Virus record (IMG/VR): IMGVR_UViG_3300025131_006363
Coordinates: 1-38,803 of that record
Direction: 5' to 3' (one strand)
Source: a virus
DNA length: 38,803 bases
How positions within the stretch are numbered: position 1 is the first letter of the stretch; the number at the start of each line of letters is the position of its first letter. The position numbers and the translations under genes were made by a program. The notes below the pieces were generated by a model. That model was given only the letters and a program-made list of their open reading frames with translations. It was not told the origin of the DNA and did no database searches. Of the stretch, positions 1 to 38,803 are shown one piece after another.

Positions 1-33
1 TAATGAGACTTCGACACAACCTATTATAGACGA

Positions 34-1056
34 ATGACTAGCTTAGAGAAACTGTATTGTGATCATAAGTCTTCTTATGGTAATCCTTTATGTGAGGGCT
101 GTAGTATTTTACAGCAAAACAAGCCCTGCCACTCCGTTTTTGATCATGAATCTATAGATAAAGGGGATGTTCTCTTCTTGTCTGAGTCTTATAGATTTAG
201 GTTCGGTAAAGTATTCCCTTTTACAGACCGAGAGAAAGAGACCATTAAGAGATACTTCCCTTATAAGTGCGTCTTCTCTACTGCGATCAAGTGCCCTTCC
301 GTAAAGGAAGTAGACATGTCTCCCGATAATATGAAAATATGTAGGCAGCACCTAGAGGTTACTATTGATGCCGTTAAACCTATACTAGTTTTCGTGTGTG
401 GGAACTTGGCAATGAAGATGCTCATTAAGAAGAGCGGCATTACCGATAAAAGAGGCAAGGCTTTCCCCTATGAAACCAGCGAGGGCCATACATGCACAGT
501 TATCCCCATTTTTCACCCGTATAGCGTAGCCAAGGAGCCTCGACATGAGTATTTGTTTGAGGCAGACCTTAAAAATGGGTACGAGAAATATGTGCTAGGC
601 AAGACTAGTGACGGTGATTTTACCTACAAAGTCTTAAGTAGTATTAAAGATGTAGAATCTCTAGTCGAGACCTTGCAGGTAGAAGGGGTTACTATGGCTG
701 TTGACATTGAGACTACGGGGCTTAACTTTCTCACGGATAAGATCCAAACCATAGCAATCTCTTCTGGTGATAGCAACTGGGTTATACCTTGTGACCATAA
801 GGACTCTCCCTTCAGAAAAGGGCAACCTCATTACGCTAAGATGTGGGTTGCTTTGCGTAAGATTTTGGAGAACCCTATGACGCGCAAGGTATTTCACAAC
901 GCTAAGTTTGATCTGAAATTCCTAGTGAATCATGGTATTTATACTAAGAATGTGTGGGATACTAAGATTATGCATCACCTTATAAATGAAAATGTCCCCA
1001 AGAGTTTGATGGACTTAGTGAAACTTTACTTCCCTGGAGAACTGGAGGACTTCTAA
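34..1056 (+). CDS. UDG-like domain fused to 3'-5' exonuclease (N-terminal third of a split family-A DNA polymerase)
   Basis: This 340-aa protein has two parts. Residues about 1-190 resemble the family-4 uracil-DNA glycosylase fold: C20-x2-C23 and C87-x15-C103 match the usual Fe-S ligand spacing, and an HP motif lies at 161-162. The GEAPG catalytic motif is not recognisable (SESYR at 50-54), so glycosylase activity is doubtful. Residues about 200-340 are a DnaQ-like proofreading domain with ExoI DIETTGL (D224, E226) and ExoII HNAKFD (N289, D293). ExoIII is missing and lies at the start of the next ORF. SPO1-type phage polymerases carry a similar UDG-like domain on a single chain. The stop codon overlaps the next start (TAATG). 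Splitting of the polymerase is read from the sequence; assembly of the subunits is inferred. Confidence 0.85.
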   Translation: MTSLEKLYCDHKSSYGNPLCEGCSILQQNKPCHSVFDHESIDKGDVLFLSESYRFRFGKVFPFTDREKETIKRYFPYKCVFSTAIKCPSVKEVDMSPDNMKICRQHLEVTIDAVKPILVFVCGNLAMKMLIKKSGITDKRGKAFPYETSEGHTCTVIPIFHPYSVAKEPRHEYLFEADLKNGYEKYVLGKTSDGDFTYKVLSSIKDVESLVETLQVEGVTMAVDIETTGLNFLTDKIQTIAISSGDSNWVIPCDHKDSPFRKGQPHYAKMWVALRKILENPMTRKVFHNAKFDLKFLVNHGIYTKNVWDTKIMHHLINENVPKSLMDLVKLYFPGELEDF

Positions 1057-1538
1057 TGCTTACGGTTAATAATCCTAACTCATTTGATTGGGAGAACATA
1101 AACTATGAGGACTGTTGTGAGGGTAATGCTAAGGACTCTTACTTTACTTTAAAATTGTTCCATCTTTTTGAAGAGAAGCTTAAAGAGTTGAAGATGCATT
1201 ATATGTATGAGAATCTGTTGTCTCCTGCCGCTCCCGTCTTTACGGAAATGGAGTATGAGGGGCTCCATATCGGTTCAGATAAGCTAGAGGAGTTAGGCAG
1301 AGTTCTTAAGGGGGTTAATGTGAACAAAGAGGACTCCCTTTATACCTTTGAGGGTGTAAAAAATACTGACAATTTATCCTCAAACAACGATCTGATTGAC
1401 ATATTATACACCAGGGAGGATAGCTTTGGCTTGTATCCCCCTGACAAAACTGCGAAGGGCTCCCCCTCCGTCTCAGCACCCACACTTAAAATTCTTCTAG
1501 AGCAAATTGAATCCGAACTGAGTAAAAGAAATGGGTAA
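1056..1538 (+). CDS. DNA polymerase I middle segment (ExoIII motif and thumb region)
   Basis: This 160-aa protein continues the family-A polymerase. Residues 22-32 (EGNAKDSYFTL) align with the ExoIII motif and supply its Asp (D27), but the usual Tyr four residues earlier appears to be Gly (G23). The rest is helical and fits the region before the thumb, ending near residue 160. Its ATG overlaps the previous stop codon and has a strong Shine-Dalgarno (GGAGGA about 7 bases upstream), so it looks like a genuine translation start. It overlaps the next ORF by eight bases (ATGGGTAA). A functional exonuclease active site would need this chain to pack against the upstream protein, which is inference. 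Confidence 0.75.
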   Translation: MLTVNNPNSFDWENINYEDCCEGNAKDSYFTLKLFHLFEEKLKELKMHYMYENLLSPAAPVFTEMEYEGLHIGSDKLEELGRVLKGVNVNKEDSLYTFEGVKNTDNLSSNNDLIDILYTREDSFGLYPPDKTAKGSPSVSAPTLKILLEQIESELSKRNG

Positions 1539-2616
1539 AAAGTGGAATCACAGGGATGAGGGGAAGAGGATTAGCAAGTCTGTAATCGAGGCTAAGTCTA
1601 CTAAAGAACTACACGCTGCTAGGGATTTCCTAAGTTCTTTCTTAGAGCTACGCAAGTCTCAGAAGCTAGAGAAAACTTACATCAAAGGAACCCAGAACGC
1701 TTTGGAGTACAATGGCTCTGATAAAGTGTATGTAGATTACAGACTAGACGGGACAGCTACTGGTCGCTTAAGTTGCGCTGCATATAATGCGGCTAAACCT
1801 ATGGGCGTGTCTTTCCACACCTTACCAAGAGAGACCTCCACCAACATCAGAAGTATCTTCGTAGCTCCTCCAGGAAATTCTTTCGTCACGGTCGATTACG
1901 CAGCCATGGAGCTTAGAGTTTTAGCCCATGTAGCCAAGGAGGGGAATATGCAAAACGCTTTTAACTCTGGGCAAGATCTCCACACCTATACTGCGAAGCT
2001 CCTATTTAACAAGGAGAAGATTACCAAAGAGGAACGACAAATCGCCAAGACCGTTTCGTTCTTAATTGTGTATGGGGGAGGACCCTTTAATCTCGCTGAA
2101 ACCATGCGGATCCCTATGAAAAGGGCTGAACATATTATTGATAGCTACAAAGATGTGTACCCAGGAGTCTTTGTGTACATGGAATTTGTTAATAACTTTA
2201 TAAAGGATAATGGATATGCGTATACTATTTTTGGGAGGCGTAGGAACCTGCCTGATGTGGGGTCTTCTGATTTTTCTGTCATCAACCGTGCGTTCAGGCA
2301 AGGACTCAATTTTACCATTCAAAGTACCGCATCTGATATCCTGTTGTGTGGTTTATTGGGTATCTCTCGTCGTTTTCTTAATGATAACCTCTCTGCTCGA
2401 ATAGTCTCAACTGTACACGATAGTATTGAGATAGTTTGTCCTCATGAGGAGGAGTCTATAGTATGCGAAATTGTATACGATGAGTTAGTTAATTATCCTT
2501 ATATCAAGAAGCACTTTAATATACACTTTGATGTACCTTTTAGTATTGATTTAGAGATAGGGGGATCATTTGGTGAAGGAGCCCCTGTTGAATTTAAAGA
2601 GGGAAAGATTGTATGA
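1531..2616 (+). CDS. DNA polymerase I, palm and fingers (catalytic polymerase domain)
   Basis: This 361-aa protein has the family-A polymerase core. Visible elements are the thumb-end helix (FLELRKSQKLEKTYIKG, 37-53), T77-GRL, motif A with VDYAAMELR (D122, E127), motif B with R169-x3-K173-x3-F177-x3-YG, and motif C with HDS at 296-298. The two metal-binding Asp residues (D122, D297) are present. The Glu normally following the motif C Asp is Ser here. It replicates phage DNA by adding dNTPs to a primer. The start overlaps the preceding ORF by eight bases and has only a weak ribosome-binding site, so translational coupling or frameshifting is possible. Family assignment is secure. Confidence 0.93.
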   Translation: MGKKWNHRDEGKRISKSVIEAKSTKELHAARDFLSSFLELRKSQKLEKTYIKGTQNALEYNGSDKVYVDYRLDGTATGRLSCAAYNAAKPMGVSFHTLPRETSTNIRSIFVAPPGNSFVTVDYAAMELRVLAHVAKEGNMQNAFNSGQDLHTYTAKLLFNKEKITKEERQIAKTVSFLIVYGGGPFNLAETMRIPMKRAEHIIDSYKDVYPGVFVYMEFVNNFIKDNGYAYTIFGRRRNLPDVGSSDFSVINRAFRQGLNFTIQSTASDILLCGLLGISRRFLNDNLSARIVSTVHDSIEIVCPHEEESIVCEIVYDELVNYPYIKKHFNIHFDVPFSIDLEIGGSFGEGAPVEFKEGKIV

Positions 2617-3584
2617 AAACTTTATTATTAACAGATCTTCATTTTAATACTAAGCCGTTGGGGATTTTAAAGGCTCAAACTCGATGCGTATTGAGTATCA
2701 TAATAGAGGAGGAACCTGAAGAGGTGATTATCTTGGGAGACCTAATGATGCATAGGAAGCCTACTCCTACGGTACTCCTTGCTCTAAAAGAGGTTGTTGA
2801 TTTTCTTTACGAAAAAAGAATACCTCTAATTATTTTACGAGGAAATCATGATAGTGAGACCAAAGCTGACGATGGTGTTACAGCCTTAAGCCTCTTTAGT
2901 TATCACGCTAAGGTGGTTACTCAAACATGGTTTGATTACAAAACAAAGAGGGCATTTATCCCTCATTATGAAAATGAAGAAACAATTAAAAGACACTTGG
3001 AATCTATCACTCCAGGCTATACGGTATTCGGCCACTTTGGTTACAGTGGTTGCCTTAATTCCGTGGGGGACGCTGATTTTCATATCATGCTTGGTAATTT
3101 TACTACATGTACTTATTTGGGACACATTCATAAGTATTCTCAAAAAGATAATGTTACTATCCTCGGAACCCCTTATACTACCAACTTCGGAGAGTGTGGA
3201 AAAGAAAACCTCTACGGACTCCTATACTCAGATGGATCTGTAGAGTTTAAACCAGTAAAAAGTGGGCCAAGGCATCTTGTTGTAGATCACAGCCAGATTG
3301 CAGACAAGTTAGAATATATTAACGATCCCAACTGGTTTACTCTACTCCGAATACTTATTGATAGTGATGCTTCCCCCATACCTTATGATGAATTGGAAGT
3401 AGGCTTCTTGGATATAAAATGGAAGCCCTCCTTTGATGAAGATCATTTAAGTTCTTATCAACCGAAACGGGATTTGTTTTCTATAAATGAAATGATTGTT
3501 GAAGATTATATTGATGCTGCTCAGACAAACCTGAAGCGTGAGGATATTATGGAAGGGTACAGCCTACTAAAGCATGAAGATTAA
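2613..3584 (+). CDS. SbcD/Mre11-like nuclease (T4 gp47-type)
   Basis: A 323-aa calcineurin-like phosphoesterase. The metal-binding motifs occur in order: DLH (8-10), GDLMMHR (42-48), GNHD (77-80), GHF (140-142) and GHIH (170-173). The family is the nuclease subunit of the SbcCD/Mre11-Rad50 complex, which processes DNA ends for recombination-dependent replication. The ATG overlaps the polymerase stop (ATGA), and the gene overlaps its partner by 11 bases, as expected for subunits made together. The region after about residue 210 would hold the capping and partner-binding parts. All catalytic motifs look intact. Confidence 0.93.
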   Translation: MKTLLLTDLHFNTKPLGILKAQTRCVLSIIIEEEPEEVIILGDLMMHRKPTPTVLLALKEVVDFLYEKRIPLIILRGNHDSETKADDGVTALSLFSYHAKVVTQTWFDYKTKRAFIPHYENEETIKRHLESITPGYTVFGHFGYSGCLNSVGDADFHIMLGNFTTCTYLGHIHKYSQKDNVTILGTPYTTNFGECGKENLYGLLYSDGSVEFKPVKSGPRHLVVDHSQIADKLEYINDPNWFTLLRILIDSDASPIPYDELEVGFLDIKWKPSFDEDHLSSYQPKRDLFSINEMIVEDYIDAAQTNLKREDIMEGYSLLKHED

Positions 3585-5145
3585 GCAGTTACGCATTGAG
3601 AATTTTTATTCTTTTCGGGATGCCACTATAGATTTCTCTTCCTATGAAGGTATTACGGTAATCAAAGGAAAGAATAAGGACACGGGGGGATCTAACGGTG
3701 CTGGAAAGAGCGTTCTTGTAGAGGCTGTCTTCTTTGCTTTAACAGGTAAAACTATACGCAAGTCTACTGAGGACACCCTAGTAAATAATAAAGCTAAACG
3801 CAAATGCATGGTGGAGATAGAGTTAAATAATGATATCCGCATTAGGAGGTACAAAAAGCCAACTAAGTTAGAGTTCTTTATAGGCAAAGAAGATCTCACA
3901 CAAGAGAGTGTGACCGCTACGCAAGAGCTTATTAATGAGACCCTAAATATTAACCACAAAGTTTTACTAGCTTCCATGTTCTTTGGGCAAGCATCTACTG
4001 TAAGTTTTTTAGATTGCTCTGCTGACGATAAGCGTGTAATCATTAGAAATTTTCTGAATCTGGATGAGATGTTTAAGATGCGCGACCGAATAAAGTCTCA
4101 CAAGTCTCAGTTTTATCAGGAGATGAAGAAGCAAGATGCTATTATACTAGAGCATCAAAGCACTATTTCTGATATAAATAACAAGGTAGCTCTTATAAAT
4201 AAAGCTAAAGAGCAACATAAAGATTACCCTTTAGATCTTAATCTTCAGGATATCATTAGAGAGGAACGCTCTCGCTCTGAGATACGGTATGAGATTTCTC
4301 AACAAAACAGGAGCGTGGATTCGATGTTAGAAAGAGTGTCCCTTCTTAAAGAAGAACTAAATATACCCTTAGAGGACAGAAGGTGTCCCGACTGTGAGCA
4401 GGTTTTAACTAACAGAACGGATACTAAGATAGAAAAAGAGATTGATGCAGTAAGCTTAGTTATTTCTGAGACTAGAAATTCTGTTAAGGATCAAGAAGCT
4501 TCCATACCTGAGGTAAAAATTAGCTCTTCGGAGTACTCATCGTTCTTAGAGTACCGAGATCTCTGTAGGGATTCTTCTAATTATTTGTCCCTTAAGGATA
4601 CTCTTAAAGAAAAAATCAATAAAGCAGAGGGTGTAAAAGTTGAGAATAAAACCTCCTACGAAGTTATGCGATTTTGGGAGAAAGCTTTCTCTGAACATGG
4701 GATAGTTAAATATATTATACGAAATATACTTGATTATTTTAATAAAAGGAGCAATTATTACCTTTCCTATCTATCTGAAAACAAATATTTTGTGGAGTTT
4801 GATGAGGAACTGTCTGAAAAAATAGAGACTAATGGCTCTATCATCCCCTACATATCTTTATCAGGCGGGGAGAAACGGAAGATTAATCTTGCTGTATTAT
4901 TAGCACTAAAAGACCTCCTTCTCTTCACTGATAAGCACCAGTGCAACCTACTCTTCTTTGATGAAGTTGCTGAGAATCTGGATGAGGAAGGGGTACAAGG
5001 ACTTTATAACTTATTACAAGAAATTAAGAAGGACAAAACTGTTTTTGTTATTACACATAATAAATATCTTAAAACCCTTTTGGATTCTTCCCCTCGTCTC
5101 TCTATAATCAAAGAGCTAGGGACCTCAAACATACTGGAGAAATAG
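3574..5145 (+). CDS. SbcC/Rad50-like ATPase (T4 gp46-type)
   Basis: A 523-aa SMC-like ATPase. Walker A is GGSNGAGKS at 38-46. A zinc-hook CPDC sits at 271-274 between short coiled coils. The ABC signature is SLSGGEKRK (428-436), Walker B is LLFFDE (459-464), and the H-loop is TH (494-495). The length is close to T4 gp46 and much shorter than bacterial SbcC, so the coiled-coil arms are short. It partners the upstream nuclease in ATP-dependent end processing. The start overlaps the nuclease gene by 11 bases. All ATPase motifs are intact. Confidence 0.93.
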   Translation: MKIKQLRIENFYSFRDATIDFSSYEGITVIKGKNKDTGGSNGAGKSVLVEAVFFALTGKTIRKSTEDTLVNNKAKRKCMVEIELNNDIRIRRYKKPTKLEFFIGKEDLTQESVTATQELINETLNINHKVLLASMFFGQASTVSFLDCSADDKRVIIRNFLNLDEMFKMRDRIKSHKSQFYQEMKKQDAIILEHQSTISDINNKVALINKAKEQHKDYPLDLNLQDIIREERSRSEIRYEISQQNRSVDSMLERVSLLKEELNIPLEDRRCPDCEQVLTNRTDTKIEKEIDAVSLVISETRNSVKDQEASIPEVKISSSEYSSFLEYRDLCRDSSNYLSLKDTLKEKINKAEGVKVENKTSYEVMRFWEKAFSEHGIVKYIIRNILDYFNKRSNYYLSYLSENKYFVEFDEELSEKIETNGSIIPYISLSGGEKRKINLAVLLALKDLLLFTDKHQCNLLFFDEVAENLDEEGVQGLYNLLQEIKKDKTVFVITHNKYLKTLLDSSPRLSIIKELGTSNILEK

Positions 5146-5147
5146 AC

Positions 5148-7052
5148 ATGGCATTGGCGCAATTAAATAAACTAGGACAGGAAATTTTTGAAGAACGGTA
5201 TGCGTATCCTGGCGAAACCAAATGGAGTGATAGAGCCAAAGTGATTGCTCACATCGTCGCTTCAGCAGAGAAGGATGAGGACAAAGAAAAAATTGAAAAA
5301 GCAATCTATGATGCGGTCGGTTCTGGGGACCTTATTCCAGGGGGTAGAATTATCTTTGGTGCTGGTCGCAACCGTGGGAATCATAATTTGCTTAACTGCT
5401 ATGTTATTATTCCAGAGGATAGTGTTGATTCCATTGGAAAAACTGTCATGGATATGTACAAGATCTCCTGTGCAGGTGGAGGAGTAGGGTTTAATGTTTC
5501 AAAGATTCGACCTAAGGGAGATGACATTGGAAGCGTAACTAATTCAGCCCCTGGATCAGTTTCGGTTCTTAAAATGATTAATGAGGTAGGTGAACATGTA
5601 CGAGCGGGAAAGAATAGGAGGACTGCTCTTATGGGTATCCTTAATGTTACTCATCCAGACTTGCTTGATTTCCTCCATGTTAAACTTGACAAAGGAGAAC
5701 TCAACAATTTCAATATCTCCGTAGCTATTACTGAAAGGTTCTTAGAAGCAATTGAGTTAGATGAGGATTGGTATTTTACTTTTAACAACAAAGAGTATCA
5801 TGCGTTTGATGTAGCTGTAACTAACGGTAAGCAGGGGCTTAAGGAACACATTCAAGTTATCGGACTGGATGAAGAGGATGTACTGCAAAGAGCTAATAAT
5901 TTTTATAAGGTTCATTGGGAAGATGAATTCGAGATCATTTGCCAACGAGATATTAAGGCTCGTAAATTATGGGAAGTTATCTGGAAGAACTCTGTTGAAA
6001 CAGGAGACCCAGGGATCTACAACATAGACCTAGCAAATAAATATACAAATGTTTCGTACTTTGAAAAACTTGATTCAACTAATCCCTGTGGGGAAATCTC
6101 TTTGCCATCTTATGGGAATTGTTGCTTGGGGAATATTAATCTTAGCAACATGGTATTGGATGATGGAAGTGATGTAGACTGGAAGAGGTTAGCCCGTACC
6201 GTTAGGACAGGGGTTAGGTTTCTAGATAATGTATTGACAGTTAATACTTTCCCTACGGATGAGTGCAAAAAGGTTGCCCAAAAGTCTAGGCGAATTGGGT
6301 TGGGGGTTACTGGTCTACATTATATGTTTATTAAATTAGGCATTCGCTATGGTGATGAAAAATGTTTGGAGTTTCTTGAGAGGCTCTTCAGCACTATCCG
6401 TGACGAGGCATATAAAATGTCTATCTACTTGGCTAGGGATAAGACTCCTTTTGCCGAGTTCGATTATAAGAAATACTTAAATGAAGATTACGCAAAAACG
6501 CTCCCTGCTAGGATCAGAATGCTTATCAAGAGGCACGGTATTAGAAATGCTGTCATGCTTACTATACCTCCTTGTGGTACTATTAGTATGCTGCATGGGG
6601 TTTCTAGCGGTCTGGAGCCCATCTTCTCAGCTATGTATAATAGAAGATACCGACACGCTAACACATGGAAGGAGCAGTTGGTAGTGGACCCCTTGTTTCA
6701 AGAGTATTACGATTTAGGCTTACCCTTAGATAATTTTGTGGGAGCTTATGATGTAACCCCTGAAGACCACATAAAAGTTCAAGCTACTGTGCAAAAGTTT
6801 ATTGATTCGTGTATCTCTAAGACGATTAACCTCCCTGCGGACTCTTCAACCGAGGAGTTCTCACAAGCGGCTTTGGACTACGCACCTTACCTGAAGGGCT
6901 TAACAGTATACAGGGCTGGCTCAAAGGGGAACGAGCCTTTAGAGGCAATACCCTTAACTGAGGAAAACATTACTAAATATATGATGGGACCTGACAACCC
7001 ACAGGCAACTGCAACTGGTGATAGTTGTTCAATGGTTGAAGGTCAGTGTTAA
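5148..7052 (+). CDS. nrdJ: Class II (adenosylcobalamin-dependent) ribonucleoside reductase
   Basis: A 634-aa reductase that converts ribonucleotides to deoxyribonucleotides for phage DNA synthesis. The finger-loop motif NPCGEI gives N312, C314 and E316, the radical-site residues. C84 and C325 match the class II substrate-reducing cysteine pair, with C325 eleven residues after the radical Cys. C627 and C634 near the C-terminus probably relay electrons from thioredoxin. There is no adjacent small-subunit (NrdB) or NrdG-type activase gene, which fits a B12-dependent enzyme. A good Shine-Dalgarno (GGAG) precedes the ATG. Class II rather than class I is inferred from overall motif layout and the absence of a radical subunit. 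Confidence 0.9.
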   Translation: MALAQLNKLGQEIFEERYAYPGETKWSDRAKVIAHIVASAEKDEDKEKIEKAIYDAVGSGDLIPGGRIIFGAGRNRGNHNLLNCYVIIPEDSVDSIGKTVMDMYKISCAGGGVGFNVSKIRPKGDDIGSVTNSAPGSVSVLKMINEVGEHVRAGKNRRTALMGILNVTHPDLLDFLHVKLDKGELNNFNISVAITERFLEAIELDEDWYFTFNNKEYHAFDVAVTNGKQGLKEHIQVIGLDEEDVLQRANNFYKVHWEDEFEIICQRDIKARKLWEVIWKNSVETGDPGIYNIDLANKYTNVSYFEKLDSTNPCGEISLPSYGNCCLGNINLSNMVLDDGSDVDWKRLARTVRTGVRFLDNVLTVNTFPTDECKKVAQKSRRIGLGVTGLHYMFIKLGIRYGDEKCLEFLERLFSTIRDEAYKMSIYLARDKTPFAEFDYKKYLNEDYAKTLPARIRMLIKRHGIRNAVMLTIPPCGTISMLHGVSSGLEPIFSAMYNRRYRHANTWKEQLVVDPLFQEYYDLGLPLDNFVGAYDVTPEDHIKVQATVQKFIDSCISKTINLPADSSTEEFSQAALDYAPYLKGLTVYRAGSKGNEPLEAIPLTEENITKYMMGPDNPQATATGDSCSMVEGQC

Positions 7053-7070
7053 CTAGAATGGAGATTATAT

Positions 7071-7220
7071 ATGTTTAAAAAAATGAATTTTGTTTCGTCT
7101 ATCCTATTTAAGGATAGGTTTAATGTCCCCTTTATGGGGCATCGGATGAGCCTAGCTGAGATTTTGTTTAGCTTAGGTCTTTTAGGTGGTGTAGCTTACA
7201 TCCTAGCACCTCTGCTGTAG
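7071..7220 (+). CDS. Small single-pass membrane protein, 49 aa
   Basis: This short ORF reads MFKKMNFVSSILFKDR at its start and ends with a hydrophobic stretch (about residues 28-48, rich in L, G, I and A) that could be one transmembrane helix. A GGAG ribosome-binding site lies about 8 bases upstream of the ATG, and the ORF fills the gap between the reductase and the next small gene. The basic N-terminus suggests an N-in orientation. I recognise no family; small membrane proteins of this kind are common in phages. Confidence 0.6.
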   Translation: MFKKMNFVSSILFKDRFNVPFMGHRMSLAEILFSLGLLGGVAYILAPLL

Positions 7221-7283
7221 ATGCCCGTGGGGAAGCAGTTTATAGAGTGGGAGGGGATAAAGCTAATTATTGAGGAGAAATCT

Positions 7284-7445
7284 ATGAAATCAAAGAAGAA
7301 CCAATTCAACACCCCTCCTCTTGTAAAAAGAAAACCTTTTAAAAGAAGGGACGATCAAGTAACAAGGGAAACTATTGCGCTTGCTATCCTCTACGCTACT
7401 CTAGGCTTCGTAGGTATCTACGCATTAATAAACTGGTTGGGTTAA
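7284..7445 (+). CDS. Small membrane protein with basic N-terminus, 53 aa
   Basis: The protein begins MKSKKNQFNTPPLVKRK, is strongly basic over the first 28 residues and ends in one predicted transmembrane helix (about residues 30-51). I chose the ATG at 7284 because GAGGAG precedes it by about 7 bases. An in-frame ATG at 7221, right after the previous stop, would add 21 residues but has no visible ribosome-binding site. Its stop meets the next ATG. Function is unknown; the layout fits a cytoplasmic basic tail anchored in the inner membrane. Confidence 0.65.
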   Translation: MKSKKNQFNTPPLVKRKPFKRRDDQVTRETIALAILYATLGFVGIYALINWLG

Positions 7446-7934
7446 ATGGCTAAGTACGATTATATATGCAGGGAATGTGATATGGTATGGGAGGAGGACT
7501 TTCCTTTCGCTAAGGCAGAGAATACTATTCCGTGTCCAAACTGTGATGCATCATCTCCTAGGTATTACGGAGATCAAATCCCTACCATTCACTTTGATAG
7601 GAATGATACTGATTTCCATTCTGTAAAGGCTAGTAGGAGGAAAGCCCCCGTTCAGGACTTTAAGGAGTGGCAGAACACTGAGGCTAGAAAATCCGAAGAC
7701 AGGCAGAACGAAGGATGGAGACATTACTCAGAAATGAAGATTAACCATGAGCATTGGGCCAAAAAAGGTGTAGCTCGATACATGGGAGACAAAGAAAACT
7801 CAGAAAAGAACGAAAGTGCTAGAAAAATCATGCGCGATCACTATGATAACTCGAACCTCAAGGCTTCGGACCTTATACTAAACAAACCTAACATTACCCA
7901 GGGAACGACCAATGTGGATCGTTCTCAGGGATAA
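7446..7934 (+). CDS. Zinc-ribbon protein (FmdB-like N-terminus)
   Basis: A 162-aa protein whose first 40 residues form a zinc ribbon with C8-x2-C11 and C30-x2-C33, in the style of FmdB regulatory proteins (YDYICRECDMVWEE). The rest is polar, charged and probably helical, with no motif I recognise. The ATG directly follows the previous stop. FmdB-like ribbons are found in many phages, usually without known function; binding to nucleic acid or to replication proteins is possible. Position just before the helicase suggests a link to replication, but this is inference. Confidence 0.7.
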   Translation: MAKYDYICRECDMVWEEDFPFAKAENTIPCPNCDASSPRYYGDQIPTIHFDRNDTDFHSVKASRRKAPVQDFKEWQNTEARKSEDRQNEGWRHYSEMKINHEHWAKKGVARYMGDKENSEKNESARKIMRDHYDNSNLKASDLILNKPNITQGTTNVDRSQG

Positions 7935-7946
7935 CAAAAAACAACG

Positions 7947-9230
7947 ATGGCTTACAATTTCTCGGAAAATATCCAGAGGGGTATTTTATATCTTCTCAAG
8001 TCTAATAAAGACTTCTACGCTCAGATCGTTAACCTAGTTAAAGGGAATTATTTTGAATACCCTACACACTCTACTCTTTTTGGAGTAGTAAAGAAGCATT
8101 ACGAGAAGTATCATTCTCTTCCTAATGATGATTTTATTATTCAGGATGTAAGAGCGCAGAAAAGAGATGGCGAACTCCTCTCTGATTTTGAGGATGAACT
8201 CTTCCGCATTAATAATTTAGACACTTCTTCTCTAGATAACCCTGAGTATTTCCTTGATCTTATTGAGGATTTCGCTAAGAAGGAAGCCATGAAGCAAGCC
8301 ATCCTTCAGTGCGTTACCTTCATTAAGGAGGATAGGATTGAAGAAACGGAGGAGGTTGTTCGCAAAGCTTTAACCGTTAGTAGAGATGTTGATACAGGAC
8401 AAAACTATTTCACGGATTTTAGTGACCGCTGGAGGAGGATGCTAGATGTTAGCTCCAAGACTAAGTTTAAAACTTTCCTCCCTTCTCTTAACAATGCTCT
8501 GGAAGGGGGTTTAGGATCTAAGGAGTTGTCCATGGTGGTTGCGCCTCCTGGGGTAGGAAAGTCTTTGTTCCTAGTTAACCAAGCAGTTGATTCTATGATG
8601 GAGGGGCGAAAAGTTCTTTATGTTTCTTTGGAGATGTCGGAGGATAAAATCGCACAGAGGTTTGATTCTGTTATGACCCTTATCCCGCAGTCCAGGCTTG
8701 GAACAGACCCCACCTCCGTTCAGGAGCGTCTAGACATATTCTCTAACAATTTTCCGAATAGTAAGTTAATCATTAAGGAGTTCCCTACAGGGAATGCTTC
8801 TGTTAATAATATTAGATCCCTTCTTGTGCAGCTTAAAAACTATGAAGACTTTGAACCTGATGTATTAGTGGTAGATTACTTAGAGCTTCTTCGTCCCACT
8901 AGAGAGGTGTTAGCGGAGTACCATGCCCAACAGAGGATTGCGGAAGAGCTAAGAGGGTTAGCTGTGCAGCATGATTTCTTAGTGTGGACAGCGACCCAAA
9001 CTAATCGCCAAGGTAGATCCGTTAAACTCATTACCGATGCGGAGTTGGCTGATGCCTATGGTAAAATTAGAACTTGCGATTTTGCGGTATCTCTTAACCA
9101 GACCGAGGAAGAGTTTGATGAAGGCTCCATGAGGGTGTATGTTATGAAGTCTAGGAACAGTAGGCAGAGGTTTATTGTACCTATGGAGGTCGATTATGGT
9201 GTACTTAGAATGCAGGAGGTTGCGATATGA
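7947..9230 (+). CDS. DnaB-like replicative helicase (T4 gp41-type)
   Basis: A 427-aa hexameric-helicase protein. An N-terminal helical domain covers about residues 1-150, and a RecA-fold ATPase follows with Walker A APPGVGKS (199-206), the SLEM motif (227-230) and Walker B VLVVDY (306-311). DnaB-family enzymes unwind the duplex on the lagging strand at the fork. The window lies near the polymerase and SSB genes, consistent with a replisome block. It overlaps the next gene by four bases (ATGA). The Shine-Dalgarno before the ATG is weak. No primase is visible in this window. Confidence 0.92.
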   Translation: MAYNFSENIQRGILYLLKSNKDFYAQIVNLVKGNYFEYPTHSTLFGVVKKHYEKYHSLPNDDFIIQDVRAQKRDGELLSDFEDELFRINNLDTSSLDNPEYFLDLIEDFAKKEAMKQAILQCVTFIKEDRIEETEEVVRKALTVSRDVDTGQNYFTDFSDRWRRMLDVSSKTKFKTFLPSLNNALEGGLGSKELSMVVAPPGVGKSLFLVNQAVDSMMEGRKVLYVSLEMSEDKIAQRFDSVMTLIPQSRLGTDPTSVQERLDIFSNNFPNSKLIIKEFPTGNASVNNIRSLLVQLKNYEDFEPDVLVVDYLELLRPTREVLAEYHAQQRIAEELRGLAVQHDFLVWTATQTNRQGRSVKLITDAELADAYGKIRTCDFAVSLNQTEEEFDEGSMRVYVMKSRNSRQRFIVPMEVDYGVLRMQEVAI

Positions 9231-9601
9231 AATCCACCCACATTTTTGAACTCATCTCTACTAATGAGACTCTTCAAACTGTCAATGCTGGATGGGCTGT
9301 ATTTACTATCAAAATAGTAAAAGGTCTTAAATCAGCCAAGACTAACTGCTGGGGCACTTGTGATTTTGATACTTACGAGATTCATATGGAAGAAAAGATG
9401 GAGGATGGACCAGCCCGTGAGACCCTTTTCCATGAGATCTGCCATGTCTTGTTAGAACTCTGTGGGATGGGGGGAGAAGGTGAAGGAGAAAATGAGGAAT
9501 TTATTTACGCTTCCAATGAAAAAATCACTATAACAATGTCCCGAGCGATGATGATGTTCGCTCGACTCAACCCCGAACTAGCTAAAGAACTACTACTATG
9601 A
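9227..9601 (+). CDS. HExxH zinc metallopeptidase-like protein
   Basis: A 124-aa protein with the zinc-binding signature HEICH (H69, E70, H73) in the helix LFHEICHVLLEL. The third ligand may be in the acidic segment at about 84-92. The compact size and β-rich region before HExxH resemble ImmA/IrrE- or SprT-like minimal metalloproteases. It starts within the helicase stop (strong GGAGG upstream) and overlaps the following ORF by four bases, so it is co-translated with replication genes. Proteolysis of a replication or host protein is possible, but the substrate is unknown. Confidence 0.65.
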   Translation: MKSTHIFELISTNETLQTVNAGWAVFTIKIVKGLKSAKTNCWGTCDFDTYEIHMEEKMEDGPARETLFHEICHVLLELCGMGGEGEGENEEFIYASNEKITITMSRAMMMFARLNPELAKELLL

Positions 9602-10038
9602 ACGAATTTGAACAATTTTTAAATACTTTTAAGTGGGAAGACTTTTCAATACTAATAAAAGAATTGACAGCGGTAGACAGGAATAATCTCAATCAAGAGA
9701 TGGCAAACCTACCTTCCCAATATGCGTACTGGAACGCTGTATTATCTCAGGCTAAAGCTAGACTGGATCGTGGAACTTATGACACGGAAAGGTATAAGGC
9801 TATGAAGTCTATCGAATGCCAGGATATGTATAAATCTACGGGAAAAAAAGCCACTGCTAAAGACATGGAGAACTATGTAAATAGTAGTGAAGACTATGAG
9901 GAAAAGAGTAATAAGCTTATTACTCTTAATCAACTTTACCTTTCGCTTAAAGGATTAGTGCAAGCCCTTTATGCGAAAAAAGATATGCTTGTACACTTAG
10001 CTTCTAACGAACGAGCCGAACTAAAACTTTATAACTAA
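9598..10038 (+). CDS. Helical protein of unknown function upstream of SSB
   Basis: A 146-aa protein, largely charged and predicted α-helical, with no catalytic motif I can recognise. There is a possible coiled-coil section around residues 85-140. Its position, overlapping the metallopeptidase gene by four bases and 12 bases before the SSB gene, suggests a helper of DNA replication or recombination. I do not assign a family. Confidence 0.6.
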   Translation: MNEFEQFLNTFKWEDFSILIKELTAVDRNNLNQEMANLPSQYAYWNAVLSQAKARLDRGTYDTERYKAMKSIECQDMYKSTGKKATAKDMENYVNSSEDYEEKSNKLITLNQLYLSLKGLVQALYAKKDMLVHLASNERAELKLYN

Positions 10039-10050
10039 TAAGGAGACAAC

Positions 10051-10788
10051 ATGGCTATTGATCTAGATAAAATCAGGGAAATTCATAATTCCCTACAAAA
10101 CCAAGGATCTGCTGACGGCAGTTTCATTAATAATTTCTTCCAAGTAGTTGAGGGGACTAACACAGTTCGTGTCCTTCCCCCCAAAGAGGAAGGTCAAGAC
10201 TTCTACTCGATGACAAAACTTCATCGTGTCCGTGATACGGAGGGTAGGATGAAGAGCTTCCATTGCAGGAGAACCCAAGGCGAAAGCTGCCCCCTCTGCG
10301 ACCTTTACTTCGGTCTATGGAAGACAGGTAAAACCGAGGATCAGGACCTTGCCCGTCAAATTAAGGCACGGGATAGATACTACATGAACATTGTAGACAG
10401 AGAGACCACTAAGGTTAAAATCCTTTCGGTAGGTGTGATTCTCTTTAAGAAAATCGTTGCTACCATTATGGATGCTGACTATGGAGATATTACTGACCTT
10501 GAAAAGGGTCACGACTTCAAGATTATTATGTATAAAGAGGGGCAGTGGCCCAAGTATGAGCAGTCTGCTCCTCGACCCAAGCCTTCCCCCGCAGGATCAA
10601 GCGCAGAAATCGCTACCTGGATGGATGAGCTTCATGACCTTTCTTCGTTGGTTAAGCTGGAGGATTACGAAGAGCTTAAGGTTATTGCTGAATCTCTAGC
10701 GGTTCAAGGCACTATCTCCTCTGTGTCCAGAGAAGAGGCCTCCCCCGTGTCAGATGATGATTATCTGACCCGACTTAAAACTAATTAA
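10051..10788 (+). CDS. Single-stranded DNA-binding protein (T4 gp32-like)
   Basis: A 245-aa protein with a gp32-type zinc site: H58, C72, C80 and C83. The spacing resembles T4 gp32 (H64, C77, C87, C90). The surrounding region (KARDRYYMNIVD) also fits the OB-fold of phage SSBs. An acidic segment near the C-terminus (EEASPVSDDD) may be the protein-interaction tail, though it is followed by a few basic residues. It coats ssDNA and organises the replisome and the recombinase. A strong AAGGAG site precedes the ATG, which suits a highly expressed protein. Confidence 0.85.
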   Translation: MAIDLDKIREIHNSLQNQGSADGSFINNFFQVVEGTNTVRVLPPKEEGQDFYSMTKLHRVRDTEGRMKSFHCRRTQGESCPLCDLYFGLWKTGKTEDQDLARQIKARDRYYMNIVDRETTKVKILSVGVILFKKIVATIMDADYGDITDLEKGHDFKIIMYKEGQWPKYEQSAPRPKPSPAGSSAEIATWMDELHDLSSLVKLEDYEELKVIAESLAVQGTISSVSREEASPVSDDDYLTRLKTN

Positions 10789-10790
10789 TT

Positions 10791-11357
10791 ATGAAAAATA
10801 TTATTATTACTTTAACCCTCACCTTCTTTCTAGGTGCTGGGCTCATGTCTTGTGCCGCTCTAGAGGGAGTCTTTGGAGAGGGTACAGTATTCACTACGGC
10901 AGATCAGCTTGAAGAAGGTCAGACGGGAGCCGTAATCCCATTTGATCAACTTCCTGATTCTGTCAAAGCAAAGATCCCAGAAGGGACCTCTGTTGTTATG
11001 GCAAACAAAGACCAACTTAAAGATGGTGCTGCTTTCATCCCTGCTGGGGGAGCCTTAGATGGTGACTCCATGGGGGGCATGATTGATGCTGGGTTTGGTA
11101 TTGCCGCTACCTTTATTCCTGGCCTCGCTGCTTGGGAGGGCATTGTTACTATGTTCAGCAAGCGTAAGCGCAAGCATTACGGTAACATGGTCAAGGCTCT
11201 TGTCCCTACGGATAAGAATATGGACTTTGGTGGAGCGATGAAAGCTCTAGGCTCTGGCCTAGGTATCGCTCACTCCTCTGATGCTACCAAAGCTGTGCAT
11301 GACGAGGAACACGCAGTCGCTAAGACTGTACCTCCGAAAAGTGAAACAAAAGCTTAA
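10791..11357 (+). CDS. Phage-encoded lipoprotein of unknown function
   Basis: A 188-aa protein with a clear lipoprotein signal peptide: basic start, hydrophobic core, then LMSC with the lipidated Cys at residue 21. The mature part is Gly/Ala-rich and includes a hydrophobic stretch at about 98-124 followed by a basic patch (SKRKRKH). It lies directly after the SSB gene and before the hairpin at 11380. Phage lipoproteins act in superinfection exclusion or lysis (outer spanin), but no specific similarity is seen and the length is unusual for a spanin. Confidence 0.7.
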   Translation: MKNIIITLTLTFFLGAGLMSCAALEGVFGEGTVFTTADQLEEGQTGAVIPFDQLPDSVKAKIPEGTSVVMANKDQLKDGAAFIPAGGALDGDSMGGMIDAGFGIAATFIPGLAAWEGIVTMFSKRKRKHYGNMVKALVPTDKNMDFGGAMKALGSGLGIAHSSDATKAVHDEEHAVAKTVPPKSETKA

Positions 11358-11376
11358 TTTATAAAGCAGGTATACC

Positions 11377-11382
11377 TATAAT
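11377..11382 (+). promoter_or_regulatory. Candidate -10 box overlapping the terminator
   Basis: A perfect TATAAT lies at 11377-11382, overlapping the first bases of the hairpin's left arm. A start site at about 11389 would leave out most of the left arm, so the new transcript could not form the terminator. The -35 region is poor (TTAATT at 11354). A 10-bp palindrome, AGGTATACCT (11368-11377), sits just upstream and could be an operator. Inferred from sequence only. Confidence 0.35.
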
Positions 11383-11415
11383 AAGGGGAGTCTAAGGGCT
11401 CCCCTTATTTCTTAT
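11380..11415 (+). terminator. Rho-independent terminator-like hairpin before the glycan island
   Basis: Perfect 11-bp inverted repeat AATAAGGGGAG (11380-11390) and CTCCCCTTATT (11399-11409) with an 8-base loop, followed by a short T-rich run. It closes the replication block. The next gene's ATG (11414) sits directly behind the stem, so the hairpin could also limit translation of that gene. Confidence 0.75.
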
Positions 11416-12661
11416 GGATAAATTAAAAATACTTGTGAGCCCTGCTAACGATGGTGGCTGTTCTTTTTATAGGGCATGGGATCCTTACCAAAAGCTTGCT
11501 CAACTTTACCCCGATCAGGTTGAGATCCGTTTTGATAAGAATCCACTAAATCTCAACGAGGAAAACGGTAAGCTGGGAGAGGAAGAAGATCTCCATAACC
11601 TCAAATGGTGTGATATTGTGGTAACTCAGAATATTGCTAATTACGGTGGTCCCTACACCGCTAGGTTATGTGGGATCTCTAAAAAATTCGGGAAGTTCTT
11701 CCACTATGACACAGACGATCTGTTGATTGATTTGTACGATGGTCATAGACTAAAGAAGGTGTATGAGGAGCAGAACCTTTACGAGATAACAAAGTTTATT
11801 TATAGCCATGCTGATCTAGTAACCGTTACTCAGAAAAAGTTTGCTGAAAGAGTTAAGCCTTATTGTGGTGGGGTTTTAGCTATTGTTAAGAACGCTATTG
11901 ATTACACTCTTCCTGGTTGGAATGTTCCTAAGGAAGAGATACCTAATAAGAATCTTGTTAGAATTGGGTGGGCAGGGGGTATCCACCATGAGGAGGATGT
12001 TAAAGAGTTCGCAGGGGTTCCTCATTTTATAAATCAGAGAGTAGGGGCTCACAGGGTCTCTTGGGATTTTTATGGAGCCCCTCCCTTAGAGCCAGGGCAA
12101 GCTAGAGACTGGCAGCATGATGTGTGGGATAACTATAAACGGATTCTATTGCGGGGATTCAAGGGGACTAATAATTGGAATATTTTTAACGCTTTGGGGC
12201 CAAGGGATTATGGTGTAATGTTCTCTCGTATGGAGTTAGCAATCGCTCCTCTCCAAATGAATGATTTTAATGATTCAAAATCGGAAATTAAGGTAGCAGA
12301 GTGCGGGAAGTACCAAATCCCCTTAATTGCATCTAATGTGGGTTGCTATGATGAAACAATCGTTAATGGTCAGACGGGGTATCTCATTGACCCTGAAGCC
12401 CCCCCGAAAGAGTGGGTGAGAGTGCTGTTAAAAGTTATTAATAACAAAAAGCATAGAGAGGAGATGGGACGAAATCTTAAAGCCATTACGGATGAGTATT
12501 TTGATCTAAATAAGGTTGTAAAGCATAGGTTAGATCTGTACAGGGAATGCTTTAGATTACAAACTGTAAACCTGAAGGCAGGTTTGGCTGAGGTGATTCA
12601 GGGGAAGGCAGTTGGGGATTTAGTTAAGAGGATATCTGATAAAAATGACACTAACTTATAA
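11414..12661 (+). CDS. GT4-like glycosyltransferase
   Basis: A 415-aa GT-B glycosyltransferase that would transfer a sugar from a nucleotide-sugar donor. The N-terminal half contains the Rossmann-like start (KILVSPANDGGCSFYRA) and an acceptor-side domain. A hinge-like RIGWAGG lies near residue 184. The C-terminal donor domain has the family pattern E-x-K-V-A-E-C-G followed by PLIASNVG and NGQTGYLI around residues 295-328. It is the first gene of the glycan island, right behind a terminator-like hairpin. No good Shine-Dalgarno is seen close to the ATG. It overlaps the next ORF by 17 bases. Confidence 0.82.
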   Translation: MDKLKILVSPANDGGCSFYRAWDPYQKLAQLYPDQVEIRFDKNPLNLNEENGKLGEEEDLHNLKWCDIVVTQNIANYGGPYTARLCGISKKFGKFFHYDTDDLLIDLYDGHRLKKVYEEQNLYEITKFIYSHADLVTVTQKKFAERVKPYCGGVLAIVKNAIDYTLPGWNVPKEEIPNKNLVRIGWAGGIHHEEDVKEFAGVPHFINQRVGAHRVSWDFYGAPPLEPGQARDWQHDVWDNYKRILLRGFKGTNNWNIFNALGPRDYGVMFSRMELAIAPLQMNDFNDSKSEIKVAECGKYQIPLIASNVGCYDETIVNGQTGYLIDPEAPPKEWVRVLLKVINNKKHREEMGRNLKAITDEYFDLNKVVKHRLDLYRECFRLQTVNLKAGLAEVIQGKAVGDLVKRISDKNDTNL

Positions 12662-13358
12662 ACACTCTGGGGATATGGGGGACATTATTTTTTCCTTGCC
12701 CGTTATTAAAGCTCTTGGAAAAGGGACGCTCTATCTCGACCCGAAGGGAGGAGAGAATGAACCTTTAGTTAATTGGTCTCAACACAGCCACACAAAGCTT
12801 AACGCTTTAGGTATTACGCATCTTACCAAAATCCTGTACGAGCAGGATTACATAGAGGATGTTAAATACTGGCAAGGAGAGGTTGTCACTCATAACCTTG
12901 ACGAGTTCAGAAAGCATGTGAAGTATAATAATCTTAGTGACTCCCATCTAGCAGCGTTTGGCTTAGATCCTAAACTTAGAGACGAGCCTTGGATCACTGT
13001 TCCTCCGAAAACGCTAGACGGTAAAAAGATTATCATTAGCCGCAGTTGCAGGTATCATGGAAACTACTCTTTCTGGGAACAGCAGGTGTCTAACTCAGTT
13101 CTAGAGAAAGCAGTATTTATAGGTTATAAGAAGGAGTACGAGTATTTTTGTTACACCTTCCCCCACCTTAAAGTGGACTATTATGAGGTAGAGGATGGAT
13201 ACGAGATAGCTCAATTAATCGCTGGGTGTGAGCTATACATGGGAAATCAAGGCTTCCCTCATTCACTTGCTGAAGCAATGAAAAAGAAACTAGTAAACGA
13301 GGTCTTTAGACCTTATCCAGCAGCAGTATTTAATAGAGAAGGAGCGCAATATGTCTAA
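12645..13358 (+). CDS. GT9-like (heptosyltransferase-fold) glycosyltransferase
   Basis: A 237-aa protein with the start SGDMGDIIFSLPVIKALG (residues 8-25), typical of ADP-heptose:LPS heptosyltransferase-like GT9 proteins. Near the C-terminus it has GNQGFPHSLAEAM, equivalent to the donor-binding loop. It is shorter than bacterial heptosyltransferases (about 330 aa), so it is a compact version. It overlaps both neighbours (17 and 8 bases), indicating strict translational coupling. Donor and acceptor cannot be told from sequence. Confidence 0.7.
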   Translation: MTLTYKHSGDMGDIIFSLPVIKALGKGTLYLDPKGGENEPLVNWSQHSHTKLNALGITHLTKILYEQDYIEDVKYWQGEVVTHNLDEFRKHVKYNNLSDSHLAAFGLDPKLRDEPWITVPPKTLDGKKIIISRSCRYHGNYSFWEQQVSNSVLEKAVFIGYKKEYEYFCYTFPHLKVDYYEVEDGYEIAQLIAGCELYMGNQGFPHSLAEAMKKKLVNEVFRPYPAAVFNREGAQYV

Positions 13359-14205
13359 AATATACTATTTGTCTGATTTTTTTGATGGGGATAAGCTTGC
13401 GGGTGGAGCCGAGTATTCTGATGCGGCTATTCGAGAGTACCTCGATATTGATTTAGAGCTTTTATCTTATTACGATATAGAGGAGATCGAGGAAGACTCC
13501 TTTTATATTGTCGGGAATAGAAGTTTGGTAGAATCTAAGCACTTAGATGCTTTAGCCAAATATCAGAATTATATTATTATTGAGCATGACTACCAATTTA
13601 TTACGGGACCAGGAAATGGAAGGAATCCTTATGTCTTCCAACAAGCTAAGGTCCCCGAAGAGTACATGGGGCAGTTGGAGTTCTATGAAAACGCTAAAGC
13701 GGTTTTCTTTCAGACGGATTTTCAGAAAAAGCTGTTTGATATAAATGAGGTAAAAGGCAATTTCATTAGTATGTCTACAACGCCCTACTCTAAAGAAGAG
13801 TTCTCCTTCTTTAGAGAACTACTTTCTGAAGAGCTACCCCCTAAGACTCGAAAGTTCGCTGTCGTTGATAGCCCCAAGGAAATCAAGAACACGCGAGGCG
13901 CAGTAACCCTGTGTACCAATCACTTTTACGATTTCGACCTCCTTCGCCCGATGGGCCGAGAGCAGTTCCTCAAAAAACTTTCCGAATATTCAGCTTTGGT
14001 TTTTCTACCTCTTACCCCTGAGTCATGTAGTCGTTTAGCTACTGAGGCACGGATTTTAGGTTTGAATGTTCTTACTACTCAAACTTATGGGGCTTGTACT
14101 GAGTCTTGGTTTACTCTCGCAGGAGAGGAGTTAGTAGATGAGTTAGAGAGACTTACCTTAGAGGAGAGTATCCCAGCGATCAAGAGCTACTTGCCTAATG
14201 AGTGA
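13351..14205 (+). CDS. Glycosyltransferase-like protein (GT-B type, tentative)
   Basis: A 284-aa protein. The N-terminal part has a Rossmann-like pattern with GGAEYSDAAI (18-27), and residues around 208-240 (YSALVFLPLTPESCSRLATEA) resemble the donor-binding end of GT4 proteins, where a Glu contacts the nucleotide sugar. It is therefore probably a divergent glycosyltransferase. It has a good GAAGGAG site, and its neighbours are also glycosyltransferases. Similarity is weaker than for the other enzymes in the island. Confidence 0.55.
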   Translation: MSKIYYLSDFFDGDKLAGGAEYSDAAIREYLDIDLELLSYYDIEEIEEDSFYIVGNRSLVESKHLDALAKYQNYIIIEHDYQFITGPGNGRNPYVFQQAKVPEEYMGQLEFYENAKAVFFQTDFQKKLFDINEVKGNFISMSTTPYSKEEFSFFRELLSEELPPKTRKFAVVDSPKEIKNTRGAVTLCTNHFYDFDLLRPMGREQFLKKLSEYSALVFLPLTPESCSRLATEARILGLNVLTTQTYGACTESWFTLAGEELVDELERLTLEESIPAIKSYLPNE

Positions 14206-14959
14206 TATTACTGCTATACTAACCTGCTATCGTCGCCCCCAAAACCTAGAGAAACAGGTGAAGGCTATTTTAGCGCAAAGTTGCCCCCCTAAGGATATTT
14301 GGGTCTGGAAGAACGCTCATGCAGAAAATGAGGGGTTTGATCCCTCTAAAATCGAAGGAATTACCGCATGTATTGGTTCTTCTCATAACTTTAAGTACCA
14401 TGGGAGGTTTGCATTAGGTCTTCTCACAGCGTCGAAATACTTAGCTTTTTTTGATGACGATACCATCCCTGGAGAGAAATGGTTCGATAATTGCTTAGAA
14501 ACTATGGATACGCATGAGGGCATTTTGGGGGGAGCGGGGGTCATTATGCATAGCCGAGTTTATGATATCCCAGGGTATGCCTGTCCACATACTAGAGTTG
14601 GATGGCCGAGTGCTAATGAAGAGGTTGAAGAAGCGGATTTGGTAGGTCATGCTTGGTTTTTAAAAAGAGATCATCTGAACCATTTGTGGCGAGAGATACC
14701 TTTTACTTTAGAAAATTGTGAAGATATGCAGCTATCATACATGGCTCAACGACACGGTGGGTTAAAAACTTACTGCCCTCCTCACCCTCAGAGTGATAAA
14801 AGCAAGTGGAGTTCTCTCCGACCGTTTGAATTAGGTGATGACGAGGTAGCCTCTTCAAATGCTGGAGGGAAAGACTACGCTTATTTTTGTAAACTCAGAA
14901 ATAGCTTTGTGTCTTATGCTATAGAGAATGGTTGGCAGACCGTTAAAGAGGTGAAATGA
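14198..14959 (+). CDS. GT2-like (GT-A fold) glycosyltransferase
   Basis: A 253-aa protein. It begins ITAILTCYRRPQNLEKQV, the usual start of GT-A family 2 enzymes, and carries a metal-binding DDD at 86-88 (FFDDDTIPG). A candidate catalytic region with ENCEDMQLSYMAQ follows in the second half. It probably transfers a sugar from a nucleotide donor in a Mn2+/Mg2+-dependent reaction. It overlaps both neighbours by 8 and 4 bases. Confidence 0.78.
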   Translation: MSDITAILTCYRRPQNLEKQVKAILAQSCPPKDIWVWKNAHAENEGFDPSKIEGITACIGSSHNFKYHGRFALGLLTASKYLAFFDDDTIPGEKWFDNCLETMDTHEGILGGAGVIMHSRVYDIPGYACPHTRVGWPSANEEVEEADLVGHAWFLKRDHLNHLWREIPFTLENCEDMQLSYMAQRHGGLKTYCPPHPQSDKSKWSSLRPFELGDDEVASSNAGGKDYAYFCKLRNSFVSYAIENGWQTVKEVK

Positions 14960-15951
14960 GAATATTAGTAGCATACGGAACGCGACCTGAATATATTAAA
15001 ATTCAGCCCCTTCTGAAGCAGTTTAGAAGGAATAGAGTCTCTTATAAAAGTGTAAGGATAAGGCAACACACTGATCTCCTTCCTGTAGATAGCGATCAGA
15101 CCATTGAAGTCTTTGAGGATAAGATCTACCCCCTGAACCGCTTGGATACAATAGTTCGTTCCATTCTTTCTTCTTTTCATGTATTTGATGATATTACACA
15201 TGTTTTAGTGCAAGGAGACACTACAGCCGCTTTTGGGATGGCTCTGGCTTCTTTTCATAAAGGTGTTCCCGTGATGCATTTAGAAGCAGGTTTACGGACT
15301 AACGATAAAGCTTCCCCTTTCCCTGAGGAAGTTAATAGACGGATGATTTCTTCTTTAGCGTCGATCCATTTTTGTCCTAGGGCTCAAGATAAAATGAATC
15401 TAGTAAAGGAGGGATATATCGGTGATAAAATATACATAACAGGAAACACGGTTATTGATAATATAAAGGATATGCCATCTATACCTAAATCCAATAACGA
15501 AGTTTTAATTACTATGCACAGGAGGGAGAATCACAAAGATATGAAAGAGTGGTTTTCTGCCATATCTAAGTTAGCCAGGAAACATAAAGCCTATGATTTC
15601 GTTTTCCCCATGCACCCCAATCCAAATGTTCAGGCGTACAGGAATCTTCTTAAGGGGGTAAAAGTGTGTGAGCCTTTTGATTATACTGAAATGAAAGTAA
15701 GGTTAGCTGCTTGTTCCTGTGTAATTTCTGACAGTGGAGGAATTCAGGAAGAATGTAATTATTTCAAAAAGAGGTGTTATGTTTGTAGAACCTCTACGGA
15801 GAGGTCATGTTTAACAAATGTAATGTGCTCTTCCCCTGCCGAACTGGTGAAGAGGTTTGATCCCGCTAAATCTTGTAATATAACGGAACCCTGCGAATTT
15901 GGAGATGGAAATGCAGCAGAAAAAATTACAAAAATCATCCAAGAGCTTTAA
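14956..15951 (+). CDS. wecB: UDP-N-acetylglucosamine 2-epimerase
   Basis: A 331-aa enzyme that interconverts UDP-GlcNAc and UDP-ManNAc. Family motifs are clear: GTRPEYIK (8-15), QGDT (86-89), HLEAGLRT (108-115), PEEVNRR (123-129), HRREN (188-192) and SDSGGIQEE (about 258-266). The catalytic acids expected in these motifs are present. The length is slightly under bacterial WecB (about 370). A GAGGTG ribosome site precedes the ATG. It suggests that ManNAc, or a sugar derived from it, is part of the glycan made by this island. Confidence 0.9.
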   Translation: MRILVAYGTRPEYIKIQPLLKQFRRNRVSYKSVRIRQHTDLLPVDSDQTIEVFEDKIYPLNRLDTIVRSILSSFHVFDDITHVLVQGDTTAAFGMALASFHKGVPVMHLEAGLRTNDKASPFPEEVNRRMISSLASIHFCPRAQDKMNLVKEGYIGDKIYITGNTVIDNIKDMPSIPKSNNEVLITMHRRENHKDMKEWFSAISKLARKHKAYDFVFPMHPNPNVQAYRNLLKGVKVCEPFDYTEMKVRLAACSCVISDSGGIQEECNYFKKRCYVCRTSTERSCLTNVMCSSPAELVKRFDPAKSCNITEPCEFGDGNAAEKITKIIQEL

Positions 15952-16714
15952 AGGAGACTTCGACCTTCTCCTTACCAAACTTAAAGAAGGCGAAAACTTT
16001 TCCTTTAGTAGATTTTCGGATGGTGAACTGTATATCTTAAAAAATCAGAAGTTGACCTTAAGTGAGGAAGGTACTTTCTGTAATGACAAAGACTACAATA
16101 TTATCTATCCCGATAGAGATCTCAAGGAATTCAATCCTGATAAAGATTCTTTTTATAGGGATCGTTTGGTAGACGCATTTAAGTATAATGCTCCGAATTA
16201 TTATAAAGGTTTAACCTGTAGATGCTGCGGCACAGACGAGCAGTTTGATTGGCAGATTGAGTTCATGGGTGAAGGTGACCACAATCTTACTTGGGCGAAT
16301 TTGTGGTTAAATGCTAATTATAAACATTTTGTGGAGGAATTGGTTCCCGTGTTTGCCCAGAGGAAGCTAGTGTTCGTGTGCAATGAAGACGCTCAATTAA
16401 GAGATCTTCCTTTTAATATTCTTAAGCACTTTGTTGTAGGTAGAAACTGCTTAGTTAATAATTATAACTTAGTGGAAGATATAAAAGCATATATTGATGA
16501 TAATTCTTTAGAGGATTGTGTGTTTCTTTTTTCCGCTGCGTCTTTAAGTAATATATTATGCCATCAATTATTCGAGCATTCTAATAAAAATACTTACATT
16601 GATATAGGAACCTCTATGCATCCTTATTTTGGTTTTGAGTTACAAAGGGCTTATCTTCGGGAGTACTGGTTAAATGAAGAAACTGAATTTGGGGATAGGG
16701 AATGCATATGGTAA
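15911..16714 (+). CDS. GT-D-fold glycosyltransferase-like protein (DUF1792-like)
   Basis: A 267-aa protein with FSRFSDGE (32-39), close to the R-x-GDGE motif of the DUF1792 GT-D glycosyltransferase domain, in which the Asp and Glu bind the donor and metal. CRCCG lies about 40 residues further on. I chose the ATG at 15911 because GGAG is six bases upstream; TTG 15899 and ATG 15905 are alternatives with poorer spacing. The gene overlaps the end of the epimerase by 41 bases. The domain call is moderately secure; the sugar is unknown. Confidence 0.6.
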   Translation: MQQKKLQKSSKSFKGDFDLLLTKLKEGENFSFSRFSDGELYILKNQKLTLSEEGTFCNDKDYNIIYPDRDLKEFNPDKDSFYRDRLVDAFKYNAPNYYKGLTCRCCGTDEQFDWQIEFMGEGDHNLTWANLWLNANYKHFVEELVPVFAQRKLVFVCNEDAQLRDLPFNILKHFVVGRNCLVNNYNLVEDIKAYIDDNSLEDCVFLFSAASLSNILCHQLFEHSNKNTYIDIGTSMHPYFGFELQRAYLREYWLNEETEFGDRECIW

Positions 16715-17085
16715 ATTTGCGATTGGTTCAAAACGAGGAACTTTACTACAGGTATATTTATTACCTTCGCATTCACCCCGCAACCAAAGACGGCTTCATG
16801 AGCCAAGATAAAATTTCTATAGAAGATCATTATAAGTTTATGGAAAAACATGAAGAGAATTACTATGTCTGCCTCTATAATGGGTTCACTTGTGGATTTG
16901 TGGGAGTGGTGGATGATGATGTTAGAGTATGTACCGATCCCTCTTATCAGAAGAAAGGCATAGGAAAGTTTATGCTTGAGGAGCTTAAAAAGTTATACCC
17001 CAACGCAAGAGCTAAAATAAAAAAAGAAAATAAGGCAAGTATCGCGTTATTCGAAAAGAGTAAGTTTAATTTTGAATTAGTATGA
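16702..17085 (+). CDS. GNAT-family N-acyltransferase
   Basis: A 127-aa GNAT domain. The acetyl-CoA binding motif is QKKGIGKFMLEEL (83-95), preceded by the β4 strand (FVGVVDDDVRV) and followed by a typical β-bulge. It lies directly before a DegT-type aminotransferase, so it may N-acylate the amino group that enzyme installs, as in Qui3NAc or Qui4NAc synthesis. It overlaps both neighbours. ATG 16708 is a possible alternative start two codons later. Confidence 0.75.
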   Translation: MHMVNLRLVQNEELYYRYIYYLRIHPATKDGFMSQDKISIEDHYKFMEKHEENYYVCLYNGFTCGFVGVVDDDVRVCTDPSYQKKGIGKFMLEELKKLYPNARAKIKKENKASIALFEKSKFNFELV

Positions 17086-17687
17086 ACGCTTATGATGTAG
17101 TAAGAATTTTTGAGAGTGAAGTCGCCAAGTACACAGGGGCTCCATATGCTGTAGCTGTAGAGAGTTGTAGCAATGCGCTACTTCTCTGTTGTGAGTATTT
17201 AAAAGTGAAGAAGGTTGAGCTTCCTGCTAATACCTATGTGTCTGTACCTAACGCTGTTATTAGAGCAGGTGGTAAGATTAAGTTTGTAGACAAATGGTGG
17301 AAGGGATCTTACACCTTAGACCCGTATCCCATTGTAGATGCAGCTAAAAGATTCACCTCTGGAATGTACGAGCCTGATACGCATATGTGTGTTTCTTTTC
17401 ATGGTCGTAAGATTCTAAACGCTGGTCGAGGAGGTATGATTTTAACGGATGATGTGGAAGCCGTAGAGTGGTTTAAAAGAGCCCGTTTTGATGGGAGAAA
17501 AGAGGGGGTTCCCATTGATGAGGATGATATAAATGTTTTAGGTCATCATGTTTACATGACCCCTGAGCAAGCGACCGCTGGTTTATCACGACTTCTTTTT
17601 CTTCCTAAGCACAACGAAGATATGCCTGAGGAGGATTATGGGGATCTAAGGAAGCACTCCATATTTAAGGAGTATTATTATGAGTAA
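17082..17687 (+). CDS. Compact DegT/DnrJ-type sugar aminotransferase-like protein
   Basis: A 201-aa protein of the DegT/DnrJ/EryC1/StrS fold. Visible are the PLP-binding Asp region (IVDAAKRF, D86) and SFHGRKILNAGRGGM with the putative Schiff-base lysine K110. Usual members are about 370 aa; this one lacks most of the C-terminal domain and has short internal loops. It may act as a minimal enzyme or be degenerate. The ORF is intact and coupled on both sides, arguing against simple decay. Pairing with the GNAT gene suggests an N-acylated amino sugar. Confidence 0.65.
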   Translation: MNAYDVVRIFESEVAKYTGAPYAVAVESCSNALLLCCEYLKVKKVELPANTYVSVPNAVIRAGGKIKFVDKWWKGSYTLDPYPIVDAAKRFTSGMYEPDTHMCVSFHGRKILNAGRGGMILTDDVEAVEWFKRARFDGRKEGVPIDEDDINVLGHHVYMTPEQATAGLSRLLFLPKHNEDMPEEDYGDLRKHSIFKEYYYE

Positions 17688-18621
17688 GAAAATTGTAATT
17701 ACAGGTGGTGTGGGCCATATCGGATCATCTTTATTGAATGATAGTAGATTAAAAGCCTTTGATGAAATCGTAGTTGTAGATAGTTTTGTTACCAGTAGAT
17801 ACGCCAGCCTGTTTAACCTTCCAAATAAAATTAAACTCGTTAAACGAGATATATCTGATTCTTTGGATGATGTAATGGAGGGAGTGGATACCGTTATTCA
17901 CTTGGCTGGAACTGTAAATGCGGGAGAGACTATTGATAAGGATGGCTTAACCAGGGAAGTTAATTATGTAGGAGCCATAAAGGTATCTGAAGCAGCAGCC
18001 AAAGCAGGGGCAAAGTGTTTTGTGTTTCTTTCTAGTGCTAGTGTTTATGGTCCTATAGATTCGGACGCAGTTCGTGCTGAGGATACAGAGCATATTCACC
18101 CCCAAAGTCCGTATGCAAAGTATAAGTACCAAGCTGAGGACCCCGTTCTTTCTTGTGGGATTCCGAAGGTTTATGTTTTTAGATTTGGAACGATATTTGG
18201 GTACAGCCCAGGGATGAGATTCCACACTGTTACAAATAAGTTCTTGTGGAATGCCATCATAGGAAACCCTGTAACTATTTGGAAGCCAGGAACAGGTAAG
18301 CGTCCCTACCTATCCTTGCACCATGCCAAGGATGCCATCTTTAATATTATGGAAAAGAAGCCTAAGTCGGGTGTGTATAACGCAGTAAGTGAGCATTGGA
18401 ATCCGTTAGAGATTACAGAAGTTATTAAGAAGTACAAATCTGATCTACAAGTGGAGTATGTAACTCCTCGTATTTTAAACCAAGACGGGTATTTATTAGA
18501 CTGCTCCAAGTCTGAAAAGGCTTCCCTATACTCTACCTCCCCTGAGATTGCCTTAACCCACTTGGAAGAATATGCCGAATTAATGAGTTATAATGTGTTA
18601 GGTAACCTGGAGAGCTTCTAA
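17680..18621 (+). CDS. Extended SDR nucleotide-sugar epimerase/dehydratase
   Basis: A 313-aa NAD(P)-binding enzyme. The Rossmann motif is GGVGHIG (9-15), an SS-A-SVYG active-site strand follows, and the catalytic pair is YAKYK (Y-x3-K). RFGTIFGYSPGMRFHTVTN matches the substrate-binding part of nucleotide-sugar epimerases. Preceded by AAGGAG. The exact reaction (4-epimerase, dehydratase or reductase) cannot be fixed. It overlaps both neighbours (8 bases and 1 base). Confidence 0.8.
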   Translation: MSKKIVITGGVGHIGSSLLNDSRLKAFDEIVVVDSFVTSRYASLFNLPNKIKLVKRDISDSLDDVMEGVDTVIHLAGTVNAGETIDKDGLTREVNYVGAIKVSEAAAKAGAKCFVFLSSASVYGPIDSDAVRAEDTEHIHPQSPYAKYKYQAEDPVLSCGIPKVYVFRFGTIFGYSPGMRFHTVTNKFLWNAIIGNPVTIWKPGTGKRPYLSLHHAKDAIFNIMEKKPKSGVYNAVSEHWNPLEITEVIKKYKSDLQVEYVTPRILNQDGYLLDCSKSEKASLYSTSPEIALTHLEEYAELMSYNVLGNLESF

Positions 18622-19562
18622 TGAATGTTATAGCAGTTACAGCGTGGAAAAGACCTGAGTTTTTAGCGGTTTACTTAGATCAATTACAGAAGAATAAAGA
18701 ACTTCCTAATTACATAGTTCACTTTTTTGTAGAGGTGGATCCTGATCCTGATGTTGATACAGTTATATCTCGATTTAAGGAGACGCATGGCGAAGAAAAG
18801 GTAAAAGTAACTTACCGCACGGTAAGGATGAGCGCATGTCCTGCTGCTTATAACATTATGGATTCTTATAGGATAGCGGCAGAGTACGCATCCGAATATG
18901 TGGTATTAGGGGAAGAGGATATTGTCCCTTCCGTAGACTATTTACGCTTTTGTGACAGAGTGTATCATAAGTATTTAAAACCCTATGACCGATTGTTTTG
19001 TGTAGCGCATAAACGGAGACAGGACCCTCAGGAGGGTGTAGAAAATTTGTTAATGGGAGATGTTCAATGTACTTCACCAATGGTAGTAAGTGTTGAAGAT
19101 ATTAAAAAATACATGACACCATTATATGACATGCCTCATTACTTTACTAACCCTATATTATTTAATAGTTTTCATTATGCCGATTCTCGTATTTCTCCTC
19201 ATGAACATTATGATCATGATGGTCAGATAGAAAGATTGATTGAAAAGAACGGTCTTTTTGCTTTGAAGCCTGATCAGGCTAGGTCAGCGCACATAGGATT
19301 TTATGGAGGGGCTTCTTTTGAAGGAATGGATTTAGACTTGGATGCAAAAATAGAGATAATTAAAACTTCCGTGTTTGATAAAGAGAAGTTGGAGAATCTC
19401 CATAAGAAGTATGATACTAGAGATATCCCAACTGAGATTGCCACTTGCGATTTGAGGGATTATGCGTGGGACGATTTAGATGTAGATTTAGACAGGGAGC
19501 ATTGCACCTCATCTTCCTGGTGGTATGACCCTGAGAATAAGTTTAAGGAGTATATGCAGTGA
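18621..19562 (+). CDS. GT-A-like glycosyltransferase (GT13/GT2-like)
   Basis: A 313-aa protein starting VIAVTAWKRPEFLAVYLDQL, the pattern of GT-A glycosyltransferases, with an acidic metal-binding triplet EED at 98-100 (VVLGEEDIVPS). The EED/EDD motif and following fold resemble the GNT-I (GT13) group as well as GT2. Histidine-rich segments (HEHYDHDG) appear in the second half. It starts in the previous stop (TAATG) with GGAG upstream. Donor and acceptor are unknown. Confidence 0.7.
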   Translation: MNVIAVTAWKRPEFLAVYLDQLQKNKELPNYIVHFFVEVDPDPDVDTVISRFKETHGEEKVKVTYRTVRMSACPAAYNIMDSYRIAAEYASEYVVLGEEDIVPSVDYLRFCDRVYHKYLKPYDRLFCVAHKRRQDPQEGVENLLMGDVQCTSPMVVSVEDIKKYMTPLYDMPHYFTNPILFNSFHYADSRISPHEHYDHDGQIERLIEKNGLFALKPDQARSAHIGFYGGASFEGMDLDLDAKIEIIKTSVFDKEKLENLHKKYDTRDIPTEIATCDLRDYAWDDLDVDLDREHCTSSSWWYDPENKFKEYMQ

Positions 19563-20440
19563 TTACCTTTCTTGGATTAGGGGAAACTGGAAGACTAGGG
19601 AATCAATTATTTCAGTACGCTGCTTTAAGATCTCTAGGTTTAAAAAATAACTATGAAGTTAAAGTCCCTAAGTTTTCAGATATGTCCTGGCACGGACAAG
19701 AATGCTTGCTAGGAGAATTTAGTATACCCGTTAAGACTCTGCAACCCACCGATTTAGAAAGTATCCGTGGGAGGTACTACGAGCCTAATCATATGGAGGT
19801 AGACGAGCACTTCTTCCTCACAGGAGACAACGCTAGTATTGAAGGATTCTTCCAAAGCACTTTCTACTTTGGGGAGTTTTCTGCTGTAATAAAAAAAGAG
19901 CTTACTCCTAGAAATTTAAATGCTCAAAAAGATACAGTTGATGCTTTAAGAAAGAAGCATGATTGCCCTATAGTGAGTCTTCACCTTCGTAGGGGGGATA
20001 ACACTAATCATACCAACCCATCCACAGAATTGGATAGTATGTACGGGAGTCCTGATATTCCATTTGAAGAGAGTTTTTATGGGAAATATCTTGTCGCAGC
20101 GTTAAAGCAATTTGAAGGAGAAAGAGTAAAATTTTTAGTGTTTACAGGTGGCAAGAGGTGGACACCTGACGATAACGCAGAGGACATCCAATGGTGTAAA
20201 GAGAACCTAGTAGGAGACAGTTTTATTTTCTCAGAAGGTGGCACAACTATGGAAGACTTCGGATCTATAATGATGTGTGATCACAGCATTATGTCTCATG
20301 TAAGTAGCTTCGGATGGTGGGCTGCATATTTAAGCGGTTCTTCTAATAAAAAAGTAGTCGCCCCTTTACACTATCACCCAGACATCCCTGAATTTACATA
20401 TAGAGAGGGATTTTATCCTAAGGATTTTATATTAGTATGA
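19559..20440 (+). CDS. GT11 α-1,2-fucosyltransferase-like
   Basis: A 293-aa protein with hallmark GT11 motifs: GRLGNQLFQYAAL (11-23), HLRRGD (142-147) and SSFGWWAAYL near residue 256. These enzymes transfer L-fucose from GDP-fucose. A GTG start is used, overlapping the previous stop (GTGA), with AAGGAG upstream. GDP-L-fucose could come from the GDP-fucose-synthase-like SDR at 22802 and the dehydratase at 38309. Family call is secure; acceptor and linkage are not. Confidence 0.87.
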   Translation: MITFLGLGETGRLGNQLFQYAALRSLGLKNNYEVKVPKFSDMSWHGQECLLGEFSIPVKTLQPTDLESIRGRYYEPNHMEVDEHFFLTGDNASIEGFFQSTFYFGEFSAVIKKELTPRNLNAQKDTVDALRKKHDCPIVSLHLRRGDNTNHTNPSTELDSMYGSPDIPFEESFYGKYLVAALKQFEGERVKFLVFTGGKRWTPDDNAEDIQWCKENLVGDSFIFSEGGTTMEDFGSIMMCDHSIMSHVSSFGWWAAYLSGSSNKKVVAPLHYHPDIPEFTYREGFYPKDFILV

Positions 20441-21129
20441 GTTTATTATTTGATATCGGTTATAATGGTGGGAGGTTTTCCAAACAATGGTTGGATGATA
20501 ATCCTACAGGAAAAGTTATTGGTGTAGATGCTAATGATTTTTTTGGTAAAAGAGTTCACCCTCCGCAGGTAACCTTTGTTAATTGTTTAATGTCGGATAA
20601 GGATGATGAAGAGAAGCCCTTCTATATTGATCATATGAATAGAGGAGTAGCAACTGCTTCAGAGCATTGGGCAACGAAATCTAGATTCGCTTTAGGAAAT
20701 AAGTATATACCAGAAGGTTCTATAAATTGGAGCCCCCCTATAAAAGTACCGACTAGAACGCTTGACAGCTTAACTAAAGAGTACGGATTTCCCTCTCGAA
20801 TTAAAATTGATGTAGAAGGCTATGAAGCTTTTGTTTTAGCTGGGCTAACGCTACACTGTGGTTTAGTTTCTTTTGAATGGACGGAAGAGAGTTGGGATGT
20901 CCTCGAAACATCTGTTTTGTGCCTTATTAATGCTGGCTATACTAAGTTTGGAGTAGCAGGATTTTTTGAGGAGGGAGATATCTTTGAAGGGCTTACTTAT
21001 GACGCTGCTGGAGACACTTACGGTCTAGAACCAAAAGTGTATATGCATTGGGGGGATCTTGAACCTCTCCTCAAAGAAGCTGTAAAACCTATGAGACGAA
21101 TTAATTATGGTATGTTCTTTGCAAAATAA
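20437..21129 (+). CDS. FkbM-family methyltransferase
   Basis: A 230-aa SAM-dependent methyltransferase. The N-terminal FDIGYNGGRFS (5-15) is the SAM-binding loop, VIGVDAND follows, and KIDVEGYE (123-130) is the signature of FkbM enzymes. It probably O-methylates a sugar in the glycan. It is short for the family (usually about 250-280 aa) but keeps the main motifs. It overlaps the preceding fucosyltransferase gene by four bases and the next SDR gene by 23. Confidence 0.8.
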   Translation: MSLLFDIGYNGGRFSKQWLDDNPTGKVIGVDANDFFGKRVHPPQVTFVNCLMSDKDDEEKPFYIDHMNRGVATASEHWATKSRFALGNKYIPEGSINWSPPIKVPTRTLDSLTKEYGFPSRIKIDVEGYEAFVLAGLTLHCGLVSFEWTEESWDVLETSVLCLINAGYTKFGVAGFFEEGDIFEGLTYDAAGDTYGLEPKVYMHWGDLEPLLKEAVKPMRRINYGMFFAK

Positions 21130-22099
21130 GAAGGTTGCTGTAACAGGAGCCGCAGGGCTTATTGGGTCTAATCTATGTAATCAACTTCATGAAGAGGGGT
21201 ATGAAGTATTTGCTATTGATAATTTAGAAAGGGGTAATAGAGAGTATTTAAACCCTGAGATAAGATTCCAAAAGGTTGACCTTCGTATAATGTATCCCAA
21301 GTCTGGTCTTTTTCATGGGCACGATGCCGTCATACATTTAGCCTCTAAAGTAGGGGGTATGGGGTACTATTTGAGAGAGGCGTATAATGTATTAAATGAA
21401 AGTCTTTTGATTGATTCCAATACTTTAAACTGCGCTATAGAAAATAAGGTAAGTAAGTACTTTTATGCAAGTACTGCACATGTATATCCAAGTAGTTTAC
21501 AGCAAACTATTAACCCGATCCCGCTACAAGAAGAGCAAGCTTATCCCTCTAACCCAGGAATTTCCTACGGCTGGTCGAAGCTAATAGGGGAGAGGCAGTT
21601 AAAGTATGCTGTCAACGAAGGCAGGATAAGAGGAGCTATTGCCCGTCTAGTAGGTATCTACGGTAAGAACCAGAGCTTTGATCTAGACAACGGTTCAGTG
21701 ATTCCTGTATTTTGCAGAAGAGCAATTCAGTCAGAAGAAGTGCCATTCATTGTTCGAGGAAACGGTAAGGAAACGAGAACTTATTGTTATATGGACGATG
21801 CATTAGAGGCTATTAAATTGATGATTACTAAATTGGATAACCAAGCATTGGTGGGTCCAATGAACATAGGCTCCGAAGAGGTTTATTCTATTGGAGATAT
21901 AGCCGAGAAAATTGTGGGGCTGTCTGAAAAGGATATCTCCATCATCTATAATATAACAGAGCAAGCCAACATTAGGGGCCAATTATGTAGTTTAACTCGC
22001 GCAAACCGTGAGCTAAATTGGAAGGCTACCACCTCCCTTGATGAAGGGCTCTCCGTTATTTATAACGACATTAAGGATAGATTATATGAAACCTCCTGA
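21107..22099 (+). CDS. Extended SDR, GDP-mannose 3,5-epimerase-like
   Basis: A 330-aa SDR. GAAGLIG (14-20) is the nucleotide-binding motif, SKVGGMGYYL (80-89) resembles the substrate loop of GDP-mannose 3,5-epimerase and GDP-fucose synthase, and YGWSK (154-158) is the catalytic pair. The start overlaps the methyltransferase gene by 23 bases and has no clear ribosome site; a later start such as TTG 21119 is possible. The epimerase assignment is by motif pattern; fucose-synthase-like activity is the alternative. Confidence 0.72.
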   Translation: MVCSLQNKKVAVTGAAGLIGSNLCNQLHEEGYEVFAIDNLERGNREYLNPEIRFQKVDLRIMYPKSGLFHGHDAVIHLASKVGGMGYYLREAYNVLNESLLIDSNTLNCAIENKVSKYFYASTAHVYPSSLQQTINPIPLQEEQAYPSNPGISYGWSKLIGERQLKYAVNEGRIRGAIARLVGIYGKNQSFDLDNGSVIPVFCRRAIQSEEVPFIVRGNGKETRTYCYMDDALEAIKLMITKLDNQALVGPMNIGSEEVYSIGDIAEKIVGLSEKDISIIYNITEQANIRGQLCSLTRANRELNWKATTSLDEGLSVIYNDIKDRLYETS

Positions 22100-22805
22100 A
22101 GAAATACCTGAAGAATTATTAAACCAGTACACATTAGATGGTCAGATTGAAGTGGAGAGTAAGTACCTAGACAACGCAAATGAGGAGATACAGGCAGAGT
22201 TTAACGCTAATTTCACCTCCGAGAAGTTTGAGGAGTACTTACAAATGGCAAAGGACCGTAAGGCTAATTACTACGGTTCTACGGACATTTTCTTATACCT
22301 AGCCTTAGATAAGTTCCCTATCAAAGATAAACATGTTTTAATTATGGGCTCCGCTAACCCATGGTACGAGGCAGTATGCGTTGAGTACGGAGCTAAAAAA
22401 ATAACAGTTGTAGAGTATAGTGATCGCCCAGAACTACATTCTCTGGTTGAGTATAAGAAAATGGACGAAGTACAGGGAGAACAATTCGATGCCGCTATTT
22501 CTATTTCTTCTTTTGAACATGATGGGTTAGGTAGATACGGGGACCCACTAAATCCTGATGGGGATTTCGCTGCAATGGCTGATGTTCGGACGATGCTTAA
22601 AACTGGAGGTAATTTATTTTTAGCTGTACCTCTGGGGAAAGATAAGCTAGTGTGGAACGCACACAGGATATACGGGAGTATCCGTCTCCCTCTCCTTATG
22701 CGAGGTTGGACACCAGTTCTTTCTGTTGGAGCCTCTTCTGACGATGTAGATGTGGATACGGGGATCCAAGCAGACCATCAACCTGTGTTTGTACTTCAGG
22801 CATGA
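22086..22805 (+). CDS. DUF268-like (methyltransferase-fold) protein
   Basis: A 239-aa protein with the DUF268 signature SSFEHDGLGRYGDPLNPDGD (141-160). The VLIMGSANPWYEAVCVEYGA segment (84-103) looks like a SAM-binding strand, consistent with a methyltransferase-type fold. DUF268 proteins occur in polysaccharide loci with undetermined function. I chose the ATG at 22086 (AAGGAT upstream); an upstream ATG at 22038 would create a 62-base overlap. It is followed by a four-base overlap with the next SDR. Confidence 0.75.
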   Translation: MKPPEEIPEELLNQYTLDGQIEVESKYLDNANEEIQAEFNANFTSEKFEEYLQMAKDRKANYYGSTDIFLYLALDKFPIKDKHVLIMGSANPWYEAVCVEYGAKKITVVEYSDRPELHSLVEYKKMDEVQGEQFDAAISISSFEHDGLGRYGDPLNPDGDFAAMADVRTMLKTGGNLFLAVPLGKDKLVWNAHRIYGSIRLPLLMRGWTPVLSVGASSDDVDVDTGIQADHQPVFVLQA

Positions 22806-23773
22806 GTTTTTGGGCTCACAAGAAAGTATTAGTTACAGGAGCGCACGGCTTTGTTGGGAGAAATGTAACAAAAGAGTTAAGGCATCGAGGTTGCGGTTGC
22901 GTTATGTCCCCTACTAGAGCAGAATATGATCTAACAAAAGAAGAGGATGTTGATAGGCTATTTTCAAAGCATCGGCCTGAGATAGTAATACATTTAGCAG
23001 GTAAGGTAGGGGGTATCGGGGTTAACAAGGCATACCCTGGAAGCTTTTATTATAGTACCGCTATGATGAGTACTTTAGTAATGGAGTACGCTAGAAAGTA
23101 TTCTGCGGAAAAGGTTGTGGCTCTAGCAGCAGGATGTGGCTACCCCGAAAATCTAAAGGCTCCCTATAAGGAATCTGATTTTTTCTCAGGATTCCCAGAC
23201 GCTAACTCTTTTGGTTATTCTATGGCAAAGAAGGGATTGGTTATTCAATCTCTGGCGTATAGAGAGCAGTACGGGTTTAATTCTACCATCCTCCTCCCTG
23301 CTAACCTTTATGGTCCTTATGATAATTTCGATCCAGAGACAAGCCATGTTGTACCTGCCTTGGTGAGAAAATTTGTAGAAGCCAAGAGATGGGACCATGA
23401 TCATGTTATGGTATGGGGCTCTGGAAAAGCTTCAAGAGAATTCCTGTATGTAGAGGATGCGGTTACCGCTATCCTTGATATGGCTGAAAGGTGTAATGAA
23501 ACTGGCCCATTTAATTTGGGAACTGGTGAAGAGACTACTATTGAAAAGTTAATCGAAATCCTCTTAGACATTACAGGGTATAAGGGGAAGGTGAAGTGGG
23601 ACGGGACTAAGCCTGATGGTCAGCTTAGAAGGTTCTACGATATGTCTAAGTTCCAAAAAGCGTTAGGATATATCCCCTCTACCCCTGTCAGAGTGGGTGT
23701 AAATTGGACAGTAGACTGGTATAAAAACCACTATGAGGAAGAGCCTCACAAACGAATGGAGATGTATTCTTAA
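22802..23773 (+). CDS. GDP-L-fucose synthase-like SDR
   Basis: A 323-aa SDR with GAHGFVG (13-19) for cofactor binding, AGKVGGIGVN (66-75), a hallmark of GDP-L-fucose synthase, and YSMAK (139-143) as the catalytic pair. It would turn GDP-4-keto-6-deoxymannose into GDP-L-fucose by epimerisation and NADPH reduction. The fucosyltransferase at 19559 and the dehydratase at 38309 would be its partners. The cysteine active-site strand (AAGCGYP) fits the SSC-x-YP motif loosely. A related reductase/epimerase is the alternative. Confidence 0.75.
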   Translation: MSFWAHKKVLVTGAHGFVGRNVTKELRHRGCGCVMSPTRAEYDLTKEEDVDRLFSKHRPEIVIHLAGKVGGIGVNKAYPGSFYYSTAMMSTLVMEYARKYSAEKVVALAAGCGYPENLKAPYKESDFFSGFPDANSFGYSMAKKGLVIQSLAYREQYGFNSTILLPANLYGPYDNFDPETSHVVPALVRKFVEAKRWDHDHVMVWGSGKASREFLYVEDAVTAILDMAERCNETGPFNLGTGEETTIEKLIEILLDITGYKGKVKWDGTKPDGQLRRFYDMSKFQKALGYIPSTPVRVGVNWTVDWYKNHYEEEPHKRMEMYS

Positions 23774-24165
23774 TGAAAAATGAATCGCGCAAGTATTTGC
23801 CTACGGCATCTGAACTTATTGATAGGCTTTCAATCGTTCAGCTTAAAGAAGTGTTTATTCCCCAACATAAGGAGGAATATAAAGAGGAGATAAGTGATAT
23901 CGTACATGATATAAGCTTATTAGGTATGGACGGTGAGCTTCTCCGTTCCGTTATAGTTTTAGCCCAGATGAATCTGCACATTTGGCACAACGAAGCTAAC
24001 TTTAGACAAGGCATTGATGAAGGTAATGATCTAGAGTTGACGCATGGTTTAAATGGTATTCGTAATACTGCTAAAAACAAAATTCAAGAGAAGAACGGGG
24101 GCAGAAAGGATTACAAGATTGATTGTCTTGGTTCTAAATTTAAAGATTGGGAGGTTAGTTGGTAA
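23773..24165 (+). CDS. Small helical protein of unknown function in the glycan island
   Basis: A 130-aa mostly helical, charged protein (LPTASELIDRLSIVQLKEVF near the start). It resembles proteins found scattered among bacterial polysaccharide loci (DUF4254-like pattern, uncertain). No catalytic residues are recognised. It overlaps its neighbours by one base (start) and by TAATG (end), so it is co-translated with the sugar genes. A structural or accessory role is possible. Confidence 0.5.
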   Translation: MKNESRKYLPTASELIDRLSIVQLKEVFIPQHKEEYKEEISDIVHDISLLGMDGELLRSVIVLAQMNLHIWHNEANFRQGIDEGNDLELTHGLNGIRNTAKNKIQEKNGGRKDYKIDCLGSKFKDWEVSW

Positions 24166-25295
24166 TGGAGAACCTTACAGACGCCCCAACCTACTCCCAG
24201 GACGCGGATACAAAACCAGGGTATATTGATCATAGTGTAGAGAATTGGGATACCTGTTCTCACCCTAATATTCTTATTACGGGAGGAGCGGGTTATATTG
24301 GCAGCGTTTTAGTGCAAAAGTTTATGGAAGCTAAGAAGATGTACAATATGAAGACCGTTAATCGAAAGAATAAGGAGGGTAAATGGTGGAAAGAGACTAC
24401 TCCTAATATTAGAACTTTTAAGAAGATTACGGTATATGATAACTTAATGTACAAGCAAACTCCCTTAACTCAGTATTGTTATAGGGGAGATGAGTTTCAA
24501 TTTGTAAGGGGTGATGTGAGAGATCAAGAGAAACTACTCCCTTACATTAAAGAAGCTGATGTAATTATCCCTCTAGCAGCTATCGTGGGAGCCCCAGCGT
24601 GTGAGCGAGATAAGCAGTTAGCTATGGATGTGAATTATAGGCATGTTAAATTCTGCTGTGAGAACGCGCAGCCTCATTGTAAGATTATTTACCCTAACAC
24701 TAACAGCGGTTATGGTGTAGGAGAGAAAGGGGTAGAATGTACAGAGGATACAGACCTTAAGCCCATCAGCCACTACGGTAAAACTAAGTGTCTGTCTGAG
24801 AGAGTAGTTTTAGACCGTGGGGGCATTGTTTTTAGACTAGCCACTGTGTTCGGCGTTTCTCCCAGGATGCGGCTAGATCTTCTGGTTAACGATTTTACAT
24901 ATAAGGCTCATAAAGATGGTTACATAGTGTTATTTGAATGGGATTTCGTGAGAAATTATATCCATGTTCAAGATGTTGCTTTGGCATTCTTACGAGCTAT
25001 TCACTATTATACACATCCCCAAAAGATGATGATGGGTGTGTATAATATTGGGATGTCGGATGCTAACCTAACTAAATTAGAATTAGCTAAGAAAATTAAA
25101 GAGCATTACCCTAAATTTTCTATACAGTTTGATGATATTGCCAAGGACCCAGATAAACGGGATTACATTGTTTCAAATGCACGGATAGAAAAAACAGGGT
25201 TTAAACCTCACTACACCCTGGATAGGGGAATCCAAGAACTTCAGAAAGCTTTTGATATATTAGCCCCATCTTTAAATCAATATACTAATCTATGA
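24165..25295 (+). CDS. Extended SDR with long N-terminal extension
   Basis: A 376-aa SDR. About 30 residues precede the Rossmann motif GGAGYIG, and an insert of about 35 basic residues (KTVNRKNKEGKWW) separates it from the next strand. SDR features after this are NTNSGYG and the pair YGKTK. The ATG at 24165 (TAATG with GGGAGG upstream) is preferred to TTG 24159. Reaction not predictable; nucleotide-sugar epimerase or dehydratase is most likely. Confidence 0.77.
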   Translation: MENLTDAPTYSQDADTKPGYIDHSVENWDTCSHPNILITGGAGYIGSVLVQKFMEAKKMYNMKTVNRKNKEGKWWKETTPNIRTFKKITVYDNLMYKQTPLTQYCYRGDEFQFVRGDVRDQEKLLPYIKEADVIIPLAAIVGAPACERDKQLAMDVNYRHVKFCCENAQPHCKIIYPNTNSGYGVGEKGVECTEDTDLKPISHYGKTKCLSERVVLDRGGIVFRLATVFGVSPRMRLDLLVNDFTYKAHKDGYIVLFEWDFVRNYIHVQDVALAFLRAIHYYTHPQKMMMGVYNIGMSDANLTKLELAKKIKEHYPKFSIQFDDIAKDPDKRDYIVSNARIEKTGFKPHYTLDRGIQELQKAFDILAPSLNQYTNL

Positions 25296-26299
25296 AAATA
25301 GTTTCCGATTTCTCTAGATTTGAGTGTGAGTGGGGGGTTGTCCCTTATGTGAATCAGGATCTTCTTCTTCACAATGACGAGGAATCTGATTGTGTGCTTT
25401 TTAACGGAGCGGCAGGTTTATATGACTCTGATTTCAGGGATACTTATAGGGATTACCGAAGAAGGTGCTTATTAGCATTATGGAGCCCTTGTGAATTAAT
25501 TGAGGGGCCAAGCGTGTACCATTTTGATGATTATGTATTTTTTACTGAAGTATATTGTTGTTGCCCTTTCACTTGCCATTTTATGAATCAATTTTTCGGG
25601 GAGGAAAAGTTCAAGTATATTCCTTACCCCTACACAAATCACAGCGTCACTCGCTATAACGACCATGACGCATTAGTTTCTTGGTTTGGGGGTTGTCATT
25701 CTCAAGATCACGCATCTGCAATCGACACTCTTCGCAAGTTTAAGCATAAGTATATTACGACACGGAGAAATGTTGGACCTAGAGGTATGGATAGGCGAGA
25801 GAGGGATTACCCTACCCATGTAGACCTCTCCACGGAAGACAAGTTAGTTGAAATTAGTAGATGCAGGGCATCACTCTCTTTTAATAAATTGTATTTAAGG
25901 GATGCATGGGACACAATTTCTCACTCCCGTAATGACGGGAACTTTCTTGAAGGTAATTTACGAAACAAAGCTTTTAGTAATTTTGATGAGCAGATTATGC
26001 CTCAATTTAAGGTAAGGAATCATGAGATAGCTAGTTGTAAGTCCCTTATTCTAGCTTATAAAGACCCGTGGAATCTAATAGAGGACTTCTATACCCCTGG
26101 AGAGGACTTTATACCCTTTTCCAATTTTGAGGAATTAAATGATATACTCTCTGACATGGAAAATGATGCTGACTTGTATAGAGATGTGGCACAGAACGGG
26201 TTTGATAAAAGTCAAATGTATTCTGTTCAGAAAATTTACGAATACATCAAGACTAATGATGAGTCTTTAATAAGTTGGAGCTTAGATAATGTTGAATAA
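25292..26299 (+). CDS. Glycosyltransferase-like protein (CgeB/GT1-like C-terminus)
   Basis: A 335-aa protein. The C-terminal part (about 235-285) shows the CgeB-like pattern in which an acceptor/donor loop (VRNHEIASCKSLIL) is followed by DPWNLIEDFYTPGEDFIPF. The N-terminal part is a divergent Rossmann region. Cysteine-rich CCCPFTC lies near residue 90. The family call is weaker than for the SDRs, but the locus favours a glycosyltransferase. It overlaps neighbours by four and eleven bases. Confidence 0.55.
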   Translation: MKIVSDFSRFECEWGVVPYVNQDLLLHNDEESDCVLFNGAAGLYDSDFRDTYRDYRRRCLLALWSPCELIEGPSVYHFDDYVFFTEVYCCCPFTCHFMNQFFGEEKFKYIPYPYTNHSVTRYNDHDALVSWFGGCHSQDHASAIDTLRKFKHKYITTRRNVGPRGMDRRERDYPTHVDLSTEDKLVEISRCRASLSFNKLYLRDAWDTISHSRNDGNFLEGNLRNKAFSNFDEQIMPQFKVRNHEIASCKSLILAYKDPWNLIEDFYTPGEDFIPFSNFEELNDILSDMENDADLYRDVAQNGFDKSQMYSVQKIYEYIKTNDESLISWSLDNVE

Positions 26300-27245
26300 A
26301 AAAGTTTTAGTTACTGGTGGCACGGGAATGATTGGTCGCCAACTTGTACACCTACTTCTATCTCAAGGAGCAAGTGTAACAGTTGTCTCCTTGGATGAAA
26401 ATATAAATCTTCCTGATGAAGTTGAGTTTAAAAAGTTAGACCTAACAGAGTTATCCAATTGTTTGGATGTTTGTAAAGGCATGGATTATGTGTTTAATTT
26501 GGTAGGGGTTAAGGGCTCTCCTAAAATGTGCCAAGAGAAACCAGCCAGCTTTATGGTTCCTATGCTTATGTTTAATACTAATATGATGGAGGCAGCGAGG
26601 AGGTGTGAGGTTTCCTGGTATCTTTATACTAGTACGGTTGGGGTGTACGAACCTGCCGAGATTTTACGAGAAGACGATGTATGGAAAACCTTCCCCTCCC
26701 CTCACGATAGATTTGCAGGTTGGGCTAAAAGGGTAGGGGAACTACAGGCAGAGGCGTATTCAATTCAATATGGTTGGGATAGAGTTTCTATAGTCAGACC
26801 AGCCAATGTGTACGGTCCTTTTGATAACTTTGATCCAGAAAACGCTATGGTCATCCCTTCCTTAATCCGAAAGGCTTATGAAAACGATGTGATTAGTGTG
26901 TGGGGAGATGGATCTCCTATTAGAGATTTCATTCATGCGAGAGATGTAGCCAGAGGAATGATGTATGCGGTTCAGTATGGTATTACAGAGCCAGTTAACT
27001 TAGGAAGCGGGGAGGGGTACAGTATTAAGGAAATAGCTGAGATTATAGCAAATAGATTCTCTAAACAAATTTCATGGGATGCCTCCAAGCCCCAAGGTGA
27101 CTCTAGAAGAATCCTGTCTATGGACCGCATGAATACGCACGGGTTTAAGGGCGAAGTATCTCTTGAGGATGGTATTGATGAAACTATCGAGTGGTTCCTC
27201 GAAAATTACGCAAACATAGATAAACGCCACAATGCATTTAGGTAA
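26289..27245 (+). CDS. Extended SDR lacking the usual catalytic tyrosine
   Basis: A 318-aa SDR with GGTGMIG (10-16) and the substrate-side NVYGPFDNFDPEN. The motif that should read Y-x3-K is AGWAK at 143-147: Lys is kept (K147) but the Tyr position is Ala. The next residues (RVGELQAEA) keep the family register, so this is not a misreading. The protein may use another residue, catalyse a different step or be a binding-only homologue. Related motifs are shared with the SDRs at 22802 and 27911. Confidence 0.72.
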   Translation: MLNKKVLVTGGTGMIGRQLVHLLLSQGASVTVVSLDENINLPDEVEFKKLDLTELSNCLDVCKGMDYVFNLVGVKGSPKMCQEKPASFMVPMLMFNTNMMEAARRCEVSWYLYTSTVGVYEPAEILREDDVWKTFPSPHDRFAGWAKRVGELQAEAYSIQYGWDRVSIVRPANVYGPFDNFDPENAMVIPSLIRKAYENDVISVWGDGSPIRDFIHARDVARGMMYAVQYGITEPVNLGSGEGYSIKEIAEIIANRFSKQISWDASKPQGDSRRILSMDRMNTHGFKGEVSLEDGIDETIEWFLENYANIDKRHNAFR

Positions 27246-27918
27246 AAGAGTTTTAATTACAGGGGCTGGTAGCGGTCTAGGTCAGTTCCTCTATGAACGA
27301 ATAGAGGATAGCGTTGCGCTTACTAGGTTAAACAGGGAGAGCGTTCTGCGGGATGAATTTGATATTATCATACATTGCGCTTTTAACAGTTCTAACGAAA
27401 TCGCAGACTACTACCAATATGTAGACGATAACATACTGCTAACTCAGGACTTAACCCGAATACCTCACAACAAATTTGTGTACATATCTTCTGTGGATGT
27501 ATATCAGGAGGAAAATTCCTTTTATAAGCTCTCTAAGGTTCTTGCGGAATCTATTGTTACTAAAAAAGCCAGTAACCCTATTATTTTGCGCTGCTCTTCC
27601 TTGTTAGGTCCTACCATGCGTTCCAATAACTTCACTAAATTGTTGGGTGAGGAATCGCCTAAACTGTCTCTCAGTAGCGACTCGGAGTTTAATTATGTAA
27701 GGCAGCAGGATGTGTTTGATGTTATTATTTCTTTGATAAACTCCACGGCTCAAGGTATAATAGATTGCTGCGCCAGTAGCAGCATGAGCTTAGAGGATGT
27801 AGCGCATTTAGCGGGAGTAACTCCCTCTTATGGGAAGTATGTGTATAAGGTTTCTAAGCAAAAAGGGTGTATTAATAAAACTTCAGAAGAGGTCATTAGA
27901 GAGTATTTAGATGGGTAA
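27232..27918 (+). CDS. Compact SDR (NAD-dependent epimerase-like)
   Basis: A 228-aa SDR: GAGSGLG (11-17), YISSVDVY and the catalytic pair YKLSK are present. It is shorter than typical extended SDRs because the C-terminal substrate-binding part is reduced. RCSSLLGPTMRSNNF resembles the region before the substrate pocket. Overlaps both neighbours by 14 and 8 bases. Probably a reductase or epimerase acting on a nucleotide sugar. Confidence 0.68.
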   Translation: MHLGKRVLITGAGSGLGQFLYERIEDSVALTRLNRESVLRDEFDIIIHCAFNSSNEIADYYQYVDDNILLTQDLTRIPHNKFVYISSVDVYQEENSFYKLSKVLAESIVTKKASNPIILRCSSLLGPTMRSNNFTKLLGEESPKLSLSSDSEFNYVRQQDVFDVIISLINSTAQGIIDCCASSSMSLEDVAHLAGVTPSYGKYVYKVSKQKGCINKTSEEVIREYLDG

Positions 27919-28852
27919 GAAAAAGGTGCTTATTTGTGGAGCTACTGGCTTCATAGGAAAGAATGTTTTAGAAAGGTTTCGGTTAAATCCTGAGTACGAG
28001 GTAAGAGGGGTTTACCATAAAGAATCACCTTCTGTTTATCTGGGGGTAGACTGGGTGTACGCTGATCTTAGAAATTTTAGGGATGTTAAGCGTGTAATGG
28101 AAGGAGTTGATATAGTTATTCAGTTGGCTGCAACTACTTCTGGAGCAAAGGATATAGTGACTAGACCACATATTCATGTAACAGACAATGCCTTGATGAA
28201 TTCCCTCATTTTAAGGGAGAGTTATGAACAGGGTGTAGAGCATCTTATCTTCCCCAGTTGCACCGTGATGTATAAACCGAATAAGAAAAAACAAAAAGAG
28301 AGTGATTGGGATGCATCGGAAGAGATATACCCTACTTACTTCGGAGTGGGAAAAACGAAAGTGTATTGCGAGGAGATGTGCAAATTTTACGCTGAGTTAG
28401 GTTCAACAAAATATACAGCAATCCGACACTCTAACATTTATGGGCCTCATGATAAGTTTGATCTTGATAAGTGCCATGTGTTTGCTGCGATGATGCGAAA
28501 GGTGTTAGAAGCAGATACGCAGATGGAAGTGTGGGGGACAGGGAAAGCGTGTCGGGATTTACTCTATATTGATGATTTAGTAGACTTTATAGAGTTATGT
28601 ATAACGAAACAAGAGGCTCCGTTCGAGTTGCTTAATTGCGGCAGCGGAAAAGCTACCCCTATTCTTAATATTGCTAAAGAGGTTATGCGCCTTAAGGATA
28701 AGACTCTAGTGGTAACTTATGACACTACCAAGCCTGATATACCTACAACTGTGGTGTTGGACTGTTCTCGCGCCAAAAAACTTTTGGGGTGGACCCCTTC
28801 AACTAACCTAAAGACAGGAATACAACAGACCCTAGATTGGTATGAAAAATAG
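27911..28852 (+). CDS. Extended SDR with altered active-site motif (YFGVGKTK)
   Basis: A 313-aa SDR. GATGFIG (10-16) binds the cofactor and SNIYGPHDKFDLD marks the substrate side. The motif region reads YFGVGKTKVYCEEM (143-156); in the best register the catalytic Lys is K150 and the Tyr position is Val, although Y143 lies nearby. I recall a similar SDR type in O-antigen clusters, though this is unverified. It heads the cassette with the split thiamine-diphosphate enzyme and the DegT gene, suggesting the last reduction or epimerisation step. Confidence 0.72.
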   Translation: MGKKKVLICGATGFIGKNVLERFRLNPEYEVRGVYHKESPSVYLGVDWVYADLRNFRDVKRVMEGVDIVIQLAATTSGAKDIVTRPHIHVTDNALMNSLILRESYEQGVEHLIFPSCTVMYKPNKKKQKESDWDASEEIYPTYFGVGKTKVYCEEMCKFYAELGSTKYTAIRHSNIYGPHDKFDLDKCHVFAAMMRKVLEADTQMEVWGTGKACRDLLYIDDLVDFIELCITKQEAPFELLNCGSGKATPILNIAKEVMRLKDKTLVVTYDTTKPDIPTTVVLDCSRAKKLLGWTPSTNLKTGIQQTLDWYEK

Positions 28853-29474
28853 CAAAGAAACTCTTATTTCTTTTGAGAAGGATATAGCATCCATATATGA
28901 AGATGGGAAGATCCATGGACCCATTCATTTAAGAGATGGCAATGAATCGGCCCTAGTAGACATCTTTAGAGATGTACTGGAGGGTGATTATGTGTTTAGT
29001 TCATGGGCTAGTCATCTTCATGCTTTGCTACACGGTGTTCCTGCTGATCTGGTGAAGGAGGAGATCTTAAAAGGAAGATCAATAACCTTACATTTTCCTA
29101 GTTATAATTTTTACAGTTCCGCTATCGTCGGAGGAATCTGCCCAATTGCGGTTGGCGCGGCATGGGCTCTCAAAAGGAAAAAAAGCTTTAAAAGAGTGCA
29201 TTGTTTCATTGGAGATATGACCTCCTTAACAGGGGTAGCTACAGAATCTATTAGATACTCTATAGCCCATGATTTACCTATAGTCTGGGTCATAGAAGAT
29301 AACGGGAAGAGTGTGGGGACCGTCACCCAGGAAGTATGGAAGCTTGATATCGCTGAGGTAGTTTCGGAGTACAAGAAATTAATAAATGAACGGCAATCTC
29401 AAGCCGATATCATCTATTATAAGTACGAGCTTACTTACCCTCATGCTGGTGTGGGTAAGTTTGTCCACTTTTAA
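28842..29474 (+). CDS. Thiamine-diphosphate enzyme, E1α-like subunit
   Basis: A 210-aa protein with the thiamine-diphosphate-binding signature GDMTSLTGVATESIRY (124-139) ending at N154 (IEDN). The pattern matches the α subunit of α-ketoacid dehydrogenase E1 or the N-terminal transketolase domain. It is much smaller than PDH E1α (about 330-370 aa). Together with the following β-like gene it would form one active site. No lipoyl-carrying E2 gene is nearby, so the two-carbon unit is probably used for something other than acyl-CoA. Overlaps the SDR by 11 bases. Confidence 0.75.
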   Translation: MKNSKETLISFEKDIASIYEDGKIHGPIHLRDGNESALVDIFRDVLEGDYVFSSWASHLHALLHGVPADLVKEEILKGRSITLHFPSYNFYSSAIVGGICPIAVGAAWALKRKKSFKRVHCFIGDMTSLTGVATESIRYSIAHDLPIVWVIEDNGKSVGTVTQEVWKLDIAEVVSEYKKLINERQSQADIIYYKYELTYPHAGVGKFVHF

Positions 29475-29480
29475 TCATAG

Positions 29481-30017
29481 ATGAAGTACCTTGAGGAAAT
29501 AAACAAAGGGATGAGATTATTACATTCTCATCCCTCCACCCTTTTTGTGGGACAAGCAGTTGAGTATAGAGGGACTGCTATAACACATCAGCTTAAAGAT
29601 TTTGAGCCCTCTCGCCTTTTGGAGATGCCTGTAGCGGAGGACTTTCAAGCGGGTTTTTGCTTAGGTCTTGCTTTGGAAGGAACCGTCCCTGTCTGCATCT
29701 ACCCCAGGTTCAATTTTGCACTTCTTGCCTGTAATCAGATAATAAATCATATAGACAAGTGGCCTTTAATGTCGGGAGGAAGATCTCTGCCCAAAGTAAT
29801 CATAAAAGTGGCTGCGGGTTCGGAGCGTCCACTCGATCCAGGGTATCAACACAAAGGCAATTATAGTGATGCCTTTAGGAGTATGACAGACACTTTAGAA
29901 GTTATTGATTTGCAAGACCCTTCGGATATATTTAGTGCGTATGAGAGGGCTTTAAAGCGAGAGGATGGAAAGAGCACTATGTTAATAGAACACGGAGATT
30001 TATATAATGAAAAGTGA
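29481..30017 (+). CDS. Thiamine-diphosphate enzyme, E1β-like (pyrimidine-binding) subunit
   Basis: A 178-aa protein matching the pyrimidine-binding domain of E1β/transketolase. E53 in PVAEDFQAG is the likely residue activating the thiamine N1', and PVCIYPRFNFALLACNQIIN follows the family. The C-terminal transketolase domain is missing, so this is a minimal subunit. It lies 6 bases after the α-like gene and overlaps the DegT gene by 11. An α2β2 enzyme is inferred. A role in branched-chain sugar formation is possible but unproven. Confidence 0.72.
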   Translation: MKYLEEINKGMRLLHSHPSTLFVGQAVEYRGTAITHQLKDFEPSRLLEMPVAEDFQAGFCLGLALEGTVPVCIYPRFNFALLACNQIINHIDKWPLMSGGRSLPKVIIKVAAGSERPLDPGYQHKGNYSDAFRSMTDTLEVIDLQDPSDIFSAYERALKREDGKSTMLIEHGDLYNEK

Positions 30018-31182
30018 ATACGCTAAGAAATTTGAAGTAAAGAATCCTTTAAAGAGGATTGAGTTTGGAGAGATCCAACTAAACCAAAGGTCCATCCAAG
30101 AGGTTAAAACTTGTCTAACCAATGAGTGGATCTCCTATGGTCCTCAAGTGAAGAAGTTTGAAAAAAATTGGGGTAAGCTGTTCAAGTACACATACAATAT
30201 GGCTATGAGTTCTGGTACGGATGCTGTTACTAATCTCCTAGCTTCTCTTTATGATTTTGGGGCCAAGAGAGGGGATGAGGTTATCGTCCCTGCGCTGTCC
30301 TTCATAGCTACCGCTAATGCGGTTCTCCATGCAGGGTTTACTCCTGTTTTTGTAGATGTAGAATTGGAAAGCATGAATATAGATCCCTCTAAGATAGAAG
30401 AGGCGATTACTCCTAAGACTAGAGCCATTTTAGCTGTACACACTATGGGTGTTCTGTGCGACATGAACGCTCTTAAGGAAATCGCAAGCAAGCATAAGCT
30501 TCTATTGTTTGAAGATGCCTGTGAAGCACATGGAGCTAAGTTAGGTCACGCCTATGTAGGCAAGATGAGTGATGGAGCAGCCTTTAGCTATTTTGCAGCA
30601 CATCTTATTTGTTGCGGAGAAGGGGGCATGGTTTCTACACAGAATAAGAAGGTAGCAGAGTCCGTAGAATCTACCAGGACCCACGGTAGGCATAAAGGTC
30701 ATGCATTTTTTAGACATGAGCGTGTTGGTTATAACTCTAAAATGAATGATCTTGAAGCTGCTGTGGGTTTGGGTCAGCTTGAAGACTTTTGGCAAACTTA
30801 TCGGGTAAGGAAGACACACTTGTATTATTTAAAAAATAAGTTGCGTGATTATAAGTCTTTAGCTTATTTTAACTACGATACAGAGGATATGGATGTATGT
30901 CCTCATGCTTTTAGTGTAGTTCTTAGAGATAAGTCTCATGATATAACTGAGCTTCATAAGGTTCTAGATAAATATAACATTCATTGGAAGAGAAACTTTG
31001 GATCCACTCCTACCCAGCATCAGGCTTACGCATTTATGGGACATAAGACAGGGGATTTCCCTAATTCAGAGCATATAGGGGAGCATGGTATACATGTGGG
31101 GGTTCATCAATACCTCTCGCAAGAGGATTTAGATAGAATGGTTGAGGCTTTTAGTGAATACTTTGAGGGATTGCCGTGCTGA
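30007..31182 (+). CDS. DegT-family PLP enzyme with His in place of Lys (ColD/RfbH-like sugar 3-dehydratase)
   Basis: A 391-aa full-length DegT/DnrJ/EryC1/StrS protein. D170 in EDACEAHGA contacts the PLP ring. The active-site loop reads SYFAAHLICCGEGG (194-207); the position that is normally the Schiff-base Lys is H199. That substitution marks the dehydratases ColD (GDP-4-keto-6-deoxymannose 3-dehydratase) and RfbH/E1, which remove the 3-hydroxyl instead of aminating. It would yield a 3,6-dideoxy-4-keto sugar. GGAG precedes the ATG. The dehydratase role is inferred from this residue and the neighbouring genes. Confidence 0.8.
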   Translation: MKSEYAKKFEVKNPLKRIEFGEIQLNQRSIQEVKTCLTNEWISYGPQVKKFEKNWGKLFKYTYNMAMSSGTDAVTNLLASLYDFGAKRGDEVIVPALSFIATANAVLHAGFTPVFVDVELESMNIDPSKIEEAITPKTRAILAVHTMGVLCDMNALKEIASKHKLLLFEDACEAHGAKLGHAYVGKMSDGAAFSYFAAHLICCGEGGMVSTQNKKVAESVESTRTHGRHKGHAFFRHERVGYNSKMNDLEAAVGLGQLEDFWQTYRVRKTHLYYLKNKLRDYKSLAYFNYDTEDMDVCPHAFSVVLRDKSHDITELHKVLDKYNIHWKRNFGSTPTQHQAYAFMGHKTGDFPNSEHIGEHGIHVGVHQYLSQEDLDRMVEAFSEYFEGLPC

Positions 31183-31517
31183 ACCTTGAAGACCCGCCCC
31201 CGCCTATGCGGATAGCAATTAAAGAATCACATAAGTCAAATCATAGGTTCCAAATAGGAGCAGCTATAGCTAGGGGTAAGAGGGTTTTATCTAAGGCATA
31301 TAATACACGCAAGACGCACCCTAAATTCGGTGCAGGAGAGTACAGTACCCTTCACGCTGAGAGCCATGCTATTTACAAAGCTGTGAGGAGAGGTATAGAT
31401 TTACGAGGAACCACAATTTATATCTATAGGCGTAACAATAACTTAGCCAAACCTTGCCCCTGCTGCATGGGTTTAATACATAAATACGGCATAAAGAACA
31501 TAGTTTATAGCCAGTAA
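31176..31517 (+). CDS. dCMP/cytidine deaminase-like protein
   Basis: A 113-aa zinc hydrolase. HAE (60-62) gives the zinc-binding His and catalytic Glu, and PCPCC (93-97) supplies C94 and C97. It would deaminate dCMP or deoxycytidine to supply dUMP for dTMP synthesis. A GTG start overlapping the DegT stop, with GAGGG upstream, is preferred; ATG 31206 is an alternative without a ribosome site. It bridges the glycan island and the recombination block. Confidence 0.8.
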   Translation: MLNLEDPPPPMRIAIKESHKSNHRFQIGAAIARGKRVLSKAYNTRKTHPKFGAGEYSTLHAESHAIYKAVRRGIDLRGTTIYIYRRNNNLAKPCPCCMGLIHKYGIKNIVYSQ

Positions 31518-31521
31518 ATTC

Positions 31522-31527
31522 TATAAT
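31522..31527 (+). promoter_or_regulatory. Candidate -10 box (TATAAT) just before the recombinase ATG
   Basis: TATAAT ends five bases before the ATG at 31533. The usual start-site distance would place +1 on or next to the start codon. No Shine-Dalgarno is visible for this gene, so a leaderless transcript is possible. The -35 area is not recognisable. Chance occurrence in A/T-rich DNA cannot be excluded. Confidence 0.3.
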
Positions 31528-31532
31528 AAAGT

Positions 31533-32519
31533 ATGGATAAAGAGGTTTTAAAGAGGCTTAAGACTGCTGGTTTGTTGTCGGAGCAGTCCCCTGATTTGGG
31601 GTTTGTTGGCACAGGTAGCTATGCTCTCAACAAGGTTATTTCTGGCGATTACACTAAAGGCATTCCCATAGGGATGATTACACAGTTCATAGGGGAGTCT
31701 AGTACAGCTAAGACTGTGTTCGGTACTCACATCCTTAAAGAAGCTCAAGCTGAAGGTTATTACTCTATGATGGTTGATAGTGAGAATGCTTACAACCCAG
31801 AGTTTGCTACTCATTTAGGTATTGACCCTGCTAATTTAATATACGCAGCCCCAGAAACCTTGGAAGAGTGTTTTCAAGTTATACAGGATACTATTATGGA
31901 GATCAGACGAGAAGATAAGGATACTCCTATTGTAGTGGTGTATGATAGTATTGCTGTGTCCCCCTCAAAAGCAGAGTACGAAGCTGAAAACTACGATGGC
32001 AACAATATGCAGGGAGCGGTAAGAGCAAAATCCACAGGTGCGTGTCTAAGAAAGATTAATCCTATTCTTCGCATGAAGAAGGTGGCTCTTGTTATTATTA
32101 ATCAAATTAGAAATAAAGTTGGCGTGATGTATGGTAGTCCTGATACCGCAGCAGCAGGAGGCAAAGCGTTAGAGTACTACTTGGGTGTAAATTTGAAATG
32201 TATTTCCAATAAGACTAGCGACTTGATTAGAGATGACCTAAAGAATGTAATAGGTATACAAGGAAAATTACGCAACACTAAGAACAAGTGTTCCATTCCT
32301 TTTAAAGAGTGTGAGTTTGAGCTATTGTTTAACGAAGGCTTGAACCCTTACGCTGGGCTTCTCAAGCAGTTTGAAGGAGACGGTCTTATTAATAGGGCTG
32401 GAGCTTGGTATACTGTGGAAGGAACTGGTAAAAAATTCCAATCCAAGGATTTGAAGCGCATCCTAGAGGGAGGGTCTGAGAAGGGGTACGAGCCCCTCAG
32501 AAATTTTTTAGAAGTTTAG
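31533..32519 (+). CDS. RecA/UvsX-like recombinase
   Basis: A 328-aa strand-exchange ATPase. Walker A reads GESSTAKT (54-61), with Ala where most RecA proteins have Gly before the Lys; the Lys (K60) and Thr remain. D138 ends Walker B (VVVYD). Loop L2 includes NQIRNKVGVMYGSPDT (190-205) and GGKALEYY follows. It pairs homologous strands in recombination-dependent replication and works with the SbcCD-like pair and SSB. No Shine-Dalgarno is seen at the start, with only a TATAAT box close by. Confidence 0.92.
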   Translation: MDKEVLKRLKTAGLLSEQSPDLGFVGTGSYALNKVISGDYTKGIPIGMITQFIGESSTAKTVFGTHILKEAQAEGYYSMMVDSENAYNPEFATHLGIDPANLIYAAPETLEECFQVIQDTIMEIRREDKDTPIVVVYDSIAVSPSKAEYEAENYDGNNMQGAVRAKSTGACLRKINPILRMKKVALVIINQIRNKVGVMYGSPDTAAAGGKALEYYLGVNLKCISNKTSDLIRDDLKNVIGIQGKLRNTKNKCSIPFKECEFELLFNEGLNPYAGLLKQFEGDGLINRAGAWYTVEGTGKKFQSKDLKRILEGGSEKGYEPLRNFLEV

Positions 32520-32520
32520 T

Positions 32521-32549
32521 TTGTATTCACTAAATACTTATGCTATAAT
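32521..32549 (+). promoter_or_regulatory. Sigma70-type promoter upstream of 32571
   Basis: TTGTAT (32521-32526) and TATAAT (32544-32549) are separated by exactly 17 bases. Transcription should start near 32556, leaving a 15-base leader that includes GGAGGAAAAT before the ATG at 32571. This is the best-formed promoter in the window and probably drives the 32571-36538 gene group. Confidence 0.7.
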
Positions 32550-32570
32550 ATTGCACCAACGGAGGAAAAT

Positions 32571-32804
32571 ATGAATACTGACGAACGATTTGAGAAATTT
32601 GATGCGATGGTGGACCGAGCGTTTGCTAAAGCATTTGAGGTGCGTACCCCCTCTGAACCGAAGCGTAAGGTTACTGAATCATACGCTTCTATTGAGGAGT
32701 ATACAGACAAAACAGGTAAAAGGTTTCGGATGCTAAAGGAGCAGAAGGACCGAGGACTTAATAGACAGGAAGCTTTTGAGGAACTTTATGGAGGTTCAAA
32801 CTAA
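32571..32804 (+). CDS. Small charged protein, 77 aa, function unknown
   Basis: A polar, helical 77-aa protein with a strong GGAGG ribosome site and its own promoter. It contains alternating charged segments and a YTDKTGKRFRMLKEQKDRG stretch, but no family motif I recognise. Its stop overlaps the next start (TAATG). Early or strong expression is suggested by the promoter and ribosome site. Confidence 0.7.
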   Translation: MNTDERFEKFDAMVDRAFAKAFEVRTPSEPKRKVTESYASIEEYTDKTGKRFRMLKEQKDRGLNRQEAFEELYGGSN

Positions 32805-33586
32805 TGATTAAAAATGAAGAATTGATTCGCACTTATGCCCCTGCGGCGTTTGCTACGGAGCCCGAAGATGGTAGAGTATCTGACCGATACTCTTTCCTCC
32901 CTACTACTGATATTCTGGAGATCCTTCAGGATGAGGGTTGGACTGCTTGGAAAGCCCAACAAGTGAGGGCTCGTACATGGTCTAAGGACCATGCCAAACA
33001 CATTATCCGACTTCGCCATGAAGATCTGGATGTTAAGTCTTTTGGTGTTGGTGACTCCTTCCCTGAGATGCTTCTTATGAATGCTCACAATGGTCTGGGC
33101 AGTTATGACCTGATGGCTGGTATTTTCCGCATGATTTGCTCTAACGGAATGGTTGTGTCTGAGTCGGACTTCGGTAAGATTCACATTCGGCACATTGGTT
33201 TTGAGCCTCAACAGGTTATTAGTGCTTCGCGTGAGCTTGTTATGAATGCTACGAGGCTTTCTGATAAGGTTAACACATGGAAAGAAGTAAATCTTACTCC
33301 TCGTTCCCAGCAGGATTTCTTTGCTGATGCTGCAAAGATTCGTTTTGAGTCCCCTAACGAGGACATTCTACAAAACATGAAGCGTGTTAGGAGAGAAGAG
33401 GATCGAGGATTTGATCTTTGGAGAACTTTTAATGTGGCGCAGGAAAACTTGTTGCGGGGAGGTTACCTTAACACCTCTACCCGTAGGCAGGTGCGACCCA
33501 TTACGAATATTCAAAAAGATGTAAAATATAATTCACAACTTTGGGATTTGGCTAGTAAATATAGTGAGGAGTATTCTTTGAACTAG
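32804..33586 (+). CDS. DUF932-like phage/plasmid protein
   Basis: A 260-aa protein with the DUF932-type segment IFRMICSNGMVVSES (107-121). The family is common in phages and plasmids, with unknown biochemical role, and often lies near replication or recombination genes. There is no catalytic motif. Translation is coupled to the preceding gene (TAATG). The end lies two bases before the next ATG. Confidence 0.75.
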   Translation: MIKNEELIRTYAPAAFATEPEDGRVSDRYSFLPTTDILEILQDEGWTAWKAQQVRARTWSKDHAKHIIRLRHEDLDVKSFGVGDSFPEMLLMNAHNGLGSYDLMAGIFRMICSNGMVVSESDFGKIHIRHIGFEPQQVISASRELVMNATRLSDKVNTWKEVNLTPRSQQDFFADAAKIRFESPNEDILQNMKRVRREEDRGFDLWRTFNVAQENLLRGGYLNTSTRRQVRPITNIQKDVKYNSQLWDLASKYSEEYSLN

Positions 33587-33588
33587 TT

Positions 33589-33948
33589 ATGACCCAATTC
33601 TTTGAAGAAGGTGAAGGCTCCCATCCTATGCATTATGATTCGGATGGGGGCTATATCACATACGCTCAAATGCAGTTTTATATGAACCGTCAAAGACCTA
33701 ATAACGGTTCTACTATTATTTCCACCGACTCCTTCTTTAAATATTATAATACTTGTAAGAGGTATAATATTATAAGCGAGTGCATGGAAGAAGAGCCAGA
33801 AAGCGCACAGCTTTCTTGGAATGAAAAGAAGGGGTGTATCATTGTTATGTTCCCTGCTGATGGTCTTGTAGCAGAAAGGTTATCTATTTTAGAGGATAGA
33901 GGTAACCCGTCCAATTTTGGTGGTGGACTGTTTGGAGAATCTGAGTGA
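33589..33948 (+). CDS. Hypothetical protein, 119 aa
   Basis: A soluble acidic protein of 119 aa with an aromatic-rich middle (FFKYYNTCKRYN). No domain is recognised. It overlaps the following ORF by four bases (GTGA). Codon use and spacing match the surrounding genes, so it is probably real. Confidence 0.6.
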   Translation: MTQFFEEGEGSHPMHYDSDGGYITYAQMQFYMNRQRPNNGSTIISTDSFFKYYNTCKRYNIISECMEEEPESAQLSWNEKKGCIIVMFPADGLVAERLSILEDRGNPSNFGGGLFGESE

Positions 33949-34178
33949 AAACTTACTTTGAATCTCTAGTGTTCTATTTCTTAGAAATGATAGGAGGAGG
34001 TATAAACTTCCTCTGTTCCTTAATTAGAGTTTACCCTAAGTTGGATTTAGGGGTAGATTACTTAGCTAAGATGTATTCTAAGCAGTACACCCAAGAAAAC
34101 GATGACCAAGTAGCTCGTAGAAGAAAACTTCATGAGGAGGGGGATACCAAATTTGCAGATGCGAAGGATATTTTATGA
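33945..34178 (+). CDS. Small protein with hydrophobic N-terminal segment, 77 aa
   Basis: A 77-aa protein from a GTG start with GGAG upstream. Residues about 7-28 are hydrophobic and could form a membrane helix; the C-terminal half is charged. It overlaps the previous stop and the next start by four bases each. Function unknown; a membrane-tethered helper is possible. Confidence 0.6.
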   Translation: MKTYFESLVFYFLEMIGGGINFLCSLIRVYPKLDLGVDYLAKMYSKQYTQENDDQVARRRKLHEEGDTKFADAKDIL

Positions 34179-34342
34179 AAAAAGGGAAACCTACTAAGGT
34201 TATTGTGAAGCACCCAAAGTCTAAGCCCGTTTCTCGGGGCAGAACAGAGAAAAAAATGAAATTAAAAAATATTCAGAGAAATCCTGAAGAATTTTATGAG
34301 TGGGAAGATGCCGATGAATTTGAAAAATTTGATAGAAGATGA
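34175..34342 (+). CDS. Small basic-acidic protein, 55 aa
   Basis: The sequence begins MKKGKPTKVIVKHPKSK and is strongly basic for 35 residues, then acidic at the end (EEFYEWEDADEFEKFD). AAGGA lies upstream of the ATG, and ATGA overlaps the preceding stop. No family is recognised. Charge segregation suggests nucleic-acid binding combined with a protein contact. Confidence 0.6.
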   Translation: MKKGKPTKVIVKHPKSKPVSRGRTEKKMKLKNIQRNPEEFYEWEDADEFEKFDRR

Positions 34343-34463
34343 AGATATGGAGCCACTTATTACTCATTTTAAGTGTTTCCCTGATGCGATAAGTTTTTCT
34401 GATTTCTCTGAATTACTTACTTATTATATAAATAAATGGAGAGGACATACAAATGCCAAGTGA
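34314..34463 (+). CDS. Small ORF overlapping both neighbours, 49 aa
   Basis: This ORF starts MNLKNLIEDEDMEPLITHFK and overlaps the previous ORF by 29 bases in another frame, and the following gene by 11. GGAAG precedes the ATG. It accounts for the bases between 34342 and 34453, otherwise non-coding. Reality is uncertain; an alternative is a leader region for the next gene. Confidence 0.45.
   Translation: MNLKNLIEDEDMEPLITHFKCFPDAISFSDFSELLTYYINKWRGHTNAK
34427..34434 (+). promoter_or_regulatory. TATAAATA element (T4-late-promoter-like)
   Basis: An exact match to the T4 late-promoter core lies 18 bases upstream of the ATG at 34453, with GGAGAGG between. It could drive the 34453-36538 genes. 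No sigma factor or sliding clamp gene is in this window to support late-type transcription, and one match may be chance. Confidence 0.3.
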
Positions 34464-34779
34464 ATACATTCTAAAGCGATCAATCATTGATGGGAATAGA
34501 ATCCAGAAAATCGCTAAAAAACTTATTGTGGAAGCGTCTGAGGATAGAGATTTAGCCTTAGATGCCTATCGTTATTTTAAAGATATGGTAGATGAGAATA
34601 ATGCGGACGGGGTTTCTAAATCTCAAATGGTAGATTGCTTAAAACTTGCACAAAATTCTAAGAGTAACACTATTAAAATCTTAGACATGATGGTAAAAAT
34701 GGAAGTGTCTAAAGAGAAGGACGAGGCGCAAGACAGTAAAGATTTTTCAGTTTTTAAGCAGTTGGACCTCAATGACTAA
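34453..34779 (+). CDS. Hypothetical helical protein, 108 aa
   Basis: A 108-aa protein, mostly helical with heptad-like leucines and charged residues (LALDAYRYFKDMVDENN). No known domain recognised. It is coupled to the downstream AAA+ ATPase by an eight-base overlap, suggesting it could be its partner or adaptor. That link is inference from position only. Confidence 0.6.
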   Translation: MPSEYILKRSIIDGNRIQKIAKKLIVEASEDRDLALDAYRYFKDMVDENNADGVSKSQMVDCLKLAQNSKSNTIKILDMMVKMEVSKEKDEAQDSKDFSVFKQLDLND

Positions 34780-36133
34780 AAAGAGTACTTTAAAGGTTTA
34801 TTGTAAAGAGCTAAACTTTGTCGCTCTTATGCATGAATTCACAACTGAAGAAGAATCTAGTGTATACCATAAGCTTAAAAAGAAAATTGAATCCGCAGAA
34901 AAGACATTCTTAGTTAAGAATTATGTAGAGTACCTTCTTAAGTGTGTGCTTGTGGAGGGGAAAGATTTAGTTATAGCTCTTAAGGATGGTTTAGATACTT
35001 CCGAGTATGAGAATGCCCTTAAGACTCTTTATGAGAGTGTTCTAAGTGCTTATCCGCACTTTTGCTTGGAAGCCATCTGCGCGGATTTAAATTCTACCCT
35101 TACAGGGGAGGACTTTCATTTTGTAATGGAGCAAATGGCGAAAGAGCTTCAAAAGCAGACTGTTAGAGAAGAGGTTCGTCATTACAAAGAAACTCCTAAG
35201 ATAAAATCACTTAGGGATATTGAGAATACTAGACGATACCTCAACCGTGTAGTCATAGGGCAAGAGGAAGCTGTGTCTACTGTGGTTAATTCATTGAAGG
35301 TAATTGCTGCTGGCTTAAAGAATTTTACTTCCTTATTCTTTGTAGGTCCTACAGGAGTAGGCAAGACCAAGTTAGCGAAGGAGGTAGCTGGAAGATATAC
35401 TCCCCATTTTTTTAAAATTAATTGCGCTGAGTATATTGGTAAGCATGAATACTCTAAGTTAATAGGGGCTCCTCCAGGGTATGTGGGGCATACGGATAAG
35501 AGCGTCTTGGCTGAAAAAGCTGAGGAATCTAATCGGTGGGTCTTCTTGTTTGATGAGATCGAGAAAGCTGACAGTAAGTTTTATGATTTCCTTCTCTCAT
35601 TGTTGGATGAAGGGTATTGTACTGACAATATGGGAACTTCTTTGGATTTCTCTGAGTCTATCTTTATCTTCACATCTAATCAAGGACTCAAGGACTTGCG
35701 AATAGGAGAAAAAAAGTTAGGATTTGATAGGAAGGTTATTACCTACTCTGATTCAAAGGAAGATGTTGTGAAAGCATTAAAAGGTGAGTTTAACCCTGAG
35801 TTTTTAAATAGGATCGACCATCAGGTGTTCTTTAATGAAATTGATGAGGCATCAGCAAAAAAGATTGCCTCCCTAGAGTTAAAATGCTTACCAATTAAAC
35901 GAACTGCCGCTCTTCTAAGCTATATAATAAGGAAAGCTTACTCCAGAGAGTACGGCGCAAGGAAGATTGCAAAGTTCATCCAAAATGATATCTCTCTAGA
36001 GTTAGCAGACGCTATTTTAACAGATAAGGGGGAGGATGGCAAGATAATCTATGTCCCTCGCTTTGTTAAAGGAAAGCTTATCATAGAATCCAATAAGAAA
36101 AAGGAATTAAATCATGGGAATGAATCGTCTTAA
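34772..36133 (+). CDS. ClpA/ClpB-like AAA+ ATPase with a novel N-terminal domain
   Basis: A 453-aa protein with one complete AAA+ module of the Clp/Hsp100 D2 type: Walker A GPTGVGKT (192-199), pore loop GAPPGYVG (232-239), Walker B FLFDE (258-262), sensor 1 N303, arginine finger R347 (NPEFLNRID) and sensor 2 GARKI (395-399). Residues 1-150 show no recognised domain. No ClpP-docking IGF/L loop is evident, so it may unfold or remodel proteins without degrading them. Targets could be replication or virion proteins. Confidence 0.85.
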   Translation: MTKKSTLKVYCKELNFVALMHEFTTEEESSVYHKLKKKIESAEKTFLVKNYVEYLLKCVLVEGKDLVIALKDGLDTSEYENALKTLYESVLSAYPHFCLEAICADLNSTLTGEDFHFVMEQMAKELQKQTVREEVRHYKETPKIKSLRDIENTRRYLNRVVIGQEEAVSTVVNSLKVIAAGLKNFTSLFFVGPTGVGKTKLAKEVAGRYTPHFFKINCAEYIGKHEYSKLIGAPPGYVGHTDKSVLAEKAEESNRWVFLFDEIEKADSKFYDFLLSLLDEGYCTDNMGTSLDFSESIFIFTSNQGLKDLRIGEKKLGFDRKVITYSDSKEDVVKALKGEFNPEFLNRIDHQVFFNEIDEASAKKIASLELKCLPIKRTAALLSYIIRKAYSREYGARKIAKFIQNDISLELADAILTDKGEDGKIIYVPRFVKGKLIIESNKKKELNHGNESS

Positions 36134-36326
36134 CCGTCATGTGTTAGCCCGTTTAGGGAAGAAAGAGAAATTAACCGCAGGAAAAGCTAACCGTGGAGAT
36201 GCTAAAATTAGGACTCCCTCTGAGAGGAATGGTTCCTTACTTGGTTTAGAGGAGGTAGCTCCTGCTCCTGCTCCTGCACCCAAAGCAAAAAAGAAAACTA
36301 CAAAGAAAAAGTCTACTAAAAAATGA
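36114..36326 (+). CDS. Small basic protein with Ala-Pro and Lys-rich tail, 70 aa
   Basis: A 70-aa protein ending in an APAPAPKAKKK-type repeat and further KKK clusters. It begins MGMNRLNRHVLARLGKK; AAGGA lies 7-8 bases upstream of ATG 36114, which overlaps the ClpA-like gene by 20 bases. ATG 36120 is possible. The composition resembles histone-tail-like DNA-binding proteins. Function unknown; internal head or DNA-condensing protein is a possibility. Confidence 0.6.
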   Translation: MGMNRLNRHVLARLGKKEKLTAGKANRGDAKIRTPSERNGSLLGLEEVAPAPAPAPKAKKKTTKKKSTKK

Positions 36327-36538
36327 ACACCTTCAAGAGAGTGCTTAAGCTGTTAGAGGGTGAGGATGAACGAGCGGTAATCCGTCGAAGAAAGGCAGCA
36401 GATGTTAAGTCGGGTCGCATGAGCAAGAAGCAGCGGATTGCCAGAGCCTTCGTTAAAGCCAAGAGACAAGGACGCACCAAGACTTCCTCATCTCTAATGT
36501 CTCGTTATATGGAAATGGAAGGGGAAAAGAAAAAATAA
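36323..36538 (+). CDS. Small basic protein, possible DNA-binding or internal head protein
   Basis: A 71-aa protein, rich in Lys and Arg. Its N-terminus MNTFKRVLKLLEGED closely resembles that of the minus-strand protein at 37660-37929 (MSNFKKLLKVIEEKA). An LLE/G sequence at residues 10-13 fits the L/I-x-E cleavage pattern of T4 prohead proteases, so the start might be a removable capsid-targeting peptide. That is speculation. It overlaps the previous stop by four bases. Confidence 0.6.
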   Translation: MNTFKRVLKLLEGEDERAVIRRRKAADVKSGRMSKKQRIARAFVKAKRQGRTKTSSSLMSRYMEMEGEKKK

Positions 36539-36568
36539 CTTTGTTTATTTTTAAGCCCACAGTAGCTC

Positions 36569-36574
36569 TATAAT
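36569..36574 (+). promoter_or_regulatory. Candidate -10 box for small RNA/tRNA unit
   Basis: TATAAT lies in the longest non-coding stretch, preceded only by a weak A/T-rich -35 region. The predicted start, about 36581, coincides with the first stem-loop of the putative RNA. It could also serve the tRNA genes through read-through of the following terminator. Confidence 0.4.
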
Positions 36575-36579
36575 ATTAC

Positions 36580-36678
36580 GCTGTCGGTTGGTGATAGCAA
36601 TCTGTTCTTTGTACAGAAACTCCTATGAGAGAGAGGGATTTACGATCTTCATAAACGCATCCCTCTCTCTCCTTTTTT
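36580..36678 (+). ncRNA. Putative structured small RNA, about 98 nt
   Basis: Three stem-loops can be drawn in a row. The first pairs GCTGTC (36580-36585) with GATAGC (36593-36598), with one G-U pair and a 7-base loop. The second pairs TCTGT (36601-36605) with ACAGA (36613-36617), again with a 7-base loop. The third is the terminator. The linker contains CTCCT (36620-36624), complementary to a Shine-Dalgarno. A TATAAT box sits immediately upstream. No ORF covers the region. Promoter-to-terminator arrangement suggests an independent transcript; it is not similar to an RNA family I know. Confidence 0.4.
36627..36678 (+). terminator. Strong Rho-independent terminator
   Basis: A perfect 13-bp inverted repeat GAGAGAGAGGGAT (36627-36639) with ATCCCTCTCTCTC (36659-36671), a 19-base loop and a following CTTTTTTG. 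It closes the small-RNA unit just 4 bases before tRNA-Ile. It may also end transcripts from the 32571-36538 gene group. Confidence 0.85.
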
Positions 36679-36681
36679 GTT

Positions 36682-36758
36682 GGGACAGTAGCTCAGTCGG
36701 TTAGAGCGCAGTCCTTATAAGGCTGTAGTCGATGGTTCAAGTCCATCCTGTCCTACCA
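36682..36758 (+). tRNA. tRNA-Ile (anticodon UAU)
   Basis: A complete cloverleaf of 77 bases including encoded CCA. Acceptor stem GGGACAG pairs with CTGTCCT (first pair G-U), D-stem GCTC/GAGC, anticodon stem CAGTC/GGCTG with loop CTTATAA giving UAU, and T-arm GATGG-TTCAAGT-CCATC. It reads AUA codons, which most bacteria decode with a lysidine-modified CAU tRNA. Presumably offsets poor host decoding of AUA. Confidence 0.93.
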
Positions 36759-36811
36759 GTATAATGCATAGCTACATTTTTAGAAATAGAATACGGTTGG
36801 CTAAAATATAC

Positions 36812-36888
36812 GGGATGGTAGCCCAATCGGCAGAGGCAATAGACTTAAAATCTATCAAGTGTGGGTTCGAGTCCCACCCATCCTACCA
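36812..36888 (+). tRNA. tRNA-Leu (anticodon UAA) with short variable arm
   Basis: 77 bases with encoded CCA. Acceptor GGGATGG/CCATCCT, anticodon stem ATAGA/TCTAT with loop CTTAAAA (UAA), T-arm GTGGG-TTCGAGT-CCCAC. The D-arm is Leu-like (3-bp stem, long loop). The variable region is only CAAGT, whereas bacterial Leu tRNAs have long arms. It would read UUA codons. Identity is from the anticodon; real charging is unknown. Confidence 0.88.
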
Positions 36889-36900
36889 ATACACATTAAA

Positions 36901-37260
36901 ATGAAACCTAAATATCACAAAAAAGGATGGGGATATGAACTGTGGATTCATAACACCCCTGAGTATTGTGGGAAGCTCTTGTTCTTTAAAGAGGGCAAGA
37001 GATGTTCCCTGCACTACCATGAGAAGAAGCGTGAGACATTTTACTTACAATCAGGTAAGATGCTTGTGCGCTACGCAGAGACGGATATAAGGGGAGATAT
37101 GGACGAGGAAATGGAAGAGATACTATTAACCCCAGGGGATACATTTGAAGTATACAGAGGATTGCTACACCAGATGATTGCACTAGAGGATAGTGAATTG
37201 TTTGAGTTCTCAACTGAACACTTTGAGGATGATAGTTATAGGATAGAGAAAGGAGATTAA
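36901..37260 (+). CDS. Cupin-domain protein (phosphomannose isomerase type II-like)
   Basis: A 119-aa single cupin. Metal-binding residues include H38, H40 and E45 in the motif SLHYHEKKRETFYLQSG, with H90 in the second motif. The layout resembles cupins at the C-terminus of mannose-6-phosphate isomerase/GDP-mannose pyrophosphorylase, so it might support GDP-mannose supply. The ATG at 36901 lies 12 bases after tRNA-Leu, with no good Shine-Dalgarno; the in-frame ATG at 36859 lies inside the tRNA and is rejected. Confidence 0.7.
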   Translation: MKPKYHKKGWGYELWIHNTPEYCGKLLFFKEGKRCSLHYHEKKRETFYLQSGKMLVRYAETDIRGDMDEEMEEILLTPGDTFEVYRGLLHQMIALEDSELFEFSTEHFEDDSYRIEKGD

Positions 37261-37264
37261 ATAT

Positions 37265-37573
37265 ATGAAAGATAACTTTAATAAAATCGTGCTAAGTGCT
37301 GTACTAATTCTTGCAGCGATTCTAATGATGTCTAGTTGTGTGTCTCAAGCTGAATATCATCCTGCTTGTCCTGTGTGTGGTGAGTGTTATGCTAGTGACG
37401 AGCATCTTGATGCCCATTGTGCTACTAACTTTGAAGGTGTTGAGGCTAAGTTTGGAGCCCATGATTTCTTCTTAAAAGAGGATCCTTCTCTTGTAGCTAC
37501 TAAATGTCTTACCTGTGGTATTCATTTCACTCACCCTTCATACGGTGAACACATTAAAACCTGCTGCCCATAG
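37265..37573 (+). CDS. Lipoprotein with two zinc-finger-like motifs
   Basis: A 102-aa protein. A hydrophobic signal segment (8-22) ends in a lipobox-like MSSC with C25. The mature part holds C35-x2-C38...H47-x3-H51/C52 (CPVCGECYASDEHLDAHC) and C81-x2-C84-x11-H96-x3-C100, the second with the spacing of UBZ4/C2HC fingers. Zinc fingers on a predicted lipoprotein are unusual. Its stop (TAG) shares its last base with tRNA-Arg. Possible roles include zinc binding or contact with other envelope proteins; none is established. Confidence 0.65.
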   Translation: MKDNFNKIVLSAVLILAAILMMSSCVSQAEYHPACPVCGECYASDEHLDAHCATNFEGVEAKFGAHDFFLKEDPSLVATKCLTCGIHFTHPSYGEHIKTCCP

Positions 37574-37649
37574 CTCTCGTAGCATAATTGGATAATGCAA
37601 CGGACTTCTAATCCGTAGATTTCAGGTTCGAGTCCTGACGAGAGTACCA
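37573..37649 (+). tRNA. tRNA-Arg (anticodon UCU)
   Basis: 77 bases with encoded CCA. Acceptor GCTCTCG/CGAGAGT (first pair G-U), D-stem GCAT/ATGC, anticodon stem ACGGA/TCCGT with loop CTTCTAA (UCU), T-arm TCAGG-TTCGAGT-CCTGA. It reads AGA, a codon used often in this window. The first base is shared with the stop codon of the lipoprotein gene. Confidence 0.93.
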
Positions 37650-37659
37650 CTACAGGGGA

Positions 37660-37929
37660 TTAGGTTGGTTTCTTTTTTTCTTTCTTTTTAGGTGCAGGTT
37701 TCGCAGCGGTAGGATTCTTTCGAGCTTCTTCGCCTTTCTTAACAGCCTCAAGCTCCTTCTTATTCATCCCTTGGTAATGAGTCCTCATAGCTCTACCTAA
37801 CTGTTGCAAGATGGAGGGATTACTAGCTGTCCCCCTTGCAACCCTAGATGCTGCTCTGAAGTGCAGGACTGCGCTGGAATGGGAGGCTTTTTCCTCAATT
37901 ACTTTCAATAACTTCTTAAAGTTGCTCAT
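37660..37929 (-). CDS. Small basic protein on the minus strand, 89 aa
   Basis: The only convincing minus-strand gene. An AGGTG site lies about 5 bases before its ATG (complement of 37929). The N-terminus MSNFKKLLKVIEEKA resembles that of the protein at 36323. The C-terminus is Lys/Pro-rich (KPAPKKKEKKKP). It runs toward the tRNA-Arg gene and shares a 23-base intergenic gap with the nuclease gene. DNA binding or a head protein role is possible; no family is recognised. Confidence 0.6.
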   Translation of the reverse strand: MSNFKKLLKVIEEKASHSSAVLHFRAASRVARGTASNPSILQQLGRAMRTHYQGMNKKELEAVKKGEEARKNPTAAKPAPKKKEKKKPT

Positions 37930-37936
37930 GTTTCAC

Positions 37937-37952
37937 CTATTATATATAGCTC
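37937..37952. promoter_or_regulatory. Short AT-rich divergent gap with possible -10 boxes
   Basis: The 23-base gap between divergent genes contains ATTATA (TATAAT on the minus strand, 37939-37944) and TATATA on the plus strand. It could hold -10 elements for both genes. No clear -35 or plus-strand Shine-Dalgarno is visible. Weak evidence, from sequence pattern only. Confidence 0.3.
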
Positions 37953-38312
37953 ATGTACCAATATAAAATCAAAACAATCGACCACATTGTAGATGGTGAT
38001 ACCTTCGACTGCACCGTGGACCTAGGCTTCAACATTACCCACAAAATCAGGGTGAGGATGTATGGAATTAATACACCAGAGAGTAGAACACGGGACTTGG
38101 AGGAAAAGGCCAGAGGATTAGCAAGTAAGAAGTATTTTACTGAGGTGATTACAAAATGGCTTGAAGAGGGTTCGCTCTTCGTTCATACAAAAGAGAAGGG
38201 TAAGTACGGAAGATACTTAGGTGTAGTGTTTAGCCTTAACCAAGCAGGTAGCATTAATGATTTACTAGTTGAAGAAGGATACGCAGTAAAGTATTTTGGT
38301 GGAAAGCGTTGA
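37953..38312 (+). CDS. Staphylococcal nuclease-like protein (thermonuclease fold)
   Basis: A 119-aa single OB-fold nuclease. DGDT (14-17) gives D16, RMYGINTPE (35-43) includes R35, T41 and E43, and KGKYGR gives R87; these match S. aureus nuclease residues D21, R35, E43 and R87. The usual Asp at position 40 is Asn, so calcium binding may be altered. It would cut DNA or RNA, perhaps for host DNA breakdown. No signal peptide is visible, so it probably acts in the cytoplasm. Start lacks a clear ribosome site. Confidence 0.85.
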   Translation: MYQYKIKTIDHIVDGDTFDCTVDLGFNITHKIRVRMYGINTPESRTRDLEEKARGLASKKYFTEVITKWLEEGSLFVHTKEKGKYGRYLGVVFSLNQAGSINDLLVEEGYAVKYFGGKR

Positions 38313-38803
38313 AGAGAGTCCTAATAACAGGGATTACGGGAAGTGGTGCTAGTTATTTGGCTGAGTATTTGGTCAAGTTCCACCCAGAGCTTGATGTGCA
38401 TGGAGTAGCACGATGGCACAGCACCGCAACTAATAAGAATCTTGAGGATATTAAAGATCAGGTTACTGTTCATGAATGTGATTTAACTGATTTTAGTGCT
38501 ATTCTATCCGTTTTGCGTGATGTAAGACCTGACTATGTGTTCCACCTTGCTGCTCATGCTAATGTTCATGCTTGCTTTAAGAACCCTTTATCTGTCCTAA
38601 ACAACAACATCAATAATACTATTAATCTTTTTGAGGCTATTAAGTTTTTGGAGTTGGACCCAATCATCCAGTTCTGTGGCACATCTGAGGTGTACGGATT
38701 AGTTACGGAAAAGGATGTCCCTATTACGGAGGATCAAGCTTTAGATCCAGTTAATATTTATGCGGTATCTAAACTGACGCAAGAGAAGATCGCCATGTCC
38801 TAC
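38309..38803 (+). CDS. GDP-mannose 4,6-dehydratase-like SDR (partial, runs off the window)
   Basis: The first 165 codons are present, starting at TTG 38309, which overlaps the nuclease stop (TTGA). They encode the Rossmann motif GITGSGAS (8-15), FHLAAHANV (78-86), active-site GTSEVYG (124-130) and YAVSK (151-155), matching the Thr-Glu-Tyr-Lys set of GDP-mannose 4,6-dehydratase. No in-frame ATG is near. The product would be GDP-4-keto-6-deoxymannose, precursor of fucose and 3,6-dideoxy sugars. The C-terminal half is not in the window. Confidence 0.78.
   Translation, partial: MKRVLITGITGSGASYLAEYLVKFHPELDVHGVARWHSTATNKNLEDIKDQVTVHECDLTDFSAILSVLRDVRPDYVFHLAAHANVHACFKNPLSVLNNNINNTINLFEAIKFLELDPIIQFCGTSEVYGLVTEKDVPITEDQALDPVNIYAVSKLTQEKIAMSY

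Follow-up and report, generated by a model that had tools for sequence, protein, structure and literature searches.

A phage cassette with a probable role in the synthesis of an unusual branched surface sugar of the host

Recognition by phages and by the immune system is governed by surface glycans, in which branched sugars are rare components. We ask here what is made by four genes found in a viral DNA of 38,803 nucleotides (the window, by which we mean that whole stretch). They form a tight run on the + strand, at positions 27911–31182, which a sequence-only reading had put forward as a candidate branched-chain dideoxysugar cassette. Our answer is that the product is probably a branched sugar of an unusual kind, destined for the surface of the host cell. 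The cassette would most likely be the phage version of a variant pathway, as yet undescribed, that leads to C-branched 3-deoxysugars. The four genes and their neighbours are given in Table 1.

Table 1. Cassette genes and sugar-related neighbours in the window
Feature	Position	Strand	Length (aa)	Description
GDP-fucose-synthase-like SDR	22802–23773	+		normal Tyr; neighbour, membership unproven
SDR24	24159–25295	+		Tyr-bearing epimerase-type SDR; possible cassette member
SDR26	26289–27245	+		second Tyr-less extended SDR, Ala143 at Tyr; probable cassette member
Short SDR-like ORF	27232–27918	+	228	between two Tyr-less SDRs
SDR4	27911–28852	+	313	extended SDR, nucleotide-sugar epimerase/reductase fold; Pfam Epimerase 7.8e-40
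E1a	28842–29474	+	210	E1-alpha, ThDP PP-domain; Pfam E1_dh 6.6e-12
E1b	29481–30017	+	178	E1-beta, pyrimidine-domain; Pfam Transket_pyr 4.3e-10
DegT(His)	30007–31182	+	391	ColD-like 3-dehydratase candidate; Pfam DegT_DnrJ_EryC1 9.9e-97
GMD-like 4,6-dehydratase, 5' part	38309–38803	+		continues past window end, complete on longer record; candidate first step

The linkage of the four genes, as first read, is borne out by the list of open reading frames and by a Pfam match for each of them. Two junctions, SDR4/E1a and E1b/DegT(His), overlap by 11 bases, and a gap of 6 bases separates E1a from E1b. Homologues of all four genes are found in the same order in the viral contigs L007 and L008, with identities of 48–68%; therefore the cassette does not consist of chance ORFs. 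In these two contigs two extra genes separate the SDR from E1a. Chance ORFs or a single frameshifted gene are also ruled out by the fact that E1b is a gene of its own in 90 of 92 E1a loci, being fused to E1a in the other 2 (bacterial part, best 80 of 143 loci). Naming the host through a RecA-like gene at 31533–32519 was dropped: no relative in phages reaches 60% identity (best match 34.5%), and a search with part of the longer record gave no match either.

The DegT protein has His199 (codon 30601–30603) at the position of the PLP-binding lysine, as it is apparent in its PDB alignment with perosamine synthase 3bn1. The Cys motif of [2Fe-2S] dehydratases, searched with a loosened spacing, was not found in the window DegT. 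The motif is missing in 95 of the 96 DegT rows scanned, duplicates and unlinked copies included; the sole match, in L072, is the positive control. Because of its absence we consider the window enzyme ColD-like, and a dehydratase of the E1/E3 (DdhC) type is ruled out. ColD, the GDP-4-keto-6-deoxymannose 3-dehydratase, also has His for Lys and no iron-sulphur motif, but its sequence likeness is distant. The PDB match to ColD (8e-32) is weaker than those to DdhC (4e-46) and to the best aminotransferase (3e-51), so that by sequence the window DegT is closer to Lys-type aminotransferases and DdhC than to ColD. Passages of PMC8987622 give His for Lys as the main difference of the 3-dehydratases E1, ColD and SpnQ, and describe ColD as lacking an iron-sulphur cluster.

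E1a and E1b correspond to the split thiamine enzyme already recognized in the first reading: E1_dh and Transket_pyr are found on two adjacent genes. The expected cofactor residues are kept, namely Asp125 and Asn154 in E1a, where the GDG motif has become GDM, and Glu53 and His124 in E1b, positions which we take to be catalytic from E1 structures. The predicted model of E1a matches PDH E1-alpha (E 6e-13, TM 0.81). Both subunits are stripped: E1a has no C-terminal part, and the Pfam scan of E1b found Transket_pyr alone, with no match to the transketolase C domain. Since the C domain is not matched and there are no E2 or E3 genes among the ten window proteins scanned with Pfam, we have rejected a component of the PDH complex. 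The plasmid matches listed (15 of 286 records) are ordinary-looking E1 enzymes with 28–34% identity.

SDR4 is unusual, as it had been described, by having Val146 (codon 28346–28348) in place of the Tyr of YxxxK, with Lys150 retained; the Fcl-like SDR of the window (first line of Table 1) is a Tyr-bearing control. SDR4 shares its predicted fold with GDP-fucose synthase, GDP-mannose 3,5-epimerase and UDP-glucose 4-epimerase (TM on query about 0.8–0.9), but their catalytic Tyr is replaced by Val in SDR4 and by Ala in SDR26. Relatives of SDR4 have Val at this position in 9 of 11 loci and Tyr in the other two (L010, L012). Those of SDR26, which accompanies the E1 pair (E1ab) in type-A loci, have Ala, Gly or Pro in 11 of 11. 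In 51 loci, window included, an SDR24 relative lies no more than 6 kb from E1a (bacterial part, best 80 of 143).

Other E1a loci in Bacteria and Archaea were searched with two patterns taken from the phage E1a, around GDM and EDN, so that the bacterial set leans to that subfamily; 143 loci were confirmed, of which the best 80 make up the set. We left out of the counts an ordinary acetoin dehydrogenase (L004) and four duplicates (L005, L014, L020, L021). The window is represented by the identical contig L006/L014, possibly from the same sample. Neighbour profiles were made from His-type DegTs and also recovered Lys types (L007, L008, L075).

The most constant partner of E1ab is DegT, above GHMP kinase, nucleotidyltransferase and SIS: it lies within 3 kb of E1a in 78 of 92 loci, and 76 of these 78 DegTs have His, one has Lys and one is cut off (bacterial part, best 80 of 143). 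In ten such genomes 30 of 38 DegT genes were read as background: 26 have Lys, one Ser and three His. The three are E1-linked copies, so that none of the 27 unlinked DegTs has His. The Fisher p of 4e-24 for this linkage overstates it, since the loci are related and not independent. The pairing of a 3-dehydratase-like DegT with a thiamine enzyme, proposed from the window, thus holds across loci. Two His-DegT subfamilies, about 27% identical, both pair with E1ab, with at least three switches between them on a quick E1a tree, from which L001–L003 and L013 were additionally omitted. The E1a-E1b-DegT(His) set is found in nine viral loci, in agreement with a phage-borne cassette, and in eight named bacterial phyla (best 80 of 143 loci), where it lies in surface-sugar loci, as had been predicted. 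Piscinibacter defluvii SH-1 (L083) is an example of a carrier in culture.

Eleven of the 80 bacterial and archaeal loci (best 80 of 143) have no DegT within 3 kb. In L022, L062 and L067 a His-DegT lies 4.5–8.3 kb away; L026, L046 and L063 stop less than 400 bases past E1b or inside it; in L090, L094, L096, L098 and L100 the locus as fetched includes E1ab but no DegT. L090 and L100 contain both Tyr-less SDRs and L096 one of them, together with one ALS-type protein. Phage contigs L015, L016, L017 and L019 have this DegT without E1ab in the fetched stretch, and His-type DegTs distant from E1 also occur (second copy in L072; L094 genome). In favour of a surface sugar, transporter-like genes, named by eye, recur as neighbours.

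The cassette resembles the yersiniose A pathway (CDP-sugar, E1/E3 3-dehydratase, YerE) in that a 3-dehydratase of the His type, predicted in our case, lies next to a thiamine enzyme among surface-sugar genes. However, the yersiniose dehydratase is of the [2Fe-2S] type with an E3 partner, whereas the window DegT has no Cys motif, and YerE is a single ALS-type flavoprotein, whereas among the window ORFs scanned we find an E1-type enzyme of two subunits. Passages of PMC12247030, PMC4425429 and PMC4802897 present E1-alpha/beta pairs as known or proposed to branch antibiotic sugars, adding C2 from pyruvate onto ketosugars. These alphaKADH2 pairs (AviB1/AviB2, Pau11/Pau12, Plm8/Plm9, KbDH-alpha/beta, EvdU5/EvdS3) are also PDH-E1-like alpha and beta subunits, for which this transfer is shown or supposed. 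They belong to secondary metabolism, whereas pairs of the window type are found in phages and surface-sugar loci with His-DegT. Pau11 and Pau12 have 325 and 345 aa against 210 and 178 aa in the window, their C domain being deduced from length. Cyanophages S-SM2 and P-TIM68 have a 'transketolase central region' protein (phrog_34187 relatives) with 41 and 43% to E1a and 30 and 34% to E1b; in contrast it is one fused chain of 402 aa, with no DegT in the stretch read, and it adjoins Zn-ADH, close to phosphoheptose isomerase genes.

The claim of an undescribed pathway has to be corrected: since E1-type C2 branching is known from antibiotics, the chemistry is not new. The E1 pair lies beside sugar genes in many bacterial groups, where the open-licence literature searched gave no description of it; nor did the matches listed among open-licence full texts describe branching by E1-type enzymes in loci of phages or of O-antigens. 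In passages of PMC12247030 sugar branching of the E1 type is classed with secondary metabolites and that of the YerE type with LPS.

We have observed directly the gene content and order, the conserved residues, the folds predicted for E1a and SDR4, and the association of His-DegT with E1. From these we infer the catalytic steps, the substrate, the nucleotide and the order of steps. The chances are about even that the cassette performs late nucleotide-sugar steps for a surface glycan: 3-dehydration by DegT(His), C4 branching by E1ab and processing by SDRs. A 4,6-dehydratase, the phage GMD-like one or the host's, would give an NDP-4-keto-6-deoxy sugar, from which DegT(His) with PMP and no iron-sulphur cluster would remove the C3 hydroxyl in the fashion of ColD. 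Thiamine diphosphate would be held at the E1a/E1b interface. The enzyme, no longer equipped to work with E2, would decarboxylate a short 2-oxo acid, by analogy most likely pyruvate, and put the acyl carbanion onto the C4 ketone. The product would be a yersiniose-like 3,6-dideoxy-4-C-acyl sugar, which the Tyr-less SDRs may epimerise or otherwise process. No reductase for the branch has been identified. The GDP-sugars thought probable at first are only suggested by the nearby GMD-like gene; the complete gene has 134 bits against a cut-off of 415, so that we have not adopted the assignment. Dehydration followed by thiamine branching, the logic first put forward, is favoured by the His-DegT pairing, but the five loci with E1ab and no DegT show that 3-deoxygenation is not a constant companion of the E1 step. 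Some relatives have the E1 pair without DegT, often beside heptose-type genes, so that the branching step is still an inference.

These genes suggest another role for E1ab, which could act like a transketolase and assemble the carbon skeleton of a heptose or octose ahead of its activation with a nucleotide, with DegT(His) acting later on that unusual sugar. Within 6 kb of E1a we find a GHMP (HddA-like) kinase in 59 loci, an HddC-like nucleotidyltransferase in 41 and a GmhA-like SIS in 10 (bacterial part, best 80 of 143). For the kinase and nucleotidyltransferase tested, NCBIfam gives heptose enzymes as the best names, with scores under cut-off. Heptose-type genes are often present in relatives with the E1 pair but no DegT, L100 has the order NTP-SIS-E1a-E1b-GMD-GHMP, and the cyanophage E1 has the neighbours mentioned above. 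However, kinase, nucleotidyltransferase and isomerase profiles have no match in the window at 1e-3, PF00483 has none in the 110,937-base record, DegT is a commoner partner of E1ab than heptose-type genes, and both fold and profiles of E1a are of E1 type, not transketolase. We consider this role unlikely. Somewhat less likely still, DegT(His) would make a plain colitose-like 3-deoxysugar and E1ab something else, in one glycan island where blocks are shuffled together. The loci with either partner alone, some with Tyr-less SDRs, fit such an island; the 76 His among 78 DegTs would be hard to obtain by chance clustering, and so would the several exchanges between the two His-DegT subfamilies beside E1ab.

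It is improbable that DegT(His) is an aminotransferase-derived enzyme with a different role, its product branched but not 3-deoxy: Lys-type aminotransferases are its nearest PDB sequences and His by itself is no proof of dehydration, but this residue is given as what mainly sets the known 3-dehydratases apart. Most improbable of all is that E1ab would be part of a 2-oxoacid dehydrogenase, either degenerate or catabolic, which feeds host metabolism during infection. Pfam and NCBIfam do give it E1 or transketolase-type names alone, with PDH E1 as the best; against this, the flanking genes scanned are sugar genes and not E2/E3, both subunits are truncated, and in bacteria as well as in phages the pair is surrounded by sugar genes.

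Returning to a branched deoxysugar, a wider proposal is possible but doubtful: a widespread, undescribed route to C-branched deoxysugars of bacterial surfaces, present in eight phyla or more. It would combine a minimal two-domain E1, freed from 2-oxoacid dehydrogenase complexes, with a cluster-free His-DegT dehydratase for hexoses or heptoses; phages would have taken it up more than once, and one branch would be completed by the pair of Tyr-less SDRs with a step new to their family. If true, a stripped E1 pair tied to His-DegT in many uncultured bacteria and in phages would allow branched sugars as yet unknown to be recognized from the genes. It would also provide a small enzyme for the synthesis of tertiary alcohols, and an example, open to testing, of how phages remodel the host surface through an imported sugar pathway.

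The four-gene cassette recognised by the sequence-only reading is confirmed: its open reading frames are real and tightly packed, and Pfam identifies them as Epimerase, E1_dh, Transket_pyr and DegT. They come from a virus record of 38,803 bases, which also encodes a UvsX-like recombinase and has a run of sugar-related genes at about 11.4–31.2 kb (partly read by eye). Stretches 100% identical to the window occur in another, longer record of IMG/VR (110,937 bases; L006 and L014 among our fetched loci). Another fetched part of it looks, by eye, like phage structural genes and has one GMD-like gene at its other end. The GMD-like 4,6-dehydratase of the window is 59% identical to its counterpart in the Verrucomicrobia E1 locus L031. 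The features are collected in the table.

Features of the window and of related loci
Feature	Locus	Positions	Remark
WecB	window	14956-15951	scores above curated cut-off
Short DegT-like ORF	window	17082-17687	201 aa, about half usual length; key position Lys; similar short versions in L007, L008
SDR24, epimerase-type SDR	window	24159-25295	Tyr present
SDR26, extended SDR	window	26289-27245	catalytic Tyr replaced by Ala, Lys kept
SDR4, extended SDR	window	27911-28852	catalytic Tyr replaced by Val, Lys kept
E1a	window	28842-29474	
E1b	window	29481-30017	
DegT(His)	window	30007-31182	
GMD-like 4,6-dehydratase	window	38309-38803	begins at window end; also G001:C1:2310-3281
Fused E1-alpha/beta relative	L001 (P-TIM68)	13986-15194	annotated 'transketolase central region'; adjoins Zn alcohol dehydrogenase
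Fused E1-alpha/beta relative	L002 (S-SM2)	13983-15191	annotated 'transketolase central region'; adjoins Zn alcohol dehydrogenase
B12-binding radical SAM protein	L018	2623-4176	also L027, L050, L071 and a further 54 loci
Acetolactate-synthase-like protein (567 aa) and split transketolase halves	L096	10143-13583	directly after E1a/E1b; uncultured gammaproteobacterium
His-type DegTs more than 3 kb from E1a or in loci without E1	L015, L016, L017, L019, L022, L062, L067, L072		

The pairing of the thiamine enzyme E1a/E1b (E1ab) with a His-type DegT is not due to chance. A scan of genome contigs confirmed 143 relatives of E1a; the best 80 were kept and, with 12 viral or phage loci, form a set of 92. 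According to the record titles the cellular loci belong to Verrucomicrobiota (24), Pseudomonadota (23), Nitrospirota (15), Planctomycetota (4), Bacteroidota (2) and six further phyla with one each, plus five bacteria and one archaeon without phylum; many are metagenome bins, and an isolated odd assignment could therefore be an error. E1b is a gene of its own in 90 loci and fused in two. In 78 loci (9 of 12 viral, 69 of 80 cellular) a DegT lies no more than 3 kb from E1a. At the key position 76 of these DegTs have His and one (L056) has Lys; in one (L097) the residue is cut off. The L056 protein is a weak match of 92 bits, and a His-type DegT lies about 14 kb away on a contig of the same genome which fits L056 by its coordinates. 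The near His-type DegTs occur in 67 cellular loci, from eight named phyla. DegTs farther off or in loci without E1 have His in eight cases and Lys in three. As background, PF01041 at 1e-30 gave 38 matches in ten E1-bearing genomes; the 30 which were fetched and read have Lys (26), Ser (1) or His (3), and all three His proteins are the E1-linked copies, as checked by sequence.

On the E1a tree, 77 rows with a near DegT divide into the subfamily of the window (5), a second subfamily that shares about 27% identity with it (65) and others (7, including the Lys protein of L056). At least three changes between the two subfamilies are required on this quick, partly unresolved tree. One His-type DegT has been replaced by another beside the same thiamine enzyme, which argues for a functional link. 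His199 of the window DegT aligns to the lysine of perosamine synthase (PDB alignment), and the other eight viral DegTs close to E1a all retain the His, some of them at an overall identity of only about 25%. The [2Fe-2S] motif of the CDP-sugar enzyme, searched with a loosened form of what we take to be its spacing, is absent from the window DegT and appears in one of 96 DegT rows, the positive control L072. According to PMC8987622, His for Lys is what chiefly sets 3-dehydratases apart from the aminotransferases, and ColD has no cluster.

E1a (210 aa) covers just the first half of PDH E1 alpha (TIGR03182 positions 16–180 of 315), and E1b (178 aa) that of PDH E1 beta (PRK09212 positions 22–178 of 327), with no transketolase C domain in a Pfam search of E1b. 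Gly124 and Glu152-Asp153-Asn154 are conserved in E1a relatives, Glu53 and His124 in those of E1b: presumably, from the human E1 structure, they serve as ligands of Mg/ThDP, as the activating Glu and as an active-site His. Asp125 of E1a is invariant in 12 of 12 aligned rows. At the last position of GDG all of 31 E1a rows have Met, with or without DegT, but the pattern used in the scan favoured GDM; the cyanophage and L003 proteins have Gly there. The AlphaFold2 model of E1a (pLDDT 90) has human PDH E1-alpha as its nearest solved structure (E 6.4e-13, TM 0.81 on query).

Custom profiles and neighbour clustering within 6 kb of E1a give two types of locus. Type A, that of the window, has 12 loci (L006-L012, L024, L090, L094, L096, L100) in which E1ab is found with Tyr-less SDRs. 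Nine of them also have a GMD-like dehydratase (that of the window as read from L106), eight have an RmlC-like cupin and eight have DegT(His); the profile search found no such cupin in the window. The glycan cluster of L096 has three thiamine enzymes together. Type B is found chiefly in Nitrospirota, Verrucomicrobiota and Burkholderiales. Its neighbours, counted over all 92 loci and thus including a few of type A, are an HddA-like GHMP kinase (59), an HddC-like nucleotidyltransferase (41), a GmhA-like SIS protein (10) and a relative of SDR24 (51). Another of these neighbours, in 58 loci, is a conserved B12-binding radical SAM protein of about 518 aa that is weakly HpnJ-like. A radical SAM gene is also present in L015 and L016, related phages (RecA 76% identical) which keep the His-type DegT at 65–66% identity and have no E1ab in the fetched stretch. 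Transporter-like clusters 8, 9 and 13, named by eye, recur in 13, 11 and 10 loci, which is consistent with surface glycans.

The SDRs are the least understood part of the system. SDR26 and SDR4 frequently occur together with E1ab and possibly form a heterodimer. The Tyr position is Ala, Gly or Pro in SDR26 relatives (11 of 11 loci) and Val in nine of 11 SDR4 relatives, with Tyr in L010 and L012; every SDR26 has the Lys, as do the nine SDR4 of the Val type. The model of SDR4 (pLDDT 91) groups among structures of UDP-glucose 4-epimerase, GDP-mannose 3,5-epimerase and GDP-fucose synthase. Loss of the Tyr makes a plain reduction of a ketone improbable. Our guess is a non-reductive epimerase, since SDR4 keeps His189 at what we take to be the position of the epimerisation His of GDP-fucose synthase.

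The sequence-only reading had proposed a yersiniose-like route, 3-dehydration by the DegT and then addition of a two-carbon unit at C4 by the thiamine enzyme. It is supported in part: its main logic is strengthened by the analysis. Three groups of loci speak against the simple reading and leave a transketolase-like role of E1ab in making a heptose precursor as a live rival. L090, L094, L096, L098 and L100 have E1ab with no DegT in the locus, and three of them (L090, L096, L100) group with the viral loci L009-L012, not with the window. Throughout these genomes, which may be incomplete, DegTs are Lys-type only in L090 and L096, a single His-type unlinked to E1ab in L094, and absent at 1e-10 in L100 and L098. 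The fused cyanophage relatives have genes for phosphoheptose isomerase and a Zn alcohol dehydrogenase close by. Finally, the phage contigs L015-L017 and L019 have a DegT and no E1ab in the fetched stretch. Judged by this gene content, E1ab can work without 3-deoxygenation.

In the literature, E1-type pairs (alphaKADH2) branch, or are presumed to branch, the sugars of the antibiotics aldgamycin, kosinostatin, kibdelomycin, paulomycin, trioxacarcin and avilamycin; every branch is a C2 unit, about 120 gene clusters are covered, and YerE-like enzymes are assigned to LPS (PMC12247030). Plm8/Plm9 are reported to add a pyruvate-derived C2 unit onto 2,6-dideoxy- and 2,3,6-trideoxyhexoses (PMC4802897), Pau11 has 325 aa and Pau12 345 aa, paulomycins being abolished by the pau11 knock-out (PMC4425429), Gram-positive AviB1/AviB2 are set against Gram-negative YerE (PMC4753412), and EvdU5/EvdS3 are proposed (PMC10338323). 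None of the matches listed in the open-licence literature describes E1-type pairs for O-antigen, capsule or phage loci. When tested, the present system showed neither the features which define the YerE family (one ALS-type flavoprotein, a dehydratase with an iron-sulphur cluster) nor the full-length subunits which define the antibiotic family. We therefore file it outside both of them, as a variant of ThDP sugar branching.
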